A DNA stretch of 64,000 nucleotides from Archaeoglobus sulfaticallidus PM70-1 (lineage in GTDB: Archaea; Halobacteriota; Archaeoglobi; Archaeoglobales; Archaeoglobaceae): NCBI RefSeq assembly GCF_000385565.1, contig NC_021169.1, forward strand, positions 1,594,571-1,658,570, given 5' to 3'. Shown here in pieces: positions 1 to 64,000 of the stretch. The position numbers were made by a program, and so were the translations under genes. The notes under the pieces are model-generated. The model was not told the origin of the DNA and did not search any database. It saw only the letters and a list, made by a program, of their open reading frames with translations. Numbering within the stretch: position 1 is the first letter of the stretch; every line of letters starts with the position of its first letter.

Positions 1-2
1 CG

Positions 3-227
3 CTTTTCGCTACATTCATTTCCTCCATTGCTGGAGTCGCATACTACTCAATTCTCGGGTACTCTCCGAACTGGATTCAGGGGCTGTCGATAGGCATTGG
101 TGGGTTTTTCGGGATGTATGTTGGAGCCGGAATGCAGAAGTTCATGCCCGAGAGAGTAATTAGAATTGGACTTTCAGTCCTGATCATTGTTTTAGCGATA
201 AAATACATCCTCCAGTTTTTCCTATAG
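3..227 (+). CDS. TauE/SafE-family membrane permease, C-terminal part
   Basis: Open from the left edge of the window to a TAG at 225-227, giving about 74 residues of a protein whose start lies outside. The visible part has two hydrophobic segments separated by a short loop. The glycine-rich stretch GIGGFFGMYVGAGMQKFMP followed by a last helix (LSVLIIVLAIKYIL) is typical of the last repeat of TauE/SafE (DUF81) sulfite/anion exporters, which sit in the cytoplasmic membrane. The family call comes from pattern recognition of the C-terminal repeat only. The substrate cannot be judged. Confidence 0.7.
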   Translation, partial: LFATFISSIAGVAYYSILGYSPNWIQGLSIGIGGFFGMYVGAGMQKFMPERVIRIGLSVLIIVLAIKYILQFFL

Positions 228-285
228 GTAAAGAAGTAAGCAAAAAAACAGGAAGAATTAAATTTTATTCTCAGCTAATTGTATC

Positions 286-1431
286 ATGCCTTCAGCAAAT
301 CTAACAGATCCGCTGAAGCTAACTCAGGAACTCATCAAAATCGATTCAAGAAACCCTCCAGGATATACTACAGCAGTTGTGGAATTCCTCGAGAATATTT
401 TCTCCGAGTACAAAACGAGGATTGTTGAGAAGGTTGAGGGAAAACCAAACCTAATCGTGGAGATTCAGAGAGGGGAGCCAGAGTTCATGCTCACAACCCA
501 TATGGATACGGTTCCATCACATGATGCCCTACTAAATCCGGTTATAGTTGATGGGAAACTGTATGGCAGGGGATCATGCGATGCCAAGGGATGTATGGCC
601 GTATATATTCATGCAGCCCTTAACTCGAAAGCGGATGTTGGATTGAAGCTTGCATTCACATGCGATGAGGAGGTAGGGGGCATCAATGGACTGGGATATG
701 TTTTCGAGAAGGAGAGAGCCGATTTTGTTCTGGTAGGGGAGCCATTTGGTGCAGACAGAGTTGGGGCCTTGCAGGCTTCAGTTGTCTCAGCAGACATAAC
801 CATAAAAGGGGAGTCCGGTCATACCGCAAGCAAGGATTCCAGAAAGGGAGCCATATACAGAGCTTCAGAGTACATAATCGAAACCACAAAAAAGATCTCA
901 TCGCTTAAAGGAGACTATGCAAATTTTGAAAGTTTCTTCAAAGGACTGGGTTTTGAATTCGAGGTCAGAGGAATCTCACATGCAATTTTCAATCCTGCAG
1001 TGATTAAAGGAGGTGTCAAAAGAAATGTTGTTGCTCCTGAATGCACGATCTCCGCAGATATAAGGTTTGCACCCTGGATCGGCAGAGACGAAATTAGAGA
1101 TGCAATATACAGCGAGCATGCAGAGTTCAGGATAAACGGAGTTCTCCAGCCATTCGGCATCCTGATAGATGGTACCAACACTGAAAAGGATATAGAGTTT
1201 CTCAAAATCCTGAGGGATTCCATAAAAGACTTCGGCATGAGGCCTGTAGCCGTGTGCAGTCTGGGTGTTGGAGATACCAGGCATGTCAGGAAGTATGGAG
1301 TTCCCGCTTTCTATTATGGCCCGAGAGGTTACGGGCTACACTCAGACAACGAATGCGTTGTGATAGAAGAGTTATACACATGTTCAAAAGTTATCGAGAG
1401 GATTATCGAGAGAATTCAAATATTTTCTTAA
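286..1431 (+). CDS. M20-family metallopeptidase (ArgE/DapE/CPG2-like)
   Basis: A 381-residue M20 zinc hydrolase that would cleave an acyl or peptide amide bond in the cytoplasm. The metal-site motifs appear in the expected order: HMDTVP near residue 72, GRGSCDAKG near 98, a catalytic-type DEE near 128, GEPFG near 152, and a C-terminal GPRGYGLHSDNE segment carrying the last His. The central lid domain (about 165-285) begins GESGHTASK. The length matches single-chain ArgE/DapE/LysK-type enzymes. Whether the substrate is succinyl-diaminopimelate, an acetylated amino acid or a carrier-bound lysine cannot be read from sequence, so no symbol is given. Its last 29 bases overlap the convergent gene at 1403-2128. 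Confidence 0.85.
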   Translation: MPSANLTDPLKLTQELIKIDSRNPPGYTTAVVEFLENIFSEYKTRIVEKVEGKPNLIVEIQRGEPEFMLTTHMDTVPSHDALLNPVIVDGKLYGRGSCDAKGCMAVYIHAALNSKADVGLKLAFTCDEEVGGINGLGYVFEKERADFVLVGEPFGADRVGALQASVVSADITIKGESGHTASKDSRKGAIYRASEYIIETTKKISSLKGDYANFESFFKGLGFEFEVRGISHAIFNPAVIKGGVKRNVVAPECTISADIRFAPWIGRDEIRDAIYSEHAEFRINGVLQPFGILIDGTNTEKDIEFLKILRDSIKDFGMRPVAVCSLGVGDTRHVRKYGVPAFYYGPRGYGLHSDNECVVIEELYTCSKVIERIIERIQIFS

Positions 1432-2128
1432 CAATCCTGCATGCCTCATCGATCTGATCCAGTTCGGTGAAACCAACTATTATCGAATCAGAGTACTTGA
1501 AAGCAAATGGGAATCCTTTGTAGGGATTTATCCTCCCGGCAGCAAGGGTTTTTATTCCAAAAATGTATTTTCCGGAATTCTTTGAATTCTCTATTGCTAG
1601 GAGTGCAGTGTCATATGAGGGTTCCATGTACAGCCCAATTGGGTTGATCGGAACCATATATGCCCTCACGAGTTCGATTTCATCGATCTTTGGCAGAACA
1701 TAACCCGGTTTGTGGGTGGCTATTCCCGGAATTATACCCAGATCATGGCAGGATTCTGCAAAAGATCGTATTTTCTCGATATCAAGCTGATCCGTTACTG
1801 ATGCATGCAGAAATACTATTATCGGATCAAAGTTAATTATAAGCTCAATTTCGCTTTCATCCTCAACTGTCGCAATAACATTTATGCTCCTGACCTCTGC
1901 AGTCAGTTCAACAGCCTCAATTATTGGAGGATAAGGAGCTATATGAATGCACGGGTAACACTTCGATGAGAAATATATGAAAAACTGAGAAATCAAGCCG
2001 GGGTTACTGTAGAATCTCCTGTGATACTCCTCAGCCCTGCTACCAAACTGCCCAGCCCCCATGAAAGGGGAAATTCCGTGGATCAAAACTGGTAGCTCCT
2101 TGCCATCCACGCTGACTACCGGGATCAT
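1403..2128 (-). CDS. Conserved-looking protein of unknown function, possibly TIM-barrel-like
   Basis: A 241-residue soluble protein with no signal peptide or membrane segment, on the opposite strand from the M20 gene and overlapping its 3' end. It begins MIPVVSVDGKELPVLIHG. Alternating hydrophobic strands and helices, ending in KTLAAGRINPYKGFPFAFKY and then a strand VGFTELDQIDEA, recall the last strands of (beta/alpha)8 enzymes of the aldo/keto-reductase or luciferase type. That fold reading is inference. I do not recognise catalytic residues or a named family. It stands alone, with the IS remnant next to its 5' end. Confidence 0.6.
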   Translation of the reverse strand: MIPVVSVDGKELPVLIHGISPFMGAGQFGSRAEEYHRRFYSNPGLISQFFIYFSSKCYPCIHIAPYPPIIEAVELTAEVRSINVIATVEDESEIELIINFDPIIVFLHASVTDQLDIEKIRSFAESCHDLGIIPGIATHKPGYVLPKIDEIELVRAYMVPINPIGLYMEPSYDTALLAIENSKNSGKYIFGIKTLAAGRINPYKGFPFAFKYSDSIIVGFTELDQIDEACRIVKKIFEFSR

Positions 2129-2169
2129 CCTGTTAAATTTACTCTAATAAGATATAATTCTTTGGGTTT

Positions 2170-2280
2170 TTGACACTCTCCCAACTTTAGTGGGGAGATT
2201 CTTGCTTCTGAGGGTTTCACACCCATCTACACCCACATCGAGCTTCTAATCTCAGGTGCATCATCCACCCTCAGAAGCTT
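2170..2280 (-). repeat. IS200/IS605-type right-end remnant (copy 1, omega-RNA-like tail)
   Basis: Read on the minus strand, this ends in a short hairpin and GAGAGTGTCA, the usual terminus downstream of TnpB in IS200/IS605 elements. About 80 bases align with the second copy at 33272 (shared TTGACACTCTCC, GGGAGATTCTT, CTTCT and a CATCG block). A perfect 12-bp inverted repeat, GCTTCTGAGGGT at 2204-2215 and its complement at 2267-2278, folds the inner part. No tnpA or tnpB frame lies next to it. Family assignment is from recognition of the end sequence, without a database search. Confidence 0.6.
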
Positions 2281-2285
2281 CCTGA

Positions 2286-2567
2286 GCCTGTTTCACAATC
2301 ATTTTTGGTCAGACCTGTGATTGCCTCACAACAGTGTGGTTTTTAAAACGTGGAGCTGTGGAGGTAAACCCACTGATGAGATGGTTGATTTCATTCAACC
2401 TGCCAGCTTACATCACACTGAAAATTCCTAGTGCTTTAATACTTGTTCTACAGATAATGGCGATAAGAAAAGGAAGTCAGATATGGGCTAGAAGAACAGC
2501 ATTTGTCGTTGTTCTTCTATCGCTGTTTCCCCCGCTGTTCAATACAGCCAACCTGCTTTTATTGTGA
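2286..2567 (+). pseudogene. Truncated DUF5658-type small membrane protein
   Basis: From GTG 2334 there are 77 codons, with two hydrophobic segments after the motif FLKRGAVEVNPLMRW. In the same frame upstream, after a stop at 2283-2285, lie codons reading CDCLTTVWFLKRG, which is the family's usual D-x-x-(T/S)-T start of the first membrane helix (DUF5658). The true start codon and most of helix 1 are missing just where the IS end (2170-2280) stops, so I read this as a gene cut at its 5' end. Its last 29 bases overlap the opposite-strand gene ending at 2539. A short functional product from GTG 2334 cannot be excluded. Confidence 0.55.
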
Positions 2568-4311
2568 TATGTATGTTCCTTAATTTCCTTTTGATCTCTT
2601 TAAGAGGAACTAATTTTTCTTTTTCCAAGTCAAGAGTATAGAATTCCACTTTTTCTCTTATCTCTTCTGGCTCGTTCTCTTTGATGTCAATCAGCGTTTT
2701 AAAATGTCTTAAAAACGTGAAATTGTCCATAATTATGTTTATTTTTCTGACATTCGTTAGTTCTTTGTATTTTTCAATCGTGTAAATGATCTTTTCTTCC
2801 ACGGTTTTTCCTTCAGTATCCTGAGCGAACAGCGTTTCTACCTCGTAAACTTCGTTGCTACTTGTATCCATTACGTCGGCGATTACACCACCTAGAAACT
2901 CTCTGGTGTCTTCTTCCGTTTTTATTATTTTATCAATTTCGTATTTCTTTGGTTTCCTCGGATTTTCGGGTTTTATTATTCCCTTCTTTATCAGCTCCTT
3001 GGTCAGGCATTTCACTACGAACCATTTCATCTGCTTGTGTTCTGGCGATTCGCCTTCGTGTGGTTTGGTTGCCATACTGTATGCGCTTCCCTCCAGCTTC
3101 TCCAGTCTTTCTTCGAATTCTCTTCGAGCATATTTGTTGAAGATGTCGTCGAAAGTAGCGCCATAGGGTCTTTCTACTCCTTTCTCTTCCACAAAAACGG
3201 ATGGGATTGAGTTCAAGTTGAGACATCCCCAAACCAAACTTGAAAGCTCTTTCTTTTCCTCGAATGACAACCGTCTTGGCTCAACGTACATGATGTTCAA
3301 GGGATGCTCGATTTCTTTTTCTAATTTTTCCAGCACTTTTTTGCAGTGCTCATACAGCTCCGCGTCACGCGTTTTGAAAATAATAAAGCCGACATCACCT
3401 ATAATAGCTCTTCTTATAGGTTCTCTTAAATTATTCTGAGTGAACCATTCTCTGACTTTCTTTTTGTTACAGTCTAAATCTATCGTAAATAAACTCCCAT
3501 GAACTTCCATCCACTTCCCAATTTCCATTACGTTGAACTCATCCAGCTCTTTTATTGGTTTGAATCTTAGATAGCCTCCTGTTTTTTCTCTGTAAATCAT
3601 TATGCAGAGGGTTTCAAAGCTGCCAATTGTGCTGTCCTTTTCTAATTCTCTGTACAGCACTATTTTGGGTCCTTTTGATGACAATCTGCTATTAGATACA
3701 CCGAATACGAGATCCACAATATCTGGTGTTTCTTCTTTAATTTCTTCACTACCACCGGAGGGTTCGTTTTCTGCTGATATAGCACTGAAATCTAAGTGTT
3801 CTTCACTTGTTTGAACAAGTTCTTTTTCAATTGTTGGAACTTCTTCGTAATCTTTCGCCATTTTAACTGTTGTGTCAAAACTTTTGAGGATTAATGAAGC
3901 TTCGTCAAGAGTAATGGAATCAGGAACTAATATATCCAGTTCTTCCTTTCTATCATTAAATGCTAAATCCATTTTTAAGTCGAGTAATTTGATTTTTGGA
4001 GAATTCAGCAATTCTATTTTTGGAATTTTTAATTCAGCCTTTATCTCTCTTTTTGAGGTTATAGACCTATCGAGTTCGATTAGCTTGAGGTTGTGTGAAT
4101 GTTTTACTAAAATCTGTGATGGAAGTAAAAGCTTTTCCTCGTACCCCCAACTCAAAACGTCTTGTTTCTGATTTTTGTTTGGGTTTTTCTGTTTTTTGGC
4201 TTTGGATTTTATTTCTCCGCTTGATTTTGCCTCTTCTATTTCTCTTCTTTTCCTCTCCAATACTTTCTCATGTACGGCTTTGTATTCTTTTTCGATTTCC
4301 ATAATTTTCAC
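2539..4311 (-). CDS. Unknown 590-aa protein with PD-(D/E)XK-nuclease-like C-terminus
   Basis: Second gene of a two-gene unit; its ATG overlaps the stop of the 404-aa gene by 4 bases. The first 60 residues are a highly charged Lys/Glu helix. About 60-200 is low in complexity with many acidic residues. A globular middle follows (about 205-400, including AIIGDVGFIIFKTRDAEL). The C-terminal domain (about 418-590) shows a pattern seen in PD-(D/E)XK nucleases: a helix with SPEHKQMKW (E424, H425), then GGVIADVMD (D479), then VYEVET (E490, E492), and later helices and strands. The nuclease reading is inference from this spacing. No named family is recognised. Lysine/glutamate-rich, AT-rich coding unlike its neighbours suggests acquisition. 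Confidence 0.6.
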   Translation of the reverse strand: MKIMEIEKEYKAVHEKVLERKRREIEEAKSSGEIKSKAKKQKNPNKNQKQDVLSWGYEEKLLLPSQILVKHSHNLKLIELDRSITSKREIKAELKIPKIELLNSPKIKLLDLKMDLAFNDRKEELDILVPDSITLDEASLILKSFDTTVKMAKDYEEVPTIEKELVQTSEEHLDFSAISAENEPSGGSEEIKEETPDIVDLVFGVSNSRLSSKGPKIVLYRELEKDSTIGSFETLCIMIYREKTGGYLRFKPIKELDEFNVMEIGKWMEVHGSLFTIDLDCNKKKVREWFTQNNLREPIRRAIIGDVGFIIFKTRDAELYEHCKKVLEKLEKEIEHPLNIMYVEPRRLSFEEKKELSSLVWGCLNLNSIPSVFVEEKGVERPYGATFDDIFNKYARREFEERLEKLEGSAYSMATKPHEGESPEHKQMKWFVVKCLTKELIKKGIIKPENPRKPKKYEIDKIIKTEEDTREFLGGVIADVMDTSSNEVYEVETLFAQDTEGKTVEEKIIYTIEKYKELTNVRKINIIMDNFTFLRHFKTLIDIKENEPEEIREKVEFYTLDLEKEKLVPLKEIKRKLRNIHITIKAGWLY

Positions 4312-5522
4312 TCTCTTTTGACTAACATAAATGTGGCATCGTCTTTTAATACAAGCTCGTAAGTCCCCAAAAACAACGCTGGTGACATTTGGTCGAGGAA
4401 TCCAAACAGTCTTGAAACTACTACTCCTTTTTCGTCCTTTATCAAATCTTTATCAATTAGGTATATCCTTAGATTGTAATATGCATGTTTGCGTGAATAA
4501 CTGCCATCATAGATTTTAATATTATATAGATATTCGTTATCTTTCCAACTCCAATTTAATCTTTCTAACTCTTTTCTACATACGTCTAAGTACTCCCTTC
4601 GTGGGTTTGGGAGGTTTTCAACAACGTCTTTTAAAGGATATGAATAGTAATAGTAGTATGAATAGTCAAACAAAAGCCAAATAAGTCTATTCAACCAAAG
4701 TAAAAGTCCACCAAGTGTATTTACTTTCTCCTTTAAAACAACCATCAACTTATCCACTTCCCGATATTCATCGGGATTGATTGTATCAGCATACCAATCG
4801 CTAACGTCAAAATCGGAATACACGTTGGGAAATCCATAAATCGTGTAATCTCTTCTTAGTTTTTCATCCTCAACCTCTGGAGCAAAAATTTCGGTCAATC
4901 CAAGAAAATCCCTTAAAAATTGGAATTTTTCTCCGTTTTTAGTTTCTGGAAATGCTAACTCTAAATATTTTCTCGTAATCTTTCTGATGTTCCAAATAAA
5001 AGTCATATATTTGTCATAGCCGACACAGACGTTTAAGCAGTGTTGTAAAAGATTCTGCAACCCCTTAAACACCTTATCTGGTTGCTCTATGTATTCATCC
5101 TTTGATACAACCACCTCTTTCTGATTTGAATTTATATCAGCTTTTTTAATAATTAATTCTGCAACATCTTTTATTAGCTCTATCCACCCTACAATTTGTG
5201 TTTTATGAACCATTATTGGAACTGCTGGTTCTAAACCTTGTAAGACGAATGCTTGGTATGAGTTTAAATCAGCAATTTCCGCTCCGAACATATCTTTAAT
5301 AGCCTTTGCAAAACTGTTTTCTTTATACTTCTTTTCGTTAACACCACCTAAAAACACCACGTCAAACTTTGGATATTTTTTGAGGACGTATGACGTATCT
5401 TTACCGTCCAAGTCCTTCAAAAATTTCCAAAAGTTTAGTAGCGCCACTGCATAATCTCTTATGGGAGTGATTTTCGTAACGACGAATTCCTCCCATTTTC
5501 CGGCTGAATAGTAGTCTATCAT
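4308..5522 (-). CDS. Unknown 404-aa protein, partner of the gene at 2539-4311
   Basis: First gene of the two-gene unit, starting MIDYYSAGKWEEF. I do not recognise the family. It is rich in aromatic residues: an unusual DYSYYYYYSYPL run lies near residues 286-297, just after a hydrophobic helix (LGGLLLWLNRLIWLLF). There is no signal peptide and no clear metal or nucleotide site. The last 60 residues (AYYNLRIYLIDKDLI... to FMLVKRE) look like a compact alpha/beta end. The ATGA overlap with the next gene indicates translational coupling, so the two products probably act together. A 410-base non-coding stretch lies upstream. Confidence 0.6.
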   Translation of the reverse strand: MIDYYSAGKWEEFVVTKITPIRDYAVALLNFWKFLKDLDGKDTSYVLKKYPKFDVVFLGGVNEKKYKENSFAKAIKDMFGAEIADLNSYQAFVLQGLEPAVPIMVHKTQIVGWIELIKDVAELIIKKADINSNQKEVVVSKDEYIEQPDKVFKGLQNLLQHCLNVCVGYDKYMTFIWNIRKITRKYLELAFPETKNGEKFQFLRDFLGLTEIFAPEVEDEKLRRDYTIYGFPNVYSDFDVSDWYADTINPDEYREVDKLMVVLKEKVNTLGGLLLWLNRLIWLLFDYSYYYYYSYPLKDVVENLPNPRREYLDVCRKELERLNWSWKDNEYLYNIKIYDGSYSRKHAYYNLRIYLIDKDLIKDEKGVVVSRLFGFLDQMSPALFLGTYELVLKDDATFMLVKRE

Positions 5523-5932
5523 GGCATTTGATGATTAACGGAAACCTAAAATAAAATTTGCGAATTAGGTTGAAAGACGAGTCTGCATTTGTTCTGTTGA
5601 AGTTTGGAAGAGTTTATTTACGTGATCACACTGCCAGTACTTTATATATTCATTTATGCCCTGTTGAAAGTGAGAGCAGGTTTGTGGTGCACCTTAAAAC
5701 TTGAATCGTTGTAAGGAGGAGTACGACTGTACTTTCTAGCATCTAACGATTTTAACAATCTACAGTGAATCGAGACGAATGGCGCGAGGATTAAAAGTTA
5801 ACAATTACAGGAAGGAATATGAATATTCTCACCTAATAGTAAGTGTTAACACAACTTCAACGCTTGTTACTTTGTGAAGTACCGTGAATCAGAGGGCTTT
5901 CGTAGCGACATTTTGTAAAATGGCCAATCCGG
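5523..5932. other. 410-base non-coding stretch upstream of the unknown two-gene unit
   Basis: No convincing frame on either strand. AT-rich, with a TATA-like TTTATATATT at 5641-5650, but too far from the 5522 start to assign. Scattered GTTGAAAG and a 14-base GTGAAGTACCGTGA (5874-5887) were looked at and not accepted as CRISPR or rRNA. It may hold the promoter of the two-gene unit or scars of an insertion. Confidence 0.4.
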
Positions 5933-6859
5933 CTAATCCGGACAGAATCTCTCCTTCACATAACCCACGATTCCAGAGAGGGTATTGTTCACGAAGTAAT
6001 CCTCTCTGTCCATAATGTCTTCATCAAGGTACGATATCTTCGAGAAGAGATTGTCTTTTTTCGTCAGCTCTTCTCTTGAAAGTTCTATTATTTCCTTTTC
6101 ATCCCTGTAACCTTTCTTGCAAGCAATCTCCTGAACAACTTCAACCCACAGATCCATCTGATCCATCGCCAGTTCGGCCATCTTTCTGCTATCCTCTTCA
6201 TATCCAAAATGCCCAAAACAGGCTGTAAAGTTACCACTGTCATGTATTTTCTCTATTGACTCCCTAGCAACCTCGTACACGAATTTAGGTGGTGTGGCTG
6301 GCCGTAGGTAGAAATCCCATGTTTTGAGGTAGTGATGAACTCCTATGGCCTCTCCAACGAAGATGTACCTGTCATAGATATAGCAGTTGTGGTGGGGCGC
6401 GTGTCCGGGGGTTGCGATTACCTCAACCTCAGTTCCCTCAAATTCAACATCGCCTTCATATATATTTTTCTCGGGAACCGGCTTGATTCCTCCGTACATT
6501 CTTGCGATATCTCCAAGGACCTTTAAGCTTCCTTCCCAAAGCCTTTCGGGATTTATGAGATGTTTTTTACCCTTATCATGTACAACAACTTTAGCATTCG
6601 GATAGTACTCCAGAAAACTTCCAAGCCCACCAGCGTGATCTATGTGAATGTGAGTCAGCAAGATGAACTCCACATCTTCAACCCCAAGATACTTAAGAGC
6701 TTCAACAAGGAGTTTTACGGTTTTAGTTGTACCGACATCCACAAGAAAGGCTTTTTTATTGCTTTTGAAGACCCATGTGCTGATGAACTTCCTGAAACCC
6801 TTTCTTTCGTGAGGCAGATCGATCAGATATAGTTCATCGCTGACCTCAAGAATCTTCAT
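5933..6859 (-). CDS. Metallo-beta-lactamase-fold hydrolase
   Basis: A 308-residue MBL-fold protein when started at the ATG at 6859 (MKILEVSDELYLIDLP), which fits the usual first strand of the fold and leaves room for the promoter of the divergent L40e gene. An in-frame ATG at 6985 would add 42 residues with no family resemblance. The two-metal motif THIHIDHAGG is near residue 75, the later His ligands are in TPGHAPHHN near 155, an Asp/Glu-type position is in FVGEAIGVHH near 170, and a last His is in CFGHFG near 218. The C-terminal 80 residues are helical and charged, as in MBL proteins with an added all-alpha tail. Substrate unknown; glyoxalase II-like thioester hydrolase activity is possible. 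Confidence 0.8.
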   Translation of the reverse strand: MKILEVSDELYLIDLPHERKGFRKFISTWVFKSNKKAFLVDVGTTKTVKLLVEALKYLGVEDVEFILLTHIHIDHAGGLGSFLEYYPNAKVVVHDKGKKHLINPERLWEGSLKVLGDIARMYGGIKPVPEKNIYEGDVEFEGTEVEVIATPGHAPHHNCYIYDRYIFVGEAIGVHHYLKTWDFYLRPATPPKFVYEVARESIEKIHDSGNFTACFGHFGYEEDSRKMAELAMDQMDLWVEVVQEIACKKGYRDEKEIIELSREELTKKDNLFSKISYLDEDIMDREDYFVNNTLSGIVGYVKERFCPD

Positions 6860-6997
6860 GATAATACCTTTATCAGACAATATTAAAACTTTTTTAGCAG
6901 GTTCTGCCCTAGATGTCCCCATAAAAACGCCTTCAACAAAATACTTAAATAGCCATTGTGATTTCTTTGCAGATATAAAGAACAAGGGTGATGAGAA

Positions 6998-7147
6998 ATG
7001 GCAAGATTTCCGGAAGCTGAGGCAAGGTTATTCAATGTCAAGATATGTATGAAGTGTAACGCCAGAAATCCAATAAAGGCCACCACATGCAGAAAGTGTG
7101 GTTACAAAGGACTCAGGCCGAAGTCCAAGGAGAGGAGAGGTAAGTAA
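6998..7147 (+). CDS. rpl40e: Ribosomal protein L40e (eL40)
   Basis: A 49-residue protein beginning [12 protein letters not shown] with two zinc-binding CxxC pairs (CMKCNARN and CRKCGY) and a basic tail, [12 protein letters not shown]. That is the size and layout of archaeal L40e, a zinc-ribbon protein of the large ribosomal subunit. GGGTGAT at 6986-6992 is a good ribosome binding site. A TATA-like TACTTAAATAG sits around 6941-6951. It is divergent from the MBL gene and appears monocistronic. Confidence 0.92.
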
Positions 7148-7205
7148 TCAAATAAATTCCAGCTTTTTAAATCCTTTTAATTCTAAAAAATTTTATAAAA
7201 ATTGA

Positions 7206-8261
7206 TTAAATATCAAGTTTGGATTTTATGTTTCTTTTCTTCACGACCTTCTTTATCGGTTCTGTCAGTATCGGCTTCTCTTTCAGAATTCCCTCTGGAC
7301 GATAGACGAGAATGACCAGCATCACAAAACCAAAGAGAATGTACTCAAGCCATACCGGATCGAAAGGAAGTCCCAGAGTGCTCACAATCTCGAATTTATA
7401 TGTTATCAGAAATATTCTTGCTATGACAAAAGAAGCCACCCCTATAAATACACCCCTAGTGTTACCAAGACCACCAAGCAGAATCATGAGGATCGGATAG
7501 AAAGTCCATTCAACCCTACTGAAGTTCGTTGCTATGACATTCACCGAGAACATTGAATACAATGCTCCAGCCAAAGCGGCGATTCCAGAACCAACTGCAA
7601 CCGTCTTGATTCTTAGCATCATTATATCCTTACCGTATGTTTCAACCACAGCCTCGTTCTCCCTCATTGCTTTCAGCAGCCTTCCATACGGAGATGCAAG
7701 CATTCTGCTCACTAGAATGTAAACCAGTATCGCGATCAGGATTATTATAAAGGCAAAGGCAAAGAGTCTCTGTTCTCCGGGAATGAAGTTGAGCACATTG
7801 GGGAAAGTAACCCCATAGTAGCCTCCGATTATATCCGGATGGTAGTAGCTTATAAGAAAAGCCGATTCACTCAACGCCAAAAGCGTAATCGCCAGATAAT
7901 CTTCAGACAGCTTTGCACTTGGCAGTATGAATATGGCACCAGTTACGGCCCCAAGAAATCCCGCAAGGATCAGAGAGAAAACAAGGATCGCAATTCCAAC
8001 CGCCGGATTCTGGGCTATTATGTCGTTGAAGGCAGTTTTGACCACACCGCTCGCATCTATTATCTGTCCGCTTACACCAAGAATCACCATCAGGATTCTG
8101 TTTACCACACCACCAACAGCTATAGCCCCAATCAGCACTGCTAAAGCTCTTCCGAAGTTGGGAATTCCCCCAAATCCATATTCTATGTTGAGACTCAAAC
8201 CAACTATGAGATACAGACCAATCCAGATGATTATGTTCAGGATAAGAAACTCCTGAGCCAT
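7206..8261 (-). CDS. livM: Branched-chain amino acid ABC transporter permease LivM
   Basis: A 351-residue inner-membrane permease with about nine hydrophobic segments. The family signature region includes EDYLAITLLALSE and GRLLKAMRENE, and the C-terminal GGLGNTRGVFIGV loop is the EAA-type contact to the ATPase. I place the start at ATG 8261 (MAQEFLILN) because GGAGGAGGTT at 8266-8275 (minus strand) is an ideal ribosome binding site; an ATG at 8276 would include that site inside the gene. It overlaps the end of livH by 25 bases. The C-terminus carries a basic tail (KKVVKKRNIKSK). It would import Leu/Ile/Val or related compounds with the other Liv proteins here. Confidence 0.9.
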   Translation of the reverse strand: MAQEFLILNIIIWIGLYLIVGLSLNIEYGFGGIPNFGRALAVLIGAIAVGGVVNRILMVILGVSGQIIDASGVVKTAFNDIIAQNPAVGIAILVFSLILAGFLGAVTGAIFILPSAKLSEDYLAITLLALSESAFLISYYHPDIIGGYYGVTFPNVLNFIPGEQRLFAFAFIIILIAILVYILVSRMLASPYGRLLKAMRENEAVVETYGKDIMMLRIKTVAVGSGIAALAGALYSMFSVNVIATNFSRVEWTFYPILMILLGGLGNTRGVFIGVASFVIARIFLITYKFEIVSTLGLPFDPVWLEYILFGFVMLVILVYRPEGILKEKPILTEPIKKVVKKRNIKSKLDI

Positions 8262-9157
8262 TTCAACCTCCTCCATTTTATGGACATTATTCCTTTAGGT
8301 GCCAGAATCAGCATTATTATCAGAACTATCAACGAGACAACTCTGCTATATACCAGCACACCTGTGCCAAATACCTTTGAGAGTTCGAATGTCACAAAGG
8401 ATTCTGACATACCAACAACATAGCCTCCAATCAGTGCACCGAATATGCTCCCCAGTCCTCCAACGATGCTCGATGCAAAGATTGAGACGATTATTATCCC
8501 ACCAGTCATTGGGACTATCTCCTGCCTGAATGGCAGCAAAGCTCCAGCCAGAGAAGCGAGGGCTGCAGAAAGTATCCATGAAGTCAGCCTCGTTGTCTCG
8601 ACATTCACACCCATTATCTCAGCCAGAGAAGGATTCTCCATTGAAGCCCTCATCGCAACTCCAAATTTGGTCTTGAAAAGAAGCAAATACAAACCGAATA
8701 AGATTAAAGCAATGACAGCAATAGATACGAAAAATATACCGCTCATAGATCCAATAGAGAAATCATACGGAGTAAATATAAACTTTTTAGCCGATTTTTT
8801 AGTTATAACACCCAAATAATCAGAATAGGCTCCAATTACCCCCAGTAATATTAAATCTACAGCAAGAGTCGCAATCATTAGTATGACAACCTCCGCTCCC
8901 CTACGGATCAGTGGTTTCAACACACCAATATATATCACCAGCCCCAGCAAGCCACCAGCTACAAATGTGATTGGAATCGACGCATACGGGTGTATTCCGT
9001 AAAGTCTGAAAAGCGTTAGAGCTACATAGCTCCCAAAGACTGCAAAAGACCCTTGGGCGAAATTTGGCACAGCTGTTGTGATATAGGTCATTGTCAGTCC
9101 TATGCTAAGCAGTACAAGTAAATTTGAGTAGATTATCGCTCCTTCCATTACTGACAT
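8237..9157 (-). CDS. livH: Branched-chain amino acid ABC transporter permease LivH
   Basis: A 306-residue permease with about eight membrane segments and the LivH hallmarks TYITTAVPNFAQGSFAVFGSY near the N-terminus, GVAMRASMENPSLAEIMGVN in the coupling loop, and GGLGSIFGALIGGYVVG near the C-terminus. ATG 9157 (MSVMEGA) is preferred. A TTG at 9175 and an ATG at 9148 are also possible. First gene of livHM, divergent from livK with only about 50 bases between the starts. Confidence 0.9.
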   Translation of the reverse strand: MSVMEGAIIYSNLLVLLSIGLTMTYITTAVPNFAQGSFAVFGSYVALTLFRLYGIHPYASIPITFVAGGLLGLVIYIGVLKPLIRRGAEVVILMIATLAVDLILLGVIGAYSDYLGVITKKSAKKFIFTPYDFSIGSMSGIFFVSIAVIALILFGLYLLLFKTKFGVAMRASMENPSLAEIMGVNVETTRLTSWILSAALASLAGALLPFRQEIVPMTGGIIIVSIFASSIVGGLGSIFGALIGGYVVGMSESFVTFELSKVFGTGVLVYSRVVSLIVLIIMLILAPKGIMSIKWRRLKWLRSFLS

Positions 9158-9208
9158 AAACCGCAATTTAACCAAAAGTTTTTAAAGTTTTAGGTTATTT
9201 GATACCAC
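9158..9208. promoter_or_regulatory. Compact divergent promoter region of livHM and livKGF
   Basis: About 50 bases serve both transcripts. For livK, TTTTTAAA at 9179-9186 lies about 25 bases before ATG 9209, which fits a leaderless transcript. The livHM promoter must overlap it. Shared control of the two half-operons is therefore likely, an inference from geometry. Confidence 0.5.
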
Positions 9209-10510
9209 ATGTCACTCAGAAAATTAGTTTTGGTAATAGCCATCGCAGCGTTGCTGATGGCTTGCGCCCAGCAGGCAGAGAAGCCAGTCCCGACACCTGC
9301 TGAGAAAACACCGACTGCAGAGAACACTCCAGAAGTGAAAGAGGTTGAAATTCCAATTGGTGTGCTTGTTGACCTATCTGGACCGCTTACAACATATGGT
9401 GAAGATATAAAAGCTACGGTAGAAATAGCCAAAGATGAGATCAACAAGTACTTTGAGGAGAAAGGTAAGCCATACAGGGTAAAGGTATATGTTGAAGATA
9501 CGAGAGTTGATCCAAAAGTCGCTCTGGATAAGGTTCAGGCATTGCATGGAAAGGGAGTGAGGCTTATAATTGGCCCAATGGGTAGTGGTGAGGTCAAGAA
9601 CATCGCAGATTATGTTACCGCTAATAAGATAATAATAATATCACCTTCATCAACGGCGATACCACAGCTCCTCGGTATTACAAAGCCTGAGGAGAAGAAG
9701 TTCATATTCAGATTCGTCGCACCGGATACATTCCAGACCAAGGCAATAGCCAAGGAGGTTCAGGAGCTTGGAATTAAGGGCGTTGTTATAACATATGTCG
9801 GCAACGCCTGGGGTAAGGGTTTGGCCGATGCTGCAAAGCCGTTGTTTGAGGAATACGGTATTGAGGTTGCAAAGGTTGTCGAATATCCAGATCCACCACC
9901 AGCAGACTTCTCACAGTACATAAACGCAATTGAAGATGGTATCAAGAATCTTGCTGATAAGTACGGCACAGAAAAAATTGCTGTTGTTGCTTTCAGCTAT
10001 GAGGAAACATACACAATGCTGTCCCAGATTCCAGAGGACTCAATTCTGCTGAAAGTTATGTGGATCGGGTGTGATGGTAATGCCTACAGTAGAAAGATCA
10101 CTGAGATGTGTGACAGGGTTAACGCCGTAAAGATGTACTCCACACTGTTCGAGTCCAAGGGAGACAGCTACGAGCAGCTCAACAAGACATACTATGGCAA
10201 GTATGGCAGAACGACCTACCAGTATGGTCTCGATGCATACGATGCTGCATGGGTGCTAGCCCTTTCATTCGCACAGGTTTATGACAAGGAAGGCAAGTTC
10301 GATCCGGATGCAGTTGCAGAGGTTATACCAAAGGTTACTGAAGAGTACAGCAAGGGAGCATATGGAGTTACCCCAGTAAGCGGATTCATCAAGCTCAACG
10401 AGTGGAACGACAGAGCTTCTGGTAACTACGCAATCTGGGGTGTTGAGGACTGTCAGTGGGTACTGAAAGGAATATGGAAGTCTGAGAAGAATGAAGTCGA
10501 ATGGAAGTGA
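9209..10510 (+). CDS. livK: Branched-chain amino acid ABC transporter substrate-binding lipoprotein
   Basis: A 433-residue periplasmic-type binding protein. Residues 1-19 are a lipoprotein signal (basic start, hydrophobic core, lipobox LLMAC with C19), followed by a Thr/Pro/Glu-rich linker to about residue 48, as is usual for membrane-anchored archaeal binding proteins. The mature part starts IPIGVLVDLSGPLTTYGED, the classic first strand of Leu/Ile/Val-binding proteins, and contains IIGPMGSGEV and SPSSTAIPQL ligand loops. It is followed by livG with a 20-base overlap. Confidence 0.9.
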   Translation: MSLRKLVLVIAIAALLMACAQQAEKPVPTPAEKTPTAENTPEVKEVEIPIGVLVDLSGPLTTYGEDIKATVEIAKDEINKYFEEKGKPYRVKVYVEDTRVDPKVALDKVQALHGKGVRLIIGPMGSGEVKNIADYVTANKIIIISPSSTAIPQLLGITKPEEKKFIFRFVAPDTFQTKAIAKEVQELGIKGVVITYVGNAWGKGLADAAKPLFEEYGIEVAKVVEYPDPPPADFSQYINAIEDGIKNLADKYGTEKIAVVAFSYEETYTMLSQIPEDSILLKVMWIGCDGNAYSRKITEMCDRVNAVKMYSTLFESKGDSYEQLNKTYYGKYGRTTYQYGLDAYDAAWVLALSFAQVYDKEGKFDPDAVAEVIPKVTEEYSKGAYGVTPVSGFIKLNEWNDRASGNYAIWGVEDCQWVLKGIWKSEKNEVEWK

Positions 10511-11267
10511 TCTCCTATATACTAAAAATCTTTTTAAATTTTTTGACGGGCTAACAGCCCTTAATGGTGTGAATATAAGAGTAAAGGACAATAGAGTAAC
10601 GCTCATTATTGGCCCGAACGGAAGCGGGAAAACCACATTCATAAACACCGTTTCGGGCTTTTACAAGGCCGATGAAGGTCATGTTTATTTTGAAGGATTA
10701 GAAATAACGAATAAGCCGCCCCATGAGATATATCAGAACGGCATAGTGAGGACTTTTCAGATACCACAGCCGCTGAAGAAGCTGACGGTACTGGAGAACC
10801 TGCTGATAGCAGACTACAACCCAGGAGAGAGCGTAGTTGGCAGTCTACTCCCAGGATGGAAGAAGTATGAGGAAGACCTTGTGGAGAGAGCATTCGATGT
10901 GCTGAAGTTCCTGAAGATAGACCACCTGTGGGACAACCTGGCGTATCAGCTGAGCGGGGGGCAGCTAAAGCTTTTAGAGATTGGCAGGGCAATGATGACC
11001 GATGCAAAACTGATAATAATGGATGAACCAGTAGCTGGAGTTAACCCAGTTCTTGCAAAGTCCATACTGGACAGGATAAAGGAGTTGAAAGCCAGAGGTT
11101 ACACATTCCTCATAGTGGAGCACAGGCTGGATCTCGTTTTGCCATATGTTGACTACATATATGTGATGGCAAACGGTAGTGTGATTGCAGAAGGTGTTGA
11201 AGAGGATATAATGAGCAACAGAGAAGTGATAGAGGTGTATTTGGGTGATACGGGCGGAAGAACTTAA
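10491..11267 (+). CDS. livG: Branched-chain amino acid ABC transporter ATPase LivG
   Basis: A 258-residue ABC ATPase that drives the LivHM permease from the cytoplasmic face. Walker A is GPNGSGKT near residue 43, the signature [16 protein letters not shown] is near 154, Walker B is [13 protein letters not shown] near 174, and the switch His is in IVEHRLD near 207. The segment [20 protein letters not shown] is the LivG-type Q-loop region. The start at ATG 10491 lies inside the end of livK, suggesting coupled translation. It overlaps livF by 23 bases. Confidence 0.92.
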
Positions 11268-11955
11268 TGCTGGATATAAGGAGGTTCAGGTCCTATTTGA
11301 TATAAATGCAGAGGTAAAAAAGAACCAGATCACAACAATAGTAGGCCCGAACGGGAGTGGAAAGAGCACGCTGCTGAAGACTCTATTCGGACTAACGAAC
11401 ATTTACTCAGGGAAGGTCATCTACAAGGATGACGATATCACATACACTCCTCCACATGACAGAACCAAGCTTGGCATAGCATATCTTCCTCAAGTAGACA
11501 ATGTGTTCACGAACCTGACAGTAGAGGAGAACCTGAAAATTGCTGGATACACACTCGATGACGGTGAATACGAAGAAAGAAGAGAGATAGCCTTAAACGC
11601 TTTTCCGGAGCTAAAAGACTACCTAAACAGAAAAGCTGGAACGCTTAGTGGTGGAGAGAGGCAGTTTCTTGCTATAGCTACAGCCCTGATCAGAAAATCA
11701 GAGCTCTTAATGCTGGATGAGCCTACAGCACAGCTATCTCCAAAGTTTGCAGAGATCATCTTCAACAAAATACTAGAACTTAGGGATGACTTCAGGCTTA
11801 CGATCGCACTGGTTGAGCAGAATGTCAAAAGGGCTTTGGAGATTAGCGAGAAAGCATACTTGCTTATAAGCGGCAGGGTCGCGTTTGATGGGAAAGCAAG
11901 AGAACTGCTGGAACACGAAAAGTTCGAGAGAATGTGCATGGGGTTATTGGATTAA
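11245..11955 (+). CDS. livF: Branched-chain amino acid ABC transporter ATPase LivF
   Basis: A 236-residue ABC ATPase started by GTG 11245 ([11 protein letters not shown]). Walker A is GPNGSGKS near residue 34, the signature [12 protein letters not shown] is near 132, and Walker B is [14 protein letters not shown] near 153. The short LivF form and its place after livG support the name. Last gene of livKGF, followed by T-rich sequence (11956-11980) that may end transcription before the convergent operon. Confidence 0.92.
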
Positions 11956-12017
11956 TTTAAATATTTTTATTTTTTCCTGCATTATTTGAGATTTCCATCA
12001 TAATCTCGAGCTTTCAA

Positions 12018-12695
12018 TCACAGCTGGGTGAGTCCTCCACAGCCACTTTTTGAGTTAAAAAACACAACCTCGTCGTGTTCGATTTTGTAATACCATTTCT
12101 TTAGATTCTCTTCAGGAAAGGCAGATCTAAGTAAAATAGCGTACCTCAGAAACTCGTCATCTCTTTCCTCAATACCCAGCCTTAATATATTGTACGAAAA
12201 GCTCCTGAGGATGCCAATCACCTTTTCAGAGAACATCTCAACATTCATCACAGTAAGCACATCGAGATCTGCCTTATACCTATCGAGACCTGAAATTCTG
12301 GGATATATCCCGACGAGATTTTCTTCACCCACCATAGTATAGTAAAAACACAATCCTGTAACTACTGCAAGAGTTCTCCCTTCCACTTTTTTCAAGAAAT
12401 TTCCAATATAGCCTGTTATTATTGGAGCTGATCCCTCGATACTCTTATCCTCATGCCTGCCAAATACAGATATTATATTTTCTTTAGATATTAATTCACC
12501 AATTTGGGTAAGAAGAAATTTGTCCGCATCGAAAAAAGATATCAGGAATACATGCTCATATTCATCCCTAACAACCTCGAGATACTTTTTAATAAAAATA
12601 CCTTCCTCTACCCCAGTTTCGACCTCTATCAGAGATGGAGAATTTTTTAAACTCGAAATGGCAAAAATCTGCAAAGGGTTCATACTACAGAACAT
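12018..12695 (-). CDS. Probable degenerate KaiC/RecA-like protein without P-loop
   Basis: A 225-residue protein, last gene of a three-gene unit led by a KaiC-type ATPase. It starts at 12695 or at the in-frame ATG 12683 (MNPLQIFAI), which would sit next to the previous stop. Its strand/helix order (FLISFFDADKF, TLAVVTGLCFY, LDVLTVMNVEMF, then a final hairpin ending DEVVFFNS) resembles a KaiC/RadA-like core, but there is no GxxxxGK[TS] and no acidic Walker B. The similarity is my reading of the pattern; the family is not recognised by name. It may be a non-catalytic partner of the KaiC protein. Confidence 0.55.
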   Translation of the reverse strand: MFCSMNPLQIFAISSLKNSPSLIEVETGVEEGIFIKKYLEVVRDEYEHVFLISFFDADKFLLTQIGELISKENIISVFGRHEDKSIEGSAPIITGYIGNFLKKVEGRTLAVVTGLCFYYTMVGEENLVGIYPRISGLDRYKADLDVLTVMNVEMFSEKVIGILRSFSYNILRLGIEERDDEFLRYAILLRSAFPEENLKKWYYKIEHDEVVFFNSKSGCGGLTQL

Positions 12696-12990
12696 ATGTT
12701 TTCAGTATTTCTATCGCCTCTTTCAGGCTATTCGGCTGTTCTTTGAACCCCACTAGTTCTTTTACTTCCTGAATTAATAGTAGTTCAAAAAATCTTCCGC
12801 TGTACTCACCGAATAAGTCTCTCATACTATCTACAAACTTTTCCGGATTTTCATAAGCCATATCCAATCCCTTACCTTCTCTGCTTTCAAGGTGGACTTC
12901 CAGTATCTTCAGCAGAGTTGGATCCGTTTTTTTAATTGCATTTTTAACAGCAGTTATGACAAGATCTCTGGGCGACGAGTACTCTATCAT
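12685..12990 (-). CDS. NitrOD5-like small signalling domain protein
   Basis: A 101-residue all-helical protein. The pattern (V..A....I.....TLLKILE.HL, then AYENPEKFVDSMRDLFGEYSGRFFELLLI) resembles the NitrOD5/DUF3227 domain found in archaeal regulatory proteins. It lies between the KaiC-type gene (10 bases upstream) and the P-loop-less protein (11-base overlap), so it probably acts with them as a sensor or adaptor. The domain name is from memory of the motif and is moderate in confidence. Confidence 0.6.
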   Translation of the reverse strand: MIEYSSPRDLVITAVKNAIKKTDPTLLKILEVHLESREGKGLDMAYENPEKFVDSMRDLFGEYSGRFFELLLIQEVKELVGFKEQPNSLKEAIEILKTYVL

Positions 12991-13000
12991 TTACACCACC

Positions 13001-14341
13001 TCACCCGATTATTCTAATCCCGTCATCGGTTATCTCATACGAATGGATTTTTCTGGAGTGGTCGGTACTTCTTGATTTCAATATCAGCAGCTTCCTATGG
13101 ACAGAATCGTTTTCAAGTTCATACCATAGAAGTACGATGTTGTCCGACAGTGTGCTCAGGCCAGTCTGAGGTATTTTTCTCAGATTACCTTCAAGATTAA
13201 GAGTCGTGCATAACGTTATTCCAAGTCTCTTAACCGTTAACTGAATGTATCTCACCATTTTAGAGAGTTCAACCTCCTCCATATGCTCATTAAGAGAGGA
13301 AAAACTGTCTATGAACAAGACTTCTGGCTTGAAGGATTCTATCAAATCGTATATCCTGGCAAAAAAGGTTACGGGGCTGTAAGCCTCAGGGATCATGTCT
13401 TTTATTATCATATTTTCCTTGACGGCGGAATAATCCATACCGTAGTTCCTCATGGCTCTTAATATGTTTTCTTCACTTTCTTCAAATGTTATGAACAATG
13501 CCTTTTTTCCATTCAGTGCATTGTTGTAGGTAAAATGCAGTCCGAAGGTTGTCTTTCCAGTACCGGTATTCCCTATGAAGACCGTGATTGACCCCCTGTA
13601 GAATCCACCACCAACAAGCTCATCAAGCTCTTTTATCCCGGTAGATACTCTCTCAAAACTGGCTTCTCCAATCCTGTTCAACTCAGGTATATCGAAGAAA
13701 AATATGCCCTTGTCTGTTATCGTGTACTCGTATTGTGGCTTCTTTATCTTTAAACCTCTCATCTTGGGTACTTCCAGAATCCTTCTATAGTGCTCATCAT
13801 GTTTCAGGTACCTCAGTATTATCAGACCGTCCACTACAAATTCTTCTACTCCATAGCCGAATTCCTCGCTTCCAATCGGCTTTTCAGCTATTATAAACGC
13901 TGTTGCACCCTTCTTTTTTACAAATCTTCCAAGACTTGTGTGAAGAAAAGTTCTAATGTTCTCTTTCGCCAGCACACTCAAAATCGCTGTTATTGAATCT
14001 ATAACAATGATATTGGGATTGAATTTTTCTATTTCACTGAATATAAAACTAAGCTGCGTGTCCACAACATCTCTGCCAGCGGTAAATAGATCCATATATC
14101 TGAAATTCTCATTTTCCAGTTCGAAACCAAGTTTTTTAGTATATTTAAAGAAATCCTGTTTTGTTTCATTAAACGAGACAAAAAGTACCTTTTTACCCTC
14201 CTTTATCTCCTCATGAGCTATCGATGATACCAGTATGGTTTTTCCCGTTCCCGGTTCTCCTGCGATCATGATAATAGATCCTTCAGGAAAATCTCCTTCT
14301 ATAATCTTGTTTTTAAAATATCCAAAGGACATGTATCTCAA
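13001..14341 (-). CDS. KaiC-type double RecA-domain ATPase
   Basis: A 446-residue cytoplasmic protein made of two RecA-like domains. The first P-loop, GEPGTGKT, is at residues 28-35, with a Walker B strand in NIIVIDSITAIL. The second, GNTGTGKTT, is near 257, with VLFIDSFSSLNE after it. KaiC-like features include VSFNE and ITFEESEENI after the first strands and the paired glycine-rich CI/CII starts (STGIKELDELVGGGF). Archaeal KaiC paralogues are signalling ATPases rather than clock proteins. Domain 1 has N instead of the usual first E of the EE pair (SFNE), so its hydrolysis could be weak. It leads the operon with the two genes downstream. Confidence 0.85.
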   Translation of the reverse strand: MRYMSFGYFKNKIIEGDFPEGSIIMIAGEPGTGKTILVSSIAHEEIKEGKKVLFVSFNETKQDFFKYTKKLGFELENENFRYMDLFTAGRDVVDTQLSFIFSEIEKFNPNIIVIDSITAILSVLAKENIRTFLHTSLGRFVKKKGATAFIIAEKPIGSEEFGYGVEEFVVDGLIILRYLKHDEHYRRILEVPKMRGLKIKKPQYEYTITDKGIFFFDIPELNRIGEASFERVSTGIKELDELVGGGFYRGSITVFIGNTGTGKTTFGLHFTYNNALNGKKALFITFEESEENILRAMRNYGMDYSAVKENMIIKDMIPEAYSPVTFFARIYDLIESFKPEVLFIDSFSSLNEHMEEVELSKMVRYIQLTVKRLGITLCTTLNLEGNLRKIPQTGLSTLSDNIVLLWYELENDSVHRKLLILKSRSTDHSRKIHSYEITDDGIRIIG

Positions 14342-14407
14342 TTAATTCAAAAACTTAAAAACCTTTTGAATTGAATAAGATGATATTCATCACAATCATC
14401 CAAACAT

Positions 14408-15769
14408 TCAGCACTTCATAGCACATTCAACTGGGACGGGATACCTAGAGGTCAAACAGGCCAAACACAGATCTTCCCGTCTAATACCAACGGAATCTAA
14501 CAGCCCCTCTAAGCTGAGATACGCCAGAGAATCAGCCATTATATCTCTTCTTATATCCTCAACACTTTTTTCAGATGCTATAAGCTCCTCTCTCGTTGAC
14601 ATGTCAATACCAAAATAGCATGGGGATACAATTGGTGGACTCCCGACTCTGAAATGGATCTCTTTCGCTCCAGCCTTTCTGACGAGCTCTACGATCTTTC
14701 TCGAAGTTGTTCCCCTAACAATGCTGTCATCTATTAGCAAAACCCTTTTGCCATTGACATTATCCCTCAAAACATTCATCTTGAGCTTGACTGAGAGCTC
14801 TCTATTCTCCTGCCCGGGAATTATGAATGTCCTGCCAACATACCTGTTTTTGATCAGAGCCTCAAGATATGGTTTCCCGGATTCATGAGCATAACCAATT
14901 GAAGATGTTGTTCCGCTGTCAGGGACCGGAGACACAAGATCAACTTCAGCCGGGCTTTCTTTTGCCAGAGTTCTGCCGATGTTGTACCTGACCCTGTAAA
15001 CATTCCTGCCATCTATTACTGAGTCGGGTCTCGCAAAATAGATGTATTCAAAGACGCAGACGCATTTTTTGTCACTCCCAGCGATCTTTTCAAATCTCAA
15101 ATCGCCGTCTTCGATTATCACTGCTTCTCCTGGCCTTACATCTCTTATCAGTTCTGCTCCAACGGAGTCTATGGCACATGATTCTGACGCGATTATGTAT
15201 CCAAACTCCCCTTCTCCAACACAGAGGGGTTTAAACCCCATTGGGTCTCTGTATCCAACAACCATATCGTTCAGCAATAGTGTGAGAGTAAATGAGCCCA
15301 TGAGTTTCTTTGTCAGCATGGAAAGGGCTGTTTCAAGATCATTATCTAGAAGATACGAGGAAAGGAGGTAAACAATTACTTCTGTGTCTGAATCGGTATG
15401 AAACACTTTTCCGTCAATTTCCAATTCCTTTCTCAGCTCTCTGTAGTTGACGAGATTACCATTATGTGCTACAGCTATACTGCCATATCTTGACTTCACA
15501 GCCAGTGGTTGAGCGTTTTCGATCCTTGACTGTCCGGTAGTTGAATACCTGACATGGCCTATTGAAGAATTCCCCTTCAGCATCGACAGGATCTTGTTAC
15601 TGAAGACTTCGCTGACCAGACCCATGTCCTTGTAGAGGTTCACCCCAACGCCTGAAACGGCCATTCCAGCGGATTCCTGACCTCTGTGCTGAAGAGAAAA
15701 AAGTGCATAATATGTAATATGAGGTGTCAGATCCACATCGTTACAGAAGACACCAACTATGCCGCACAT
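14408..15769 (-). CDS. purF: Amidophosphoribosyltransferase PurF
   Basis: A 453-residue class II glutamine amidotransferase that makes phosphoribosylamine from PRPP and glutamine, the first step of purine synthesis. It begins MCGIVGVF, with Cys2 as the N-terminal nucleophile; LQHRGQESAGM and GHVRYSTTG are the glutaminase loops. The phosphoribosyltransferase half has the PRPP loop VLLIDDSIVRGTTS near residue 342. Cysteines in VCVFEYIYFARPDS and CLACL near the C-terminus are compatible with a metal centre of the Bacillus-type enzyme. It follows Lsm and L37e, a grouping common in Euryarchaeota. Confidence 0.95.
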   Translation of the reverse strand: MCGIVGVFCNDVDLTPHITYYALFSLQHRGQESAGMAVSGVGVNLYKDMGLVSEVFSNKILSMLKGNSSIGHVRYSTTGQSRIENAQPLAVKSRYGSIAVAHNGNLVNYRELRKELEIDGKVFHTDSDTEVIVYLLSSYLLDNDLETALSMLTKKLMGSFTLTLLLNDMVVGYRDPMGFKPLCVGEGEFGYIIASESCAIDSVGAELIRDVRPGEAVIIEDGDLRFEKIAGSDKKCVCVFEYIYFARPDSVIDGRNVYRVRYNIGRTLAKESPAEVDLVSPVPDSGTTSSIGYAHESGKPYLEALIKNRYVGRTFIIPGQENRELSVKLKMNVLRDNVNGKRVLLIDDSIVRGTTSRKIVELVRKAGAKEIHFRVGSPPIVSPCYFGIDMSTREELIASEKSVEDIRRDIMADSLAYLSLEGLLDSVGIRREDLCLACLTSRYPVPVECAMKC

Positions 15770-15809
15770 TCAAATCTAAGTTGGCTGTGAGGTTAAAAAG
15801 TTTTTAGAT

Positions 15810-15989
15810 TTAGTTTCTCGATTTCTTCTTCCTCACCCATGAGTAGCTTCTGAGCCTCTTGCTTCTTCCAAATCCGCATGATGCACAGTATCCCTTTCTT
15901 CTATGGAAAGATACCTTTCCACATCTCCTGCACTTTATGTGAACGATTTTCCTGCCTCTCTTACCCATTGATGCTGTACCCTTCGACAT
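15810..15989 (-). CDS. rpl37e: Ribosomal protein L37e (eL37)
   Basis: A 59-residue basic protein read on the minus strand from ATG 15989: it begins [14 protein letters not shown], then has a zinc finger with CRRCG and CASCGFG, and ends in a Lys/Arg-rich tail. Length and the two CxxC pairs match archaeal L37e of the large subunit. It lies 20 bases after the Lsm gene and 40 bases before purF, on the same strand. Confidence 0.93.
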
Positions 15990-16009
15990 TCAAAATACCC
16001 CCTTTTCAG

Positions 16010-16243
16010 CTACCTTTCAAATTTCGATGGAGATACAAAAACTACCGTATCTCCTCTAATCACAACACTTCCGAGTTTCCTGACGATCTCTCCTCCCTGA
16101 ATCTCTTCCGCATCCATCAGCACCAAATTCATGTGAATATCATATCCATCCAGGATTCCCCTGAATTCCCTTCCACCCTTCAACCTAACAATTACAGATG
16201 TTTGTAGTGATTTGTTAAGCACATCCAGTGGTCTGTTTGCCAT
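16010..16243 (-). CDS. Sm-like RNA-binding protein (Lsm/SmAP)
   Basis: A 77-residue Sm-fold protein expected to form a heptameric ring that binds U-rich RNA. Sm1 ([22 protein letters not shown]) and Sm2 ([12 protein letters not shown]) motifs are both present. The start ATG 16243 is preceded by GGAGGAAGG. First gene of the Lsm-L37e-purF run, divergent from the PUA gene; a TATA-like AACTTAAAAG on the minus strand near 16266-16275 fits. Confidence 0.93.
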
Positions 16244-16338
16244 TCTCCCTTCCTCCAGTTAAAAAGGCTTTTAAGTTGCATATATGAAGGAGTATTTAAA
16301 AATATCGTTAGTTCGCAAACTACATAGAGGGTGAGACA

Positions 16339-16812
16339 ATGAAGAGGCAAAGGTTGAGAAAAAAGAAGGCCAAAAGGATAAAGAATCTTATTGCTGAAAA
16401 GTATTCCATCGAGATCGAAGGAGATATAGATCTGGTTGAGATCGATGGCAGGAAAGTGTACCTCGTTAACGATGATCCACTTCTATTCGAGCATGATGGG
16501 GAGATTTATCCAACAATTCTGGCTTTGCTTAAAAATAAGCCAGAAGGGAGAAAAGTTGTTGTGGATAATGGAGCTTTGCCGTTTGTTATGAATGGAGCAG
16601 ACATAATGAAACCCGGAATCGTTTACGCTGATGAGGAGATTAATAAAGGAGACTTTGTTTTTGTGACCGTTGAGGGAAAGGATTCACCGATAGCCGTTGG
16701 AATTGCCCTCGTCGATGGTAAGGAGATGATTGGCAAAAAAGGCAAGGCTGTGAAAAACATACACCATCTGAAAGACAGAATATGGAATACATTCTTTTCT
16801 GAAAAAAAATAA
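16339..16812 (+). CDS. PUA-domain RNA-binding protein, MCT-1-like (DUF1947)
   Basis: A 157-residue protein. The N-terminal 25 residues are very basic, followed by a DUF1947-like N-domain (about 20-75) and a PUA domain (about 75-150: VVVDNGALPFVMNGADIMKPGIV is its first half, GDFVFVTVEG and PIAVGIALVDGKEM its core strands). This is the layout of the archaeal relatives of MCT-1 and the N-terminus of eIF2D, which act in translation initiation or recycling. A TATA-like GTATTTAAAAATA lies near 16291-16303 and GAGGGTGAGAC just before the start. Confidence 0.85.
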   Translation: MKRQRLRKKKAKRIKNLIAEKYSIEIEGDIDLVEIDGRKVYLVNDDPLLFEHDGEIYPTILALLKNKPEGRKVVVDNGALPFVMNGADIMKPGIVYADEEINKGDFVFVTVEGKDSPIAVGIALVDGKEMIGKKGKAVKNIHHLKDRIWNTFFSEKK

Positions 16813-16865
16813 GGAGGGAGGGATTTTCAAACTCCTCGTTGACTCTTTACCGATAGAAAAAGCCA

Positions 16866-17174
16866 TTATGATATGTCCCGGAGCTTGTACGGTATCCTCT
16901 TTTTATACCCACAAACCAGGCACTCTATCGTCTTAACTCCCCTCAAAAGCCTGATCTTCACATTTTCAGACTTGAATGGAGTGTAACACTTTCTGCAGAA
17001 GGTGTTTCTGTATTCTTTCGGAATTCTAACCCTGTACTTGCTGGAGATTTTCATTGCCAGCTCAACATATCTCCTCGACAGATCAGAATCGTCTGTTTTA
17101 AAAGCTCTTTCCATCAGGAGAACTATTCTCTCTCTCGCGATTTTTTTCTCCAACTTCTTATCTCTCTTGAGCAT
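16866..17174 (-). CDS. rnp4: RNase P protein component 4 (Rpp21/Rpr2)
   Basis: A 102-residue protein subunit of RNase P, which trims the 5' leader of pre-tRNA. The basic N-terminal helices (KKLEKKIARERI..., DLSRRYVELAMKISSKY) precede a zinc ribbon with FCRKCYTPF and IECLVCGYKKRIPY. Size, order and motif fit archaeal Rpp21. It lies downstream of and convergent with the PUA gene. Confidence 0.9.
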   Translation of the reverse strand: MLKRDKKLEKKIARERIVLLMERAFKTDDSDLSRRYVELAMKISSKYRVRIPKEYRNTFCRKCYTPFKSENVKIRLLRGVKTIECLVCGYKKRIPYKLRDIS

Positions 17175-17204
17175 TTCAATCAGAAAAATTAAAAAATAAA
17201 AAAT

Positions 17205-18311
17205 TTACTTCTGTGGGATCTCTCCAACAACATTATCCACAAAGAAGTTCATTGAAAGCAGTTCTTCGTCGGTCATTGCCTCTCCTTCAGCCTTGACAAC
17301 ATTTCCATTCTGATCGATGATTGGCCCAACAAATGGATACTGCTCAGGCACCTCTCCCTTCAGATACTTCTCTTTCTCCTGCTCAACGATCTTCCTGACA
17401 TCCTCCGGCACAACCTTGTTGAATGGTGCTAGATCAACCACACCCTTGTCGATTCCCCACCAGATCTCCTCACTCTTCCAGGTTCCAGCCATCACATTCT
17501 CAACAACATAGCTGTATATTACACTCCAGTTCCATATCGGGGCTGTTAGATGTGCATTTGGTGCAAACTTGGACATATCGCTGTTATAGCCTATGGAGTA
17601 AACACCCCTTTCTTCAGCAGCCTGCTGTGGTCCGGGAGAATCCTGATGCTGAGCAATAACATCACATCCCTGATCGAGAAGGCTTATTGCAGCCTCCTTC
17701 TCCTTTGCAGGATCGTACCATGTTCCAGTCCAGACAACTATAACCTTGGCATCCGGATTTACTTTCTTAACACCCAGTGCAAAGGCATTAATTCCTCTGA
17801 TAACTTCAGGAATCGGATGTGCTGCAACATATCCTATCTTGTTGGTCTTGGTCATGCTACCGGCAACAAGACCGCTCAGATATCTCGCCTGATACATTCT
17901 TCCAAAATAGGTTCCAACATTCTTTGCCGTCTTGTATCCACTGCAGTGCATGAAAACCGTGTTCGGGAAGTCCTTCGCGACCGTGATAGTCGGATCCATG
18001 TAGCCGAATGAGGTCGTGAAGATTATATCATAACCCTGTTCGGCATATTCTCTTATAACTCTCTCAGCATCTGGGCCCTCAGGTACAGCCTCGCTGTACT
18101 TCGTCTCCACAGGATAATGCTCCTCAATGAACTTCCTGCCGAGATCGTGAGCATAGCTCCAGCCAGCATCACCGATGGGGCTAACATACACAAAAGCAAC
18201 CTTGAGTTTTTCTTCTGCTGGAGTGGGGCTGGGTTTTGCCTCTTTCTGCTCTTCTGCACATCCAATCAGCAGAAGAGCAAGTACCATTGCCACAAGAATG
18301 GTTCGCCTCAT
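17205..18311 (-). CDS. BMP-family (PnrA/Med-like) substrate-binding lipoprotein
   Basis: A 368-residue extracellular binding protein when started at ATG 18311 (MRRTILVAMVLALLLIGC, lipobox Cys18), which places the signal peptide at the very N-terminus and is preceded by AGGA. The longer frame to 18365 adds 18 charged residues in front and is unlikely. The mature domain starts KVAFVYVSPIGDAGWSYAHD, typical of BMP/PnrA proteins that bind purine nucleosides; AGSMTKTNKIGYVAAHPIPEV and AQHQDSPGPQQAAEE are further family segments. No ABC ATPase or permease gene is adjacent, so its transporter is encoded elsewhere or lost. Confidence 0.85.
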   Translation of the reverse strand: MRRTILVAMVLALLLIGCAEEQKEAKPSPTPAEEKLKVAFVYVSPIGDAGWSYAHDLGRKFIEEHYPVETKYSEAVPEGPDAERVIREYAEQGYDIIFTTSFGYMDPTITVAKDFPNTVFMHCSGYKTAKNVGTYFGRMYQARYLSGLVAGSMTKTNKIGYVAAHPIPEVIRGINAFALGVKKVNPDAKVIVVWTGTWYDPAKEKEAAISLLDQGCDVIAQHQDSPGPQQAAEERGVYSIGYNSDMSKFAPNAHLTAPIWNWSVIYSYVVENVMAGTWKSEEIWWGIDKGVVDLAPFNKVVPEDVRKIVEQEKEKYLKGEVPEQYPFVGPIIDQNGNVVKAEGEAMTDEELLSMNFFVDNVVGEIPQK

Positions 18312-18437
18312 GTTCCTGAATTCAAGTTGTAAAAAATAAATTTTACCCTTTCTCACACTCGTCATTTACATGTTCTATCCATGCAAGATCGGGTACTCCG
18401 AACTCACATCTGTTATGTCTGAACCTATCAAACTATT

Positions 18438-18938
18438 TTACCATAACAAGGGAATGTAGATAAAGAATGTAGATAAAATAAGATCGCAGGCAAAACCAAA
18501 AGATGCGAACATCTCATAACTTCCTATCGCCTCACCCATCTTTCCTTGTGGTGCACATCGGCTAATAATCGAAAAGATGGGAGGTGTAACTATTCCGTTT
18601 GCAATGCCAAGGAGAGTCATAAGTCCGATAAAAAAGATTGGATTGTGGAGTAGTATAAAGGGGGAAAAAGAGACAAAACCATAAGGAAATATCCTATCAT
18701 GATTGACTTTTTATCCCCCATTTATCGGAAATCATACCTTCAGGAATGTTCAATAGTTCAATAGTGTTCGAGCTATGGCAGTAGCCGTGAAAAAGCTCCC
18801 AATTAAAAACAGGAGTAGCTTGTAGCTCCCTACCAAGGGATAGGTATAAATGGTATTACGAGCCCTGTGCCGATTTCGGAGATAAATCCCAATATACATA
18901 TCCCGCGAACAAGAAAATTTTGCCAAATGAGCCACTCC
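18438..18938 (-). pseudogene. Decayed MFS transporter, several frameshifts
   Basis: On the minus strand, pieces of one MFS protein appear in sequence but in different frames: ISEIGTGLVIPFIPIP, then LLFLIGSFFTATAIARTLLN, then MISDKWG followed after a shift by DKKSIMIGYFLMVLSLF, and then LLGIANGIVTPPIFSIISR to a stop at 18438. The D-K-W-G-D-K loop is the conserved MFS motif between helices 2 and 3. At least three shifts are needed, and the protein stops after about five helices, so this is not functional. It is directly adjacent to the GNAT gene upstream on the same strand. Confidence 0.75.
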
Positions 18939-19451
18939 TTAAAGGAATTTACCAAATTCGATTTCATCTACCAAACTGCCTTTGAAGTTAAATTTCTTCA
19001 GTCGTCTTCCCTCTTGGTGATACCCATTCTTTTTGAATAAATTGAGTGCTGCTGTGTTTGGGGCTATCACTTCAGCTTCTATCTTGATAATACCCTCTGA
19101 TTTTGCTATCTCCTCAATTTTTCGTAGCAAGGCTGTTCCAATTCCTTTTCTCCAGTAGGAGGGGGCGACAGCAATGCCTACCTTCGCGACATGAGAAAGT
19201 TTTGGCGAATCGGATTTGAATAACTGGCATTGTCCAACAACTTTTCCATCATTGGTTACAGCTACAACCGTAAGGTTAGATTCTAAGGAAGCGAGAAATC
19301 GAATCCTGTCTTTCTCCATTCTCTCCCTCTTTGGAGTAAAGTATAGGTAGTCTGCGACTTGGCTCATCCAGTTATAAATAAATTCGTATTTTTCTTCAGT
19401 GTAATCTTCTAAGGAAGCTTTTCTGATAGTGATTTCTTCTAAAGAGAACAT
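18939..19451 (-). CDS. GNAT-family N-acetyltransferase
   Basis: A 170-residue acetyltransferase with the full GNAT core: IRKASLEDY first strand, VVAVTNDGKVVGQCQLF hairpin, the acetyl-CoA pyrophosphate loop in VAPSYWRKGIGTALL (Q/R-x-x-G-x-G/A type) and the late strand IKIEAEVIAPNTAALNLFKKNGY. The sequence around KNGYHQEGRRLKKF resembles enzymes acetylating small molecules or protein N-termini, but the substrate is not readable. It is followed by the decayed MFS gene. Confidence 0.85.
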   Translation of the reverse strand: MFSLEEITIRKASLEDYTEEKYEFIYNWMSQVADYLYFTPKRERMEKDRIRFLASLESNLTVVAVTNDGKVVGQCQLFKSDSPKLSHVAKVGIAVAPSYWRKGIGTALLRKIEEIAKSEGIIKIEAEVIAPNTAALNLFKKNGYHQEGRRLKKFNFKGSLVDEIEFGKFL

Positions 19452-19595
19452 TAAATTTTATTTTCAATAGCTTCTTTATAAATCTTCTTACATCTTGGAA
19501 AACTCTTTTCCAGTTCTCCATGAACACTATGCTGAATAAAATTATCCTCTCTTTACAAGCCCTTCATTGTACTCTTTCCAGTTTATTTTCGGCAT
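19451..19595 (-). pseudogene. Short frameshifted gene remnant, possibly transposase-derived
   Basis: From ATG 19595 on the minus strand the frame reads MPKINWKEYNEGLVKRG and stops. A neighbouring frame overlaps it and continues (EDNFIQHSVHGELEKSF...) to a stop at 19451-19453. The start resembles the N-terminus of IS5/IS4-type archaeal transposases, which commonly begin with a W-K-x-Y-N-x-x-L-x-x-R-G motif. One frameshift would join the two pieces into about 48 residues. The identity of the second piece is unknown. Confidence 0.35.
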
Positions 19596-19971
19596 GGAAG
19601 TGTTAGAAGTTTTATCCGGATTTAATTTTTATTGTGTATTATTTTGAGTAGGTTTTGTTCGACAAAGCAATAAATATAAACAGAACTTCTAAATTTCTTA
19701 ATCTATCTTATTAGAATTTTCATATACTGCAAACAAAGATCGGATTATTGGTTAGATCCTTGACTTTTCGAGATTCTATACGATAGCATAACCAGACTTC
19801 TGCAGCGCGATCGTCGAGCTACTAAAACTCGAGACCCATTGAGATCTCAGCAATAAAAAGATACTGCAGTTTGGCAGTTCTCCTTTTCTGATAACCTCAC
19901 AAATACCACGAATACCGCTCCAATCTCAGAAGTACAAAAAGATAAATAACTTTCCAGATTAAAGAAAAAGT
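19596..19971. other. Intergenic stretch before the amidohydrolase gene
   Basis: AT-rich, with no credible frame on either strand. I see no RNA gene. It contains palindromic bits such as CTCGAG at 19829-19834 but nothing I can assign. Confidence 0.4.
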
Positions 19972-20787
19972 ATGATTGTCGATACTCATGCTCAGTTGTG
20001 GACGAGGGAGGTTATCGAATCCCTCCCTAGGAGCATGGTGGATAGCTACTCAAGAGTTTTCGGCAAGGACTTTAGCATCTCTGTAGAGAAAATGCTAGCA
20101 GATATGGACGAAGCTGGAGTTGAAAAGGCTGTTGTGGTGGGAGTAGATGCAGAAACAACATACAGCTATAAAGTATCAAACGATGCTGTGTATAGGGCAT
20201 ATGAAGAGAGCGGTGGGAGATTGATACCTTTTGCTGGAGTTGATCCCCATAAAGGAAAGGTTGCGTTAAAAGAGATAGACAGAATAGTGAAGCTTAATTT
20301 TAAAGGATTGAAGTTCATGCCACATCTGCATGAGCTAAATCCCAACGATCCAAAGATGTATGAGATATACAGGGCTGCGAACGATTACGGACTACCACTG
20401 CTATTCCACACAGGCACCCAGTTTCATAAGGGCAGCAAAATAAAGTACTGCAGGCCATTATATCTGGATGATGTAGCTGTGGATTTTCCAGATTTGAAAA
20501 TAATTATTGCTCATTTCGGATATCCCTGGTATGAGGAGGCTCTGGCTGTTGTCAGGAGAAACGAGAATGTGTACTTCAACATAGCCGGTTGGAGTCCAAA
20601 GTACATTCCCGAAGTTGTTATCAGGCAGATGAACAGCATACTGAGCGATAAGGTTCTTTTCGGGACAGATTATCCCCTGATGAATTACAAAAGAGTTGTT
20701 GAAGAGTTGAAACAGCTTAATCTGAAGGAAACAACCTATGAGAAGATGTTTTACAGAAATGCAAAGAGGATAGGGATTGTGGATTGA
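19972..20787 (+). CDS. Amidohydrolase 2-family metal-dependent hydrolase
   Basis: A 271-residue TIM-barrel hydrolase or decarboxylase of the ACMSD-like group. It starts MIVDTHAQLW, where family members usually have D-x-H-x-H; here the second metal His is replaced by Q (DTHAQLW). Later ligands are present: GLKFMPHLHELNPND, LLFHTGTQ, IIAHFGYPW and the catalytic Asp in LFGTDYPLMNY. It stands alone between intergenic stretches. Substrate unknown. Confidence 0.85.
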   Translation: MIVDTHAQLWTREVIESLPRSMVDSYSRVFGKDFSISVEKMLADMDEAGVEKAVVVGVDAETTYSYKVSNDAVYRAYEESGGRLIPFAGVDPHKGKVALKEIDRIVKLNFKGLKFMPHLHELNPNDPKMYEIYRAANDYGLPLLFHTGTQFHKGSKIKYCRPLYLDDVAVDFPDLKIIIAHFGYPWYEEALAVVRRNENVYFNIAGWSPKYIPEVVIRQMNSILSDKVLFGTDYPLMNYKRVVEELKQLNLKETTYEKMFYRNAKRIGIVD

Positions 20788-21090
20788 TTTGAAGTTATTC
20801 TGATTTCATTATATGTTTGCGGATTCAGATTACCACCATAGTTAGCGGATGCAAAGGGCGTTTGATGAGTTTTGGACATTGCAAAAACCAGAAATTATCT
20901 CTAAGGAGTACAATCCGGATTTTATTCCGAAGAAGTTGCTCTGGATGGTGTTAAAAAATTGCTGAGACATGTTAAATCTTTTCTTAGTAACTTCATTTTC
21001 CTCTTCACTTGCTGTTATTCTCCATTCCATCGAGTTCTAGGAGATCTTACCATTTCTCTGAGTGCACTCAAATCACCATGTCCCAGCAGA
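20788..21090. other. Intergenic stretch between the amidohydrolase and Fqo operon
   Basis: No accepted gene. A plus-strand frame from 20849 reads about 38 codons (beginning MQRAFDEFW) before a stop, with no ribosome binding site and no recognised similarity. It could be a gene scar. Nothing else is seen. Confidence 0.4.
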
Positions 21091-21094
21091 AAAA

Positions 21095-21146
21095 TTTTTA
21101 AATCAAACTAATATTAACAATTAATCGTTAAAATATTGGAGGTGAT
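21095..21146 (+). promoter_or_regulatory. Fqo operon promoter with near-palindromic operator and strong RBS
   Basis: TATA-like TTTTTAAAT at 21095-21103. About 25 bases downstream, where transcription should start, lies TTAACAATTAATCGTTAA (21114-21131), an 18-bp inverted repeat with one mismatched pair. GGAGGTGAT at 21138-21146 is the ribosome binding site for the first gene at 21155. The repeat over the start site suggests a repressor site, which is inference. Confidence 0.5.
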
Positions 21147-21154
21147 AGCAAAGG

Positions 21155-21508
21155 ATGGATGAATACCTTACAGTTATGGTATATAGCGTAACAGTAATCG
21201 CCTTTGCATTCCTAGCCTACATAGTATCCAGACTTTTGAGGCCAGAGAAGCTTGAGAAGGAGAAGTACACTACCTATGAGTGTGGAGAGGAGCCAATAAC
21301 TCCTGCTTGGTATCAGTACAGCCTGCAGTACTACATGTACGCCATTCTCTTCGTCATATTCGACGTGGAGATACTGTTCCTCTACCCCTGGGCCTTGCAG
21401 ATGAAGAATACAGAGATATTTGTAGCAGGAATGATCTTCCTGTTCATCGTCTTTGTTGGGCTTGTATATGAGTGGAGCAAAGGTATACTCGAGTGGCAGA
21501 AAACATGA
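21155..21508 (+). CDS. fqoA: Fqo/Nuo-type complex I subunit A
   Basis: A 117-residue membrane protein with three hydrophobic segments and the NuoA signature between helices 1 and 2 ([10 protein letters not shown]), then [15 protein letters not shown] in helix 2. Subunit A helps frame the quinone entry at the junction of the membrane and peripheral arms. First gene of the operon, overlapping fqoB by the ATGA at 21505-21508. Confidence 0.92.
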
Positions 21509-22008
21509 TGCTCTTCATGATTCGACTGGACAGCTTAAAGGATATCGTTGATGCAAACAAGCTGGTAAGATGGTTAAGATCCAAATCACCATGGGTCTTC
21601 ACCTTTGGGCTTGCGTGCTGTGCCATAGAGCTGATGGCCATGGGCGCGCCGAGATTCGATGGGGTTGAGAGGTTCGGCATGCTCGCAAGGGCCACCCCAA
21701 GGCAGGCAGATGTCATGATCGTTTCCGGATGGGTTACGAATAAGATGGCTCCGGTCGTGAGAAGGTTGTATGAACAAATGCCAGAGCCGAAGTATGTCAT
21801 TGCGATGGGTGAGTGTGCCATAAGTGGAGGGCCATGGTTCGATTCGTACAATGTCGTTGATGGGGTTGACAGGATAATTCCCGTAGATGTCTATGTGCCT
21901 GGATGCCCCCCAAGGCCAGAAGCTCTGCTCGATGGAATTGTGAAGCTCAGAAGGATGATTCGAGAGGGGAAAACGAGGTATGACAGAGAATTTAATGGAA
22001 AAAAGTAG
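21505..22008 (+). CDS. fqoB: Fqo/Nuo-type complex I subunit B (N2 cluster)
   Basis: A 167-residue subunit carrying the terminal [4Fe-4S] cluster N2. Ligands are visible: the tandem pair in FGLACCAIE (C38, C39), GECAISGG and [10 protein letters not shown] start at ATG 21505, which overlaps the fqoA stop by 4 bases; a longer frame to 21472 would run deep into fqoA. It overlaps fqoC by 29 bases. Confidence 0.92.
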
Positions 22009-22447
22009 GCTAGATTTTCTCCTGAAAGAGATTGAGAGTGCTGGAGCTTTCCAGATAGCTGTCCAGAACGAAAAGAGAATCTGGGTTGAGATCGATAGAG
22101 ACAGCCTTCATGAATTCTGCAGGTTCATAAAAGATCTAGGATTCGATCACCTCTCATGCATAGTTGGAATCGACAGGAAGGATTATCTCGAGGTTGTATA
22201 TCATGCGTGGTCCTACATACACAGAGTTATGATCTCTGCGAGAGTAAAACTTCCCGCAGATGACCCTGTTATCGATTCTGTAACGGATATCTGGGGCTCA
22301 GCAGACTGGCATGAGAGGGAGGCTTTCGACATGTTCGGGGTAATCTTCTCGAATCATCCAAAACTCAAGAGAATACTTCTCCCAGAGGACTTCAAGGGTT
22401 TTCCGCTTAGAAAAGAATTCCAGCTTAAAGAGAGGGACTGGATATGA
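21980..22447 (+). CDS. fqoC: Fqo/Nuo-type complex I subunit C (30-kDa type)
   Basis: A 155-residue hydrophilic subunit with the 30-kDa family signature [25 protein letters not shown] and the end motif [16 protein letters not shown]. It packs on subunits B and D in the peripheral arm. Separate from subunit D here, not fused as in some bacteria; the ATGA overlap with fqoD shows coupling. Confidence 0.92.
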
Positions 22448-23547
22448 TTTCAGACATGGATTCGGTTCTCCTCAACCTCGGTCCCCAGCACCCGAGCACG
22501 CACGGTGTGCTGAGGCTCATAGTCGAGCTTGAGGGTGAGAGGGTTGTGAGGGTTGAGCCGGTAATAGGCTACCTGCACAGAGGGTTTGAGAAGATCGCTG
22601 AGAATAGAAACTACATCCAGATAATACCCCTCACCGACAAGCTCGATTACATAGCCTCCATGGCCAATAACATGGCCTATGTGAAGGCTGTGGAGGAGCT
22701 GATGGGCATAGAGGTGCCTTTACGGGCGGAGTACATCAGAGTTATGGTTCTGGAGCTTCAAAGAATAGCCAGCCATCTTCTCGCTTTGGGAAGCATAGGG
22801 AACGACCTCGGCATGCCCTTCACGCTGATGATGTACACATTCAGAGAGAGGGAGAAGATTCTCGATATGTTCGAGATGCTGACCGGGGCGAGGCTTGGAT
22901 ATAACTACATGAGGATCGGGGGAGTTTCAGATGACCTTCCTCTTGGGTTCACAGACTATGTCAGAACATTTCTTGAGGAGCTGGAGGTCAGGATGGAGGA
23001 CTATGAGAGGCTGGTTTATGACAATGAGATATTCATTGCGAGAACTGAAGGTATTGGAGTCTTGAGTCCAGATAAAGCGATCAACCTCGGTGCTACAGGC
23101 CCTGTGCTGAGAGGTTCTGGAGTGAGAAGGGATGTCAGGAAAGATGAGCCTTACAGCATCTACCACGAACTGGATTGGAAGATAATCACCGGCAAGAGGG
23201 GAGACTGCCTTTCGAGGGTTTCGGTGTGGATTGAAGAGATGAAGATGAGTGCTGAGATAGTTGAACAACTGCTTGACTCGATCCCTGCTGGCAGTATAAG
23301 GGCGAAGGTTCCCAAGGTCATCAGACCAAAGGAGGGGGAAGTCTATTCAAGAATTGAGAGTCCGAGAGGTGAGCTTGGTGTACATCTGGTAAGCGATGGA
23401 AGTGCAAGACCATACAGACTCAAAATAAGAAGCCCGGCATTCTGCAACCTCTCCATTCTACCACATATATCAAAAGATGTTCTCCTAGCGGATCTCATAG
23501 TCATCATCGGGAGTCTCGATCCCGTATTCGGGGAGGTTGACAGATGA
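22444..23547 (+). CDS. fqoD: Fqo/Nuo-type complex I subunit D (49-kDa type)
   Basis: A 367-residue subunit homologous to the large subunit of NiFe hydrogenase. It starts NLGPQHPSTHGVLRLIVELEGE, the quinone-site loop, followed by GYLHRGFEKIAENR. The CxxC nickel ligands of hydrogenases are absent, so it cannot be a hydrogenase. It ends LIVIIGSLDPVFGEVDR, the usual C-terminus with the last Asp/Arg pair. It overlaps fqoH by 4 bases. Confidence 0.93.
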   Translation: MISDMDSVLLNLGPQHPSTHGVLRLIVELEGERVVRVEPVIGYLHRGFEKIAENRNYIQIIPLTDKLDYIASMANNMAYVKAVEELMGIEVPLRAEYIRVMVLELQRIASHLLALGSIGNDLGMPFTLMMYTFREREKILDMFEMLTGARLGYNYMRIGGVSDDLPLGFTDYVRTFLEELEVRMEDYERLVYDNEIFIARTEGIGVLSPDKAINLGATGPVLRGSGVRRDVRKDEPYSIYHELDWKIITGKRGDCLSRVSVWIEEMKMSAEIVEQLLDSIPAGSIRAKVPKVIRPKEGEVYSRIESPRGELGVHLVSDGSARPYRLKIRSPAFCNLSILPHISKDVLLADLIVIIGSLDPVFGEVDR

Positions 23548-24518
23548 ATTCAGCTTTATATTTGCTTGAGAACCCGCTGATTAGGGGGCTGGCTGGAGCG
23601 CTGATAGTCGTGGGCATGATCTCAGTTTCAGTACTGATTCTCATCTGGGCTGAGAGAAAGATCATAGCAAGGCTACAGCACAGATACGGCCCAAACAGAG
23701 CGGGAAAGTTCGGGATTCTGCAAACCATTGCAGATGGATTAAAGCTGTTTCTGAAGGAAGATATAACTCCTGCAGGAGTTGACAGGATCACATATTCTTT
23801 AGCTCCAGTACTGTGCTTCGCTCTGGCCATGATCCCGTTCATAGCCATCCCGGTCGGCAGGAACTACATTGTGGCAGATCTCAACGCAGGAATACTGTTC
23901 ATACTCGCCGTTGCGAGCCTTTCAGTGATTCCTGTTATGATGGCTGGATGGTCTGCGAACAACAAGTACAACCTGCTCGGAGGGTTGAGAGGGGCAGCTT
24001 TGATGATAAGCTACGAAATTCCAGCAGGTCTGGCGATAATAGGCATCCTGGTGCAATCGGGTTCGCTGAGACTGGCGGATATAGTCGAGGCACAGAGAGA
24101 TGGATGGTTCATCCTGCCACAATTTCTTGGATTTGCTGCATTCCTCATATCAGCCTTCATGGAGTCAGCAAGACCTCCATTTGATCTGCTTGAAGCCGAA
24201 TCTGAGATCGTCCAAGGATGGACGACAGAGTATGGCGGTGTCAAGTTCGCCCTGCTCATGTTCGGAGAATACACTCATTCCGTGCTTTCAGCAATGCTCA
24301 TAGCAATTCTGTACCTTGGAGGCTGGCTCGGACCATTCGATTCATCGCTGTGGCTCATCATTAAAGCCCTTCTTGTCATGATCTTCCTTATGTGGGTCAG
24401 GGCTTCAGTTGCAAGAATAAGGATAGATCAGATGCTGAACTTTGGGTGGAAAGTTCTAATCCCCATAGCCCTACTCAACATCGTGATTGCTGGAATTGTT
24501 AGGTTGCATTATTATTAG
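23544..24518 (+). CDS. fqoH: Fqo/Nuo-type complex I subunit H
   Basis: A 324-residue membrane subunit with about eight helices that couples the peripheral and membrane arms. The first cytoplasmic loop AERKIIARLQHRYGPNRAGKFG and the acidic quinone-tunnel loop SARPPFDLLEAESEIVQGWTTEY are highly typical (E-rich family motif). Start ATG overlaps the fqoD stop; 6 bases separate it from fqoI. Confidence 0.93.
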   Translation: MNSALYLLENPLIRGLAGALIVVGMISVSVLILIWAERKIIARLQHRYGPNRAGKFGILQTIADGLKLFLKEDITPAGVDRITYSLAPVLCFALAMIPFIAIPVGRNYIVADLNAGILFILAVASLSVIPVMMAGWSANNKYNLLGGLRGAALMISYEIPAGLAIIGILVQSGSLRLADIVEAQRDGWFILPQFLGFAAFLISAFMESARPPFDLLEAESEIVQGWTTEYGGVKFALLMFGEYTHSVLSAMLIAILYLGGWLGPFDSSLWLIIKALLVMIFLMWVRASVARIRIDQMLNFGWKVLIPIALLNIVIAGIVRLHYY

Positions 24519-24524
24519 GTTGCT

Positions 24525-24917
24525 ATGAGAACCTTAATGCTCCAGCCACTGTTTGTAACCCTGAAGCATCTTGTAAAGAAGCCAGTGACTGTGCAGTATC
24601 CGGATAAGAAGGTAAAGCCATCTCCGAGATACAGAGGATTTCTTGTTTACTATGTTGACAAATGCACAGCATGCCTTTCCTGCGAGAGAAACTGCCCGAA
24701 CAACTGCATCCGAATAAAGACTAGAAAAGAGAACAAGAAGAGAATCGTTGAAGAGTACATCTACTTTGCCGGAAGGTGTATGTTCTGCGGGATATGCGTT
24801 GAAGTTTGTCCCACAAAGCCAAAGGCGATACGGATGACGGACGAATATGAGCTGGCGAGCGATTCCAGAACATCTCTGGTTTTCGATCTGGTAAAAGTTG
24901 AGAGATCCAAGAGATAA
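24525..24917 (+). CDS. fqoI: Fqo/Nuo-type complex I subunit I (2x[4Fe-4S])
   Basis: A 130-residue ferredoxin-like subunit with two [4Fe-4S] motifs, CTACLSCERNCP near residue 47 and CMFCGICVEVCP near residue 89, matching clusters N6a and N6b. It passes electrons towards subunit B. An N-terminal amphipathic stretch (LFVTLKHLVKKPVT) matches the membrane-lying helix of the family. No gene for a donor-oxidising module follows. Confidence 0.93.
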   Translation: MRTLMLQPLFVTLKHLVKKPVTVQYPDKKVKPSPRYRGFLVYYVDKCTACLSCERNCPNNCIRIKTRKENKKRIVEEYIYFAGRCMFCGICVEVCPTKPKAIRMTDEYELASDSRTSLVFDLVKVERSKR

Positions 24918-24918
24918 G

Positions 24919-25398
24919 GTGATCAATACGATAGAGATAGTGCTCTGGGCGATAATCCTCTTCTCAGCTATCATGGTTGTTCATGCCAGAGAGGTTTTCA
25001 ATTCAGCGTTATACATGGCCCTGCTCTTCATAGCCACGGCAGGACTGTTCATATTGCTGGATGCTGAATTTGTGGCGGTAGTTCAGACACTGATCTATGC
25101 TGGAGCCGTTACAGTGATTTTGCTGTTTGCGATAATGCTGACGAAGAGGGAAGAAGGAAAGGATATGCTCAGAACAGACATAAATCCACTTAAAGTGATC
25201 TCTATTATATTATTCGCCCTTGCGATAATACCACTCGCCGGAACATCAAAAATCCTGCTCATCAAAAAAGGCATTTACGGTTCGCCATACATCATAGCAA
25301 GCGAGCTTTTCGAGAGATATGTGCTGCACTTTGAACTGATAGCGATTCTGCTTCTGGTAACCCTGATATCCTCAGTCTATCTCGCCAGAAGGGATTGA
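24919..25398 (+). CDS. fqoJ: Fqo/Nuo-type complex I subunit J
   Basis: About 159 residues and five hydrophobic segments. The family segment LDAEFVAVVQTLIYAGAVTVILLFAIML includes the pi-bulge helix 3. The start is uncertain: no ATG exists, and GTG 24919, two bases after the fqoI stop, is chosen; TTG 24898 inside fqoI is an alternative. This is the only gene in the operon without a clear ATG. Confidence 0.88.
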   Translation: MINTIEIVLWAIILFSAIMVVHAREVFNSALYMALLFIATAGLFILLDAEFVAVVQTLIYAGAVTVILLFAIMLTKREEGKDMLRTDINPLKVISIILFALAIIPLAGTSKILLIKKGIYGSPYIIASELFERYVLHFELIAILLLVTLISSVYLARRD

Positions 25399-25400
25399 AC

Positions 25401-25703
25401 ATGCTAAGCCTTGAGAACTACATACTTCTATCAACCACTCTGCTGCTGATAGGGGCTTATGGAGTCATAGTTAGCAGAAATGTGATCAGGATTCTGATGT
25501 GCATCGAGATAATGATGAGCTCAGCCAACGTAAACCTCATCGCTTTCTCGAACTACCTGAGTGATATCTCTGGGCAAATACTCGTCACATTCTCACTTGC
25601 AATTGCTGGAGCAGAAGCGAGTATAGGCTTTGGCATAATACTGCTGATCTTCAGAACCTACCACTCGACAGAAGCCAGCCTGCTGAGGAAGCTGAGATAT
25701 TAG
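25401..25703 (+). CDS. fqoK: Fqo/Nuo-type complex I subunit K
   Basis: A 100-residue, three-helix subunit (MrpC/NuoK type) with the conserved buried glutamates in ILMCIEIMMSSANVNLIAFS and AGAEASIGFGIILLIFRTY. ATG 25401 is preferred over a TTG at 25395 that overlaps the fqoJ stop. Part of the proton path between subunits J and the antiporter-like subunits. Confidence 0.92.
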   Translation: MLSLENYILLSTTLLLIGAYGVIVSRNVIRILMCIEIMMSSANVNLIAFSNYLSDISGQILVTFSLAIAGAEASIGFGIILLIFRTYHSTEASLLRKLRY

Positions 25704-25711
25704 GTGATACA

Positions 25712-27163
25712 ATGGAAATAATATCGATCAAACCTCTTCTTGCAATCCTTGTATCGATGGTTGCATCCCTGCTCATCATTCTGTCCGACAAAAAGCCCAA
25801 CCTGAGAGAGTTCTGGAGCGTTATTGCTGGCATTATCAAATTCTCAATAGTCATCTCAATGGCTCCGGCTATACTGCACGGAGATGCCATAGTCCTGAAA
25901 ATCAGCGAGATAATTCCGGGATTCGTTGAGCTGAAGCTTAAAGTTGATGCTTTTGGAATGTTCTTCGCAACCACAGCATCACTGTTGTGGATTCTCAACA
26001 CCCTCTACTCGATAGGATACATGCGATCCTTGAGAGAGCACTCGCAGACAAGATATTTCGCGTGCTTTGCCATTGCACTATCAGCCACAATGGGAATATG
26101 CTTTGCCGGAAACCTCATAACACTTTACCTCTTCTACGAGATCTTGACCGTTTCAACCTACCTTCTTGTTGTTCACGAGGAGAGCGTGGAAGCTTTCTTC
26201 GCTGGCTGGAAGTATTTCGTGTATCTGCTCGGTGCATCAGTTATGCAGTTAAGCGCAATAGTTCTGACATATGTTTATACCGGAACCACTGACTTCAGCT
26301 ATGGAGGTGTTTTCGGGAACATAAAGCCCGAAATCGCAATCCTGCTTCTGATATTCTTCATCGCTGGCTATACCAAGGCTGCTGTTATGCCCTTTCATTC
26401 ATGGCTCCCCACTGCAATGATTGCCCCGACTCCTGTCAGTGCCTTGCTTCATGCGGTGGCAGTTGTTAAGGCAGGAGTATTCTCGATCCTTAGAGGGGTA
26501 TTCTTTATCATAGGGTATCAGAACTTGTCTGCCGACATCTCGGTCTTGTTCGCCTACTTCGTTTCCATCACGATAATAGTCGCCTCTCTGTTTGCGCTAT
26601 CTCAGGACAATCTGAAGCTCAGGCTTGCCTACAGCACGGTAAGCCAGCTTTCTTACATAATACTGGGAGCTCTGCTGCTAACCCCAAGTGGAATGATTGG
26701 AGGCATATTCCACATCGCAAGCCATGCCTTCGGCAAGATAACGCTCTTCTTCTGTGCTGGATCAATATATGTTAGCTCTGGATTGAAGAACATAAGCGAG
26801 ATGTCCGGGATTGGTAGAAAAATGCCGATCACGATGATTTCCTTTGCAATCGCAACGCTCACGATGATAGGCCTCCCCCCTGGGGCAGGATTCATAAGCA
26901 AGTGGTATCTGGCTTTAGGAACAATAGAAATGCATCAAATTCCGTTGCTGATTGTTTTGCTCGTAAGCTCAATCTTGAATGCTGGATATTTCCTGCCAGT
27001 GGTTTACAAGGCTTTCTTCGAAGACAATCCGAAGATCTCAGGCATATCAGAATCGTCGCCATTCGTGTACATACCTCTTCTCATCACTTCCATCGCTTCA
27101 GTTGCGATCTTCTTCTATCCAGATTACTTCCTGAGCTTAGCAAAACTAACGCTCGGGGTGTGA
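25712..27163 (+). CDS. Antiporter-like subunit, MrpD/NuoL/M/N superfamily (first extra copy)
   Basis: A 483-residue protein with about 14 helices. Proton_antipo_M features are visible: a glutamate on helix 5 (LITLYLFYEILTVSTYLLV), the lysine-bearing AGYTKAAVMPFHSWLPTAMIAPTPVSALLHAVAVVKAGVF, and LKLRLAYSTVSQLSYIILG. It looks closer to MrpD than to classic NuoL because it lacks the long C-terminal lateral helix. It stands where fqoL or fqoM would be expected and is followed by an 85-residue two-helix protein. Together with the gene at 27416 it seems to replace a single NuoL. Confidence 0.85.
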   Translation: MEIISIKPLLAILVSMVASLLIILSDKKPNLREFWSVIAGIIKFSIVISMAPAILHGDAIVLKISEIIPGFVELKLKVDAFGMFFATTASLLWILNTLYSIGYMRSLREHSQTRYFACFAIALSATMGICFAGNLITLYLFYEILTVSTYLLVVHEESVEAFFAGWKYFVYLLGASVMQLSAIVLTYVYTGTTDFSYGGVFGNIKPEIAILLLIFFIAGYTKAAVMPFHSWLPTAMIAPTPVSALLHAVAVVKAGVFSILRGVFFIIGYQNLSADISVLFAYFVSITIIVASLFALSQDNLKLRLAYSTVSQLSYIILGALLLTPSGMIGGIFHIASHAFGKITLFFCAGSIYVSSGLKNISEMSGIGRKMPITMISFAIATLTMIGLPPGAGFISKWYLALGTIEMHQIPLLIVLLVSSILNAGYFLPVVYKAFFEDNPKISGISESSPFVYIPLLITSIASVAIFFYPDYFLSLAKLTLGV

Positions 27164-27165
27164 GC

Positions 27166-27423
27166 ATGAATCTATCGGAGAAGTTATTCGATCTGGTAGA
27201 GAAAGGAGAGAATAGAAGGAAGCTGAGAAGGATTTTTTACATAGTGCTTGCCATCACATTCATATCAGATTTCTTCATCAGAAGAGAACATGTGGAGTTT
27301 GTCTGGCAGGCAATACCTGGTTTTGCCTCGTTCTACGGCTTCATTTCATGCATCTTCATCATAGTTTTCTCCAAATGGATCGGGCACAGATGGTTGATGA
27401 AAGAGGAAGATTATTATGACTGA
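27166..27423 (+). CDS. Small two-helix protein between antiporter-like subunits
   Basis: An 85-residue protein from ATG 27166, two bases after the previous stop. A basic N-terminus (GENRRKLRRIF) precedes two hydrophobic segments (YIVLAITFISDFFI and FYGFISCIFIIVFS). It ends in HRWLMKEEDYYD; a terminal E-D-Y-Y-D is a recurring feature of small proteins next to Mrp-type subunits in other anaerobes, as I recall. A larger frame begins upstream inside the previous gene but is not needed. Likely an accessory or structural subunit of the complex. Confidence 0.75.
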   Translation: MNLSEKLFDLVEKGENRRKLRRIFYIVLAITFISDFFIRREHVEFVWQAIPGFASFYGFISCIFIIVFSKWIGHRWLMKEEDYYD

Positions 27424-29194
27424 CTTCTTTTACCCCTTCTTTCCTCCCTCGCTGATATTCATTCTGTCAGCAATAGCAGTCCCACTCCTGAAGGGGAAGA
27501 TAAGAAACATATATCTGCTAACAATACCGGTAATAGCCTTCCTGGACCTTCTCAGGATGGAGAGCGGGATACACCACTCCTACGAGTTCATGGGCTATAA
27601 CCTCGTTCTGTCAAGAGTTGATGATCTGAGCATGGTCTTTGCCTATGTTTTCGTGATAATGGCATTCGCTGGGGTGCTGTATGCACTGCATTCAAAAAAC
27701 AATCTGGAGTTTGCTTCAGCCTTCATATACATAGGAAGTTCGCTGGGAGTTGTTTTTGCTGGAGATCTATTCACACTATACATCTTCTGGGAGATAATGG
27801 CAGTATCTTCAGTTTTCCTGATCTGGCTTAACAGTGATCCGTGGCAGGAGAAAAAGAAAGCCTTACAGGCAGGGTTCAGGTACATAATGGTTCATGCTGC
27901 CGGAGGAGTCATACTGCTTGGAGGAATAGTGCTTTACATCCTGAACACCGGCTCGATAGAATTCGATAAGATAATTTATGGAGATCTTGCCTCGGTACTG
28001 ATCCTGATAAGCTTTATGCTGAACGCTGCAGTCCCACCGCTTTCCGCATGGCTCTCTGATGCTTATCCGGAAGCAAGCGTTACCGGATCTGTTTACATGA
28101 CCGCGTACACAACAAAAACAGCAGTTTATGTCCTTCTGAGGGCTTTCTCAGGAGTGGAGATTTTAATCTGGCTCGGAGCGATAATGGCAGTATATGGAGT
28201 TATATATGCCGTTCTTGAGAACGATATCAGGAGGTTGCTGGCATACCACATAATAAGCCAGGTTGGGTACATGGTAGCTGGAGCTGGGATCGGAACGGAG
28301 ATGGCAATTAATGGTTCAGCGAGTCACGCGTTCTGCCATATTCTGTACAAAGCCCTGCTGTTCATGGGTGCCGGAGCTGTGATCCATGTCACAGGCAGAA
28401 GAAAGCTCACAGAACTTGGAGGGGTGTACAGATACATGCCTATCACCTTAGCCCTCTACATGATTGGGGGTTTCTCAATTTCAGCCTTCCCGCTGTTTAG
28501 CGGGTTTGTAAGCAAATCCATGGTCATTTCAGCCTCAGCAGAATCTCATCTTCCGCTCATCTGGCTGATGCTCACTCTAGCCTCATCAGGAACCTTCCTG
28601 CATACCGGACTGAAGCTTCCATACTTCACATTCTTCGGCCAGAATTCTGGATTGAGGGCTAAGGAACCCCCAGCCAACATGTTGCTTGCAATGCTGTTTC
28701 TTGCAATCCTCTGCATTTTCATCGGAGTCTATCCGGATGTGCTTTACAGCATTCTGCCATATCCGGTTCACTTTGAGCCATACACAGCACAGCACATTTC
28801 AGAGACAATGCAGATTCTGCTATTCACGGCACTCGGATTCTTCCTTCTCCTTGGTAAGCTGGCTGGAGAGCCAACAATTAGCCTCGACACAGACTGGTTC
28901 TACAGAAAGGGTGCGAAGCTCTTCATGTGGTTTATAAGGAACCCTCTCGCTAACTTAGGTCTGCTCCTCGAGAGGTTTTTCTTCAACAAATTCCCAAAAG
29001 CCATTCTGAACTTCACAGATCTGTGGATTGCATTTGATCTGCATGTGGTGGATGGTGCTGTCAACGGAATATCCAGTGCTACGATTTTTGTCTCTGAGAA
29101 GGTTAGAAGAATCCAGATGGGAGACCTGCAGAACTACATCTCCATCTTTATCGCTGGGATGGCTGTGCTGATGATGCTCCTGTGGTTGTGGTAG
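27416..29194 (+). CDS. Antiporter-like subunit, NuoL/MrpD type with C-terminal extension
   Basis: A 592-residue membrane protein overlapping the small gene by 8 bases. The antiporter core is clear: the helix-5 glutamate in FTLYIFWEIMAVSSVFLIW, RRLLAYHIISQVGYMVAG, and HAFCHILYKALLFMGAGAVIH. Some usual positions differ: the HAATMVKAG-type segment reads TAYTTKTAVYVLLR. After residue 470 an extension with a long amphipathic region (DTDWFYRKGAKLFMWFIRNPL, then SEKVRRIQMGDLQNYI) resembles the lateral helix and final helix of NuoL, so I take this as the functional NuoL equivalent. Confidence 0.85.
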   Translation: MTDFFYPFFPPSLIFILSAIAVPLLKGKIRNIYLLTIPVIAFLDLLRMESGIHHSYEFMGYNLVLSRVDDLSMVFAYVFVIMAFAGVLYALHSKNNLEFASAFIYIGSSLGVVFAGDLFTLYIFWEIMAVSSVFLIWLNSDPWQEKKKALQAGFRYIMVHAAGGVILLGGIVLYILNTGSIEFDKIIYGDLASVLILISFMLNAAVPPLSAWLSDAYPEASVTGSVYMTAYTTKTAVYVLLRAFSGVEILIWLGAIMAVYGVIYAVLENDIRRLLAYHIISQVGYMVAGAGIGTEMAINGSASHAFCHILYKALLFMGAGAVIHVTGRRKLTELGGVYRYMPITLALYMIGGFSISAFPLFSGFVSKSMVISASAESHLPLIWLMLTLASSGTFLHTGLKLPYFTFFGQNSGLRAKEPPANMLLAMLFLAILCIFIGVYPDVLYSILPYPVHFEPYTAQHISETMQILLFTALGFFLLLGKLAGEPTISLDTDWFYRKGAKLFMWFIRNPLANLGLLLERFFFNKFPKAILNFTDLWIAFDLHVVDGAVNGISSATIFVSEKVRRIQMGDLQNYISIFIAGMAVLMMLLWLW

Positions 29195-29209
29195 CATGGT
29201 TGTGGTACC

Positions 29210-30682
29210 ATGTTGATCTCAGCCATGCTTCTGGTTCTGCTGATTGGATCGCTGTCTGCTTTTGCCACAAAAAGAGAGGTTTCCAGAGTGGTTGCACTGA
29301 TATCTGCTTTCATCGCATTTCTGATCTCAGTTATGATGCTCCTGAACATGGATAACGGCTTTAACCACGAGGAGAACATTTCATGGGTTAGCTCACTTGG
29401 AATATCATACCATGTTGGAGTTGATGGCCTGAGCATGCCGATGGTACTGCTCACAACATTCATCTCATTACTGTGCGTGATCTACGCCTGGGAGGAGAGG
29501 TTTAAGGCCAATCAGTTCTTCGGGTTAATTATCCTTCTGGATTTTGCTTTGGTCGGAGTTTTTTGCTCCTTAGATTTCTTCCTCTTCTACATATTCTGGG
29601 AGATCGTGTTAATTCCGATGTTCTTCGTGATAGGGATCTGGGGAGGGGAAAGAAAGGACTATTCAGCTATCAAGTTCCTGATATATACTCATGTTTCGAG
29701 CGTTGTGATGCTCGCAGGGATCTTCGCAATTTACCACTTCAACTGGATTGACACCGGAAAAGCTACCTTTGATATCCTAACACTGCTCAAAAACTACTCC
29801 AGCATTGAAATACCACAGCTGTGGAAGGATTTCATATTCCTCGCATTGCTCTTTGGCTTCCTTGTCAAGATGCCAGCCGTGCCGTTCCACACATGGCTTC
29901 CCGATGCACATGTTGAGGCACCAACAGTCGGATCAATTCTCCTGGCTGGAGTTCTGCTTAAGATGGGTGGATATGGTCTGCTGAGATTCCTGGTTCCAAT
30001 GAGCTCAAACGCATCAGAATTTTTCGTTCTGCTGATAGCAATTTTTGGAGCTGTGAGCATAATATACACACCTTTTGCAGCCTTACCGCAGAAGGATATC
30101 AAGAGGCTCATCGCATTTTCGAGCATCGGACACATGGGATTCGTGAGTCTAGGGATGGCTGCAGCTTTGATGGCGGGAGATGTTAAATACAGAGTTCTTG
30201 CATTGAGCGGTGCTGGATTCCAGCTATTCGCACATGGGATAATCACCTCTGTCATGTTCGGATCTGCAGGGGTTATCCAGCACCATGTTGGCAGTAGACT
30301 TTTTGAGAAGCTTGGTGGGCTAATGAAGAGCATGCCCAAGTTTTCCTTCTTAATGGTCATCGGATTTTTCGCTTCAATGGGTTTCCCGGGAATGGCCGGG
30401 TTTGTTGCCGAGTTCTCAGTGCTTGCAGGAGCTTTAGCATTAATGCCGCTATTTGCAATAATAGCTCTGGCAAGCATACCGCTCAGCATAATATACCACA
30501 TCTATGCACTCCAGAGATCAGTGTTCGGCATTCCGAAAAAGGAATACTCAGAGGCTTACTTCCATGAACTGCTGCCATTGCTGATCTGGGTTGTGGCTAC
30601 GGTGGTGCTGGGTATTCATCCATCTCCGGTGTTTGATATGTTCAAGGATGCCGCATTGTCGATGCTGGAGGTGCTGAAGTGA
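29210..30682 (+). CDS. fqoM: Fqo/Nuo-type complex I subunit M
   Basis: A 490-residue, 14-helix antiporter-like subunit. NuoM features: ISYHVGVDGLSMPMVLLTTFI, the helix-5 glutamate in FFLFYIFWEIVLIPMFFVIGIWGGERKDYSA, PFHTWLPDAHVEAPTVGSILLAGVLLKMGGYG, and KRLIAFSSIGHMGF. Starts 15 bases after the NuoL-like gene and overlaps fqoN by an ATGA. Confidence 0.92.
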   Translation: MLISAMLLVLLIGSLSAFATKREVSRVVALISAFIAFLISVMMLLNMDNGFNHEENISWVSSLGISYHVGVDGLSMPMVLLTTFISLLCVIYAWEERFKANQFFGLIILLDFALVGVFCSLDFFLFYIFWEIVLIPMFFVIGIWGGERKDYSAIKFLIYTHVSSVVMLAGIFAIYHFNWIDTGKATFDILTLLKNYSSIEIPQLWKDFIFLALLFGFLVKMPAVPFHTWLPDAHVEAPTVGSILLAGVLLKMGGYGLLRFLVPMSSNASEFFVLLIAIFGAVSIIYTPFAALPQKDIKRLIAFSSIGHMGFVSLGMAAALMAGDVKYRVLALSGAGFQLFAHGIITSVMFGSAGVIQHHVGSRLFEKLGGLMKSMPKFSFLMVIGFFASMGFPGMAGFVAEFSVLAGALALMPLFAIIALASIPLSIIYHIYALQRSVFGIPKKEYSEAYFHELLPLLIWVVATVVLGIHPSPVFDMFKDAALSMLEVLK

Positions 30683-32091
30683 TGTTAACGCTAATACCCC
30701 TGATAGCCACCGGGATTATCCCAATCTTTTACATCTTCCCCGGACTGTTCCTCAAAAAGAAGAGATACTTCGCATTCACAAGCATGATTTTGCTGACAAT
30801 AGCTATAATCTTCACTTTAATTTACTGGAATGCTGAAAGCGAGTTCTATTCTCTCAGAATCACGCCATTCTCACAGTTCTTCTCACTCGTGTTCTTAACC
30901 GTAGCCCTTTTCGTTTGCTTATCTTCGCTGAATTCGGTGAGCAGATTCGAAGATGAATACTATTTCCTGATCTTGCTCTCAACTTTCGGAATGATGGTTG
31001 TTTCGATGTCCTCAGACTTCATAATGCTCTTTATCGCCTTTGAAATTGCGAGCATCGCAACCTATGCACTGGCTGGATTTGAGAAGGGCTCTGAATTCAG
31101 CGTTGAGGCTGCTTTCAAGTACTTCATTTTCGGCGGTTTCTCCTCAGCTTTACTCCTGTTCGGAATTTCAATAGTTTACGGGTATGCCGGAAGTGTTGAG
31201 ATTGCTAGCATCACCAGAATGGCTGAGATGGAACCAACAGCATACTCGACGATAGGCCTGGTGATGATAGTTGCTGGCTTTGGATTCAAATCCGCACTGG
31301 TTCCATTCCACATGTGGGCCCCCGACACATATCATGGCTCTCCAACACCCATCTCCGCTTTGCTTGCCAGCTCTGCAAAGAAGATGGGCTTTGCAGGTAT
31401 GTTCAAGGTGATGATTCTCATGGCTTTGGCCATTAAGCTGGAGATGTACGTCCTGATGGCAGTTATAGCAGTCATAACCATGACCCTGGGCAACCTTGCC
31501 GCTTTGATGCAGGAAAGCATAAAGAGAATGCTTGCCTATTCCTCGATCGCACATGCTGGATACATATCGATGGCCTTTGCGATATTCGCAATCTCAGGAA
31601 TGGACATGGCTCTGGCTGGAGCTTTTCTGCATGTTTTATCTCATGCTATTGCCACAGCCTGCGCGTTCGTTACAGTAGCGTATGCTGGGGGGTACATATT
31701 GGATAAAGCTGACAGCTTCAACAGTCTTGGGAGGAGGAAACCGCTCATAGGCATTTCCATGAGCATCATACTACTCTCCCTTGCTGGAATACCACCAACC
31801 CTTGGGTTTTACTCAAAGTTCGTTCTCTTTCTCTCTGCAATAGAGGCAAAGCTACTGTGGCTGGCTTTGATAGCCCTTCTGAACTCTGCTCTCTCTCTGT
31901 ACTATTACTCGAAGGTTATAATGAGAATGTTCTGGAAGCACGAAAAAATGGTAGAGTTTATAAGGGAAAAAGATAAAGAATGTACAGTAGTAATCGTTGC
32001 AGGGGCTCTGATACTCGTAGTACTGGGAATTCTTGCAGGGCCAGTAACAGAGTGGGCCTTGAGTTCAGCGAGGGTTTTGGTTTTGAAATAG
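30679..32091 (+). CDS. fqoN: Fqo/Nuo-type complex I subunit N
   Basis: A 470-residue antiporter-like subunit. NuoN features: FIMLFIAFEIASIATYALAGF, the motif VPFHMWAPDTYHGSPTPISALLASSAKKMGF with its conserved lysines, and KRMLAYSSIAHAGYISMA. Last recognisable core subunit of the operon; the HEAT-repeat gene follows 14 bases later with its own RBS. Confidence 0.92.
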   Translation: MMLTLIPLIATGIIPIFYIFPGLFLKKKRYFAFTSMILLTIAIIFTLIYWNAESEFYSLRITPFSQFFSLVFLTVALFVCLSSLNSVSRFEDEYYFLILLSTFGMMVVSMSSDFIMLFIAFEIASIATYALAGFEKGSEFSVEAAFKYFIFGGFSSALLLFGISIVYGYAGSVEIASITRMAEMEPTAYSTIGLVMIVAGFGFKSALVPFHMWAPDTYHGSPTPISALLASSAKKMGFAGMFKVMILMALAIKLEMYVLMAVIAVITMTLGNLAALMQESIKRMLAYSSIAHAGYISMAFAIFAISGMDMALAGAFLHVLSHAIATACAFVTVAYAGGYILDKADSFNSLGRRKPLIGISMSIILLSLAGIPPTLGFYSKFVLFLSAIEAKLLWLALIALLNSALSLYYYSKVIMRMFWKHEKMVEFIREKDKECTVVIVAGALILVVLGILAGPVTEWALSSARVLVLK

Positions 32092-32105
32092 GAAAGGAGT
32101 TTGAT

Positions 32106-33131
32106 ATGTGGTTATTTGGGAATCAAAATGTTGAAAGCCTCAGGATTAAGGGAAATGTAAAGGGACTGATCAAGCTGCTCGAAGATGAGGATCCTGAAGT
32201 CAGAGCGGGTGCAGCCGATGCTCTGAGCGACTTCGACAAGCCAGAAGTCATATCAGCTTTGATCAATACTCTGGCAGATAAAAACAGAGAGGTTAGGTGG
32301 AGGAGTGCAAAATCACTGGAAAGACTATGCAGAGACAAAACCGATGTGCTAATACAGGCTTTTATCGACAGTAAATCCATTTTCCAGAAAGTAACCCTCG
32401 CATACATACTCGGCAGACTTGGAGATAAGAAGGCGATAGCTCCGCTGGCTGAAGCACAGAACTTTGGAGACAAGTATGTCAGGAGGGCCAGTGTAATCGC
32501 GCTGGGCAGGATCAGGGATGAAAGGAGTCTGTACTACCTCATACAATCCCTCAAGGATCCAGATGCAGATGTCAGGAAGAGAGCAGTAGAGTCTATCGGT
32601 AGAATCGGGATTCTGAATGATGAGGTAAAAAAAACCTTGCTAGATAGCCTGAAGGATGAAAACTATGAGGTAAGGAAAGCCTCTGCTAAAACCATCGAAA
32701 GACTTGGATTGAAGCTAGAAGATAACGAAGAGTTGGCATTATATCTCTCAGCATTGATGAGGGGTGCCGAACTGATTCTGCTCGGAGATAAAGCAATCGA
32801 TGCCCTTGAGATTGCACTTAAAGATGAGGACTGGAACATAAAGAAGTGGGCTTCAGAAGTTATTTCGGATATTGGTGGAGACAAAGCAATAGCTATACTC
32901 AAAAAACTCGCTGAAGATGAGGACTGGACCGTTAGATACCATGCAGTTTCTGCTTTAGGAAGGTTAAAACAGATAGACTTGCTGATAAAACATTTGGATG
33001 ATCCAGACCCGAATGTAAGAGATCTCGCCATAGAGTACATAAAAGATTTCGTGAAAGTTATTGAGAGGAAGGATAGTAAAAAAGCGGAAAAGCTTAAAGA
33101 AATTCTACAGAAACACAACATTCAGGTTTAG
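32106..33131 (+). CDS. HEAT-repeat (PBS-lyase type) protein at the end of the Fqo operon
   Basis: A 341-residue soluble protein built almost wholly of about ten helical HEAT repeats of roughly 30 residues. Examples are EDEDPEVRAGAADALSDF, DKNREVRWRSAKSLERL, KDPDADVRKRAVESIGRIG and DDPDPNVRDLAIEYIKDF. The start ATG 32106 (MWLFGNQ) is chosen because AAAGGAG lies just ahead; the frame is open upstream inside fqoN. Such proteins are scaffolds for protein contacts. Its co-transcription with the complex suggests an assembly or stabilising role, which is inference. Confidence 0.8.
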   Translation: MWLFGNQNVESLRIKGNVKGLIKLLEDEDPEVRAGAADALSDFDKPEVISALINTLADKNREVRWRSAKSLERLCRDKTDVLIQAFIDSKSIFQKVTLAYILGRLGDKKAIAPLAEAQNFGDKYVRRASVIALGRIRDERSLYYLIQSLKDPDADVRKRAVESIGRIGILNDEVKKTLLDSLKDENYEVRKASAKTIERLGLKLEDNEELALYLSALMRGAELILLGDKAIDALEIALKDEDWNIKKWASEVISDIGGDKAIAILKKLAEDEDWTVRYHAVSALGRLKQIDLLIKHLDDPDPNVRDLAIEYIKDFVKVIERKDSKKAEKLKEILQKHNIQV

Positions 33132-33271
33132 CAAGTATCGCTATCGCAAAACAGATCGTAAATCCCATCAAATCCTTGCATGTCTTGCCTAACCTTGCCT
33201 CAATATATATTATTTTTGAGTCCTAATTGTATTTCAAAAAAAAGAATGTTTTGCTCGAAATTTGCACTTTG

Positions 33272-33456
33272 TTGACACTCTCCACGGCTAAAGCCGGGAG
33301 ATTCTTACTTCTAAGGCTCTCATCCCCATCCAACCTGCATCGGGCTTTTACCCTTCAACCCGTCGTCTGCCCCAGAAACGAGGGGTGTGCCAGCACCCCC
33401 CGTTCCCCGTCGTCCGACAGGAGGACGGGTATTCAATTTAGTTCGAATGCAAGGTA
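33272..33456 (-). repeat. IS200/IS605-type right end with structured omega-RNA-like region (copy 2)
   Basis: On the minus strand this ends with a hairpin (CGGCTAAAGCCG at 33285-33296) and GAGAGTGTCAA, matching copy 1 near 2170. Further in are a stem ACCCGTC (33358-33364) with GACGGGT (33424-33430) and, inside it, GGGGTG (33382-33387) with CACCCC (33394-33399). Such nested stems just inside the right end are typical of the guide-type RNA encoded at the 3' end of tnpB. There is no tnpB in the flank, so it is a solitary end. GC-rich unlike its surroundings. Identification rests on the end sequence and folding only. Confidence 0.6.
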
Positions 33457-33636
33457 ATTTAAACTTAATTCTCCACCAACTCCCTCCAACCTCCCTAATT
33501 CATCTCACAGTTAAATCCTTGAGCTTTCTTAGCAACTTTCTGTATTATTTCCCACTTCAACAAACCCCCTACCGCTGGAGGTTGTTCGATGGTAGGAAAT
33601 AATTCCGGGGAAAATTTTGCTCGAAATTCGAAAAAC

Positions 33637-33678
33637 TTAAATTTACCTTTATCTCAAATCAAACAAACTTTAGGTGAT
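33637..33678 (+). promoter_or_regulatory. Promoter and RBS of the peptide/radical SAM pair
   Basis: TATA-like TTAAATTTA at 33637-33645, about 40 bases before the ATG at 33682, leaves room for a short leader holding AGGTGAT (33672-33678). This supports the tiny frame downstream being translated. Confidence 0.5.
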
Positions 33679-33681
33679 ATT

Positions 33682-33762
33682 ATGAGCTACAGATACGAAT
33701 GCAAATACAAAGGCGGTGGACTGACACATTATGTCATGCAAAGCAAAGATTCTCCATTTTAA
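33682..33762 (+). CDS. 26-residue putative RiPP precursor peptide (CbpA-like)
   Basis: ATG 33682 to TAA 33760-33762, 26 residues. It has a good ribosome binding site (AGGTGAT, 3 bases before the ATG) and sits 24 bases ahead of a peptide-modifying type radical SAM/SPASM gene. The peptide starts MSYRYECKYKGGG, followed by LTHYVMQSKDSPF: one Cys at position 7, four Tyr, a Gly triplet and a His. Radical SAM enzymes of the CbpB type are known to be encoded next to very short peptides (CbpA). I believe this is such a precursor, but the assignment is from context and memory of the family. The modified residue is not predictable. Confidence 0.6.
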   Translation: MSYRYECKYKGGGLTHYVMQSKDSPF

Positions 33763-33786
33763 TTTTTTTATTTAAGAGGTGGAAAA

Positions 33787-35034
33787 ATGCTCGATTCTCT
33801 TGAAATAAACGGCAAATCAATCAAGTTTGATCCAGAAACGAATTTCTGGGGAGTTGGTGGCGAAGAGATAGAAGAACTTTACAGTAAAATAAGAAAGGAC
33901 TTGATAAAAGAAATGAATGAACTACGGTTCGAGAGGAACCTGGTTTTGCTGTATGTAAATCCGACCGATGCCTGCAACGCTGGATGTCCCTATTGCTATA
34001 TCCCTCCATCAGTCAAATCTAGAAGGAAAAAGATGAGCTATGATGAGCTGGCTTACATTGCAGAGAAGGCTATAGAGTTTCTGGGCAACAGCGTAGTTGT
34101 CTTCCATGGAACCGAGCCTTTATTGAACAAGGATAACATATTCCGAATTATTGAAGACTACAGCGATAAACTCAATTTCGGAATTCAAACCAATGGTCTG
34201 CTCCTCGAAGAGGAGGATGTGGAGTTTATAAAGAAGCTTGAAGTCAATGTTGGCTTATCGCTCGACTCCCCACACAAAGAAACGAACGATTTTCTCAGAG
34301 GAAAAGGTAGTTTCGACAAGATATCTGAGTTGCTTGAGCTGTTTGATAACTACAGTGGTTTAAATGTCGTAACAACCATAACAAAATACAATCAAAACCA
34401 TCTAAAAGATATGGTCGATTTTCTGAGCGGTAAGGTCTCCCTGTGCCTGATGAACCCTGTCAGAGCAACCCAGAAGGAGGCTATTGATTTCAGACCAGAT
34501 CCGAAAGAGGCTGCAGTGAATTTCATAGAGGCTGTTGAAAGAGCAATTGAGCTGACAAAAAGCGGGAAAAGAATAGTTGTTGCTGACTTCGCGAATGTGC
34601 TTCTCGGATTAGTTGCTCCATCTGCGAAAGTTTTGATGTGCGACATCTCACCATGCGGAGGAGGAAGGAGATTTTTCTCGATAACCGCTGATGGAAGTTG
34701 TTATCCGTGTGGAGAGTTCATAGGAACTGAGTTCTGTGGGGGCAACATATTCAGGGATGATTTCGAGAAGATAATAAATTCCAAAGCTTTTGCAGCAGTT
34801 ACCAAGAGAAAAGTTGAGGACATTCCAGAATGCCGGGATTGTGTTTTCAGGAACTTGTGCGGTGCTCCATGTCCTGCCGAGATCCTTTCAACCGATGGTA
34901 CAATGTATGCCAAAAGTTACTACTGTGAGTTCTACAAGGAGATTGCAAAACACACCTTCAGGGTTATTCTGAGGGATGATGTATGGTTCGTGCTGAAGAA
35001 AGATTCGCTGACCGAGAAATACAGGGTTCGATGA
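33787..35034 (+). CDS. Radical SAM/SPASM peptide-modifying enzyme (CbpB-like)
   Basis: A 415-residue enzyme. A short N-terminal domain (1-50) is followed by the radical SAM core with CNAGCPYC (C63, C67, C70) binding the SAM-cleaving [4Fe-4S] cluster, FHGTEPLL, and LSLDSPHKETNDFLRG. The C-terminal SPASM-type region holds many cysteines (CDISPCGGG, CYPCGEF, CGGNIF, CRDCVFRNLCGAPCP, YYCEFYK) for extra clusters. This architecture fits enzymes that modify ribosomal peptides or a protein active-site residue. The small peptide gene just ahead favours the peptide-modifying CbpB type over an anaerobic sulfatase-maturase role. Ribosome binding site GAGGTGG precedes ATG 33787. Confidence 0.8.
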   Translation: MLDSLEINGKSIKFDPETNFWGVGGEEIEELYSKIRKDLIKEMNELRFERNLVLLYVNPTDACNAGCPYCYIPPSVKSRRKKMSYDELAYIAEKAIEFLGNSVVVFHGTEPLLNKDNIFRIIEDYSDKLNFGIQTNGLLLEEEDVEFIKKLEVNVGLSLDSPHKETNDFLRGKGSFDKISELLELFDNYSGLNVVTTITKYNQNHLKDMVDFLSGKVSLCLMNPVRATQKEAIDFRPDPKEAAVNFIEAVERAIELTKSGKRIVVADFANVLLGLVAPSAKVLMCDISPCGGGRRFFSITADGSCYPCGEFIGTEFCGGNIFRDDFEKIINSKAFAAVTKRKVEDIPECRDCVFRNLCGAPCPAEILSTDGTMYAKSYYCEFYKEIAKHTFRVILRDDVWFVLKKDSLTEKYRVR

Positions 35035-35083
35035 AATTTTGAGATCTAACAAATGTTATATTGAACATTAACCAAATTTAATT

Positions 35084-35728
35084 ATGAGGCTCAGATTTCT
35101 TTTATTGATTGTAATCGTACTTTTGATGCTGGGCTGTGCTTCTGAAGAAGAACATCCTGCAGAAGAAGAGTCTAGCAGAATAGTAGAAAAAATTATTGAA
35201 TACGATCATGGTAAACCAAGACTTTTAAACGAGAGTGAAGAGAGAACTGCGGAAAAATTGCTGCTTCCCAAGTTACACAAGATAAATGTTCAGGCAAGAT
35301 GCGTGTTCGATGAAAGTACAGTAGAGGGTATAAAACAGAGCAACTTCGTGATCGAGATCATCTTCAGGGAGCCAATATCCATAACGACAAGCCTAATCGA
35401 CGATGGCAACTACAGAGTCATAGAAAATGTAAGCAAGGCTCTTTTCGTAGTGAATGGATCAATGGACATTATACTCCTTCTCAGCGGCAAGATGTACAGC
35501 TGCTGGAAAATAGAAGGTCAATTCTGTGGAAGGTCAACCTATGGCAAATGCGAGAACGATAATGACTGTGTGGTCGATGGATGTTCGTCACAGATCTGTA
35601 GGTCTGTATATGAAGAGCCAGTAATTACAACATGTGAGTGGAAGGACTGTTATGACTCCTTAAAGTATGGCTACGGATGCAAGTGCGTGAACCAGAAGTG
35701 TCAGTGGGTCAAACTATGGCCCAATTGA
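35084..35728 (+). CDS. Lipoprotein with C-terminal Cys-rich (eight-cysteine-cluster) domain
   Basis: A 214-residue exported protein. Residues 1-18 form a lipoprotein signal (MRLRFLLLIVIVLLMLGC). An acidic linker follows, then a beta-rich middle domain (about 45-140). The last 60 residues hold a dense cysteine pattern: CGRSTYGKC, NDCVVDGCSSQIC, TTCEWKDC, GCKC and KC. This resembles the eight-cysteine-cluster domain seen in Thermococcales and Archaeoglobales proteins. The start looks leaderless: a TATA-like TTATATTG lies about 25 bases upstream. The radical SAM gene just ahead is on the same strand, but a functional link is only possible, not shown. Confidence 0.7.
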   Translation: MRLRFLLLIVIVLLMLGCASEEEHPAEEESSRIVEKIIEYDHGKPRLLNESEERTAEKLLLPKLHKINVQARCVFDESTVEGIKQSNFVIEIIFREPISITTSLIDDGNYRVIENVSKALFVVNGSMDIILLLSGKMYSCWKIEGQFCGRSTYGKCENDNDCVVDGCSSQICRSVYEEPVITTCEWKDCYDSLKYGYGCKCVNQKCQWVKLWPN

Positions 35729-35794
35729 ATTTTAATTATTAATTATCGTCAAAATTCGGGTAAATAAATGTTTTTTCAAGGATTAAAAGCCAAA

Positions 35795-35806
35795 ATTTTT
35801 ATAGAA
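35795..35806 (+). promoter_or_regulatory. TATA-like promoter of the Hdr operon
   Basis: AATTTTTATAG lies about 25-30 bases before ATG 35826, placing transcription start at or next to the start codon, so the first gene would be leaderless. Inferred from spacing only. Confidence 0.4.
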
Positions 35807-35825
35807 TATTGTTTAACGGTTTTGC

Positions 35826-36737
35826 ATGACCGAAACAGCTAAGGGTTCAATAATTATCGACGAAAAGAAATGCATAAGCTGCGGAATCTGTGTCTCACTA
35901 TGTCCCCATAACGCTCTATCGCTTGAAAATGGCATACCAGTTACCACAGGAAAATGCAAGGTTTGCGGGATATGCTCAGCCTCATGCGTAACCAAAGCAA
36001 TTTCAATGAAGTCCAAGAAGTTCACAGATGATGGATTGCTTGAGAGCTTTAATGGAAATCTGAAAGACCCGAAGATAGCTGTTTTCTCATGCAGAAAGCT
36101 TGTTAAAGAGCTAATTAAAGAGAAAAAATTCGAGAATGCCGGGATAATATCTATGATGTGTAGCGGAAGAATAGACATGACAATGATGGCTGAGGCTTTC
36201 AGGAGGGGAGCTTGGGGCATTATCGTTGCTGGATGTCAGGAGTGCAGCAACAAATACGGCAGTAAAGAGGCAATGGTAAAAGTGGATGTCATGAAAAAAG
36301 TGCTCGAGCAGATGGGTGAAAATCCAGGCAGAATAATGTTCATTTACGGAAATCCTGAGGAAGAAATCACCAGATTCTCCGAAAAGCTAAATGAGCTTGG
36401 AAAACCGGAACTCGATTTCGAGATTGTTAAAGAGGTTGTTGAGGACAGGGTTTTGAGGAGCTTTACCGCAAAGAAGAGGTCTCTTGTTGAGGAAGGGAAT
36501 GTTTACGGAGAAAAAGTTGACGTGGAAAGAATGAACAAACTCATAGAGGATAGCATAGCCTTCGCAATAAACGCAGGCAAATTGCTGAGGGTTATGGATT
36601 ACACGAGCATCGAAGAGCTGGCAGAAAAAACCGGAATGGATAGCAGAGAAGTTGTTAAGACGATTCTCGAAATGAGAAGAAGAGGTATGATTAATTTTGA
36701 GACTAAAGATGAACTTAAATGCGTTTCAGGGGTGTGA
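35826..36737 (+). CDS. Ferredoxin-MvhD fusion protein
   Basis: A 303-residue redox protein with three parts. Residues 1-60 carry two [4Fe-4S] motifs (C16, C19, C22, C26 in CISCGICVSLCP; second in CKVCGICSASC). Residues about 80-185 are an MvhD-type domain with FSCRK, MMCSGRID and AGCQEC, expected to hold a [2Fe-2S] cluster that hands electrons to HdrA. The last 100 residues are helical and end in a winged-helix-like SIEELAEKTGMDSREVVKTILEMRRRGM. It opens the operon and is one of two MvhD proteins in it. Confidence 0.85.
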   Translation: MTETAKGSIIIDEKKCISCGICVSLCPHNALSLENGIPVTTGKCKVCGICSASCVTKAISMKSKKFTDDGLLESFNGNLKDPKIAVFSCRKLVKELIKEKKFENAGIISMMCSGRIDMTMMAEAFRRGAWGIIVAGCQECSNKYGSKEAMVKVDVMKKVLEQMGENPGRIMFIYGNPEEEITRFSEKLNELGKPELDFEIVKEVVEDRVLRSFTAKKRSLVEEGNVYGEKVDVERMNKLIEDSIAFAINAGKLLRVMDYTSIEELAEKTGMDSREVVKTILEMRRRGMINFETKDELKCVSGV

Positions 36738-36739
36738 AA

Positions 36740-39724
36740 ATGAGCGGTGCTGTGCTTGTAGTTGGTGGTGGAATTGCCGGAATGCAATCCGCTCTAGATC
36801 TGGCGGAATCAGGATTCAAGGTTTACCTGCTTGAGAAACTTCCAGCAATTGGAGGCAGAATGTCGCAGATAGATAAGACATTTCCAACAAACGACTGTGC
36901 GATGTGTATCCTGTCTCCAAAGTTAAACGAAGTGGGAAGGCATGAAAATATTGAGATAATAAACAACTCAGAGCTTCTGAGCGTTGAAGGAGAAGCTGGA
37001 GACTTTACGGTTAGAATCAAAAGGAATCCACTGTATGTGGACATGGACAGATGTACTGGTTGTGGGGAATGTGCAAAAGCCTGTCCTGTGAATGCGATAG
37101 ATGAGTACAATGAAGGCTTATCTTTCAGATCGTCGATTTACATCCGATACCCGCAGGCAGTACCCAAGGTCTATGCGATCGACAAGGAGAAGTGCATAGG
37201 TTGCGGGATATGTGAGAATGTTTGCGTTGCAAAGGCAATCAACTACAACCAGAGGCCAGAGGAAATCGAGCTTAAGGTTGGCTCAATCATCCTGACACTT
37301 GGTGGGAAGCTGGCAGACCCGGTGGAGAGAGGAGAATACGGATACGGGATATTCCCGAATGTCGTTACAGGAATCCAGTTTGAGAGATTGCTCTCAGCAA
37401 CTGGCCCGTTTGAGGGGCATGTTTTGAGAGCAGATGGGAAGGAACCAAAGAGAATAGCCTTCATTCAGTGCGTTTGTTCGAGAGATGAGAAAACCAATCC
37501 ATGGTGCTCCTCGGTTTGCTGCACATACGCCACCAAGCACGCGATCATAGCGAAAGAGCATATGCCGGATGTCGAAACCCACATTTTTGTGATGGATCTC
37601 AGAACATTCGGCAAGGGTTTTGAGGAGTACGCTAAAAGGGCTGAAGAGGAATATGGAGTTGTTTACAAGTATGGTAGAGTTTCCGTTGTAATGCAAAAGC
37701 CGAATGGAAATCTGATTCTCAAGTACGAGAAGGATGGAAGGACATTTGAAGAAGAATACGACATGGTTGTTCTCTCTACAGGATTCGAGCCTCCAGAAGA
37801 GGCTAAGAAGTATGCGGAAATTCTCGGTATCGAGCTTAACGAATACGGGTTCTGCAAGACGGATCCATTCAAGCCACTAGAAACAAACAAGCCGGGAATA
37901 TTCGTTGCAGGAGTGTTCAGCGAGCCAAAGGATATTCCTGAAAGTGTTGCACAGGCAAGCGGTGTTGCTGCAAGAGCTTCAAGCCTCATAGCCCAAGATA
38001 GAGGAAAGTTCGTTTCAGTCAAGGAATATCCGCCAGAAAGGGATGTTACGGGTGAGCCTCCAAGGATAGGTGTTTTCGTGTGTCACTGCGGTATAAACAT
38101 AGCATCGGTTGTTGATGTTGAGAAGGTTGCCGAATACGCGAAAACCCTTGACAATGTTGTCTATGCAGAGCACAACCTGTTCACATGCTCTGCTGACACT
38201 CAAGAGAGGATGAAGGAGATCATCAATAGGTACAACCTAAACAGAGTTGTTGTGGCTGCATGCACACCGAGAACCCACGAGGCTCTGTTCAGAAACACTT
38301 TAAGAGAGGCTGGGCTGAACCCATACCTGTTCGAGTTCGTGAACATCAGAGAGCACTGCAGCTGGGTGCACATGAGGGAGCCTGAGAAGGCAACGGAGAA
38401 GGCGATGGATCTTGTCAGATCTGGAGTTGCTAAAGCTCGACTGCTCGAGCCTCTTCCGTATGTAGAAGTTGATATAAACAAGAAGGCTCTCATAATCGGA
38501 GGCGGTCTCGCAGGGATGACATGTGCACTTGAGCTTGCCGAGCAGGGATTCGAGAGCTACATCGTTGAGAAAGAGGCTGAACTTGGAGGTAATCTCAAAC
38601 ACCTTTTCTACACGATTGATGGCAAGAACCCACAGGAGCTTCTGAAAGAGCTTGTTGAGAAAGTGGAGAAAGAGCCGAAGATAACCGTTTTCAGGAATGC
38701 AAGGATCGAGAGCATAGACGGCTTCGTCGGGAACTTCAGATCGAAAATAAGTGTGGATGGAGAGGTTAAAGAGGTTGAGCATGGGGTTGTCATCGTGGCA
38801 ACCGGTGCAGAAGAATACAAGCCCAGAGAATATGAGTATGGAAAGAACCCGAAGGTCATAACACAGGTTGAACTCGAAGAGATGCTCGCAAGGGGAGAGG
38901 CTCCTGAAAGCGTTGTGATGATACAGTGTGTGGGCTCAAGAAACGATGAGAGGCCATATTGCAGCAGAATCTGCTGTCAGACCGCAATTAAGAACGCTCT
39001 CAAGATCAAAGAGCTCAACCCTGATGCAGATGTTCTGATACTCTACAGAGATATCAGAACCTACGGATTCATGGAGAAGTACTATGCCCTTGCAGGAGAG
39101 AAGGGAGTTGTTTTTGTCAGATATGATGAAAACAATCCGCCAAAGGTTGAGGGAGATTCGGTAATATTCCTTGACAGAATCCTTGAGGAGGAGATATCCT
39201 ACAGCCCGCAGTATATAGTGCTCAGCTCCGCAACGATCCCGAGAAAAGATAATGAGGAAATCTCGAAGATGCTCAGGGTCCCGCTGAATGAGAACGGCTT
39301 CTTCCTTGAGGCACATCCAAAGCTCAGGCCGGTTGATTTTGCATCCGAAGGAATATATCTCTGCGGACTAGCCCACAGTCCGAGACTAATTCAGGAAACG
39401 ATATCTCAGGCCTGTGCAGCAGTTTCAAGGGCCCTGACCATACTGACCAAGGACAAAATGGTCATGGATGCGAGCAAAGCGTTCGTTGTTAGAGAGAGGT
39501 GCGATGCCTGTGGCCTGTGTGTTAAAGCCTGTCCGGTGAATGCGATTGAGCTAAAGCAGTTCGAGAACAGAGGAGTTGTGGAACTGAAAGCTGAGGTTAA
39601 CAGGGCTGTATGCTTAGGATGTGGAGTATGTCATGCCACATGCCCGAAGAGTGCCATAGTCGTCAAGGGATTCACAATAGACCAGATAAAGGCGATGGTT
39701 GAGGCTATAGCAGTTGTGAGGTGA
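36740..39724 (+). CDS. hdrA: HdrA-type iron-sulfur flavoprotein, long form
   Basis: A 994-residue cytoplasmic flavoprotein, started at ATG 36740 (MSGAVLVVGGG) after GGGGTGTG. Modules in order: FAD site GGGIAGM at 8-14; HdrA Cys motif DCAMCILSP at 52-60; two ferredoxin motifs near 105 and 152; a CHCGINIASVV/CSADTQ/ACTPRTHEALF cluster domain (about 445-540); a second FAD-type module GGGLAGM near 585; and two more ferredoxin motifs near 922 and 958. Usual HdrA is about 650 residues, so this carries an extra flavin module. HdrA is where flavin-based electron bifurcation occurs in Hdr complexes. Four bases separate it from the MvhD gene. Confidence 0.92.
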   Translation: MSGAVLVVGGGIAGMQSALDLAESGFKVYLLEKLPAIGGRMSQIDKTFPTNDCAMCILSPKLNEVGRHENIEIINNSELLSVEGEAGDFTVRIKRNPLYVDMDRCTGCGECAKACPVNAIDEYNEGLSFRSSIYIRYPQAVPKVYAIDKEKCIGCGICENVCVAKAINYNQRPEEIELKVGSIILTLGGKLADPVERGEYGYGIFPNVVTGIQFERLLSATGPFEGHVLRADGKEPKRIAFIQCVCSRDEKTNPWCSSVCCTYATKHAIIAKEHMPDVETHIFVMDLRTFGKGFEEYAKRAEEEYGVVYKYGRVSVVMQKPNGNLILKYEKDGRTFEEEYDMVVLSTGFEPPEEAKKYAEILGIELNEYGFCKTDPFKPLETNKPGIFVAGVFSEPKDIPESVAQASGVAARASSLIAQDRGKFVSVKEYPPERDVTGEPPRIGVFVCHCGINIASVVDVEKVAEYAKTLDNVVYAEHNLFTCSADTQERMKEIINRYNLNRVVVAACTPRTHEALFRNTLREAGLNPYLFEFVNIREHCSWVHMREPEKATEKAMDLVRSGVAKARLLEPLPYVEVDINKKALIIGGGLAGMTCALELAEQGFESYIVEKEAELGGNLKHLFYTIDGKNPQELLKELVEKVEKEPKITVFRNARIESIDGFVGNFRSKISVDGEVKEVEHGVVIVATGAEEYKPREYEYGKNPKVITQVELEEMLARGEAPESVVMIQCVGSRNDERPYCSRICCQTAIKNALKIKELNPDADVLILYRDIRTYGFMEKYYALAGEKGVVFVRYDENNPPKVEGDSVIFLDRILEEEISYSPQYIVLSSATIPRKDNEEISKMLRVPLNENGFFLEAHPKLRPVDFASEGIYLCGLAHSPRLIQETISQACAAVSRALTILTKDKMVMDASKAFVVRERCDACGLCVKACPVNAIELKQFENRGVVELKAEVNRAVCLGCGVCHATCPKSAIVVKGFTIDQIKAMVEAIAVVR

Positions 39725-39728
39725 TTTT

Positions 39729-40142
39729 ATGGAGGATTTCGAACCAAAAATTCTGGTTTTTGCCTGTAACTGGTGCTCATATGCCGGGGCGGATTTAGCC
39801 GGAACGAGCAGAATACAGTACACGCCGAACATCAGAATCGTGAGGGTCATGTGTTCTGGAATGGTCAACCCGGCGATGATACTCTACGCTTTCAAGAAGG
39901 GTGTTGACGGAGTTGTTGTTGCGGGATGCCATCCCGGTGACTGCCACTACAATGTTGGTAACTACTACGCCAAGAAGAGGATCGTTTTGCTCAAAGAGCT
40001 GCTTGAGTTCGTTGGATTCGATAGTGAGAGGCTTATGCTCATCTGGGCTTCGGCTGCTGAGGGCAAGAAGTTCGCTGAGGAGATGACGAAGTTTGCAGAG
40101 AAGATCAAGCAACTTGGCCCGCAAAAGAAGTTCAGGAGGTGA
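39729..40142 (+). CDS. mvhD: MvhD-type [2Fe-2S] electron-transfer subunit
   Basis: A 137-residue stand-alone MvhD (delta subunit). Motifs: FACNWCSYAGADLAG, VMCSGMVNP and GCHPGDCHY; these cysteines bind the [2Fe-2S] cluster linking an electron-input partner to HdrA. In methanogens the partner is the MvhAG hydrogenase. No hydrogenase genes are present here; the next genes encode Flx-like proteins. It is the second MvhD domain in the operon. Confidence 0.9.
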   Translation: MEDFEPKILVFACNWCSYAGADLAGTSRIQYTPNIRIVRVMCSGMVNPAMILYAFKKGVDGVVVAGCHPGDCHYNVGNYYAKKRIVLLKELLEFVGFDSERLMLIWASAAEGKKFAEEMTKFAEKIKQLGPQKKFRR

Positions 40143-40146
40143 AAAG

Positions 40147-41091
40147 ATGGAGCAGTATGCTGAGAACCTCAGAAAAAGAATTGCGGAGCTATTGGAAAAG
40201 GATGTTGATGCTTTTATCGTATTTGCAAGGAAGAAGAGCGAGCCGAGAGAGAAGATTACTGTGATAGAGTCTCCAGATGAGGTTGAAGATGTGACGATTT
40301 CGAGGTTGAGCTCATACAACCCAGCAATAACCCTCATGCAGGAACTGAATAAAAGAGACAAAGTGGGAGTTGTCGTAAAGGGCTGCGACTCTAAAGCGAT
40401 AAAGAAGCTGATGATGGAGGATAAGATCGACAGAGAGAGGGTTTACATAATAGGCGTTACATGCGATGGTGTAGCGAACTATAGGAAAATCGTCGAAGCT
40501 GTCGGGTCTGATTTCAAGATAGAGGGGGATAAGATTGTAGCGGGAGACACCGTTCTGAACATAGACGATTTCATCTACGACAATTGCAAGTACTGTGATG
40601 CCCCAACTCCGGTGATATACGACGAACTCTTTGGCGAAATTAAAACCGTGGAGAGGGATTTCTCAGACATAGAAGAGTTCGAGAAACTCTCGAGAGAGGA
40701 GAGATGGGAGTACTGGATGAAGGAGATGGAGAAGTGCATAAGGTGCTACGCCTGCAGGAGTGCCTGTCCGATGTGCTACTGCACCGAATGCCTTGTGGAT
40801 CCCGTAAATCTTGCCGTATCACCAATGACGAAAGCTGAGGAGAAAGCCATGTACCCGAGATTCCTCGGAAAAACTGTGAACGCGAGTGACAACCTGTTCT
40901 ATCATCTGATAAGGGTTATACACCATGCAGGAAGGTGTGCGGATTGTGGTGAGTGCGAAAGAGCCTGCCCAATGGATATACCGCTGAGGAAGCTTGAGAG
41001 GAAGCTCGAAAAGGAGATCATCGAGATTTTTGGTGGGATTCCAGAAGACATCCCGTTCCTCGCAAAGCTTGACATAATTCCGGAGAGGTGA
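40147..41091 (+). CDS. FrhB/FlxC-like iron-sulfur protein, coenzyme or flavin oxidoreductase partner
   Basis: A 314-residue protein, started at ATG 40147 (MEQYAENLRKRI) after AGGAGGTGAAAAG. The N-terminal two thirds resemble the FrhB/FdhB fold (KVGVVVKGCDSKAIKKLM, VYIIGVTCDG, CKYCDAPTP). The C-terminal third has ferredoxin-like motifs (CIRCYACRSACPMCYCTECLV and CADCGECERACPMDIP). Proteins of this kind occur in FlxABCD-HdrABC clusters of anaerobic sulfate reducers. It should bind several [4Fe-4S] clusters. Whether it also holds a flavin is uncertain. Confidence 0.8.
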   Translation: MEQYAENLRKRIAELLEKDVDAFIVFARKKSEPREKITVIESPDEVEDVTISRLSSYNPAITLMQELNKRDKVGVVVKGCDSKAIKKLMMEDKIDRERVYIIGVTCDGVANYRKIVEAVGSDFKIEGDKIVAGDTVLNIDDFIYDNCKYCDAPTPVIYDELFGEIKTVERDFSDIEEFEKLSREERWEYWMKEMEKCIRCYACRSACPMCYCTECLVDPVNLAVSPMTKAEEKAMYPRFLGKTVNASDNLFYHLIRVIHHAGRCADCGECERACPMDIPLRKLERKLEKEIIEIFGGIPEDIPFLAKLDIIPER

Positions 41092-42056
41092 TGATTATGT
41101 ACATTTTTGAGGGTGATTTCTTTAAATCACTGTTTGACGAGCTCAAAAGTAAAGGATACAGAATTTACATACCCGACGGGTATGGTTTTAAAGAGGGTGA
41201 AGAGATAAAAGAGATAAAGAGATCCAAAAAATCAGCAAAGGAGTTTTTCCTCCCTCAGAACGAGATTCTCATAAAGTACAGTGACTGGGTTGAGGATGTA
41301 CCAGTAGATAACGAAAAGAGGGCGATAGTTGTCAGTCCATGCGATGCGAGAGGCATAACTCTGCTCGACAAGGTGTTCCTTGATGGACTTGTCGATCCAT
41401 ATTATAAGGCAAGAAGAGATAACAGCTTGGTGATATCAATTGCATGCAACAAGGCTGGAGATTACTGCTTCTGTGAAAGCCTTGGATTCTCACCCTACTC
41501 CTCAGAAGGTTCAGATGTTTTTGTGGCCGAGGTAGATGGCAAATACTTCATCGAACTCAGCGATAAGGCAAAAGATATCCTCGACATTGAATTAAAAGAG
41601 GCTGATGAAAATGACATTGAAAAATTCAGAGAGAAGGAGAATGAAGTTAAGTCCACCTTCAAGAGAAAGCTCAACATTGAAGGCCTATCCGGGAGACTGA
41701 AAGAGAACTTCGAAAGCGATTACTGGAAGAAAGTCTCCATAAACTGTGTCGGTTGTGGGATCTGCACATTCCTCTGTCCAACCTGCTTCTGCTTTGATAT
41801 GCTTGATGAGGGTGAGAAGGAGGGCTTCAGATACAGAGCATGGGATTCCTGCCAGTTCCCGTTGTACACTCTCGAAAGCTCAAGCCACAATCCCAGAAAT
41901 GAGAAGTGGCAGAGGCTGAGGAACAGGTTCTATGACAAGTTCCTTTACATGCTCGAAAACAAGGGAGAGATCTTCTGCGTTGGATGCGGAAGGTGCATCT
42001 CGGAGTGTCCTGCGGGAGTGGATATTGTTGAAGTTCTTGAGGAGGTGGGCAGATGA
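41091..42056 (+). CDS. FlxC/HydB-like 4Fe-4S dicluster protein
   Basis: About 321 residues, from ATG 41091; GTG 41088 and ATG 41097 are close alternatives behind the same GGAGAGGTGAT. The N-terminal domain (VVSPCDARGITLLDKVFLDG, IACNKAGDYCFCESLG) and the C-terminal dicluster part (CVGCGICTFLCPTCFCFDM, RAWDSCQF, CVGCGRCISECPAGVDI) match the beta subunit of sulfhydrogenases and Flx clusters, which sits next to the NAD(P)H-flavoprotein. It overlaps the next gene by 4 bases. Confidence 0.82.
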   Translation: MIMYIFEGDFFKSLFDELKSKGYRIYIPDGYGFKEGEEIKEIKRSKKSAKEFFLPQNEILIKYSDWVEDVPVDNEKRAIVVSPCDARGITLLDKVFLDGLVDPYYKARRDNSLVISIACNKAGDYCFCESLGFSPYSSEGSDVFVAEVDGKYFIELSDKAKDILDIELKEADENDIEKFREKENEVKSTFKRKLNIEGLSGRLKENFESDYWKKVSINCVGCGICTFLCPTCFCFDMLDEGEKEGFRYRAWDSCQFPLYTLESSSHNPRNEKWQRLRNRFYDKFLYMLENKGEIFCVGCGRCISECPAGVDIVEVLEEVGR

Positions 42057-42889
42057 GCACAGAAATTTACAACTCAGAAAATCCATATTTACCATTCAAA
42101 GCCACGATAATCGATATAAAGGATGAGGTAAAAGGTCCAAGACCGATTAAAACTTTCAGACTGAAGGTTGAGCCGAGATTCAATTACCAACCCGGTCAGG
42201 GTTGCCTCGTTTCCGTTTTTGGTAGGGGGGAAAGCTGGTTCACGATAGCGAACTCACCAACCCGCCCAGACATCGAGTTCAGCGTTTTGAAGACAGGAAA
42301 GGTGACAACAAAACTGCATGAGATGGATGTGGGTGATGTTGTTGGGCTTAGAGGCCCCCACGGCAGACCGTTTCCGGTAGAGGAATGGAAGGGTATGAAC
42401 ATCCTCACGGTTGGAGGAGGTATCGGACAGACACCCCTGAGATCTGTGTATCAGTATGTTATGGACAACGAGAAGGATTATGGAGACCTCACAATAGTTT
42501 ACGGAGCCAGAACATCCAAGGATCTGGTTTACAAAGATGAACTCATGAAGATGATCGAGAACGGGTACAATGTTGAACTTTCCATAGACATGCCGGAAGA
42601 GGGCTGGAAGTACTTCGTGGGCTTCGTTCCTGACAACCTGAAGCGTTTGAAGCCAAATCCTGAGAACACGATAGCTGTTATATGTGGTCCGCCGATAATG
42701 ATCAAGATATCGCTGAATGTCCTGAAGGAGCTTGGTTTCAAAGAGGAGCAGGTTTACACAACCCTTGAAAGAAGGATGAAGTGTGGAATTGGTAAATGCG
42801 GAAGATGCAGAATAGAGGGCAAGTATGTTTGCAAGGATGGGCCGGTTTTCAGGTATGATGAACTCTCATCACTGCTCGAGAAAGCTTAA
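42053..42889 (+). CDS. FlxA/HydG-like FAD/NAD(P)-binding oxidoreductase
   Basis: A 278-residue ferredoxin-reductase-fold protein with FAD domain (FNYQPGQGCLVSVF, SWFTIANSPTRP), NAD(P) domain (LTVGGGIGQTPLRSVYQY near residue 122, CGPPIMIKISLNVL) and a C-terminal [2Fe-2S] motif MKCGIGKCGRCRIEGKYVCKDGPV of the PyrK/HydG type. It is the predicted entry point of NAD(P)H electrons into the Hdr complex. RBS and start overlap the preceding gene. Ferredoxin NADP reductase activity outside the complex is an alternative. Confidence 0.88.
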   Translation: MSTEIYNSENPYLPFKATIIDIKDEVKGPRPIKTFRLKVEPRFNYQPGQGCLVSVFGRGESWFTIANSPTRPDIEFSVLKTGKVTTKLHEMDVGDVVGLRGPHGRPFPVEEWKGMNILTVGGGIGQTPLRSVYQYVMDNEKDYGDLTIVYGARTSKDLVYKDELMKMIENGYNVELSIDMPEEGWKYFVGFVPDNLKRLKPNPENTIAVICGPPIMIKISLNVLKELGFKEEQVYTTLERRMKCGIGKCGRCRIEGKYVCKDGPVFRYDELSSLLEKA

Positions 42890-42901
42890 GGAGGTGTTAT
42901 C

Positions 42902-43429
42902 ATGATCAATCTGAATGAAGAGAGGGATAAGAACCTGATCCAGGAGATCGTTGAGCTTGGAGGACATGATCTCCTCAAATGCTATCAGTGCGGGACATGT
43001 ATCGCAGACTGCCCCACTGGCGTTGCTGCCGAGCCGCTCAGTGTTAAAAGGCTGATTCACATGATCAAGCTCGGATTGAGGGACAAGTTGCTGGAAGATG
43101 AAACTCCATGGATGTGTGTTACCTGCGGTGGGTGTGAAGAGAGATGTCCGAGAGAGGCCGAGCCGTTTGAGATCGTGCTGGCTGTGAGAAGGTGGCAGTG
43201 CAGAGAGGATGAGACATTCATACCCACCGTGCTTGGAGAGATATACATGAGAGGACACACACAGAACATAGCCAACGCTGCCAACCTGAGAAAGTCGCTC
43301 GATCTGCCTGAGCTACCGCCAACTGTCATCAGCAAGCCAGAGTGGCTTGAGAGATTCCAGAAAATGCTGAGAGAGATGGAGTTCGTGAAGGAATACGGAT
43401 TCATGTTTGGAATAGATGTTGAGGAGTGA
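42902..43429 (+). CDS. hdrC: Heterodisulfide reductase subunit C-like
   Basis: A 175-residue iron-sulfur protein with two [4Fe-4S] motifs, CYQCGTCIADCPTG (C27, C30, C33, C37) and CVTCGGCEERCP near residue 72, as in HdrC. It relays electrons from HdrA to HdrB. AAGGAGGTG precedes ATG 42902. It abuts hdrB. Confidence 0.9.
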   Translation: MINLNEERDKNLIQEIVELGGHDLLKCYQCGTCIADCPTGVAAEPLSVKRLIHMIKLGLRDKLLEDETPWMCVTCGGCEERCPREAEPFEIVLAVRRWQCREDETFIPTVLGEIYMRGHTQNIANAANLRKSLDLPELPPTVISKPEWLERFQKMLREMEFVKEYGFMFGIDVEE

Positions 43430-43434
43430 TAGAA

Positions 43435-44325
43435 ATGGTCAGATACGGGCTGTATCTTGGATGCAACATGCCTGCAATAAGGCCGGATGTTGAGAAAGCG
43501 ATAAGAGAGTCCCTAACCACCCTCGGCCTGGATATAGTCGATATTGAGGGTGCTGCATGCTGTCCAGCATTCGGAACATTCTATTCTGTAGATGAAACCT
43601 CTGCCCTAGCTGTAAACGCATGGAATCTCGCCATGGCGGAAAGGTTGGGGGTTGATCTGATAGCCCAGTGTGGTAGCTGCTACTCAACCCTCAAAATAGG
43701 CAGGCACAAGATACTGAACGGAAAGCTTGATGTTGTGAACAAATATCTTGCAAAAGCAGGAGTCAAGTACGAAGGAAAGAGCAATGTCAGACACATAATC
43801 GACATCTACAGGAATGTTATTGGCCCTGAGAAGATCAAAAACAGTCTGAAGTACAGCCTGGAGGGTATGAAAGTCGTTGTGCAAAACCCGTGCCATGTTC
43901 TGAGACCGAGCAAGATAGTTGGATTCGATGATCCTGAGAGACCGATGGCCTTTAAGGAGATCGTAATGGCCCTTGGTGCAGAGATTCCATACTACGAGAG
44001 GGAAAAGCAGTGCTGTGGAGGGGCCGGAGGTTTCTCCAAGAGAGATAAAAAGGCAAATCTCGAATTCGTCAAGATGAAATTTGACTCCATGAAGGAAGAA
44101 GTAGATCCAGATCTGATAGTGGTATCGTGCATAACATGCCTCATGCATATGGACAATATTCAGGAGGAGATGAAGAAGGCTGGTATGATAGATTACCAGA
44201 TACCAGTTTTCGATTACTCCCAGATCCTCGCAATATGCCTCGGAAAGGACCCGGACAAGGTTGCCAGGATTTCGACAATCCCGAGGGATGATGTTATAAA
44301 GAGAATCCTCGAAAACAAAGTTTGA
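43435..44325 (+). CDS. hdrB: Heterodisulfide reductase subunit B-like
   Basis: A 296-residue catalytic-type subunit with two CCG domains: YLGCNMPAIRPD with AACCPAFGTF and CGSCYSTL, then NPCHVLRPSKIVG with QCCGGAGGF and SCITCLMHM. These hold the noncubane clusters that reduce disulfides in methanogen HdrB. In a non-methanogen the physiological disulfide is unknown. ATG 43435 with GGAGTGAT ahead is preferred over GTG 43426. Last gene of the operon; T-rich sequence follows at 44325-44340. Confidence 0.9.
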   Translation: MVRYGLYLGCNMPAIRPDVEKAIRESLTTLGLDIVDIEGAACCPAFGTFYSVDETSALAVNAWNLAMAERLGVDLIAQCGSCYSTLKIGRHKILNGKLDVVNKYLAKAGVKYEGKSNVRHIIDIYRNVIGPEKIKNSLKYSLEGMKVVVQNPCHVLRPSKIVGFDDPERPMAFKEIVMALGAEIPYYEREKQCCGGAGGFSKRDKKANLEFVKMKFDSMKEEVDPDLIVVSCITCLMHMDNIQEEMKKAGMIDYQIPVFDYSQILAICLGKDPDKVARISTIPRDDVIKRILENKV

Positions 44326-44390
44326 TTTTTATTTTTTACCGTTTTGAAAATTACTATTCTTAATTAGTTAACAGTGTTTCATTCGCAATA

Positions 44391-44398
44391 TTTATATA
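44391..44398 (+). promoter_or_regulatory. TATA box of the homocysteine operon
   Basis: TTTATATA at 44391-44398. Transcription would start near 44420, which is downstream of the GTG at 44406 and right at the in-frame GTG 44421. This argues that the first gene is leaderless and starts at 44421. Confidence 0.5.
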
Positions 44399-44405
44399 TG
44401 GATGT

Positions 44406-45908
44406 GTGAAGCTAACTCTCGTGACGGGTAAAAGTATTGAGGAAATAAATAGAAGGATTTCAGAAGGCTCTGCAGTCGTTGTTACTGCTGAGGAAATGAA
44501 AGAGATAGTCGAAGAGCTTGGTGAAGAGAAAGCGGCTAAAGAGGTGGATGTCGTCACTACAGGAACTTTCGGAGCCATGTGTTCATCAGGAGTTTTCCTG
44601 AACTTCGGTCATTCTGATCCACCCATAAAGATGAAGAGAATATGGCTGAACGATGTGGAGGCTTACACCGGCATAGCTGCTGTGGATGCTTACTTGGGAG
44701 TAACCCAGATATCCGATAAGCTCGGAATGGAGTATGGTGGAGCTCATGTAATTGAGGATCTTGTCAGGGGTAAGGAAGTCGAGTTAAAGGCTGAATCATA
44801 CGGAACGGACTGCTATCCAAGAAAAGAGATCGTAACCGAGATCGCCTTGGAAGATCTCAATCAGGCAGAGATGGTGAATCCAAGAAATGCGTATCAGAGA
44901 TACAAGGCTGCAACGAACTCCTCAAACAGGATTTTGAGGACATACATGGGAACCCTCCTACCCAACTACGGAAATGTAACCTTTGCAGGCACGGGGGAGA
45001 TCTCTCCACTGAATAACGACCCAGAGTACAGAACGATAGGACTCGGAACAAGGATATTCCTCTGCGGGGCTGAAGGATATGTTATTGGCGAAGGAACCCA
45101 GCACAGCCCGCCCTTCGGAACGCTGATGGTCAAGGGTAATCTGAAAGAGATGGATAAGAAATACATGAGGGCTGCTGTATTTCCAGGCTACGGTGTTACG
45201 ATGTATATAGGGATAGGGATTCCAATACCTGTGCTTGATGAGGAGATGGCGAGGTTCACGGCAGTTAGAGACAGAGATATCGAGACAGAAATAATAGATT
45301 ATGCCATTCCAAGGAGAAACCGTCCCGTTGTGAGAAAGGTCAACTATGAGGAGCTGAAGAGCGGTAAGGTGGAAATAAACGGTGAGGAGGTCAGGGTCTC
45401 ACCACTCTCAAGCTACTCAATAGCTAGAGAGATAATGATCGAACTCAAGAAAAGGATTGAGAAAGGAGAGTTCTACCTCACATCACCTGTAAAGCGAATT
45501 CCTACGAAAGCCACTTTCAAACCGATGAGGCAGAAGGAGATCGTTGTCGTCAGGAATCTGATGTCAAAGGCGATATCAATCCCGGAGAATACAACCATAG
45601 TCGAGGCTTCAAAGATAATAATCGACAAGGGAGTTAACCATCTGCCTGTGGTTGATGAATCTAACACACTCAAGGGAATTGTGACATCATGGGATATAGC
45701 GAAGGCTGTGGCAAAAGGCAAAGTTGAGAGGGTCAGCGAGGTTATGACAAGGAAAGTGATTACAGTCTATCCAGACGATCCGATAGAGCTTGCAGCAGAT
45801 AAGCTGAGGAAGCACAACATCTCAGCACTGCCGGTGATAGATGCTAAAAAGAAGGTTCTTGGATTGCTCAGCAGCGAGGATCTGAGCAGGTTGATAGTTA
45901 AGAGGTGA
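44406..45908 (+). CDS. DUF39-CBS protein for homocysteine formation (MA1821-like)
   Basis: A 500-residue protein: DUF39 domain (about 1-380) with the conserved segments TTGTFGAMCSSGVFLNFGH, SYGTDCYPRKE and FAGTGEISPLNNDPEY, then a CBS pair (about 385-500: VRNLMSKAISIPENTTIVEA and VSEVMTRKVITVYPDDPIEL). The Methanosarcina homologue MA1821, together with MA1822, is genetically required to make homocysteine from aspartate semialdehyde and a sulfur source. The CBS pair probably senses a nucleotide or SAM. The annotated start is GTG 44406, but the TATA position favours GTG 44421, five codons in. Confidence 0.88.
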   Translation: MKLTLVTGKSIEEINRRISEGSAVVVTAEEMKEIVEELGEEKAAKEVDVVTTGTFGAMCSSGVFLNFGHSDPPIKMKRIWLNDVEAYTGIAAVDAYLGVTQISDKLGMEYGGAHVIEDLVRGKEVELKAESYGTDCYPRKEIVTEIALEDLNQAEMVNPRNAYQRYKAATNSSNRILRTYMGTLLPNYGNVTFAGTGEISPLNNDPEYRTIGLGTRIFLCGAEGYVIGEGTQHSPPFGTLMVKGNLKEMDKKYMRAAVFPGYGVTMYIGIGIPIPVLDEEMARFTAVRDRDIETEIIDYAIPRRNRPVVRKVNYEELKSGKVEINGEEVRVSPLSSYSIAREIMIELKKRIEKGEFYLTSPVKRIPTKATFKPMRQKEIVVVRNLMSKAISIPENTTIVEASKIIIDKGVNHLPVVDESNTLKGIVTSWDIAKAVAKGKVERVSEVMTRKVITVYPDDPIELAADKLRKHNISALPVIDAKKKVLGLLSSEDLSRLIVKR

Positions 45909-45912
45909 TAAC

Positions 45913-46302
45913 ATGATGATTCTGCTTCAGTTTGACTCAAAAACTGTCAGGGAGCCTGTTATCTCCCAGACAACTCTCGAGAAGAAGACGCTGATAAATA
46001 TAATAAGGGCCAGCGTCGGGGCGAGAGAGGGAGAACTCATAATAGAGGTCGATGACAGCAGGGCAGATGAGATCATAGAGTTCATTGAGAGCAAGGGTGT
46101 AAAGGTTACAAAGATATATGAAAAAATAATAAAGGACGACGAGAAATGCGTCCACTGCGGGGCATGTATAAGTATCTGCCCGGTAGAGGTTTTCAGGCTC
46201 GAGTATGATTACAGGGTTGCTGCGGATTCAGAGAGATGTGTGAGATGCGGCGTTTGCGTTACAGTATGTCCACTGAAAGCTTTAGAACTATCAAAAATTT
46301 AA
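45913..46302 (+). CDS. NIL-domain ferredoxin (MA1822-like)
   Basis: A 129-residue protein with an N-terminal NIL domain (about 1-70) and two [4Fe-4S] motifs (CVHCGACISICPVEV near residue 79 and CVRCGVCVTVCPLKA near 109). Its Methanosarcina homologue MA1822 works with the DUF39 protein in sulfur insertion for homocysteine. The 4-base gap after the DUF39 gene indicates one transcript. ATG 45913 after AGAGGTGATAAC is convincing. Confidence 0.9.
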   Translation: MMILLQFDSKTVREPVISQTTLEKKTLINIIRASVGAREGELIIEVDDSRADEIIEFIESKGVKVTKIYEKIIKDDEKCVHCGACISICPVEVFRLEYDYRVAADSERCVRCGVCVTVCPLKALELSKI

Positions 46303-46309
46303 TTTTTTT

Positions 46310-47050
46310 ATGTATAAGAGATACAAGTTCAAGCACAAGGAGACAATAGTAACCGTATTGCTGAAAGATGAGAGATACTACCAGCCAGTAATAGATGGGA
46401 TTCTGGAAGCGAGGAGGATAATAGAAGATCAAATCTCCAGAGATCCCTACTTTCTGATAGCATACGAGCCATATAATGAGGTTAAGGATGCTAAACTCGA
46501 GTTTACCGACGATATCATCACGGAGATGTTCAAGGCTTCCTGGCTTGCGAATGTTGGCCCGATGGCATCCGTTGCAGGAACGATAGCAGGATATGCTGTA
46601 AATTATGCAAAAAAATCCGGGGCAGATTTTGCAGTGGTGGATAATGGTGGAGACATAGCAATGTTTGGAGAAGAGAGGTTAACAATTGGTGTATATGCTC
46701 AAAAACTAAAGGTTGGTTTTGAATTAAATCCCAGCGATATGACTGACAGCATATACTCGATATGCACATCTAGCGGGACGATAGGCCATTCAGTAAGCTT
46801 TGGATATGCTGATGCTGTGACCGTTTTCTCATCCAATCCGGCAATTGCCGATGCCTTCGCAACGAGAATATGTAACGAGATTGGTAAGGATTATGGGAAA
46901 AGTGAGATCAAAGAAGTTCTTGAGAGGTTCTGGATGGACGAATTTATCGATGGCATCCTCGTGATAAAGGAAGAGATAATAGGCAAGATTGGTAGAGTGC
47001 CAAGGCTCAAGAAGGTTGAGTTCGATGCAGATCTGATAACCAAGGGCTGA
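46310..47050 (+). CDS. UPF0280 family protein (MA1715-like)
   Basis: A 246-residue cytoplasmic protein of the UPF0280 family, related in fold to ApbE-type proteins. Conserved segments: NVGPMASVAGTIAGYAV, FAVVDNGGDIAMFG, and ICTSSGTIGHSVSFGYADAVTVFS. MA1715 of this family has been linked to the same homocysteine pathway, so the three genes here (DUF39-CBS, NIL-ferredoxin, UPF0280) form a complete cluster. No ribosome binding site is visible; it starts 7 bases after the ferredoxin gene. Confidence 0.88.
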   Translation: MYKRYKFKHKETIVTVLLKDERYYQPVIDGILEARRIIEDQISRDPYFLIAYEPYNEVKDAKLEFTDDIITEMFKASWLANVGPMASVAGTIAGYAVNYAKKSGADFAVVDNGGDIAMFGEERLTIGVYAQKLKVGFELNPSDMTDSIYSICTSSGTIGHSVSFGYADAVTVFSSNPAIADAFATRICNEIGKDYGKSEIKEVLERFWMDEFIDGILVIKEEIIGKIGRVPRLKKVEFDADLITKG

Positions 47051-47116
47051 TTAAACAACATGACTGTTAATCAACCAAGCAATAACTTTTAACATCTTCC
47101 CAGCCTACTGAAAAAT

Positions 47117-47551
47117 ATGAAGGTGCCATGGAGAAGGGTTTCTTCATGGCACTGCTCTGCTTGCGGGAAATGTTGCAGAGAATACAGAGTTCCGCTCACT
47201 TTCGGCGAGTACCTAAGGTTCAAAAAATTGGGTCTCGTCGAAGAAAAGAGAAAGTTCTACCTGAGAAAGATTAACGGGAAGTGTCCATTCCAAATAGGGA
47301 ACATATGCTCAATCCAGGATAAAAAACCAATAGTATGCAAGCTGTTTCCTTTCACAATAAGGTTCCGAGGGAATGACGATGCATTATACTGGTACGGAGA
47401 CGAAGAGTACTATGTGTACATCGATGTGTCCTGCAAGAATATCGTTTTCGGCAGTCCGACAAAAAGCCTGAAAGAGAGAATTAATGAGGCTATCGAACTG
47501 TTCAACGGATTAAGGACGAGAGTTCATCTGCTTCAGTGCCTGAATTGCTGA
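47117..47551 (+). CDS. YkgJ-type cysteine cluster protein
   Basis: A 144-residue protein with the Zn/Fe-chelating YkgJ motif CSACGKCCREY near the N-terminus, then CPFQIGNICSIQDKKPIVCKLFPF, the second cysteine group in the usual spacing. Function of the family is unsettled; a metal-bound role is likely. Monocistronic. Confidence 0.82.
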   Translation: MKVPWRRVSSWHCSACGKCCREYRVPLTFGEYLRFKKLGLVEEKRKFYLRKINGKCPFQIGNICSIQDKKPIVCKLFPFTIRFRGNDDALYWYGDEEYYVYIDVSCKNIVFGSPTKSLKERINEAIELFNGLRTRVHLLQCLNC

Positions 47552-47651
47552 TTGGAAATGGATTTTTGAAATTACGCCAAAATTTGTTTTTGGCGCTGGA
47601 TATCCATCATGAGCTATCCGAAAGTATTATTACTGAGTAGTTGAATATATA

Positions 47652-47837
47652 ATGTTGATAGCTATGAGACGTTTTAAGTGGAGACTTTTTAGAAGGAAAG
47701 GCGCTTCTAAGAAGGCTACAAGGGATGAAAAACTCCTTCAGAAAAACGTGGAGGAATTGAAGGTTGAGGCTTTAACGAAAGGAGGAGATGTTGGGATAAA
47801 GGCAATAGCTAAAGAGTTGCTCCCTGATGAGGAGTAA
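47652..47837 (+). CDS. Small basic protein of unknown function
   Basis: A 61-residue protein with a very basic first third (RRFKWRLFRRKGASKKATR) and a helical, mixed-charge rest, ending LLPDEE. It starts at ATG 47652 or ATG 47664 (MRRFKW). Two bases separate it from the ubiquitin-like gene, so the two are probably co-transcribed. I do not recognise the family. A target or partner of the ubiquitin-like protein is a guess from position only. Confidence 0.55.
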   Translation: MLIAMRRFKWRLFRRKGASKKATRDEKLLQKNVEELKVEALTKGGDVGIKAIAKELLPDEE

Positions 47838-47839
47838 CC

Positions 47840-48052
47840 ATGAAAGTGAAAGTGAAAGTAAGCCTTGTGGGTTTTGAGCCAAAGGAAAAGGAACTCATTC
47901 TTGAAGAAAACTCAACATATCTCGATATTTTAAATATTTTTTCTATTAACCCTGAATCCGTTCTCATACTGAAAGATGGCTCTCCTGTTCCGCTAGATGA
48001 TGTCGTGGAAGAGGGAGAGATCAAAATAATGAAAGTTATTTCCGGTGGTTAA
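47840..48052 (+). CDS. Ubiquitin-like/ThiS/SAMP-type protein with C-terminal GG
   Basis: A 70-residue beta-grasp protein. The fold reads as strand KVKVSLVGF, strand KELILEENS, helix TYLDILNIFS, strands VLILKDGSPVP and GEIKIMKVISGG, ending in the diglycine needed for adenylation by an E1-like enzyme. Such proteins serve as sulfur carriers (ThiS/MoaD) or protein modifiers (SAMPs, Urm1). No thi or moa gene is adjacent, so the role is open. Confidence 0.8.
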   Translation: MKVKVKVSLVGFEPKEKELILEENSTYLDILNIFSINPESVLILKDGSPVPLDDVVEEGEIKIMKVISGG

Positions 48053-48130
48053 TCTTAATCCCCTCTCATCCAACCAAGAATCGATTTTGCAAATCCAAGA
48101 AAAAGCCGTAAAAAAGTAAAATAAAAAAGG

Positions 48131-48499
48131 TTACCTCTGCCTGAATACATCTGCCATATCTACATTCAGCTTCTCGCTCATCAAATCCGTAACCTCACCA
48201 AGTAGGTCCAAAAGTCTTGAATACGAGTCCAAAAAGTTCGTGAGACTCTCCCTGGACCTCAATTCATTTTGTAAGCCTGACAGTTGATTGAGAAGATCCT
48301 GATCAACCTCACCAGACATCTGCTTTGCTATAAAATCCTGCTGCTTCTGCTGGAAGTCCAATAAGAGTTTTTGAGTTTCCTCATCTGCCTTTAAAACTTC
48401 CTCCTTCTCCAAAAAATCCACATATTCTTCAGTTTTTGTAATCGCCTCAGAAAGAGCGATTACCTTCTCCCTCAAATTCTCATTCAATTTCTTCACCAC
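48131..48499 (-). CDS. YlbF/YmcA-family helical protein
   Basis: A 122-residue all-helical protein without cysteines or catalytic motifs. The pattern AEAD.ETQKLLLDFQQKQQDFIAKQMSG and EL.SRESLTNFLDSYSRL matches YlbF/YmcA (DUF964) proteins. The listed start is GTG 48499. AGGTGGTG ahead of TTG 48487 makes that a second choice. In bacteria relatives act in RNA processing and competence control; the archaeal role is unknown. Confidence 0.7.
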   Translation of the reverse strand: MVKKLNENLREKVIALSEAITKTEEYVDFLEKEEVLKADEETQKLLLDFQQKQQDFIAKQMSGEVDQDLLNQLSGLQNELRSRESLTNFLDSYSRLLDLLGEVTDLMSEKLNVDMADVFRQR

Positions 48500-48733
48500 C
48501 TATTTTTTAAATTTCTGAAAATTTGAAGAAAAGCATATATAAATTTTCTGATGTCTCTAGAATCGCCAGAGTGCATGTCAGCCAGACAGAATTTTAGTAA
48601 CCAACCTGATAGTAACCAACCCAACGAAATAATTTAAAAACAGAGAGTTGATGACTGGGTATCAGCCAAAAAGATTATAATTCGATACTGCAAACAGATG
48701 ATCGAGAGTTAAGGGCATCTAAAAGTTCAATCT

Positions 48734-48817
48734 GCGGGGGTTGCCGAGTCAGGAAAAGGCGCTAGATTGAGGGTCTAGTCCCGTAGGGGTCCGAGGGTTC
48801 AAATCCCTCCCCCCGCA
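48734..48817 (+). tRNA. trnL: tRNA-Leu (anticodon GAG)
   Basis: An 84-nt class II tRNA. Acceptor GCGGGGG pairs with CCCCCGC, and A73 is the discriminator (CCA not encoded). Anticodon stem CTAGA/TCTAG encloses loop TTGAGGG, anticodon GAG, decoding CUC/CUU. A long variable arm (around TCCCGTAGGGGTCC) and T-stem GAGGG/CCCTC are present. No intron. Its 3' half is overlapped on the other strand by a remnant gene. Confidence 0.95.
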
Positions 48818-48943
48818 CTCCTTATTTCCAGAATCTGCGTTTCTATTATGCGATTTCCAAGAAAAGTGGAAAAATTAACCCCCAATTCACGAGCACGGTT
48901 ACACAGATTTTCATCAATCGTGAGATTAATTCTTTTTTGCCAT
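48799..48943 (-). pseudogene. Frameshifted CcdA/RHH-like antitoxin remnant running into tRNA-Leu
   Basis: On the minus strand ATG 48943 begins MAK then hits a stop, but with one A fewer in a run of six it reads MAKRINLTIDENLCNRAREL and continues through NFSTFLGNRIIETQ to a TGA at 48799-48801 inside the tRNA T-loop. N-L-T-I-D-E is the start of many ribbon-helix-helix antitoxin-type proteins in archaea. Genes of this kind that end inside a tRNA 3' half occur at integration sites of archaeal mobile elements. One indel in a homopolymer could also be a sequencing error. Confidence 0.45.
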
Positions 48944-49082
48944 AACCCTTCAACTCCAATGCACATCAATGTGTACACACACGGATGTGTAGAGGTTCAG
49001 TGCTGCTACCCACTCCCAATTTGTTTACTCCACCTAACGGTACATAAGTGGGGGTTTCTCAACAAGGGAGTTCTTTTTGGGA

Positions 49083-49247
49083 ATGAAAATGATGATTTCA
49101 AATTCCTGCTACGCAAGACTCATTGAGGGCAGTGGGACGGAAATTCTCAGGAAGATTAGAAGCAAGGTGGAAATTTCTGAAGACGAGAAAAGAATGATGC
49201 TTGACGAAATTTACGCAAAGAGGAGCGAGAGGAGGGGTTTCTGTTGA
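49083..49247 (+). CDS. vapB: VapB-type antitoxin
   Basis: A 54-residue protein from ATG 49083 (ATGs at 49089 and 49092 are alternatives), ending ERRGFC. The body (LIEGSGTEILRKIRSKVEISEDEKRMMLDEIYAKR) is the helical, charged, toxin-binding type seen in archaeal VapB proteins. Its TGA overlaps the TTG of the PIN gene by 4 bases. Antitoxins of this type repress the pair and block the toxin. Confidence 0.7.
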   Translation: MKMMISNSCYARLIEGSGTEILRKIRSKVEISEDEKRMMLDEIYAKRSERRGFC

Positions 49248-49627
49248 TAGTTCTTGACACCGATGTCCTGATAGAAATTTTCGACAGAAACTCTAAAAAG
49301 GGCGAAGAGGTTTTGAAAAAGCTTGAAGGTTACGATGTGGCAACAACCTCGATAAACCTGCATGAAATTGCCTGCGGCTTTAGCAGAATTGGGAAGCTGC
49401 TGCCGGAAGAAATCAGATTTCTAAAAATTTTGGATTTTACTTCGAAAGACGCTTTACTCTCTGCAAAACTTGAGAACAAGCTTGAAAAAGTGGATAATGC
49501 GGTCGGAAGATTCGACACAATGATTGCTGCCATCTGTATAAACAGAAATGCAGCAATAGCAACTTTTAACAAAAAGCATTTCGAAAGATTTGTTGAATTC
49601 GGTTTGAAGCTGTTTGATGTCGGGTGA
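49244..49627 (+). CDS. vapC: VapC PIN-domain ribonuclease toxin
   Basis: A 127-residue PIN protein starting at TTG 49244 (MIVLDTDVLIEIF). Acidic active-site residues are in place: D5 in VLDTDVLIE, E in TSINLHEIACGF near residue 41, and D in VGRFDTMIAAICI near residue 88, with a last acidic position less clear. VapC toxins cut tRNA or rRNA when released from VapB. It sits near a tRNA gene carrying an integration scar. Confidence 0.85.
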   Translation: MIVLDTDVLIEIFDRNSKKGEEVLKKLEGYDVATTSINLHEIACGFSRIGKLLPEEIRFLKILDFTSKDALLSAKLENKLEKVDNAVGRFDTMIAAICINRNAAIATFNKKHFERFVEFGLKLFDVG

Positions 49628-49730
49628 TATTACGCAAGGTTCTAAGTTGGTATACACATGCTGGCTGCTAAAAATACCTTCAACACAAAAACACAGCAAA
49701 AGTTAAAAGCAAATGGAAGAGTTTTAAGCT

Positions 49731-50096
49731 ATGGGTAACTCCAAATCCAAATTCATTTTCGGATTTGTGATGGTCATCTCGATCATATTCGTTTACTACA
49801 CGCTAATTACAAACCTCTCTCCATACAAAACGGTCTCAGAAGTCGTTAATTCAGGCAATCAGTACAACATTCAGGTTAACGGAAGCATTGTTAAGAACTC
49901 AACAAGAATTGTTGACGGTAAAACAATTTTCCTGCTAACTGACGGAAAATCCGTTATGGAGGTCATATACGAGGGAACAACCCACAATCAAGAAGATGTT
50001 GCTGTGGTTGTAACTGGAGACTACATTGATGGAAAATTCTACGCAGCCAATGTGCTGACAAAGTGCCACACTGAATATGTTGCCAAGAAACAGTAA
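49731..50096 (+). CDS. ccmE: Cytochrome c maturation heme chaperone CcmE, CxxxY type
   Basis: A 121-residue protein with one N-terminal membrane anchor (FIFGFVMVISIIFVYYTL) and an outward-facing beta-barrel OB domain. Near the C-terminus LTKCHTEY gives Cys112 and Tyr116 in a CxxxY motif, where bacterial CcmE has HxxxY. The Cys-type is known from archaea and some Deltaproteobacteria and binds heme covalently through Cys. It is followed by ccmF after 9 bases. Confidence 0.9.
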   Translation: MGNSKSKFIFGFVMVISIIFVYYTLITNLSPYKTVSEVVNSGNQYNIQVNGSIVKNSTRIVDGKTIFLLTDGKSVMEVIYEGTTHNQEDVAVVVTGDYIDGKFYAANVLTKCHTEYVAKKQ

Positions 50097-50105
50097 AGTG
50101 AGATC

Positions 50106-51845
50106 ATGGATGCTGGCTACCTCTTAATTCTCATATCATTCCTGCTCTCAATCATCTCATCGATTACACTTTATCTCTCCATCAATAGAAGCTCGTTCTC
50201 ATCGATCTCAATCTACACGGTATATGCTTACTTCCTAACAATATTTCTCTCCTGCATGCTTCTGCTGTATCATTTTCTCGAAAGAGATTTCACATACCTC
50301 TATGTTTACATGAACTCAGACTCCAGACTGCCGTTGATCTATACTATAAGTGCCTTCTGGGCGGGCAAAGAGGGGGCTCTCCTGCTCTGGGCGTTGTTCG
50401 TCTCATTGATGAATCTATTTGCCGTATCAAATGGTGACAGACTTTCAAGGTTGAGTGTTTCAATCTCCAGCTTTTTCTTCGCATTTTTGACCTTACTGTT
50501 ACTAACAACATCAAACCCATTTACAAGAACTCAGGCTTTTGAAGGGGTTGGACTGAACCCTCTGCTCAGAACTATAGAAATGGCAATACACCCTCCGCTG
50601 ATATTCATGAGCTACTCCGGATTCCTCATTCCATTCTCCATGGCAATCGCTGGGATATATCTGGGAGAGAAATGGACAAAAAAGGCTTACCCGTACCTCC
50701 TATTTTCATGGATATCTATATCAGCCGGGATATTCGTTGGAGCATTATGGGCTTACAAAACGCTCGGCTGGGGTGGATTCTGGGGATGGGACCCTGTGGA
50801 GAATGCCTCATTCTTTCCATGGCTCAGCTCAACCGCACTCATCCACACCGTAAAGCGAGAAGGACGCAGGACTTACTTGCTTACAACACTAACTTTCGTG
50901 CTGGTTGTAGTCGCCGGATACATTACAAGGGCCTTGCCTTCAGACCTCTCGCCACACTCCTTTGGAGTCTCATCAGAGAGCAAGGCTTTCCTCATGCTCG
51001 TGTTCATACTGCTTGCAATATCTGTTTACTTCCTCTTCAGAATTGAAGGGAGAAAGTTCGAGTTCGGTTTTAACATGGAGGGACTGATAACCCTTTTCAT
51101 CTATCTAACTGTCCTGCTGCTCTTTTCAATACTCGTAGGTTCATGCCTAACATTATTCACAAACCTGAAGCCTGACAAGAACTACTACGAGTCCCTGATG
51201 ATCCCGTATGAGGCAATAGTACTAGTAATCCTGGGTTTCTGTATCAGCAGGTTAAAAATAAGGAGGTACACATATTACATCCTGCCAGTTATCGTTTTTG
51301 CAGCCATCCAGTTTCTATTTGGCAATCTGCTTCTGTCAATATTCTCAGCTTTGTTCGTGTTTTCTGCAGTAAACCTCAGAAAACCAAGCCATGTCATTAT
51401 CATCCACCTCGGGATCATGCTGATATTCATGGGATCGATCGGTGTATGGAAAGCCTCGGAAAAGTACACCTTTACAATATCAGAAAATCAAACAATAACA
51501 GCAGATGGTTATGAATTGAGGCTGATCAAGATCGATAGCGAAGACAGGAGGGATAGCTTTATTATAAAGTTCAGGTTTGAGGTGCTGAAGGATAGAAAAC
51601 ATGTTGGCTTTGTGGAGCCAAGAGTGATAGAGTACAAAATCTGGCGGATGGAGAGGATCGTATCTTCAGTTGGCATCCTGAACACACCACTTGAAGACAT
51701 ATATGTTTCCACAGGCATATCAAAGGATGGTATACAGCTGGAAGTACATATCAACAGGTTAGCATCTCTGCTGTGGATAGGAATGGCTCTCACTTTGATT
51801 GGAAGCTTTTACAGATTTTTGCGTATCAGCATGCTTAATCTCTAA
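50106..51845 (+). CDS. ccmF: Cytochrome c heme lyase subunit CcmF
   Basis: A 579-residue membrane protein with about 13-15 helices. The heme-handling tryptophan-rich loop WGGFWGWDPVENASFFPWL starts near residue 223; YTISAFWAGKEGALLLW and AIHPPLIFMSYSGF are further CcmF/NrfE markers. It attaches heme to c-type apocytochromes with CcmE as donor. No ccmABCDGH genes are adjacent. C-terminal 100 residues form an extracytoplasmic domain before a last helix. Shorter than bacterial CcmF (about 650). Confidence 0.92.
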   Translation: MDAGYLLILISFLLSIISSITLYLSINRSSFSSISIYTVYAYFLTIFLSCMLLLYHFLERDFTYLYVYMNSDSRLPLIYTISAFWAGKEGALLLWALFVSLMNLFAVSNGDRLSRLSVSISSFFFAFLTLLLLTTSNPFTRTQAFEGVGLNPLLRTIEMAIHPPLIFMSYSGFLIPFSMAIAGIYLGEKWTKKAYPYLLFSWISISAGIFVGALWAYKTLGWGGFWGWDPVENASFFPWLSSTALIHTVKREGRRTYLLTTLTFVLVVVAGYITRALPSDLSPHSFGVSSESKAFLMLVFILLAISVYFLFRIEGRKFEFGFNMEGLITLFIYLTVLLLFSILVGSCLTLFTNLKPDKNYYESLMIPYEAIVLVILGFCISRLKIRRYTYYILPVIVFAAIQFLFGNLLLSIFSALFVFSAVNLRKPSHVIIIHLGIMLIFMGSIGVWKASEKYTFTISENQTITADGYELRLIKIDSEDRRDSFIIKFRFEVLKDRKHVGFVEPRVIEYKIWRMERIVSSVGILNTPLEDIYVSTGISKDGIQLEVHINRLASLLWIGMALTLIGSFYRFLRISMLNL

Positions 51846-51888
51846 CCCAAAAATACCTTTAAATATGTTAAACAACCAGTTGATTCGG

Positions 51889-52557
51889 ATGCCGGACACA
51901 TTGTACTTCCTGATTCTGATATCTTATGTCCCGGCCATAGCGCTGGTGTGGTATTTTTACCACAAAGATAAATATGAGCCTGAACCAGCAAAGTACATAG
52001 CCATTACCTTCTTTTACGGCGCAATAGTCTCAGTCGGCATAGCCATGTTTCTGGAGAGGCTGGCCAGCTATATATTTCCCCAAGCTGCCTTATTTATCGC
52101 ATTGATTTCAGCAAGCATTGAGGAGCCATCCAAAGCTCTGGCCATCAGGATACCATATGATTCAAAACAGATGGATGGGCTGATGGATGGAGTTGTTTAC
52201 GGAGTTACCGCGGGGCTGGGTTTTGCAGCCACGGAAAACCTTCTATATGGGCTGGGCTTTGGGATTCAGGTAACTCTCATAAGAATTATTCTAACACCAT
52301 TCGCTCATGGAGCTTGGAGCGCCATAGTGGGTGTTGGATATGGCTTGAAAGCTGAGGGTTATGTTCGGAGCATAATACCTTTTCTCCTGTTAGCGATGTT
52401 CATGCATTTCCTGTGGAACTTCCTGATCTTCATGTCCTCAGACAATATGCTGTACCTGCTCCTGATTCTCCTTTTGCTGCTCATAAACATAGGGATAATA
52501 GGATTCCTCGTGTATCTTGGAACCAAAGAGGATATGGCCAAGTACGGCATAGATTGA
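51889..52557 (+). CDS. PrsW-type glutamic intramembrane protease
   Basis: A 222-residue polytopic membrane protein. PrsW motifs are clear: SIEEPSKALAI (EExxK), GFAATENLLYG, FAHGAWSAIVGVGYGL and LAMFMHFLWN, which supply the glutamates and histidines of the active site. The start ATG 51889 (MPDTLYF) lies about 27 bases after a TATA-like TTTAAATA (51859-51866), so leaderless; a longer frame to 51799 runs into ccmF. It may process a membrane-bound regulator. Confidence 0.88.
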   Translation: MPDTLYFLILISYVPAIALVWYFYHKDKYEPEPAKYIAITFFYGAIVSVGIAMFLERLASYIFPQAALFIALISASIEEPSKALAIRIPYDSKQMDGLMDGVVYGVTAGLGFAATENLLYGLGFGIQVTLIRIILTPFAHGAWSAIVGVGYGLKAEGYVRSIIPFLLLAMFMHFLWNFLIFMSSDNMLYLLLILLLLLINIGIIGFLVYLGTKEDMAKYGID

Positions 52558-52609
52558 ATCAGATCCATAAGAAATTCAGCCGTAATTGGCCATTTAACCC
52601 ACAAAAAAA

Positions 52610-53155
52610 TCAACCCGCAAAATAGAAAAAGATTGATTGAATTATTCCGATCACGAATCCCAAAACCAGACCAGAGAGTTCTATAAACCTCAGCTCCTTT
52701 TTTGCGAATTTTTTGAATAAGATTTCGATCTCCTCATCGCTTATCTCTTCAGCCTTTCTCAGGACAAACTCCCTGACATCCACATTCTCTGAAATACTTT
52801 TGGTCAGAAAATCCTTCACCCAAGGAAGTATGGTCTTGGAGACCCATTCATCTATTTTAAAGTTCAGAACTGAGAAGCTTATTTTGCTTTTCAACTTTTC
52901 ATCGTAAGCTCTCTCTATCGCCCTGTTGATTATGAATTCAAAGTCCCCCTCGTTGAGTATATCAGAAAGAGAGTCCATAAACCGCTCTATAATCTCCTTG
53001 CTCCTTGCAGGAACCAAGCCCTGGATCCTTATTCCAAAAATGTTTATTGGTTTTTTAGGGTGAAAAAGAAGCTCAACTGCAACAACATTCGTTATAAAGC
53101 CAACGAATGCTCCGATTAATGGAGGAAATATGAGCAGATAATAGTCCATACCCAT
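52610..53155 (-). CDS. DUF445-family membrane protein
   Basis: A 181-residue protein with helices at both ends (LIFPPLIGAFVGFITNVVAVELLFHP and FIELSGLVLGFVIGIIQSIFFYF) and a soluble helical middle. GAFVGFITN.VA...LF.P and GLVPARSKEI are DUF445 hallmarks. The role is unknown. It is convergent with prsW and upstream of nothing obvious; the UPF0216 gene precedes it on the same strand with a 15-base gap, so they are likely co-transcribed. Confidence 0.85.
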   Translation of the reverse strand: MGMDYYLLIFPPLIGAFVGFITNVVAVELLFHPKKPINIFGIRIQGLVPARSKEIIERFMDSLSDILNEGDFEFIINRAIERAYDEKLKSKISFSVLNFKIDEWVSKTILPWVKDFLTKSISENVDVREFVLRKAEEISDEEIEILFKKFAKKELRFIELSGLVLGFVIGIIQSIFFYFAG

Positions 53156-53170
53156 CTTTAAGCTATTAAG

Positions 53171-53578
53171 CTACCTAAAGCTCACCTTGAATACCACCTG
53201 TGATGCTGTCCTCAGTGCTCTTCTAACCTTTCTCATCTCATAGAGATAGATCATCATAACATCCCTGACGTATCTGTCGAATCCAAAGGCCTTTCTCATG
53301 AACTCCTGATGAAGTTTATCGCGGATGAAGACAACTGTCTCACCATGGAGATCGTTCATCTCAAGGATTATTGGGATGTTGAACTTGTCCCAGTCAAGCT
53401 CATCCACATACTCAGAAATGAACTTAAGTTCATCTTTCTCTATTATGTACTCATTTCCATCTCTCGCCTTAATAGAGGGTTCGTCCTCATTAAGCATTTC
53501 TTTCAGGGTTTTTCTTCTGGCAGGCATATGTTTGTTCATTGCTTCAATCATCTTGGCAAGAGCTCTTTCAGACATCAT
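53171..53578 (-). CDS. UPF0216 (DUF61) family protein
   Basis: A 135-residue soluble protein with the UPF0216 pattern: LAKMIEAMNKHMPARRKTLKEML, then DGNEYIIEKDELKFI, WDKFNIPIILEMN and a basic helical C-terminus. Restricted to archaea, function unknown. Starts at 53578 (MMSERALAK). Confidence 0.85.
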   Translation of the reverse strand: MMSERALAKMIEAMNKHMPARRKTLKEMLNEDEPSIKARDGNEYIIEKDELKFISEYVDELDWDKFNIPIILEMNDLHGETVVFIRDKLHQEFMRKAFGFDRYVRDVMMIYLYEMRKVRRALRTASQVVFKVSFR

Positions 53579-53714
53579 GACATTACACAGTGATCATCGG
53601 ACCTTATTTAACTTTTGTTTTTGAAATCTAATGTTTCACATTGAGCCAAAAATAAGTCCGGCTTAAGACGATATCCGGCTATGTTAGCTGACCTAAAAAC
53701 AAATAAACATAATA

Positions 53715-53790
<76 letters not shown>

Positions 53791-53920
53791 GTGTATAAGC
53801 TTTCTTTCAACTCCGATTTATATCTTTTTCGATGCAAATATCTCTGTCATGTTTAATTGAACGATAATCACATACCGGCACCGGAAATTGTTATATTTTC
53901 ATTTATGAAGAATAGTTGCA

Positions 53921-54868
53921 ATGAGGTTGCTCACGATCGGCATCGGCAAAAAGGGAGCCTCGATATCCGATATGCTGCATGCGAAAGGGGCAAGAGTGAA
54001 TAAGGTAAACCTGTTCAAGACCTATGCTGTTTGTGGCGAGAGCTCGCAGCTTGGGAGCTTGAAGCTTCCTGCAGACAACAGATTTCTTGCTTGGCAAGAC
54101 GACCCAGAGGCGGCGAGAAGCATACTGACAGCAATATTCTCGAAACATGAGTTTTATGAGGCATTCATGATTGTAAGCCATATCGATGATGAATATGGAT
54201 TTGACCTTACAGTAAAAATTGGCGAGGAACTCATGTCTCTCTCAGATGATCCCGTAATAAACCTTCTGCTGATTCCTCCTCTTGACACAATCTCCGACTA
54301 CCACGAACTCAGAAAGAGGTTAAAGATCATCTCAAACAGCTCCAAATTTGTCCTGCTGTTTGAAGAGAAAGATGGATATCAGGAAATGATTCTGAACTCC
54401 CTGAACATGCTATCTTTGGTTGGAGAGATTGATCTGAAAAAGAAGATTGCTGGAGAGGTCGTTGTTGATACGAGCGATGTGTTCAACTCCTTTATGAAAG
54501 GGCTGTCAGCAATAGGTTATGCAGAAGAGCCTGTTAACAGAAGCTTTCTTGAGAGAGTGAGTTTTCTCAGGAGGTTTGCCAAAAAAGAAGACCACGCAAA
54601 AAAAACGGAAAAAATGGTAAATATTATGAAAAAGGCCATAAATGATAATCTCAGTGCAAGATGCGATATCAGTTCGGCGAAAACAGCTTTACTGCTTTTT
54701 GGTGGGGATCCGGAAGATATTACAATGGACGGTATGTTCACCAGCCTTCAGATGATAGACAAGGTAGTTTCAGGAGTCGAACTGAGGTATGGCGATTACC
54801 CTGTACCTCACTCCAAATACCTCAAAGCAATGGTTCTTTTCTCGGGCATGAGTGGGTTGAAGTTCTGA
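53921..54868 (+). CDS. FtsZ/tubulin-superfamily protein with degenerate GTP site
   Basis: A 315-residue protein that looks like FtsZ along its length: first strand and loop LLTIGIGKKGASISDML, late DTSDVFNSFMKGLSAIGYAE, and C-terminal domain AKTALLLFGGDPEDITMDGMF and YGDYPVP...KAMVLFSG. The FtsZ signature GGGTG[ST]G expected after the third strand is absent: the equivalent place reads AFMIVSHIDDEYGFDL (about 81-96). It may not hydrolyse GTP. Alignments would be needed to decide between FtsZ-like and CetZ-like branches. A TATA box about 25 bases ahead suggests a leaderless start. Confidence 0.7.
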   Translation: MRLLTIGIGKKGASISDMLHAKGARVNKVNLFKTYAVCGESSQLGSLKLPADNRFLAWQDDPEAARSILTAIFSKHEFYEAFMIVSHIDDEYGFDLTVKIGEELMSLSDDPVINLLLIPPLDTISDYHELRKRLKIISNSSKFVLLFEEKDGYQEMILNSLNMLSLVGEIDLKKKIAGEVVVDTSDVFNSFMKGLSAIGYAEEPVNRSFLERVSFLRRFAKKEDHAKKTEKMVNIMKKAINDNLSARCDISSAKTALLLFGGDPEDITMDGMFTSLQMIDKVVSGVELRYGDYPVPHSKYLKAMVLFSGMSGLKF

Positions 54869-55011
54869 TAGTTCGCTGAGTACAAATCTCCAACCCCAAT
54901 ACTCCAGCGGATTAATTCAACATCAGTATATGCTCAAGAGATAGAATGGGAAAGGTGAAGTTGTTGATAGAAGTTATCCACCATTAAGCCGAGGAAAAAT
55001 AAACTTGCCTT

Positions 55012-56124
55012 TTAATATCCATACATTGCCAGATGTACAAGTTCAACAACATCCATGACGGCAAGATCGGAGTTTAGAGTTTTCACAGCATCCTCGAGCA
55101 TTATTAGACATATGGGGCAGGAAACCACGAGTATATCAGCATTTGTGGATAAAGCTTCTCTGACTCTCTGAACATTAGCCCTGCTTTCTCTCAAGAAGTT
55201 TCCACTCCCTCCACCACAACAGTAGCTGTTCTCTCTGATCCTCTGCATTTCAACAAATTCCACATTGTAAACCGATTTTATAACCTCTCTGGGAGCATCA
55301 TAGATTCCATTGTATCTACCCAGATAGCATGGGTCGTGATATGTTACCCTAGCATCAACATCGTACTTGAACTCGAGAGTTCCTTCTTTAATGGCCTTAT
55401 ATATAACCTCAACAGGAGTTAAGACTTCCAACCCATAGTATTTCTTGAAAGCATTGTAGCAGTGTGGGGATGATGCTATGACCTTCTCTACACCCCTTTC
55501 TTTAAAGAACATTTCATTCTCTTCTTTAAGCAACTCAAAAAGACCCTCCTCTCCGAGAACCATTGCCTCATTTCCGCAACAACCCTCATCTGCATCAACA
55601 CTGAAATCGATTCCAATATCCTTGAAAATTCTCGCAGTTTTTTCAACAACCTCCATGCTCCTGCTCTCGTAGGAACTGACACATCCAATAAACCAGTAAT
55701 ATTCTGAAATATCGGAAACATCAAACTTTTTCTTAATGTCCTCAATGAATTTTTTTCTCTTGTATTTACCCTCGCCAAACGGATTCTTATGCTTGTAAAT
55801 CGAATCCAGCATATCTCTGATCTCAGATGGAATCCTTCCAGTTTCTACGAACTCTTTTCTTGAATCTACTATAATTTCCGTCAGCGGTATCCCTCTTGGG
55901 CACCTCGTCTGGCATGTCAGACAGGTCGTGCAGTCCCAAATGCTATCGCTTAGATCGTTACCTGTAAGGTTCAGGTTAAGTATAAGCTTTCTCAGATTGA
56001 AGGATTGCCTCGATGTGCAGCTTGCAGAACATGTCCCGCACTGCATACACACAGATAACATCAGATTTTCATGCTCAAGGGAGTTTATAACCTTTGGGAT
56101 TTCAAATTTTTTGAGAATATACAT
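55012..56124 (-). CDS. HdrD-like iron-sulfur protein (fused HdrC/HdrB)
   Basis: A 370-residue protein: HdrC-like ferredoxin part (CMQCGTCSASCTS and CTTCLTCQTRCPRG) followed by two CCG domains (FIGCVSSYESRS with EGCCGNEAMV and HCYNAFKKYYG; then DPCYLGRYNGIYD, YCCGGGSGNF, SCPICLIMLED). This is the arrangement of HdrD and GlpC/LldE-like proteins that reduce disulfides or pass electrons from a membrane quinol pool. ATG 56124 is preferred; a frame to 56202 adds 26 hydrophobic and mixed residues that could be real. No HdrE membrane subunit is adjacent. Confidence 0.85.
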   Translation of the reverse strand: MYILKKFEIPKVINSLEHENLMLSVCMQCGTCSASCTSRQSFNLRKLILNLNLTGNDLSDSIWDCTTCLTCQTRCPRGIPLTEIIVDSRKEFVETGRIPSEIRDMLDSIYKHKNPFGEGKYKRKKFIEDIKKKFDVSDISEYYWFIGCVSSYESRSMEVVEKTARIFKDIGIDFSVDADEGCCGNEAMVLGEEGLFELLKEENEMFFKERGVEKVIASSPHCYNAFKKYYGLEVLTPVEVIYKAIKEGTLEFKYDVDARVTYHDPCYLGRYNGIYDAPREVIKSVYNVEFVEMQRIRENSYCCGGGSGNFLRESRANVQRVREALSTNADILVVSCPICLIMLEDAVKTLNSDLAVMDVVELVHLAMYGY

Positions 56125-56253
56125 CCAACCAAAAATATTCCATCTGCCGGATGTTTGGATCAAAACACACAGTAGAGCTTCAAGACCAAACACAAAACCC
56201 AAAAATAAAATATAAATTATTATTGATATTATATTAATATTAATTAAATTGGA

Positions 56254-57153
56254 TTACTTCGTTTCATTTACCTCCACAGGCTTGATCTCAATTATCCTCA
56301 TTTCTGGTTCAGCGCTAAGGAGCTTTGTGAAATTCGTGTCCATCATAACAGCCATGCTCAGCCCTTCACCATAGTTGGTGTAATTGTAATATTCAGTTTT
56401 GTTTGACTCAACAAAGAAGGCATTTTTCAGAAAATTAATGATCACAACTTTCTCATACATGTTGGCTGTTTTATTGATTCTGTAGGCTGAAAGGTAGAAA
56501 TCCATTAGATCTGGTGTTTTCGTGAGGCTTTTTGCCGCTTCACCCCTGAACATCAGTACGAGGTTGTAATCATCATCCGGCAGTTTCTGGATGTAACTTC
56601 CAACTGAATCGTTCAGGCTACCATTCTTTGTGGATACCACATCCAAGGTCTTTGAAACTATGTTTACAGTGCCAAAAACGCATGGACTTATCTGGTCAAC
56701 CAGCGCAACACCCTTGTTCAACTCGATACTGTAATCTCCATAACTCTCCACAGATTCATGGGTGAAAAAGACCTTTGTCTTGTTGACATTGATCAGAAAC
56801 AGCAAATCTGGGAATGCTGAAGGGTACATGGCAATAAGGGCTTTTTCGACATCGTGGGAGAAGCGGATATGCGAGAAGAATTTGTAATTCATGTTAGAAG
56901 ACAGAATATTTTTTAGATAGCTCGATAGCTGTTCATCTGCAGAGTTAAAGTTCAGATAGATTACCTCTCCTGCCCCATCTGGGATACTTGAAACATAACC
57001 CTTAAAATTATCGGGAAGCTCATACTTTAACTCTCTTTTAGGGCTTCCAGCCATTTGCTTGGCTGAATAGGCAAGAACTGAGCCGATCATTATTAAGGCC
57101 AACATCAAAGCAAGTATTCTCGCACCTTTTGATTCCATCTTCTTTACCATGAG
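56254..57153 (-). CDS. Membrane-anchored extracellular protein of unknown function
   Basis: About 299 residues. One N-terminal membrane segment (ARILALMLALIMIGSVLAYSA) anchors an external domain with several N-glycosylation-type N-x-S/T sites. No lipobox or catalytic motif. The start is uncertain: ATG 57153 (MVKKMESKG) or 57141; the frame is open to 57192. I do not recognise the family. Ends PVEVNETK. Confidence 0.6.
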   Translation of the reverse strand, partial: LMVKKMESKGARILALMLALIMIGSVLAYSAKQMAGSPKRELKYELPDNFKGYVSSIPDGAGEVIYLNFNSADEQLSSYLKNILSSNMNYKFFSHIRFSHDVEKALIAMYPSAFPDLLFLINVNKTKVFFTHESVESYGDYSIELNKGVALVDQISPCVFGTVNIVSKTLDVVSTKNGSLNDSVGSYIQKLPDDDYNLVLMFRGEAAKSLTKTPDLMDFYLSAYRINKTANMYEKVVIINFLKNAFFVESNKTEYYNYTNYGEGLSMAVMMDTNFTKLLSAEPEMRIIEIKPVEVNETK

Positions 57154-57453
57154 AAGAGCGAAACGAGAAGGAAAATAAACTTTTTCTTTCAACTGAGGAT
57201 ACTATGTAATTGCAGTTATAAAGATCTAACTTCACAGCCAAAAATTGAGATAGCAAAATAGAAAATATCCAGCATAAAATTTCAAGCCTTGCCACGAACA
57301 AATCCTAATGAGCGAAGCCTGATGGAAATTTCCGAGAAAGTTATAAATTATTCTGAGAAATTCGCTCCCGTACGCATGTTCAACAGCAAAAAATTTAAAA
57401 GATGAGAGCCAGATTTTTCTGGAATTAAACTTAAACTCAGATTTACAAAGAAG

Positions 57454-58704
57454 ATGGAGAGTGTTTTCATGGAAGAAACAAAGGTCATTGAGCTTTTACT
57501 AACGGCAGAGGTGTACAACAGGTATGAGGAGCTAACCGAAGACGATATACCAAAAGAGATAAGAAAGATCTTTTATGGAAAGAGCGGGATATCCAGACCG
57601 TTAGTTGTTAAAATGGATACAGCAAAAAAGGTTTCAAAGAATATTGACTCCATAAAAAGCCTTCCGTTTATCGACTTTAACGAGTTCAGCAAACAGTTCA
57701 AGATTACATCCTTTGATTTGGCAATTCAGTGGTTTGCGAAGAGAGGATTGGAGCAGATAAAGAAGAATCCCGTGCTCGCATACTACTATCAAAACTATGA
57801 TTCGCTTGGTGTATCTTACGAGGAGGCAAAAAGATTCAACAAGCCAAAATACGGAGACAGGGAGTGGTTGAAGACAATAATTGCCGAACTGGAAAAGAAC
57901 GAACAGACTGCAGAGATGCTCGGACTTGTGAGAATATACTCTCCTGAAGATATAAAGATCGACTTCGCATCCATAGCCCTGACAGATGAGCAAATACGGG
58001 AGTTCGACAAAATCGAGGTTGCCCTAGAGAGAAGAGATTATCTAAAAGAGATAGGAGTTCTTGAAGTCGGGAAACTGATGTTCATTGGACCTCCAGGAAC
58101 TGGAAAAACCACAACTGCGAGAGCCCTGAGCAAAAGGCTTCACCTTCCTCTGGTGGAGGTCAAGCTCTCTATGATAACGAGCCAGTATCTGGGCGAGACA
58201 TCAAAGAACATTGAGAAGGTGTTCGAGATCGCCAAAAGGCTCAGTCCCTGCATACTCTTTATAGATGAGTTCGATTATGTTGCAAAAACGAGGACGAGCG
58301 ATGAGCATGCAGCAGTAAAGAGAGCTGTGAACACGCTGTTAAAGTCGATTGACGAGATAAACCTAGTAGAGGATGGAGTTATACTGATAGCCGCGACGAA
58401 TCATCCGAGTTTGCTCGACACTGCAGTCTGGAGGAGGTTTGACAAGATAATAGAGTTTCCAGAACCGCCTGAAATTATAAGGAGAAGAATTTTTGAACTA
58501 TCTTTGTCCCGCATAAAGGGTGAATTCGACATCGACGAGCTTGTCAAACTAACTGATGGCTTCACAGGAGCGGACATAAAGCTGGTTATAAGGGAGGCTG
58601 TCCTTAACTCTCTCATGATGAACATGGAGGGGCTCGACCAAAAGCTGCTTGTCGAGGCAATTGGTGAGGTAAGAGAAAGATTAAACCTCAAGACATCATA
58701 CTGA
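57454..58704 (+). CDS. AAA-family ATPase, VAT/katanin-like single domain
   Basis: A 416-residue protein with a helical N-terminal region (1-170) and one AAA module. Walker A GPPGTGKTT near residue 212; Walker B ILFIDEFDYV near 267; sensor-1 LIAATNHPSLLD; arginine finger VWRRFDKIIEFPEPP; C-terminal helical lid with GFTGADIKLVIREAV. The AAA part resembles those of proteasome-type and Cdc48-like unfoldases. The N-terminal part is not recognised, so the substrate is open. ATG 57454 or 57469 start; followed by the MBL gene after 5 bases. Confidence 0.85.
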   Translation: MESVFMEETKVIELLLTAEVYNRYEELTEDDIPKEIRKIFYGKSGISRPLVVKMDTAKKVSKNIDSIKSLPFIDFNEFSKQFKITSFDLAIQWFAKRGLEQIKKNPVLAYYYQNYDSLGVSYEEAKRFNKPKYGDREWLKTIIAELEKNEQTAEMLGLVRIYSPEDIKIDFASIALTDEQIREFDKIEVALERRDYLKEIGVLEVGKLMFIGPPGTGKTTTARALSKRLHLPLVEVKLSMITSQYLGETSKNIEKVFEIAKRLSPCILFIDEFDYVAKTRTSDEHAAVKRAVNTLLKSIDEINLVEDGVILIAATNHPSLLDTAVWRRFDKIIEFPEPPEIIRRRIFELSLSRIKGEFDIDELVKLTDGFTGADIKLVIREAVLNSLMMNMEGLDQKLLVEAIGEVRERLNLKTSY

Positions 58705-58709
58705 GTTGT

Positions 58710-59501
58710 ATGAAAATCACGCTCCTCGGTACTGGAGACTCTCCTGGTACACCGATCCTGAACTGTCATTGCAGAACCTGTGAGGATGCCAGAAAAAACG
58801 GCTGGCAGAGGCTCAGATTCTCAATACTGATCCAGAACAAGGGAAAGAATATACTCATAGACACATCTCCGGATTTAAGGATGCAGCTAATGCGAGCCAA
58901 TGTTGAGGAGATTGAGGCTGTTATCTGGACGCACTGTCATTTCGACCATTTTGCTGGTTTTGGAGAGTTCTACAGAGTTCAGGACAATGTCAAGGTCTAC
59001 ACATCAAAAGAGGTTCACGAGGATATTGGCAACTACATGAAGTTCCTCAAATACAGAAAAATCGAGGTTGAGCCATATAAACCATTTGAGATAGCCGGAA
59101 TCAAATTCACTCTCGCCGATGTAAATCACCCACCAATGAGGAGGGCTCATGGCGTTGTTGCCGAGTGGAGGGGTTACAAGATTGTCATATCCGGAGATAC
59201 GAACAAGAATTTGTCAGAAAATACGATAGAGGTTTTCAAGAATCCAGATCTGTTTATAGTTGATGCAATAGCCCCAGAGAACTTCAAACTGAGAAAGCAC
59301 ATGAATGCGGAGACTGCCATGAAGCTGGCCGATGAGATTGGCGCAAGAAAAACCGTCTTCACACACATCGGACACTTCTATCCCCCCCATAGTGAGGCCA
59401 TAAAAGTCTATCCCTTAGGCTACGATTTTGAGACCTTTTATTTTGATCGGGAAAGAGACAGAGTTGTCGAGGCAAGAACACTGGAGTGGTTCATAGACTG
59501 A
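58710..59501 (+). CDS. MBL-fold hydrolase of PhnP type
   Basis: A 263-residue metallo-hydrolase close to PhnP, which cleaves cyclic phosphodiesters. A GTGDSPGTPILNCHCRTCEDARKNG insert with Cys/His (a zinc-binding extra) sits near residue 8, then IDTSPDLRMQL, the metal motif THCHFDHFAGFGEF near 73, HGVVAEWRGYKIVISGDTN and TVFTHIGHFYPPH near the end. A role in nucleotide or cofactor degradation fits. Follows the AAA gene with a 5-base gap. Confidence 0.82.
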   Translation: MKITLLGTGDSPGTPILNCHCRTCEDARKNGWQRLRFSILIQNKGKNILIDTSPDLRMQLMRANVEEIEAVIWTHCHFDHFAGFGEFYRVQDNVKVYTSKEVHEDIGNYMKFLKYRKIEVEPYKPFEIAGIKFTLADVNHPPMRRAHGVVAEWRGYKIVISGDTNKNLSENTIEVFKNPDLFIVDAIAPENFKLRKHMNAETAMKLADEIGARKTVFTHIGHFYPPHSEAIKVYPLGYDFETFYFDRERDRVVEARTLEWFID

Positions 59502-59559
59502 TGATTGTCAGTACCAATCAGCACCCAATTTTTATATCACTTGAACAGAAACTTAAGCT

Positions 59560-60633
59560 ATGAAGCAATCGATTCGAATCGGCAGAATTGCGGGAATAGA
59601 TATCTATGTCCATTTCACACTTTTCATAGTTCTGATAATCTTCAGCTATGCACTGTACATCACACCCCATCCATTCGGGTTTTATGGTTTAAAGTATTCA
59701 AGTAATATCCGAGCTATTCTCTCAGTAATCTCCGCGATATCCCTGTTTCTGGCAGTACTGCTGCATGAACTATCCCACTCACTGATCGGAAAGAGAATGG
59801 GAGTCAAAGTGAAAGGAATAATTCTGTTCATTTTTGGCGGAGTTGCGCTGCTTGAGAAAATACCGGAAGAGCCAAGAAGTGAAATCAAAATAGCTGTGGC
59901 CGGACCATTGATGAGCATCTTCTTGGCTTCTGTTTCTTTAATAATTTACCTCTCAAAAATAGATATAATCTCCGAGCTCTTCCTGACATTTTCGATATAC
60001 AATTTCGCCCTCGCATTCTTCAACCTCATTCCAGCTTTCCCTCTGGACGGTGGCAGAATATTGAGAGCTTTAATTGCCAGGAAAACGGGATTTTTAAAGG
60101 CAACAAAAATAGCAGCAGAGGTTGGAAAGATTCTTGCCTTCCTGATTGGTATTCTCGGGCTTTTCTTCAATCCATGGCTGATCCTCATAGCTTTTTTCAT
60201 ATACATGGGAGCTAGTGAGGAAGAGAAGTCTGTCATTGTGGAAAACATACTGAAGAATGTAACGGTCAGAGAGATAATGACTCCCAGCCCGATAACAGTC
60301 ACGCCAGCAATGAAGGTTAGCGAGGTTCTTGACATGATGCTGAGGTACAAACATCTCGGTTATCCTGTTGTGGATGATGGCGACATCGTTGGAATAATAA
60401 CACTCAAAGACATAATGAATGCCAGTCCAGACGATGAGGTTGAAAAGTTGATGAGCAGAGATGTCTTAATGATCAGCCCATCAGCAAATGCTATAGAGGC
60501 TCTGCAGCTTATGAACGAAAGGAATATTGGCAGACTGCCCGTAGTCGAGAATGGCAAGCTCGTGGGAATCGTCTCAAGAACAGATCTGATCAGAACACTT
60601 GAAATTCTTGGAACCAAAAGCAGGGAGGTATAG
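59560..60633 (+). CDS. Site-2 protease (M50) with C-terminal CBS pair
   Basis: A 357-residue membrane metalloprotease. HELSH at residues 69-73 and FPLDGGRILRAL near 160 form the zinc site in a six-helix core. CBS1 and CBS2 (about 225-350: VREIMTPSPITVTPAMKV and VEKLMSRDVLMISPSANA) probably sense a nucleotide. It would cleave membrane-bound regulators. A TATA-like TTTTTATAT about 27 bases ahead indicates a leaderless start at 59560. Two bases separate it from the TraB gene. Confidence 0.92.
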   Translation: MKQSIRIGRIAGIDIYVHFTLFIVLIIFSYALYITPHPFGFYGLKYSSNIRAILSVISAISLFLAVLLHELSHSLIGKRMGVKVKGIILFIFGGVALLEKIPEEPRSEIKIAVAGPLMSIFLASVSLIIYLSKIDIISELFLTFSIYNFALAFFNLIPAFPLDGGRILRALIARKTGFLKATKIAAEVGKILAFLIGILGLFFNPWLILIAFFIYMGASEEEKSVIVENILKNVTVREIMTPSPITVTPAMKVSEVLDMMLRYKHLGYPVVDDGDIVGIITLKDIMNASPDDEVEKLMSRDVLMISPSANAIEALQLMNERNIGRLPVVENGKLVGIVSRTDLIRTLEILGTKSREV

Positions 60634-60635
60634 GT

Positions 60636-61841
60636 TTGAACGATGAAAATATTCGTGAGAATATCGATGAGAGAATAATCCTCGTTGGCACAGCCCATGT
60701 ATCTAAAAAATCTATCGAACAGGTTAAAGAGACGATTCTATCAGAAAAGCCAGATGCTGTTGCCATAGAGCTTGATGAGAAAAGATTTTTTGCATTGGTG
60801 CATAAAAAAGCTCAGGAGATATCGATAGTTGATGTTATAAAGAGGGGCGAGACCCATCTACTTCTGTTCCAGCTTTTGTTATCATACTTCCAGAGAAAGG
60901 TTGGTGAGAAATACGGTGTAACTCCTGGAGAGGAGATGCTGAAAGCTATAGAGGTTGCAAAAGAGGTTGGTGCAGATATTTTACTGATAGACAGGGATAT
61001 ATCCATAACATTCAAGAGGTTCTGGAGCAGTCTGTCTTTCATTGAGAAGGTAAAATTGTTCGTCAGTCTGATAGTTTCTCTCTTCCATAAGGAAGAAATT
61101 GAGGTTGATGAGTTACTAAAAGAGGATATAATAACGGCAATGGTGTCAGAATTCGAGAAGATATCCCCCAATGCCGTAAATGCTCTGATTAAGGAGAGAG
61201 ACACATACATGGCCGGAAAGCTCCTTCAGTTTTCTAAAAGATACAACAAAATAGTTGCTGTTGTTGGTGCTGGGCATGTTAATGGAATAAAAGAGAAACT
61301 CAAGGGTGGAGAGATCCCAGATTTAGATGCTTTGCTGGAGGTTAAGCAGTCAAGGTTCAATCTGGCAAAGACTATTGGTTACTCGATCTTCGCATTCGTT
61401 GCCATAATTTTCATCTCCGTTCTGCTCTCGCTGAATACCGAACTCATTCTGAAAGCTTTCATTTACTGGTTCCTGATCAACGGCATTCTTTCAGCACTGG
61501 GAGCGTTGCTGGCAAGGGGCAGTCCATTATCTATCCTATCTGCATTCCTGTTTGCATGGCTCACATCACTTAACCCGGCAATAGCGGCTGGGTGGATCTC
61601 AGGAATTGTGGAGGCATGGGTAAGAAAACCCACCTCCAAGGACCTTGAAAAGCTATCTGAAGCAAGATCCATAAGAGACCTGCTTGACAACAAATTTTTC
61701 AGAGTATTGCTGGTTGCAGCGCTGACAAACCTCGGCAGTATGATCGGAACATTCATTGGCATATATGCTGTGCTTAACCTGACTGGAATCGATATAACGG
61801 AGATACTGAAAAATAGGATTGCAAGTATGATCCATTTTTGA
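60636..61841 (+). CDS. TraB/PrgY-family membrane protein
   Basis: A 401-residue protein started by TTG 60636 behind GGAGGTAT. The N-terminal domain has the TIKI/TraB catalytic-type motifs GTAHVSKKSIEQV and AIELDEKRFFAL, and VVAVVGAGHVNGI near residue 210; the C-terminal 150 residues hold about four membrane helices. Family members act as metalloproteases on peptide or protein signals. The close coupling with the M50 protease suggests a common pathway, by position only. Confidence 0.85.
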   Translation: MNDENIRENIDERIILVGTAHVSKKSIEQVKETILSEKPDAVAIELDEKRFFALVHKKAQEISIVDVIKRGETHLLLFQLLLSYFQRKVGEKYGVTPGEEMLKAIEVAKEVGADILLIDRDISITFKRFWSSLSFIEKVKLFVSLIVSLFHKEEIEVDELLKEDIITAMVSEFEKISPNAVNALIKERDTYMAGKLLQFSKRYNKIVAVVGAGHVNGIKEKLKGGEIPDLDALLEVKQSRFNLAKTIGYSIFAFVAIIFISVLLSLNTELILKAFIYWFLINGILSALGALLARGSPLSILSAFLFAWLTSLNPAIAAGWISGIVEAWVRKPTSKDLEKLSEARSIRDLLDNKFFRVLLVAALTNLGSMIGTFIGIYAVLNLTGIDITEILKNRIASMIHF

Positions 61842-61859
61842 TTTTACAAAAATATCAAA

Positions 61860-62168
61860 TCAACTTTTAATTCTCTCCGGGTTGAATCCCTTCTTTATCA
61901 GGAGTTCTCTAACCCTCCCGACATGATTGCCCTGCAGTTCTATAACCTTATTTTTTACAGTTCCACCACATGCAAGCTTTGATTTCAGATACTTCGCCAG
62001 CTCCTCGATGTTTATCTCCCCGGTATCGATGCCCTCAATAACAGTAACCTCTTTCCCGTATCTCCTCTTCGTTGTTTTTATCACGATCTGCTGTTGCTCC
62101 TTGGCAACCTCTTCACACACACACAAATCTTTCGGCAACCCACATATGCTGCATATTTCCGAGCTCAT
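61860..62168 (-). CDS. Translation initiation factor aIF1 (SUI1)
   Basis: A 102-residue protein with an N-terminal zinc ribbon-like [15 protein letters not shown] and the SUI1 fold ([50 protein letters not shown]). aIF1 monitors start-codon selection on the small subunit. The start is ATG 62168, convergent with the TraB gene. Confidence 0.92.
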
Positions 62169-62287
62169 TTTTTGCTAATACCCCCGTTATCGTTTTTCTT
62201 TTCCAAAATTTTAAATTTTCGGTATTGCATCTCCCCACCCCATCAGAGTGTAAATCACAATACAATCAAGAGGATAAAAACCTTACC

Positions 62288-63142
62288 TCAGAAAAGTATC
62301 CCACTGATCCTCAGCAGTTCCTTTCCATCCTTGAATATCGTTATGTCCCCACCGCTCTCAGAAACAACCACCGATATCGCTTCAGTCTCTTGCGATATTG
62401 CTGCACATGCCAGGTGCCTCGTTCCCAGACCCGGTCTGAGGTCGAGGTTCGTGGCCGAGACATCTAAATACCTCCCGGCAGAGATTATCGTGCCTTCCTC
62501 ATCCACAATGAAAACACCATCGAGCTGGGCGAACTCCATTATGCTCTCCCAGATGTATGGATCCTTAATGTTTCTAACTTCAACAGGATGTCCCTCAAAG
62601 GGGTTTATTATCATCTGCTTCGATCTCTTCATGACCTCCTTAACATCACCGATCACGAATGCCGTTCCAATTTTTCTACCTTCCCTACCTTTCAGGGATA
62701 CGCTTATTGCTATGTTGATTATCGCCTTCAGCACCTCTGGATTTATCCTATCGCTGCATTCCTGAATTGCCTTATTCACCCTGCTCTTCTTCTGATTCGA
62801 CACGATCAGGCCTTTATACGATTCGAGATCGATCAGCATTATGCAGTTCTCACTCAACGGGATGTTCTTGAGGAATGACAGGGATGAAACATACTCGAGA
62901 ATGTTCTGAGCGATCAGGGATTTCTCGATCAGACTTCCAAGGACCTTCTCGGCATCATAGTCTTTCTCAAAGGAGAACAGCATGGATTCGAGATAGTTGG
63001 AAAATTTCTTTGGAATGTTGTATATCTTCACTCCATTAAAATCATCAATATCATAGAATTCATGCGATATGACAAAGATGTGATCCTCATTCAGTTTTTT
63101 TGCGATTTCAACCGCTTTTTCGAGCAGCAGTTCGAACATCAA
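62288..63142 (-). CDS. Archaeal diadenylate cyclase (DacZ-like)
   Basis: A 284-residue protein. The N-terminal 150 residues are helical and family specific (MMFELLLEKAVEIAKKLNED). The C-terminal DAC domain (about 165-284) shows AQLDGVFIVDEEGTIISAGR near 207, then LRPGLGTRHLACAAISQETEAISVVVSESGGDITIF. In canonical cyclases the motifs are DGA and RHR; here they read DGV and RHL. Archaeal DacZ proteins tolerate such changes, I believe, but activity is inferred. It would make c-di-AMP, a control of osmotic balance in archaea. Confidence 0.78.
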   Translation of the reverse strand: MMFELLLEKAVEIAKKLNEDHIFVISHEFYDIDDFNGVKIYNIPKKFSNYLESMLFSFEKDYDAEKVLGSLIEKSLIAQNILEYVSSLSFLKNIPLSENCIMLIDLESYKGLIVSNQKKSRVNKAIQECSDRINPEVLKAIINIAISVSLKGREGRKIGTAFVIGDVKEVMKRSKQMIINPFEGHPVEVRNIKDPYIWESIMEFAQLDGVFIVDEEGTIISAGRYLDVSATNLDLRPGLGTRHLACAAISQETEAISVVVSESGGDITIFKDGKELLRISGILF

Positions 63143-63468
63143 ATACTAAAACGATTTATTGAAATTTTAATTTTGCGTTACCCTGGCCAAACTTGCACCA
63201 ACGGTGGTTTTTCCAGTCAGTTAAATCAAAGCTATTAAAGCAAAATTAAAGCACTGTATCTTGACAATATCATCTACAAAAAATAATATCAAGTGAATAA
63301 ACTTCATCAAACATCAGCAGTTCATGATCTACAAAAACTTAGCACCAATATATTTTTTCAGATTATTTTTAGGTTAAAAAGACTGATCTATCAAAACTAG
63401 AACCATTCCAGGCTCAAAACCGGAATTCTGGAAGAAAAAGGTTATATTCACATCTGCCGCACACTACA
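63143..63468. other. Intergenic stretch between diadenylate cyclase and CGGC genes
   Basis: AT-rich, no frame accepted. TTATATTC at 63441-63448 lies about 25 bases before 63469 and should be the promoter of the next gene. Nothing else seen. Confidence 0.4.
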
Positions 63469-63480
63469 GTGGTGAGAGAT

Positions 63481-63819
63481 ATGAAGAAAGTGTTTGTCGT
63501 TGGTTGTGGGGCATACATGGACGCCACATATGGCTGTCCGGGAGAGTGGAGGTGTCTGAAGGCTGCAGCACTCGGTGAGGGTGAATTTGACGAGCCCTCA
63601 GCAATAATAGCCTTCGTGAGATGCGAATGCCCCGGTAAAACATTGGTGCCAAACATAGGAATGGCGATGAAGCTTTCAGAAATAAAGCCAGATGTTATAT
63701 ACATGAGCTCATGCATGGCAAAGCCCGGATGCCCGTACATGTCTCCAGAAGATGCCAAGAAAGCAATAGAGGAAAAAACAGGCATCAAAGTTGTAATGGG
63801 AACTCACAACTATCAGTAA
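63481..63819 (+). CDS. CGGC-domain protein, putative metal-binding
   Basis: A 112-residue protein with many cysteines: VGCGAYMDATYGCPGEWRCLKAA, FVRCECPGK and MSSCMAKPGCPYMSPEDAKKAIEEKTG. This matches CGGC-domain proteins, predicted to bind metal and often found in anaerobes. GTG 63469 coincides with the expected transcription start; ATG 63481 behind GGTGAGAT is preferred. Confidence 0.8.
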   Translation: MKKVFVVGCGAYMDATYGCPGEWRCLKAAALGEGEFDEPSAIIAFVRCECPGKTLVPNIGMAMKLSEIKPDVIYMSSCMAKPGCPYMSPEDAKKAIEEKTGIKVVMGTHNYQ

Positions 63820-63826
63820 AAGTCAA

Positions 63827-64000
63827 TTAGATTACAATGTTGTACTCCTCAAGCTCCACTTCATCCATTTTTTCCTGAAAGCTTTTCAGAAACTCTCTCA
63901 CAATCTGTGCACATCTTTTCTTGCAACTTCCGCACAGGATTTTTCCATTCCTGCACTCGCTTTCAATCTCTGCAAGTTCCTTATCATCTTCAACGAGGTG
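63827..64000 (-). CDS. Probable tryptophan-tRNA ligase, C-terminal part
   Basis: Open from the right window edge to a stop at 63827-63829, 57 residues. The visible end reads ILCGSCKKRCAQIVREFLKSFQEKM, a C-x-x-C-K motif followed by a helix, as in the C-terminal extension of archaeal TrpRS, then an acidic tail. With only the tail visible this is a moderate call; the rest lies outside. Confidence 0.55.
   Translation of the reverse strand, partial: HLVEDDKELAEIESECRNGKILCGSCKKRCAQIVREFLKSFQEKMDEVELEEYNIVI

Follow-up and report, generated by a model that had tools for sequence, protein, structure and literature searches.

The pairs PqqA/PqqE and MftA/MftC, each composed of a very small dedicated precursor and a SPASM enzyme, make peptide-derived cofactors. 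CbpA and CbpB resemble them in this composition and in a likely housekeeping rather than antibiotic role, but differ in sequence and regulation, and no peptidase or later enzymes of a route are linked to cbpAB. NCBIfam includes CbpA and CbpB as curated families (TIGR04164, 'cobo_pep', and TIGR04163, 'rSAM_cobopep', respectively), and these names hint that the curators knew of a link to cobalamin or cobalt. Most of cobamide biosynthesis is considered to be resolved. Our literature search found no paper on CbpA/CbpB or on a RiPP associated with a B12 riboswitch and, as far as this search shows, the riboswitch, operon and tree evidence for cbpAB given below is undescribed in the literature.

The analysed stretch of DNA (64 kb, hereafter the window) is part of a closed 2.08-Mb archaeal genome (G000). 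Its family accounts for most of the loci labelled Archaeoglobaceae in the genome collection (e.g., L093, L098 and L095, from the genomes G146, G141 and G155, respectively), and the window was therefore taken to be from Archaeoglobaceae. The preliminary description had reported a 26-codon gene with a ribosome-binding site, followed after 24 bases by a radical SAM/SPASM gene, and re-reading of the sequence showed that its coordinates were exact, the 24 bases being the gap between the stop codon of cbpA and the ATG of cbpB at 33787. The reported composition of the peptide (one Cys, one His and four Tyr) was also correct. The features of the locus are summarized in Table 1.

Table 1. Features of the cbpAB locus, with positions in the window
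Feature	Position	Strand	Basis
TATA-like CTTAAATTTA, possible archaeal promoter of cbpAB	33636..33645	+	Sequence only, tentative
Shine-Dalgarno-like GGTGAT before cbpA	33673..33678	+	Sequence
cbpA homologue, 26-aa precursor peptide MSYRYECKYKGGGLTHYVMQSKDSPF	33682..33762	+	ATG at 33682, TAA ends at 33762
Conserved core YRYECKYKGGGLTHYVM of CbpA	33688..33738	+	Family pattern [YF]Rxx-C-x(n)-G-x-G-L-[ST]-H-[YF]-[IVM]; 80 distinct peptides, archaea and bacteria
Shine-Dalgarno-like GAGGTGG before cbpB	33776..33782	+	Sequence
cbpB, 415-aa radical SAM/SPASM peptide maturase	33787..35034	+	TIGR04163, Pfam Radical_SAM and SPASM, AlphaFold2
CbpB radical SAM motif C63-x3-C67-x2-C70	33973..33996	+	Homologue alignment
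CbpB SPASM region with C285, C290, C308, C349, C352, C358, C362 and C380	34639..34926	+	Alignments

When all six frames of the window are read, the core motif of CbpA is present a single time, and shuffling the 1.67 Mb of collected loci three times never produced it, showing that the cbpA frame is more than a chance occurrence. When cbpA of the window was compared with its closest homologues, which are from Hydrothermarchaeota, the substitutions were mostly in the third codon position (e.g., 2/2/18 for the three positions), and this excess indicates selection on the protein. Fifty bases past cbpB lies a gene (35084-35728) whose lipoprotein-like product contains an eight-cysteine-cluster domain (TIGR04289, 60 bits). 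This gene has a TATA-like TTATATT and no Shine-Dalgarno sequence, which suggests that it forms its own leaderless transcript and probably does not belong to the cbpAB unit. The flanks of cbpAB contain genes similar to those for membrane subunits of proton-pumping oxidoreductases and a HEAT-repeat gene on one side (25712-32091), and a heterodisulfide-reductase-like gene cluster on the other (35826-44325).

The enzyme of the window, in which Pfam recognizes the Radical_SAM and SPASM domains, matched the CbpB profile TIGR04163 with 473.2 bits over residues 3-398, which is 98 bits above the curated cut-off of 375. The preliminary description had named a better match to a sulfatase maturase as an outcome that would speak against its reading, and the sulfatase-maturase model gave 113 bits against a cut-off of 349. 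Scores with the models of PapB, DynA, sulfatase maturase, HxsB and the SCIFF maturase ranged from 103 to 118 bits, far under their cut-offs. The CxxxCxxC motif and the eight SPASM cysteines were conserved in an alignment of 19 homologues and, by analogy with anSME and CteB, the latter cysteines may be the ligands of two auxiliary clusters. An AlphaFold2 model of CbpB (pLDDT 89.5) had CteB and anSMEcpe as its nearest solved folds. The best structural match, the thioether-forming SCIFF maturase CteB (PDB 5WGG, 5WHY), shares with CbpB a radical SAM core and a two-cluster SPASM domain, but the identity is about 20%, the SCIFF model gave 103 bits on CbpB against a cut-off of 425, and the SCIFF substrate has six Cys whereas CbpA has one. 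CbpB also differs from CteB in having no recognizable RRE domain; no Pfam PqqD match was found, and in the model the barrel is preceded at the N-terminus by only three strands and one helix. The fold of anSMEcpe (PDB 4K36-4K39) is common with that of CbpB across about 370 columns (TM 0.8 by target). In the sulfatase maturase, the catalytic residue Asp277 follows the third AuxI cysteine, and it aligns to Gly309 of CbpB (YPCDFYV vs YPCGEFIG). In addition, the partner of CbpB is a dedicated small peptide. Identity as a sulfatase maturase was rejected because of the profile score and the Gly at the position of the catalytic Asp; judged by its sequence, the enzyme is a CbpB-family peptide maturase.

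The claim that the peptide is CbpA-like held for homology and not for formal membership. The peptide of the window matched TIGR04164 with E=1.5e-7 and shares the core and the position upstream of the enzyme gene with the family, but its score of 30.8 bits lies 4 bits under the curated cut-off of 35. Seven of ten other clear CbpA homologues likewise fell under this cut-off, suggesting that CbpA is probably under-annotated, and the peptide scored 63 bits with a purpose-built CbpA profile. These searches indicate a CbpA homologue that is not a formal member of TIGR04164. Archaeal and bacterial peptides, 80 distinct ones in all, share the core C-x(n)-G-x-G-L-[ST]-H-[YF], and in the peptide of the window it is represented by C7 and by GLTHY at residues 13-17. 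Among the peptides bearing the motif, the Cys, Gly-Leu and His are invariant, as was partly built into the search pattern, and the Ser/Thr and Tyr/Phe are near-invariant, while the spacing from Cys to Gly varies. The Tyr is replaced by Phe in some members and the Ser/Thr by Ala in one, so that these hydroxyls of the core are not essential. A metal-binding or redox function, which the preliminary description had considered, is possible for the peptide. The C-terminal tails are SPF in most archaea and TPKK-like in Desulfobacterota, and one archaeal CbpA stops directly after GGLTHFV. A peptide from a Sedimenticola MAG (L139:2234-2461) has two tandem cores, CDADGVGLSHYILMDK and CSADGVGLSHYILMDK. 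The variable tails and this tandem arrangement suggest a conserved unit of about 17-20 residues.

The small frame had been expected to be conserved with the enzyme in relatives, and this was borne out. An alignment-based scan of genome contigs found relatives, whereas a single-sequence scan of the contigs found none, and none were found in viral contigs. Among 393 genomes of the phylum, a profile made from 38 peptides matched all 39 that have CbpB over the cut-off (Fisher p ~1e-50, uncorrected for relatedness). It also matched three further genomes, in which CbpB is nearly deleted between CbpA and CobT, truncated, or split over contig ends; one extra match, at E=0.007, was at noise level. By a strict pattern, CbpA was found upstream of CbpB in 89 of 96 scanned loci. 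As for the remaining loci, CbpA is present in L147 and L159 beyond the frame limits of the scan, has the variant GLAHYIL in L163, and is encoded on a different contig in the genomes of L119 and L121; the truncated locus L047 has a weak CbpA match upstream, and L153 has no upstream sequence. In an ANME-1 genome (L185, G137:C73), an in-frame fusion joins CbpA to the final ~30 residues of CbpB directly before cobT, which looks like the outcome of a CbpB deletion. A Thermodesulfobacteriaceae MAG (L192:170-1584) has, away from its CbpB, an orphan CbpA after another radical SAM/SPASM protein, for which TIGR04084 was the best NCBIfam match, with a score under the cut-off. In the family Archaeoglobaceae, CbpB is carried by 27 of 55 genomes and a CobT-type gene by 50 of 55, so that cbpAB is optional and not a core step; being nearly universal there, CobT presence was dropped as a discriminator within the family.

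An Rfam scan of 42 bacterial loci, which were the best-scoring ones rather than a random sample and include close relatives, revealed in 31 of them a cobalamin riboswitch (RF00174) that lies on the strand of cbpA and precedes it by 78-240 nt, against about 0.3 expected at random placement. Three of the 11 loci without the riboswitch have too little upstream sequence, and thus it is absent upstream of cbpA in 8 of the 39 loci that have enough. The only other match in these loci is in L139, 3' of cbpB and before the gene for cobyrinic acid a,c-diamide synthase (cbiA). The riboswitch loci are mostly from MAGs, some of whose taxon labels may be wrong; by these labels they belong to Thermodesulfobacteriota, Myxococcota-labelled Deltaproteobacteria, Planctomycetota, Lentisphaerota, Spirochaetota, Actinomycetota, Chloroflexota and Pseudomonadota, and they include one from an isolate, Desulfacinum infernum DSM 9756 (L140). 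No RF00174 match was found at 33000-36000 of the window.

The neighbouring genes of several homologues also point to cobamides. CobT (TIGR03160, over the cut-off) is encoded after cbpB in five ANME-1, three Methanoliparia and three Desulfobacterota loci, often at a distance of 1-20 bases or with an overlap. The cobT-linked cbpB genes fall into at least four separate clades of the CbpB tree, including two clades of Desulfobacterota, indicating that this linkage has originated or been retained on more than one occasion. A Desulfobacterales locus (L138) has the operon cbpA-cbpB-cobT-cobS-cobD-cbiB, in which CobD is threonine-phosphate decarboxylase and cobS, cobD and cbiB are aminopropanol and nucleotide-loop genes. 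In L139, the second riboswitch is followed by cbiA and cbiF in a transcription unit that contains a chelatase-like gene. G141, a genome of the same family as the window, has a TIGR00303 CobT-type gene 1.4 kb downstream of cbpAB. Of 38 CbpB genomes, 29 have the corrin-ring gene CbiC and 32 have CobT. Across Archaeoglobaceae, no conserved neighbours of cbpAB were found. In several ANME-1/Methanoliparia loci (L058:4934-5836; L049-L054, L066, L075, L076), a protein with ribbon-helix-helix and AIR-synthase/ThiL/HypE-like parts is encoded divergently from cbpA. Its model has a low pLDDT (63), and Foldseek gave folds of the HypE/ThiL/PurM type; as a lead from this model, it might be an archaeal regulator or a cobamide-related, alpha-ribazole-kinase-like protein.

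The pair of the window differs from such relatives in having neither the riboswitch nor a cob gene beside it, and a B12 role for this pair thus rests on homology. CbiC and a TIGR00303 CobT-type gene are present in the genome, both away from cbpAB. In the CbpB tree, the enzyme groups with those of Hydrothermarchaeota and Methanoliparia (100/99), apart from the other 28 rows, which are mostly from Archaeoglobaceae and among which are two genomes of the same genus as the window. This position suggests that cbpAB of the window was acquired horizontally.

The reading of the locus as a RiPP precursor with its modifying enzyme is supported by the CbpB score and by the conservation of the frame with the enzyme. 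From what was observed, namely a conserved coding pair, the family of its enzyme and the genomic ties of the homologues to B12, we consider it reasonably probable that CbpB modifies CbpA and that the product serves cobamide metabolism, probably in late assembly or in corrinoid/cobalt handling. In this proposal, CbpA would be the precursor and CbpB its maturase, which would use one SAM-binding and two auxiliary [4Fe-4S] clusters and modify the peptide by radical chemistry, probably cross-linking the invariant Cys and/or the GL(S/T)H(Y/F) core. The mature product would be made when cobamide is short. It would presumably be intracellular, as no exporter or protease gene is linked, and would most likely act at the lower-ligand/nucleotide-loop stage or in the handling of corrinoid or cobalt; the copy in the window would act as its relatives do. 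A stronger form of this proposal, which we consider unlikely, is that the modified ribosomal peptide is a working part of B12-family cofactors in archaea and bacteria, either as the lower axial ligand or its precursor activated by CobT, or as a peptide ligand holding the corrinoid while the nucleotide loop is assembled.

The modified peptide could also be a ligand of cobalt or corrinoid at low B12, binding through its Cys and His as an intracellular chaperone or a secreted metallophore, with no lower-ligand role. The core has Cys and His as its invariant side chains, control by the riboswitch would suit the acquisition of cobalt or corrinoid, and the next transcription unit of L139, with its chelatase-like gene, opens with ring-synthesis genes. 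However, neither an exporter nor an uptake receptor is conserved near the pair, and the adjacency of cobT in several clades points to late assembly and not uptake; this possibility is, on balance, rather unlikely. PqqA supplies PQQ, and on this model CbpA might be cut after modification to give all or part of the cobamide lower ligand, which CobT would then activate. Such a source agrees with the close linkage to cobT, joined in L138 by cobS, cobD and cbiB, but most cbpB genes have no adjacent cobT, no peptidase gene is linked and the core Tyr is replaceable by Phe, and we think it quite unlikely. A second ThiC-family gene (possible BzaF) was found in none of the 26 CbpB genomes tested, which seemed to favour a peptide-derived lower ligand; the listed CbpB genomes of the phylum of the window have at most one ThiC-family gene, and many methanogens have 2-4. 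However, CbpB-negative members of the same families likewise have a single gene, so that the copy number follows ancestry, and as evidence it is suggestive but confounded.

Cobalamin riboswitches also control B12-independent alternatives, and the pair is optional within families, as might be expected if the product were a peptide cofactor or regulator of a route replacing B12-dependent enzymes at low B12. This B12-sparing function seems very doubtful, since the neighbours, where present, are cobamide-making genes and not isozymes, and most CbpB genomes make the corrin ring. Finally, the fold nearest to a thioether maturase (CteB) and the single conserved Cys donor would suit a bacteriocin-type sactipeptide or ranthipeptide with no tie to B12, and the small gene might be a chance frame beside an orphan maturase. 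Both are extremely improbable and were rejected, given that no transporter, immunity or protease genes are present, that the core is extremely conserved between archaea and bacteria, and that there are the riboswitch and cob linkage and the third-position substitutions.

The cobamide link is an addition to the earlier RiPP reading. If the proposed role of cbpAB is true, the pair would be an unrecognised part of cobamide biosynthesis or of cobalt/corrinoid handling, common to archaea and many bacterial phyla. With only two small genes in the pair, its role in B12 metabolism is now testable, and the pair of the window offers a compact, apparently transferred archaeal version.
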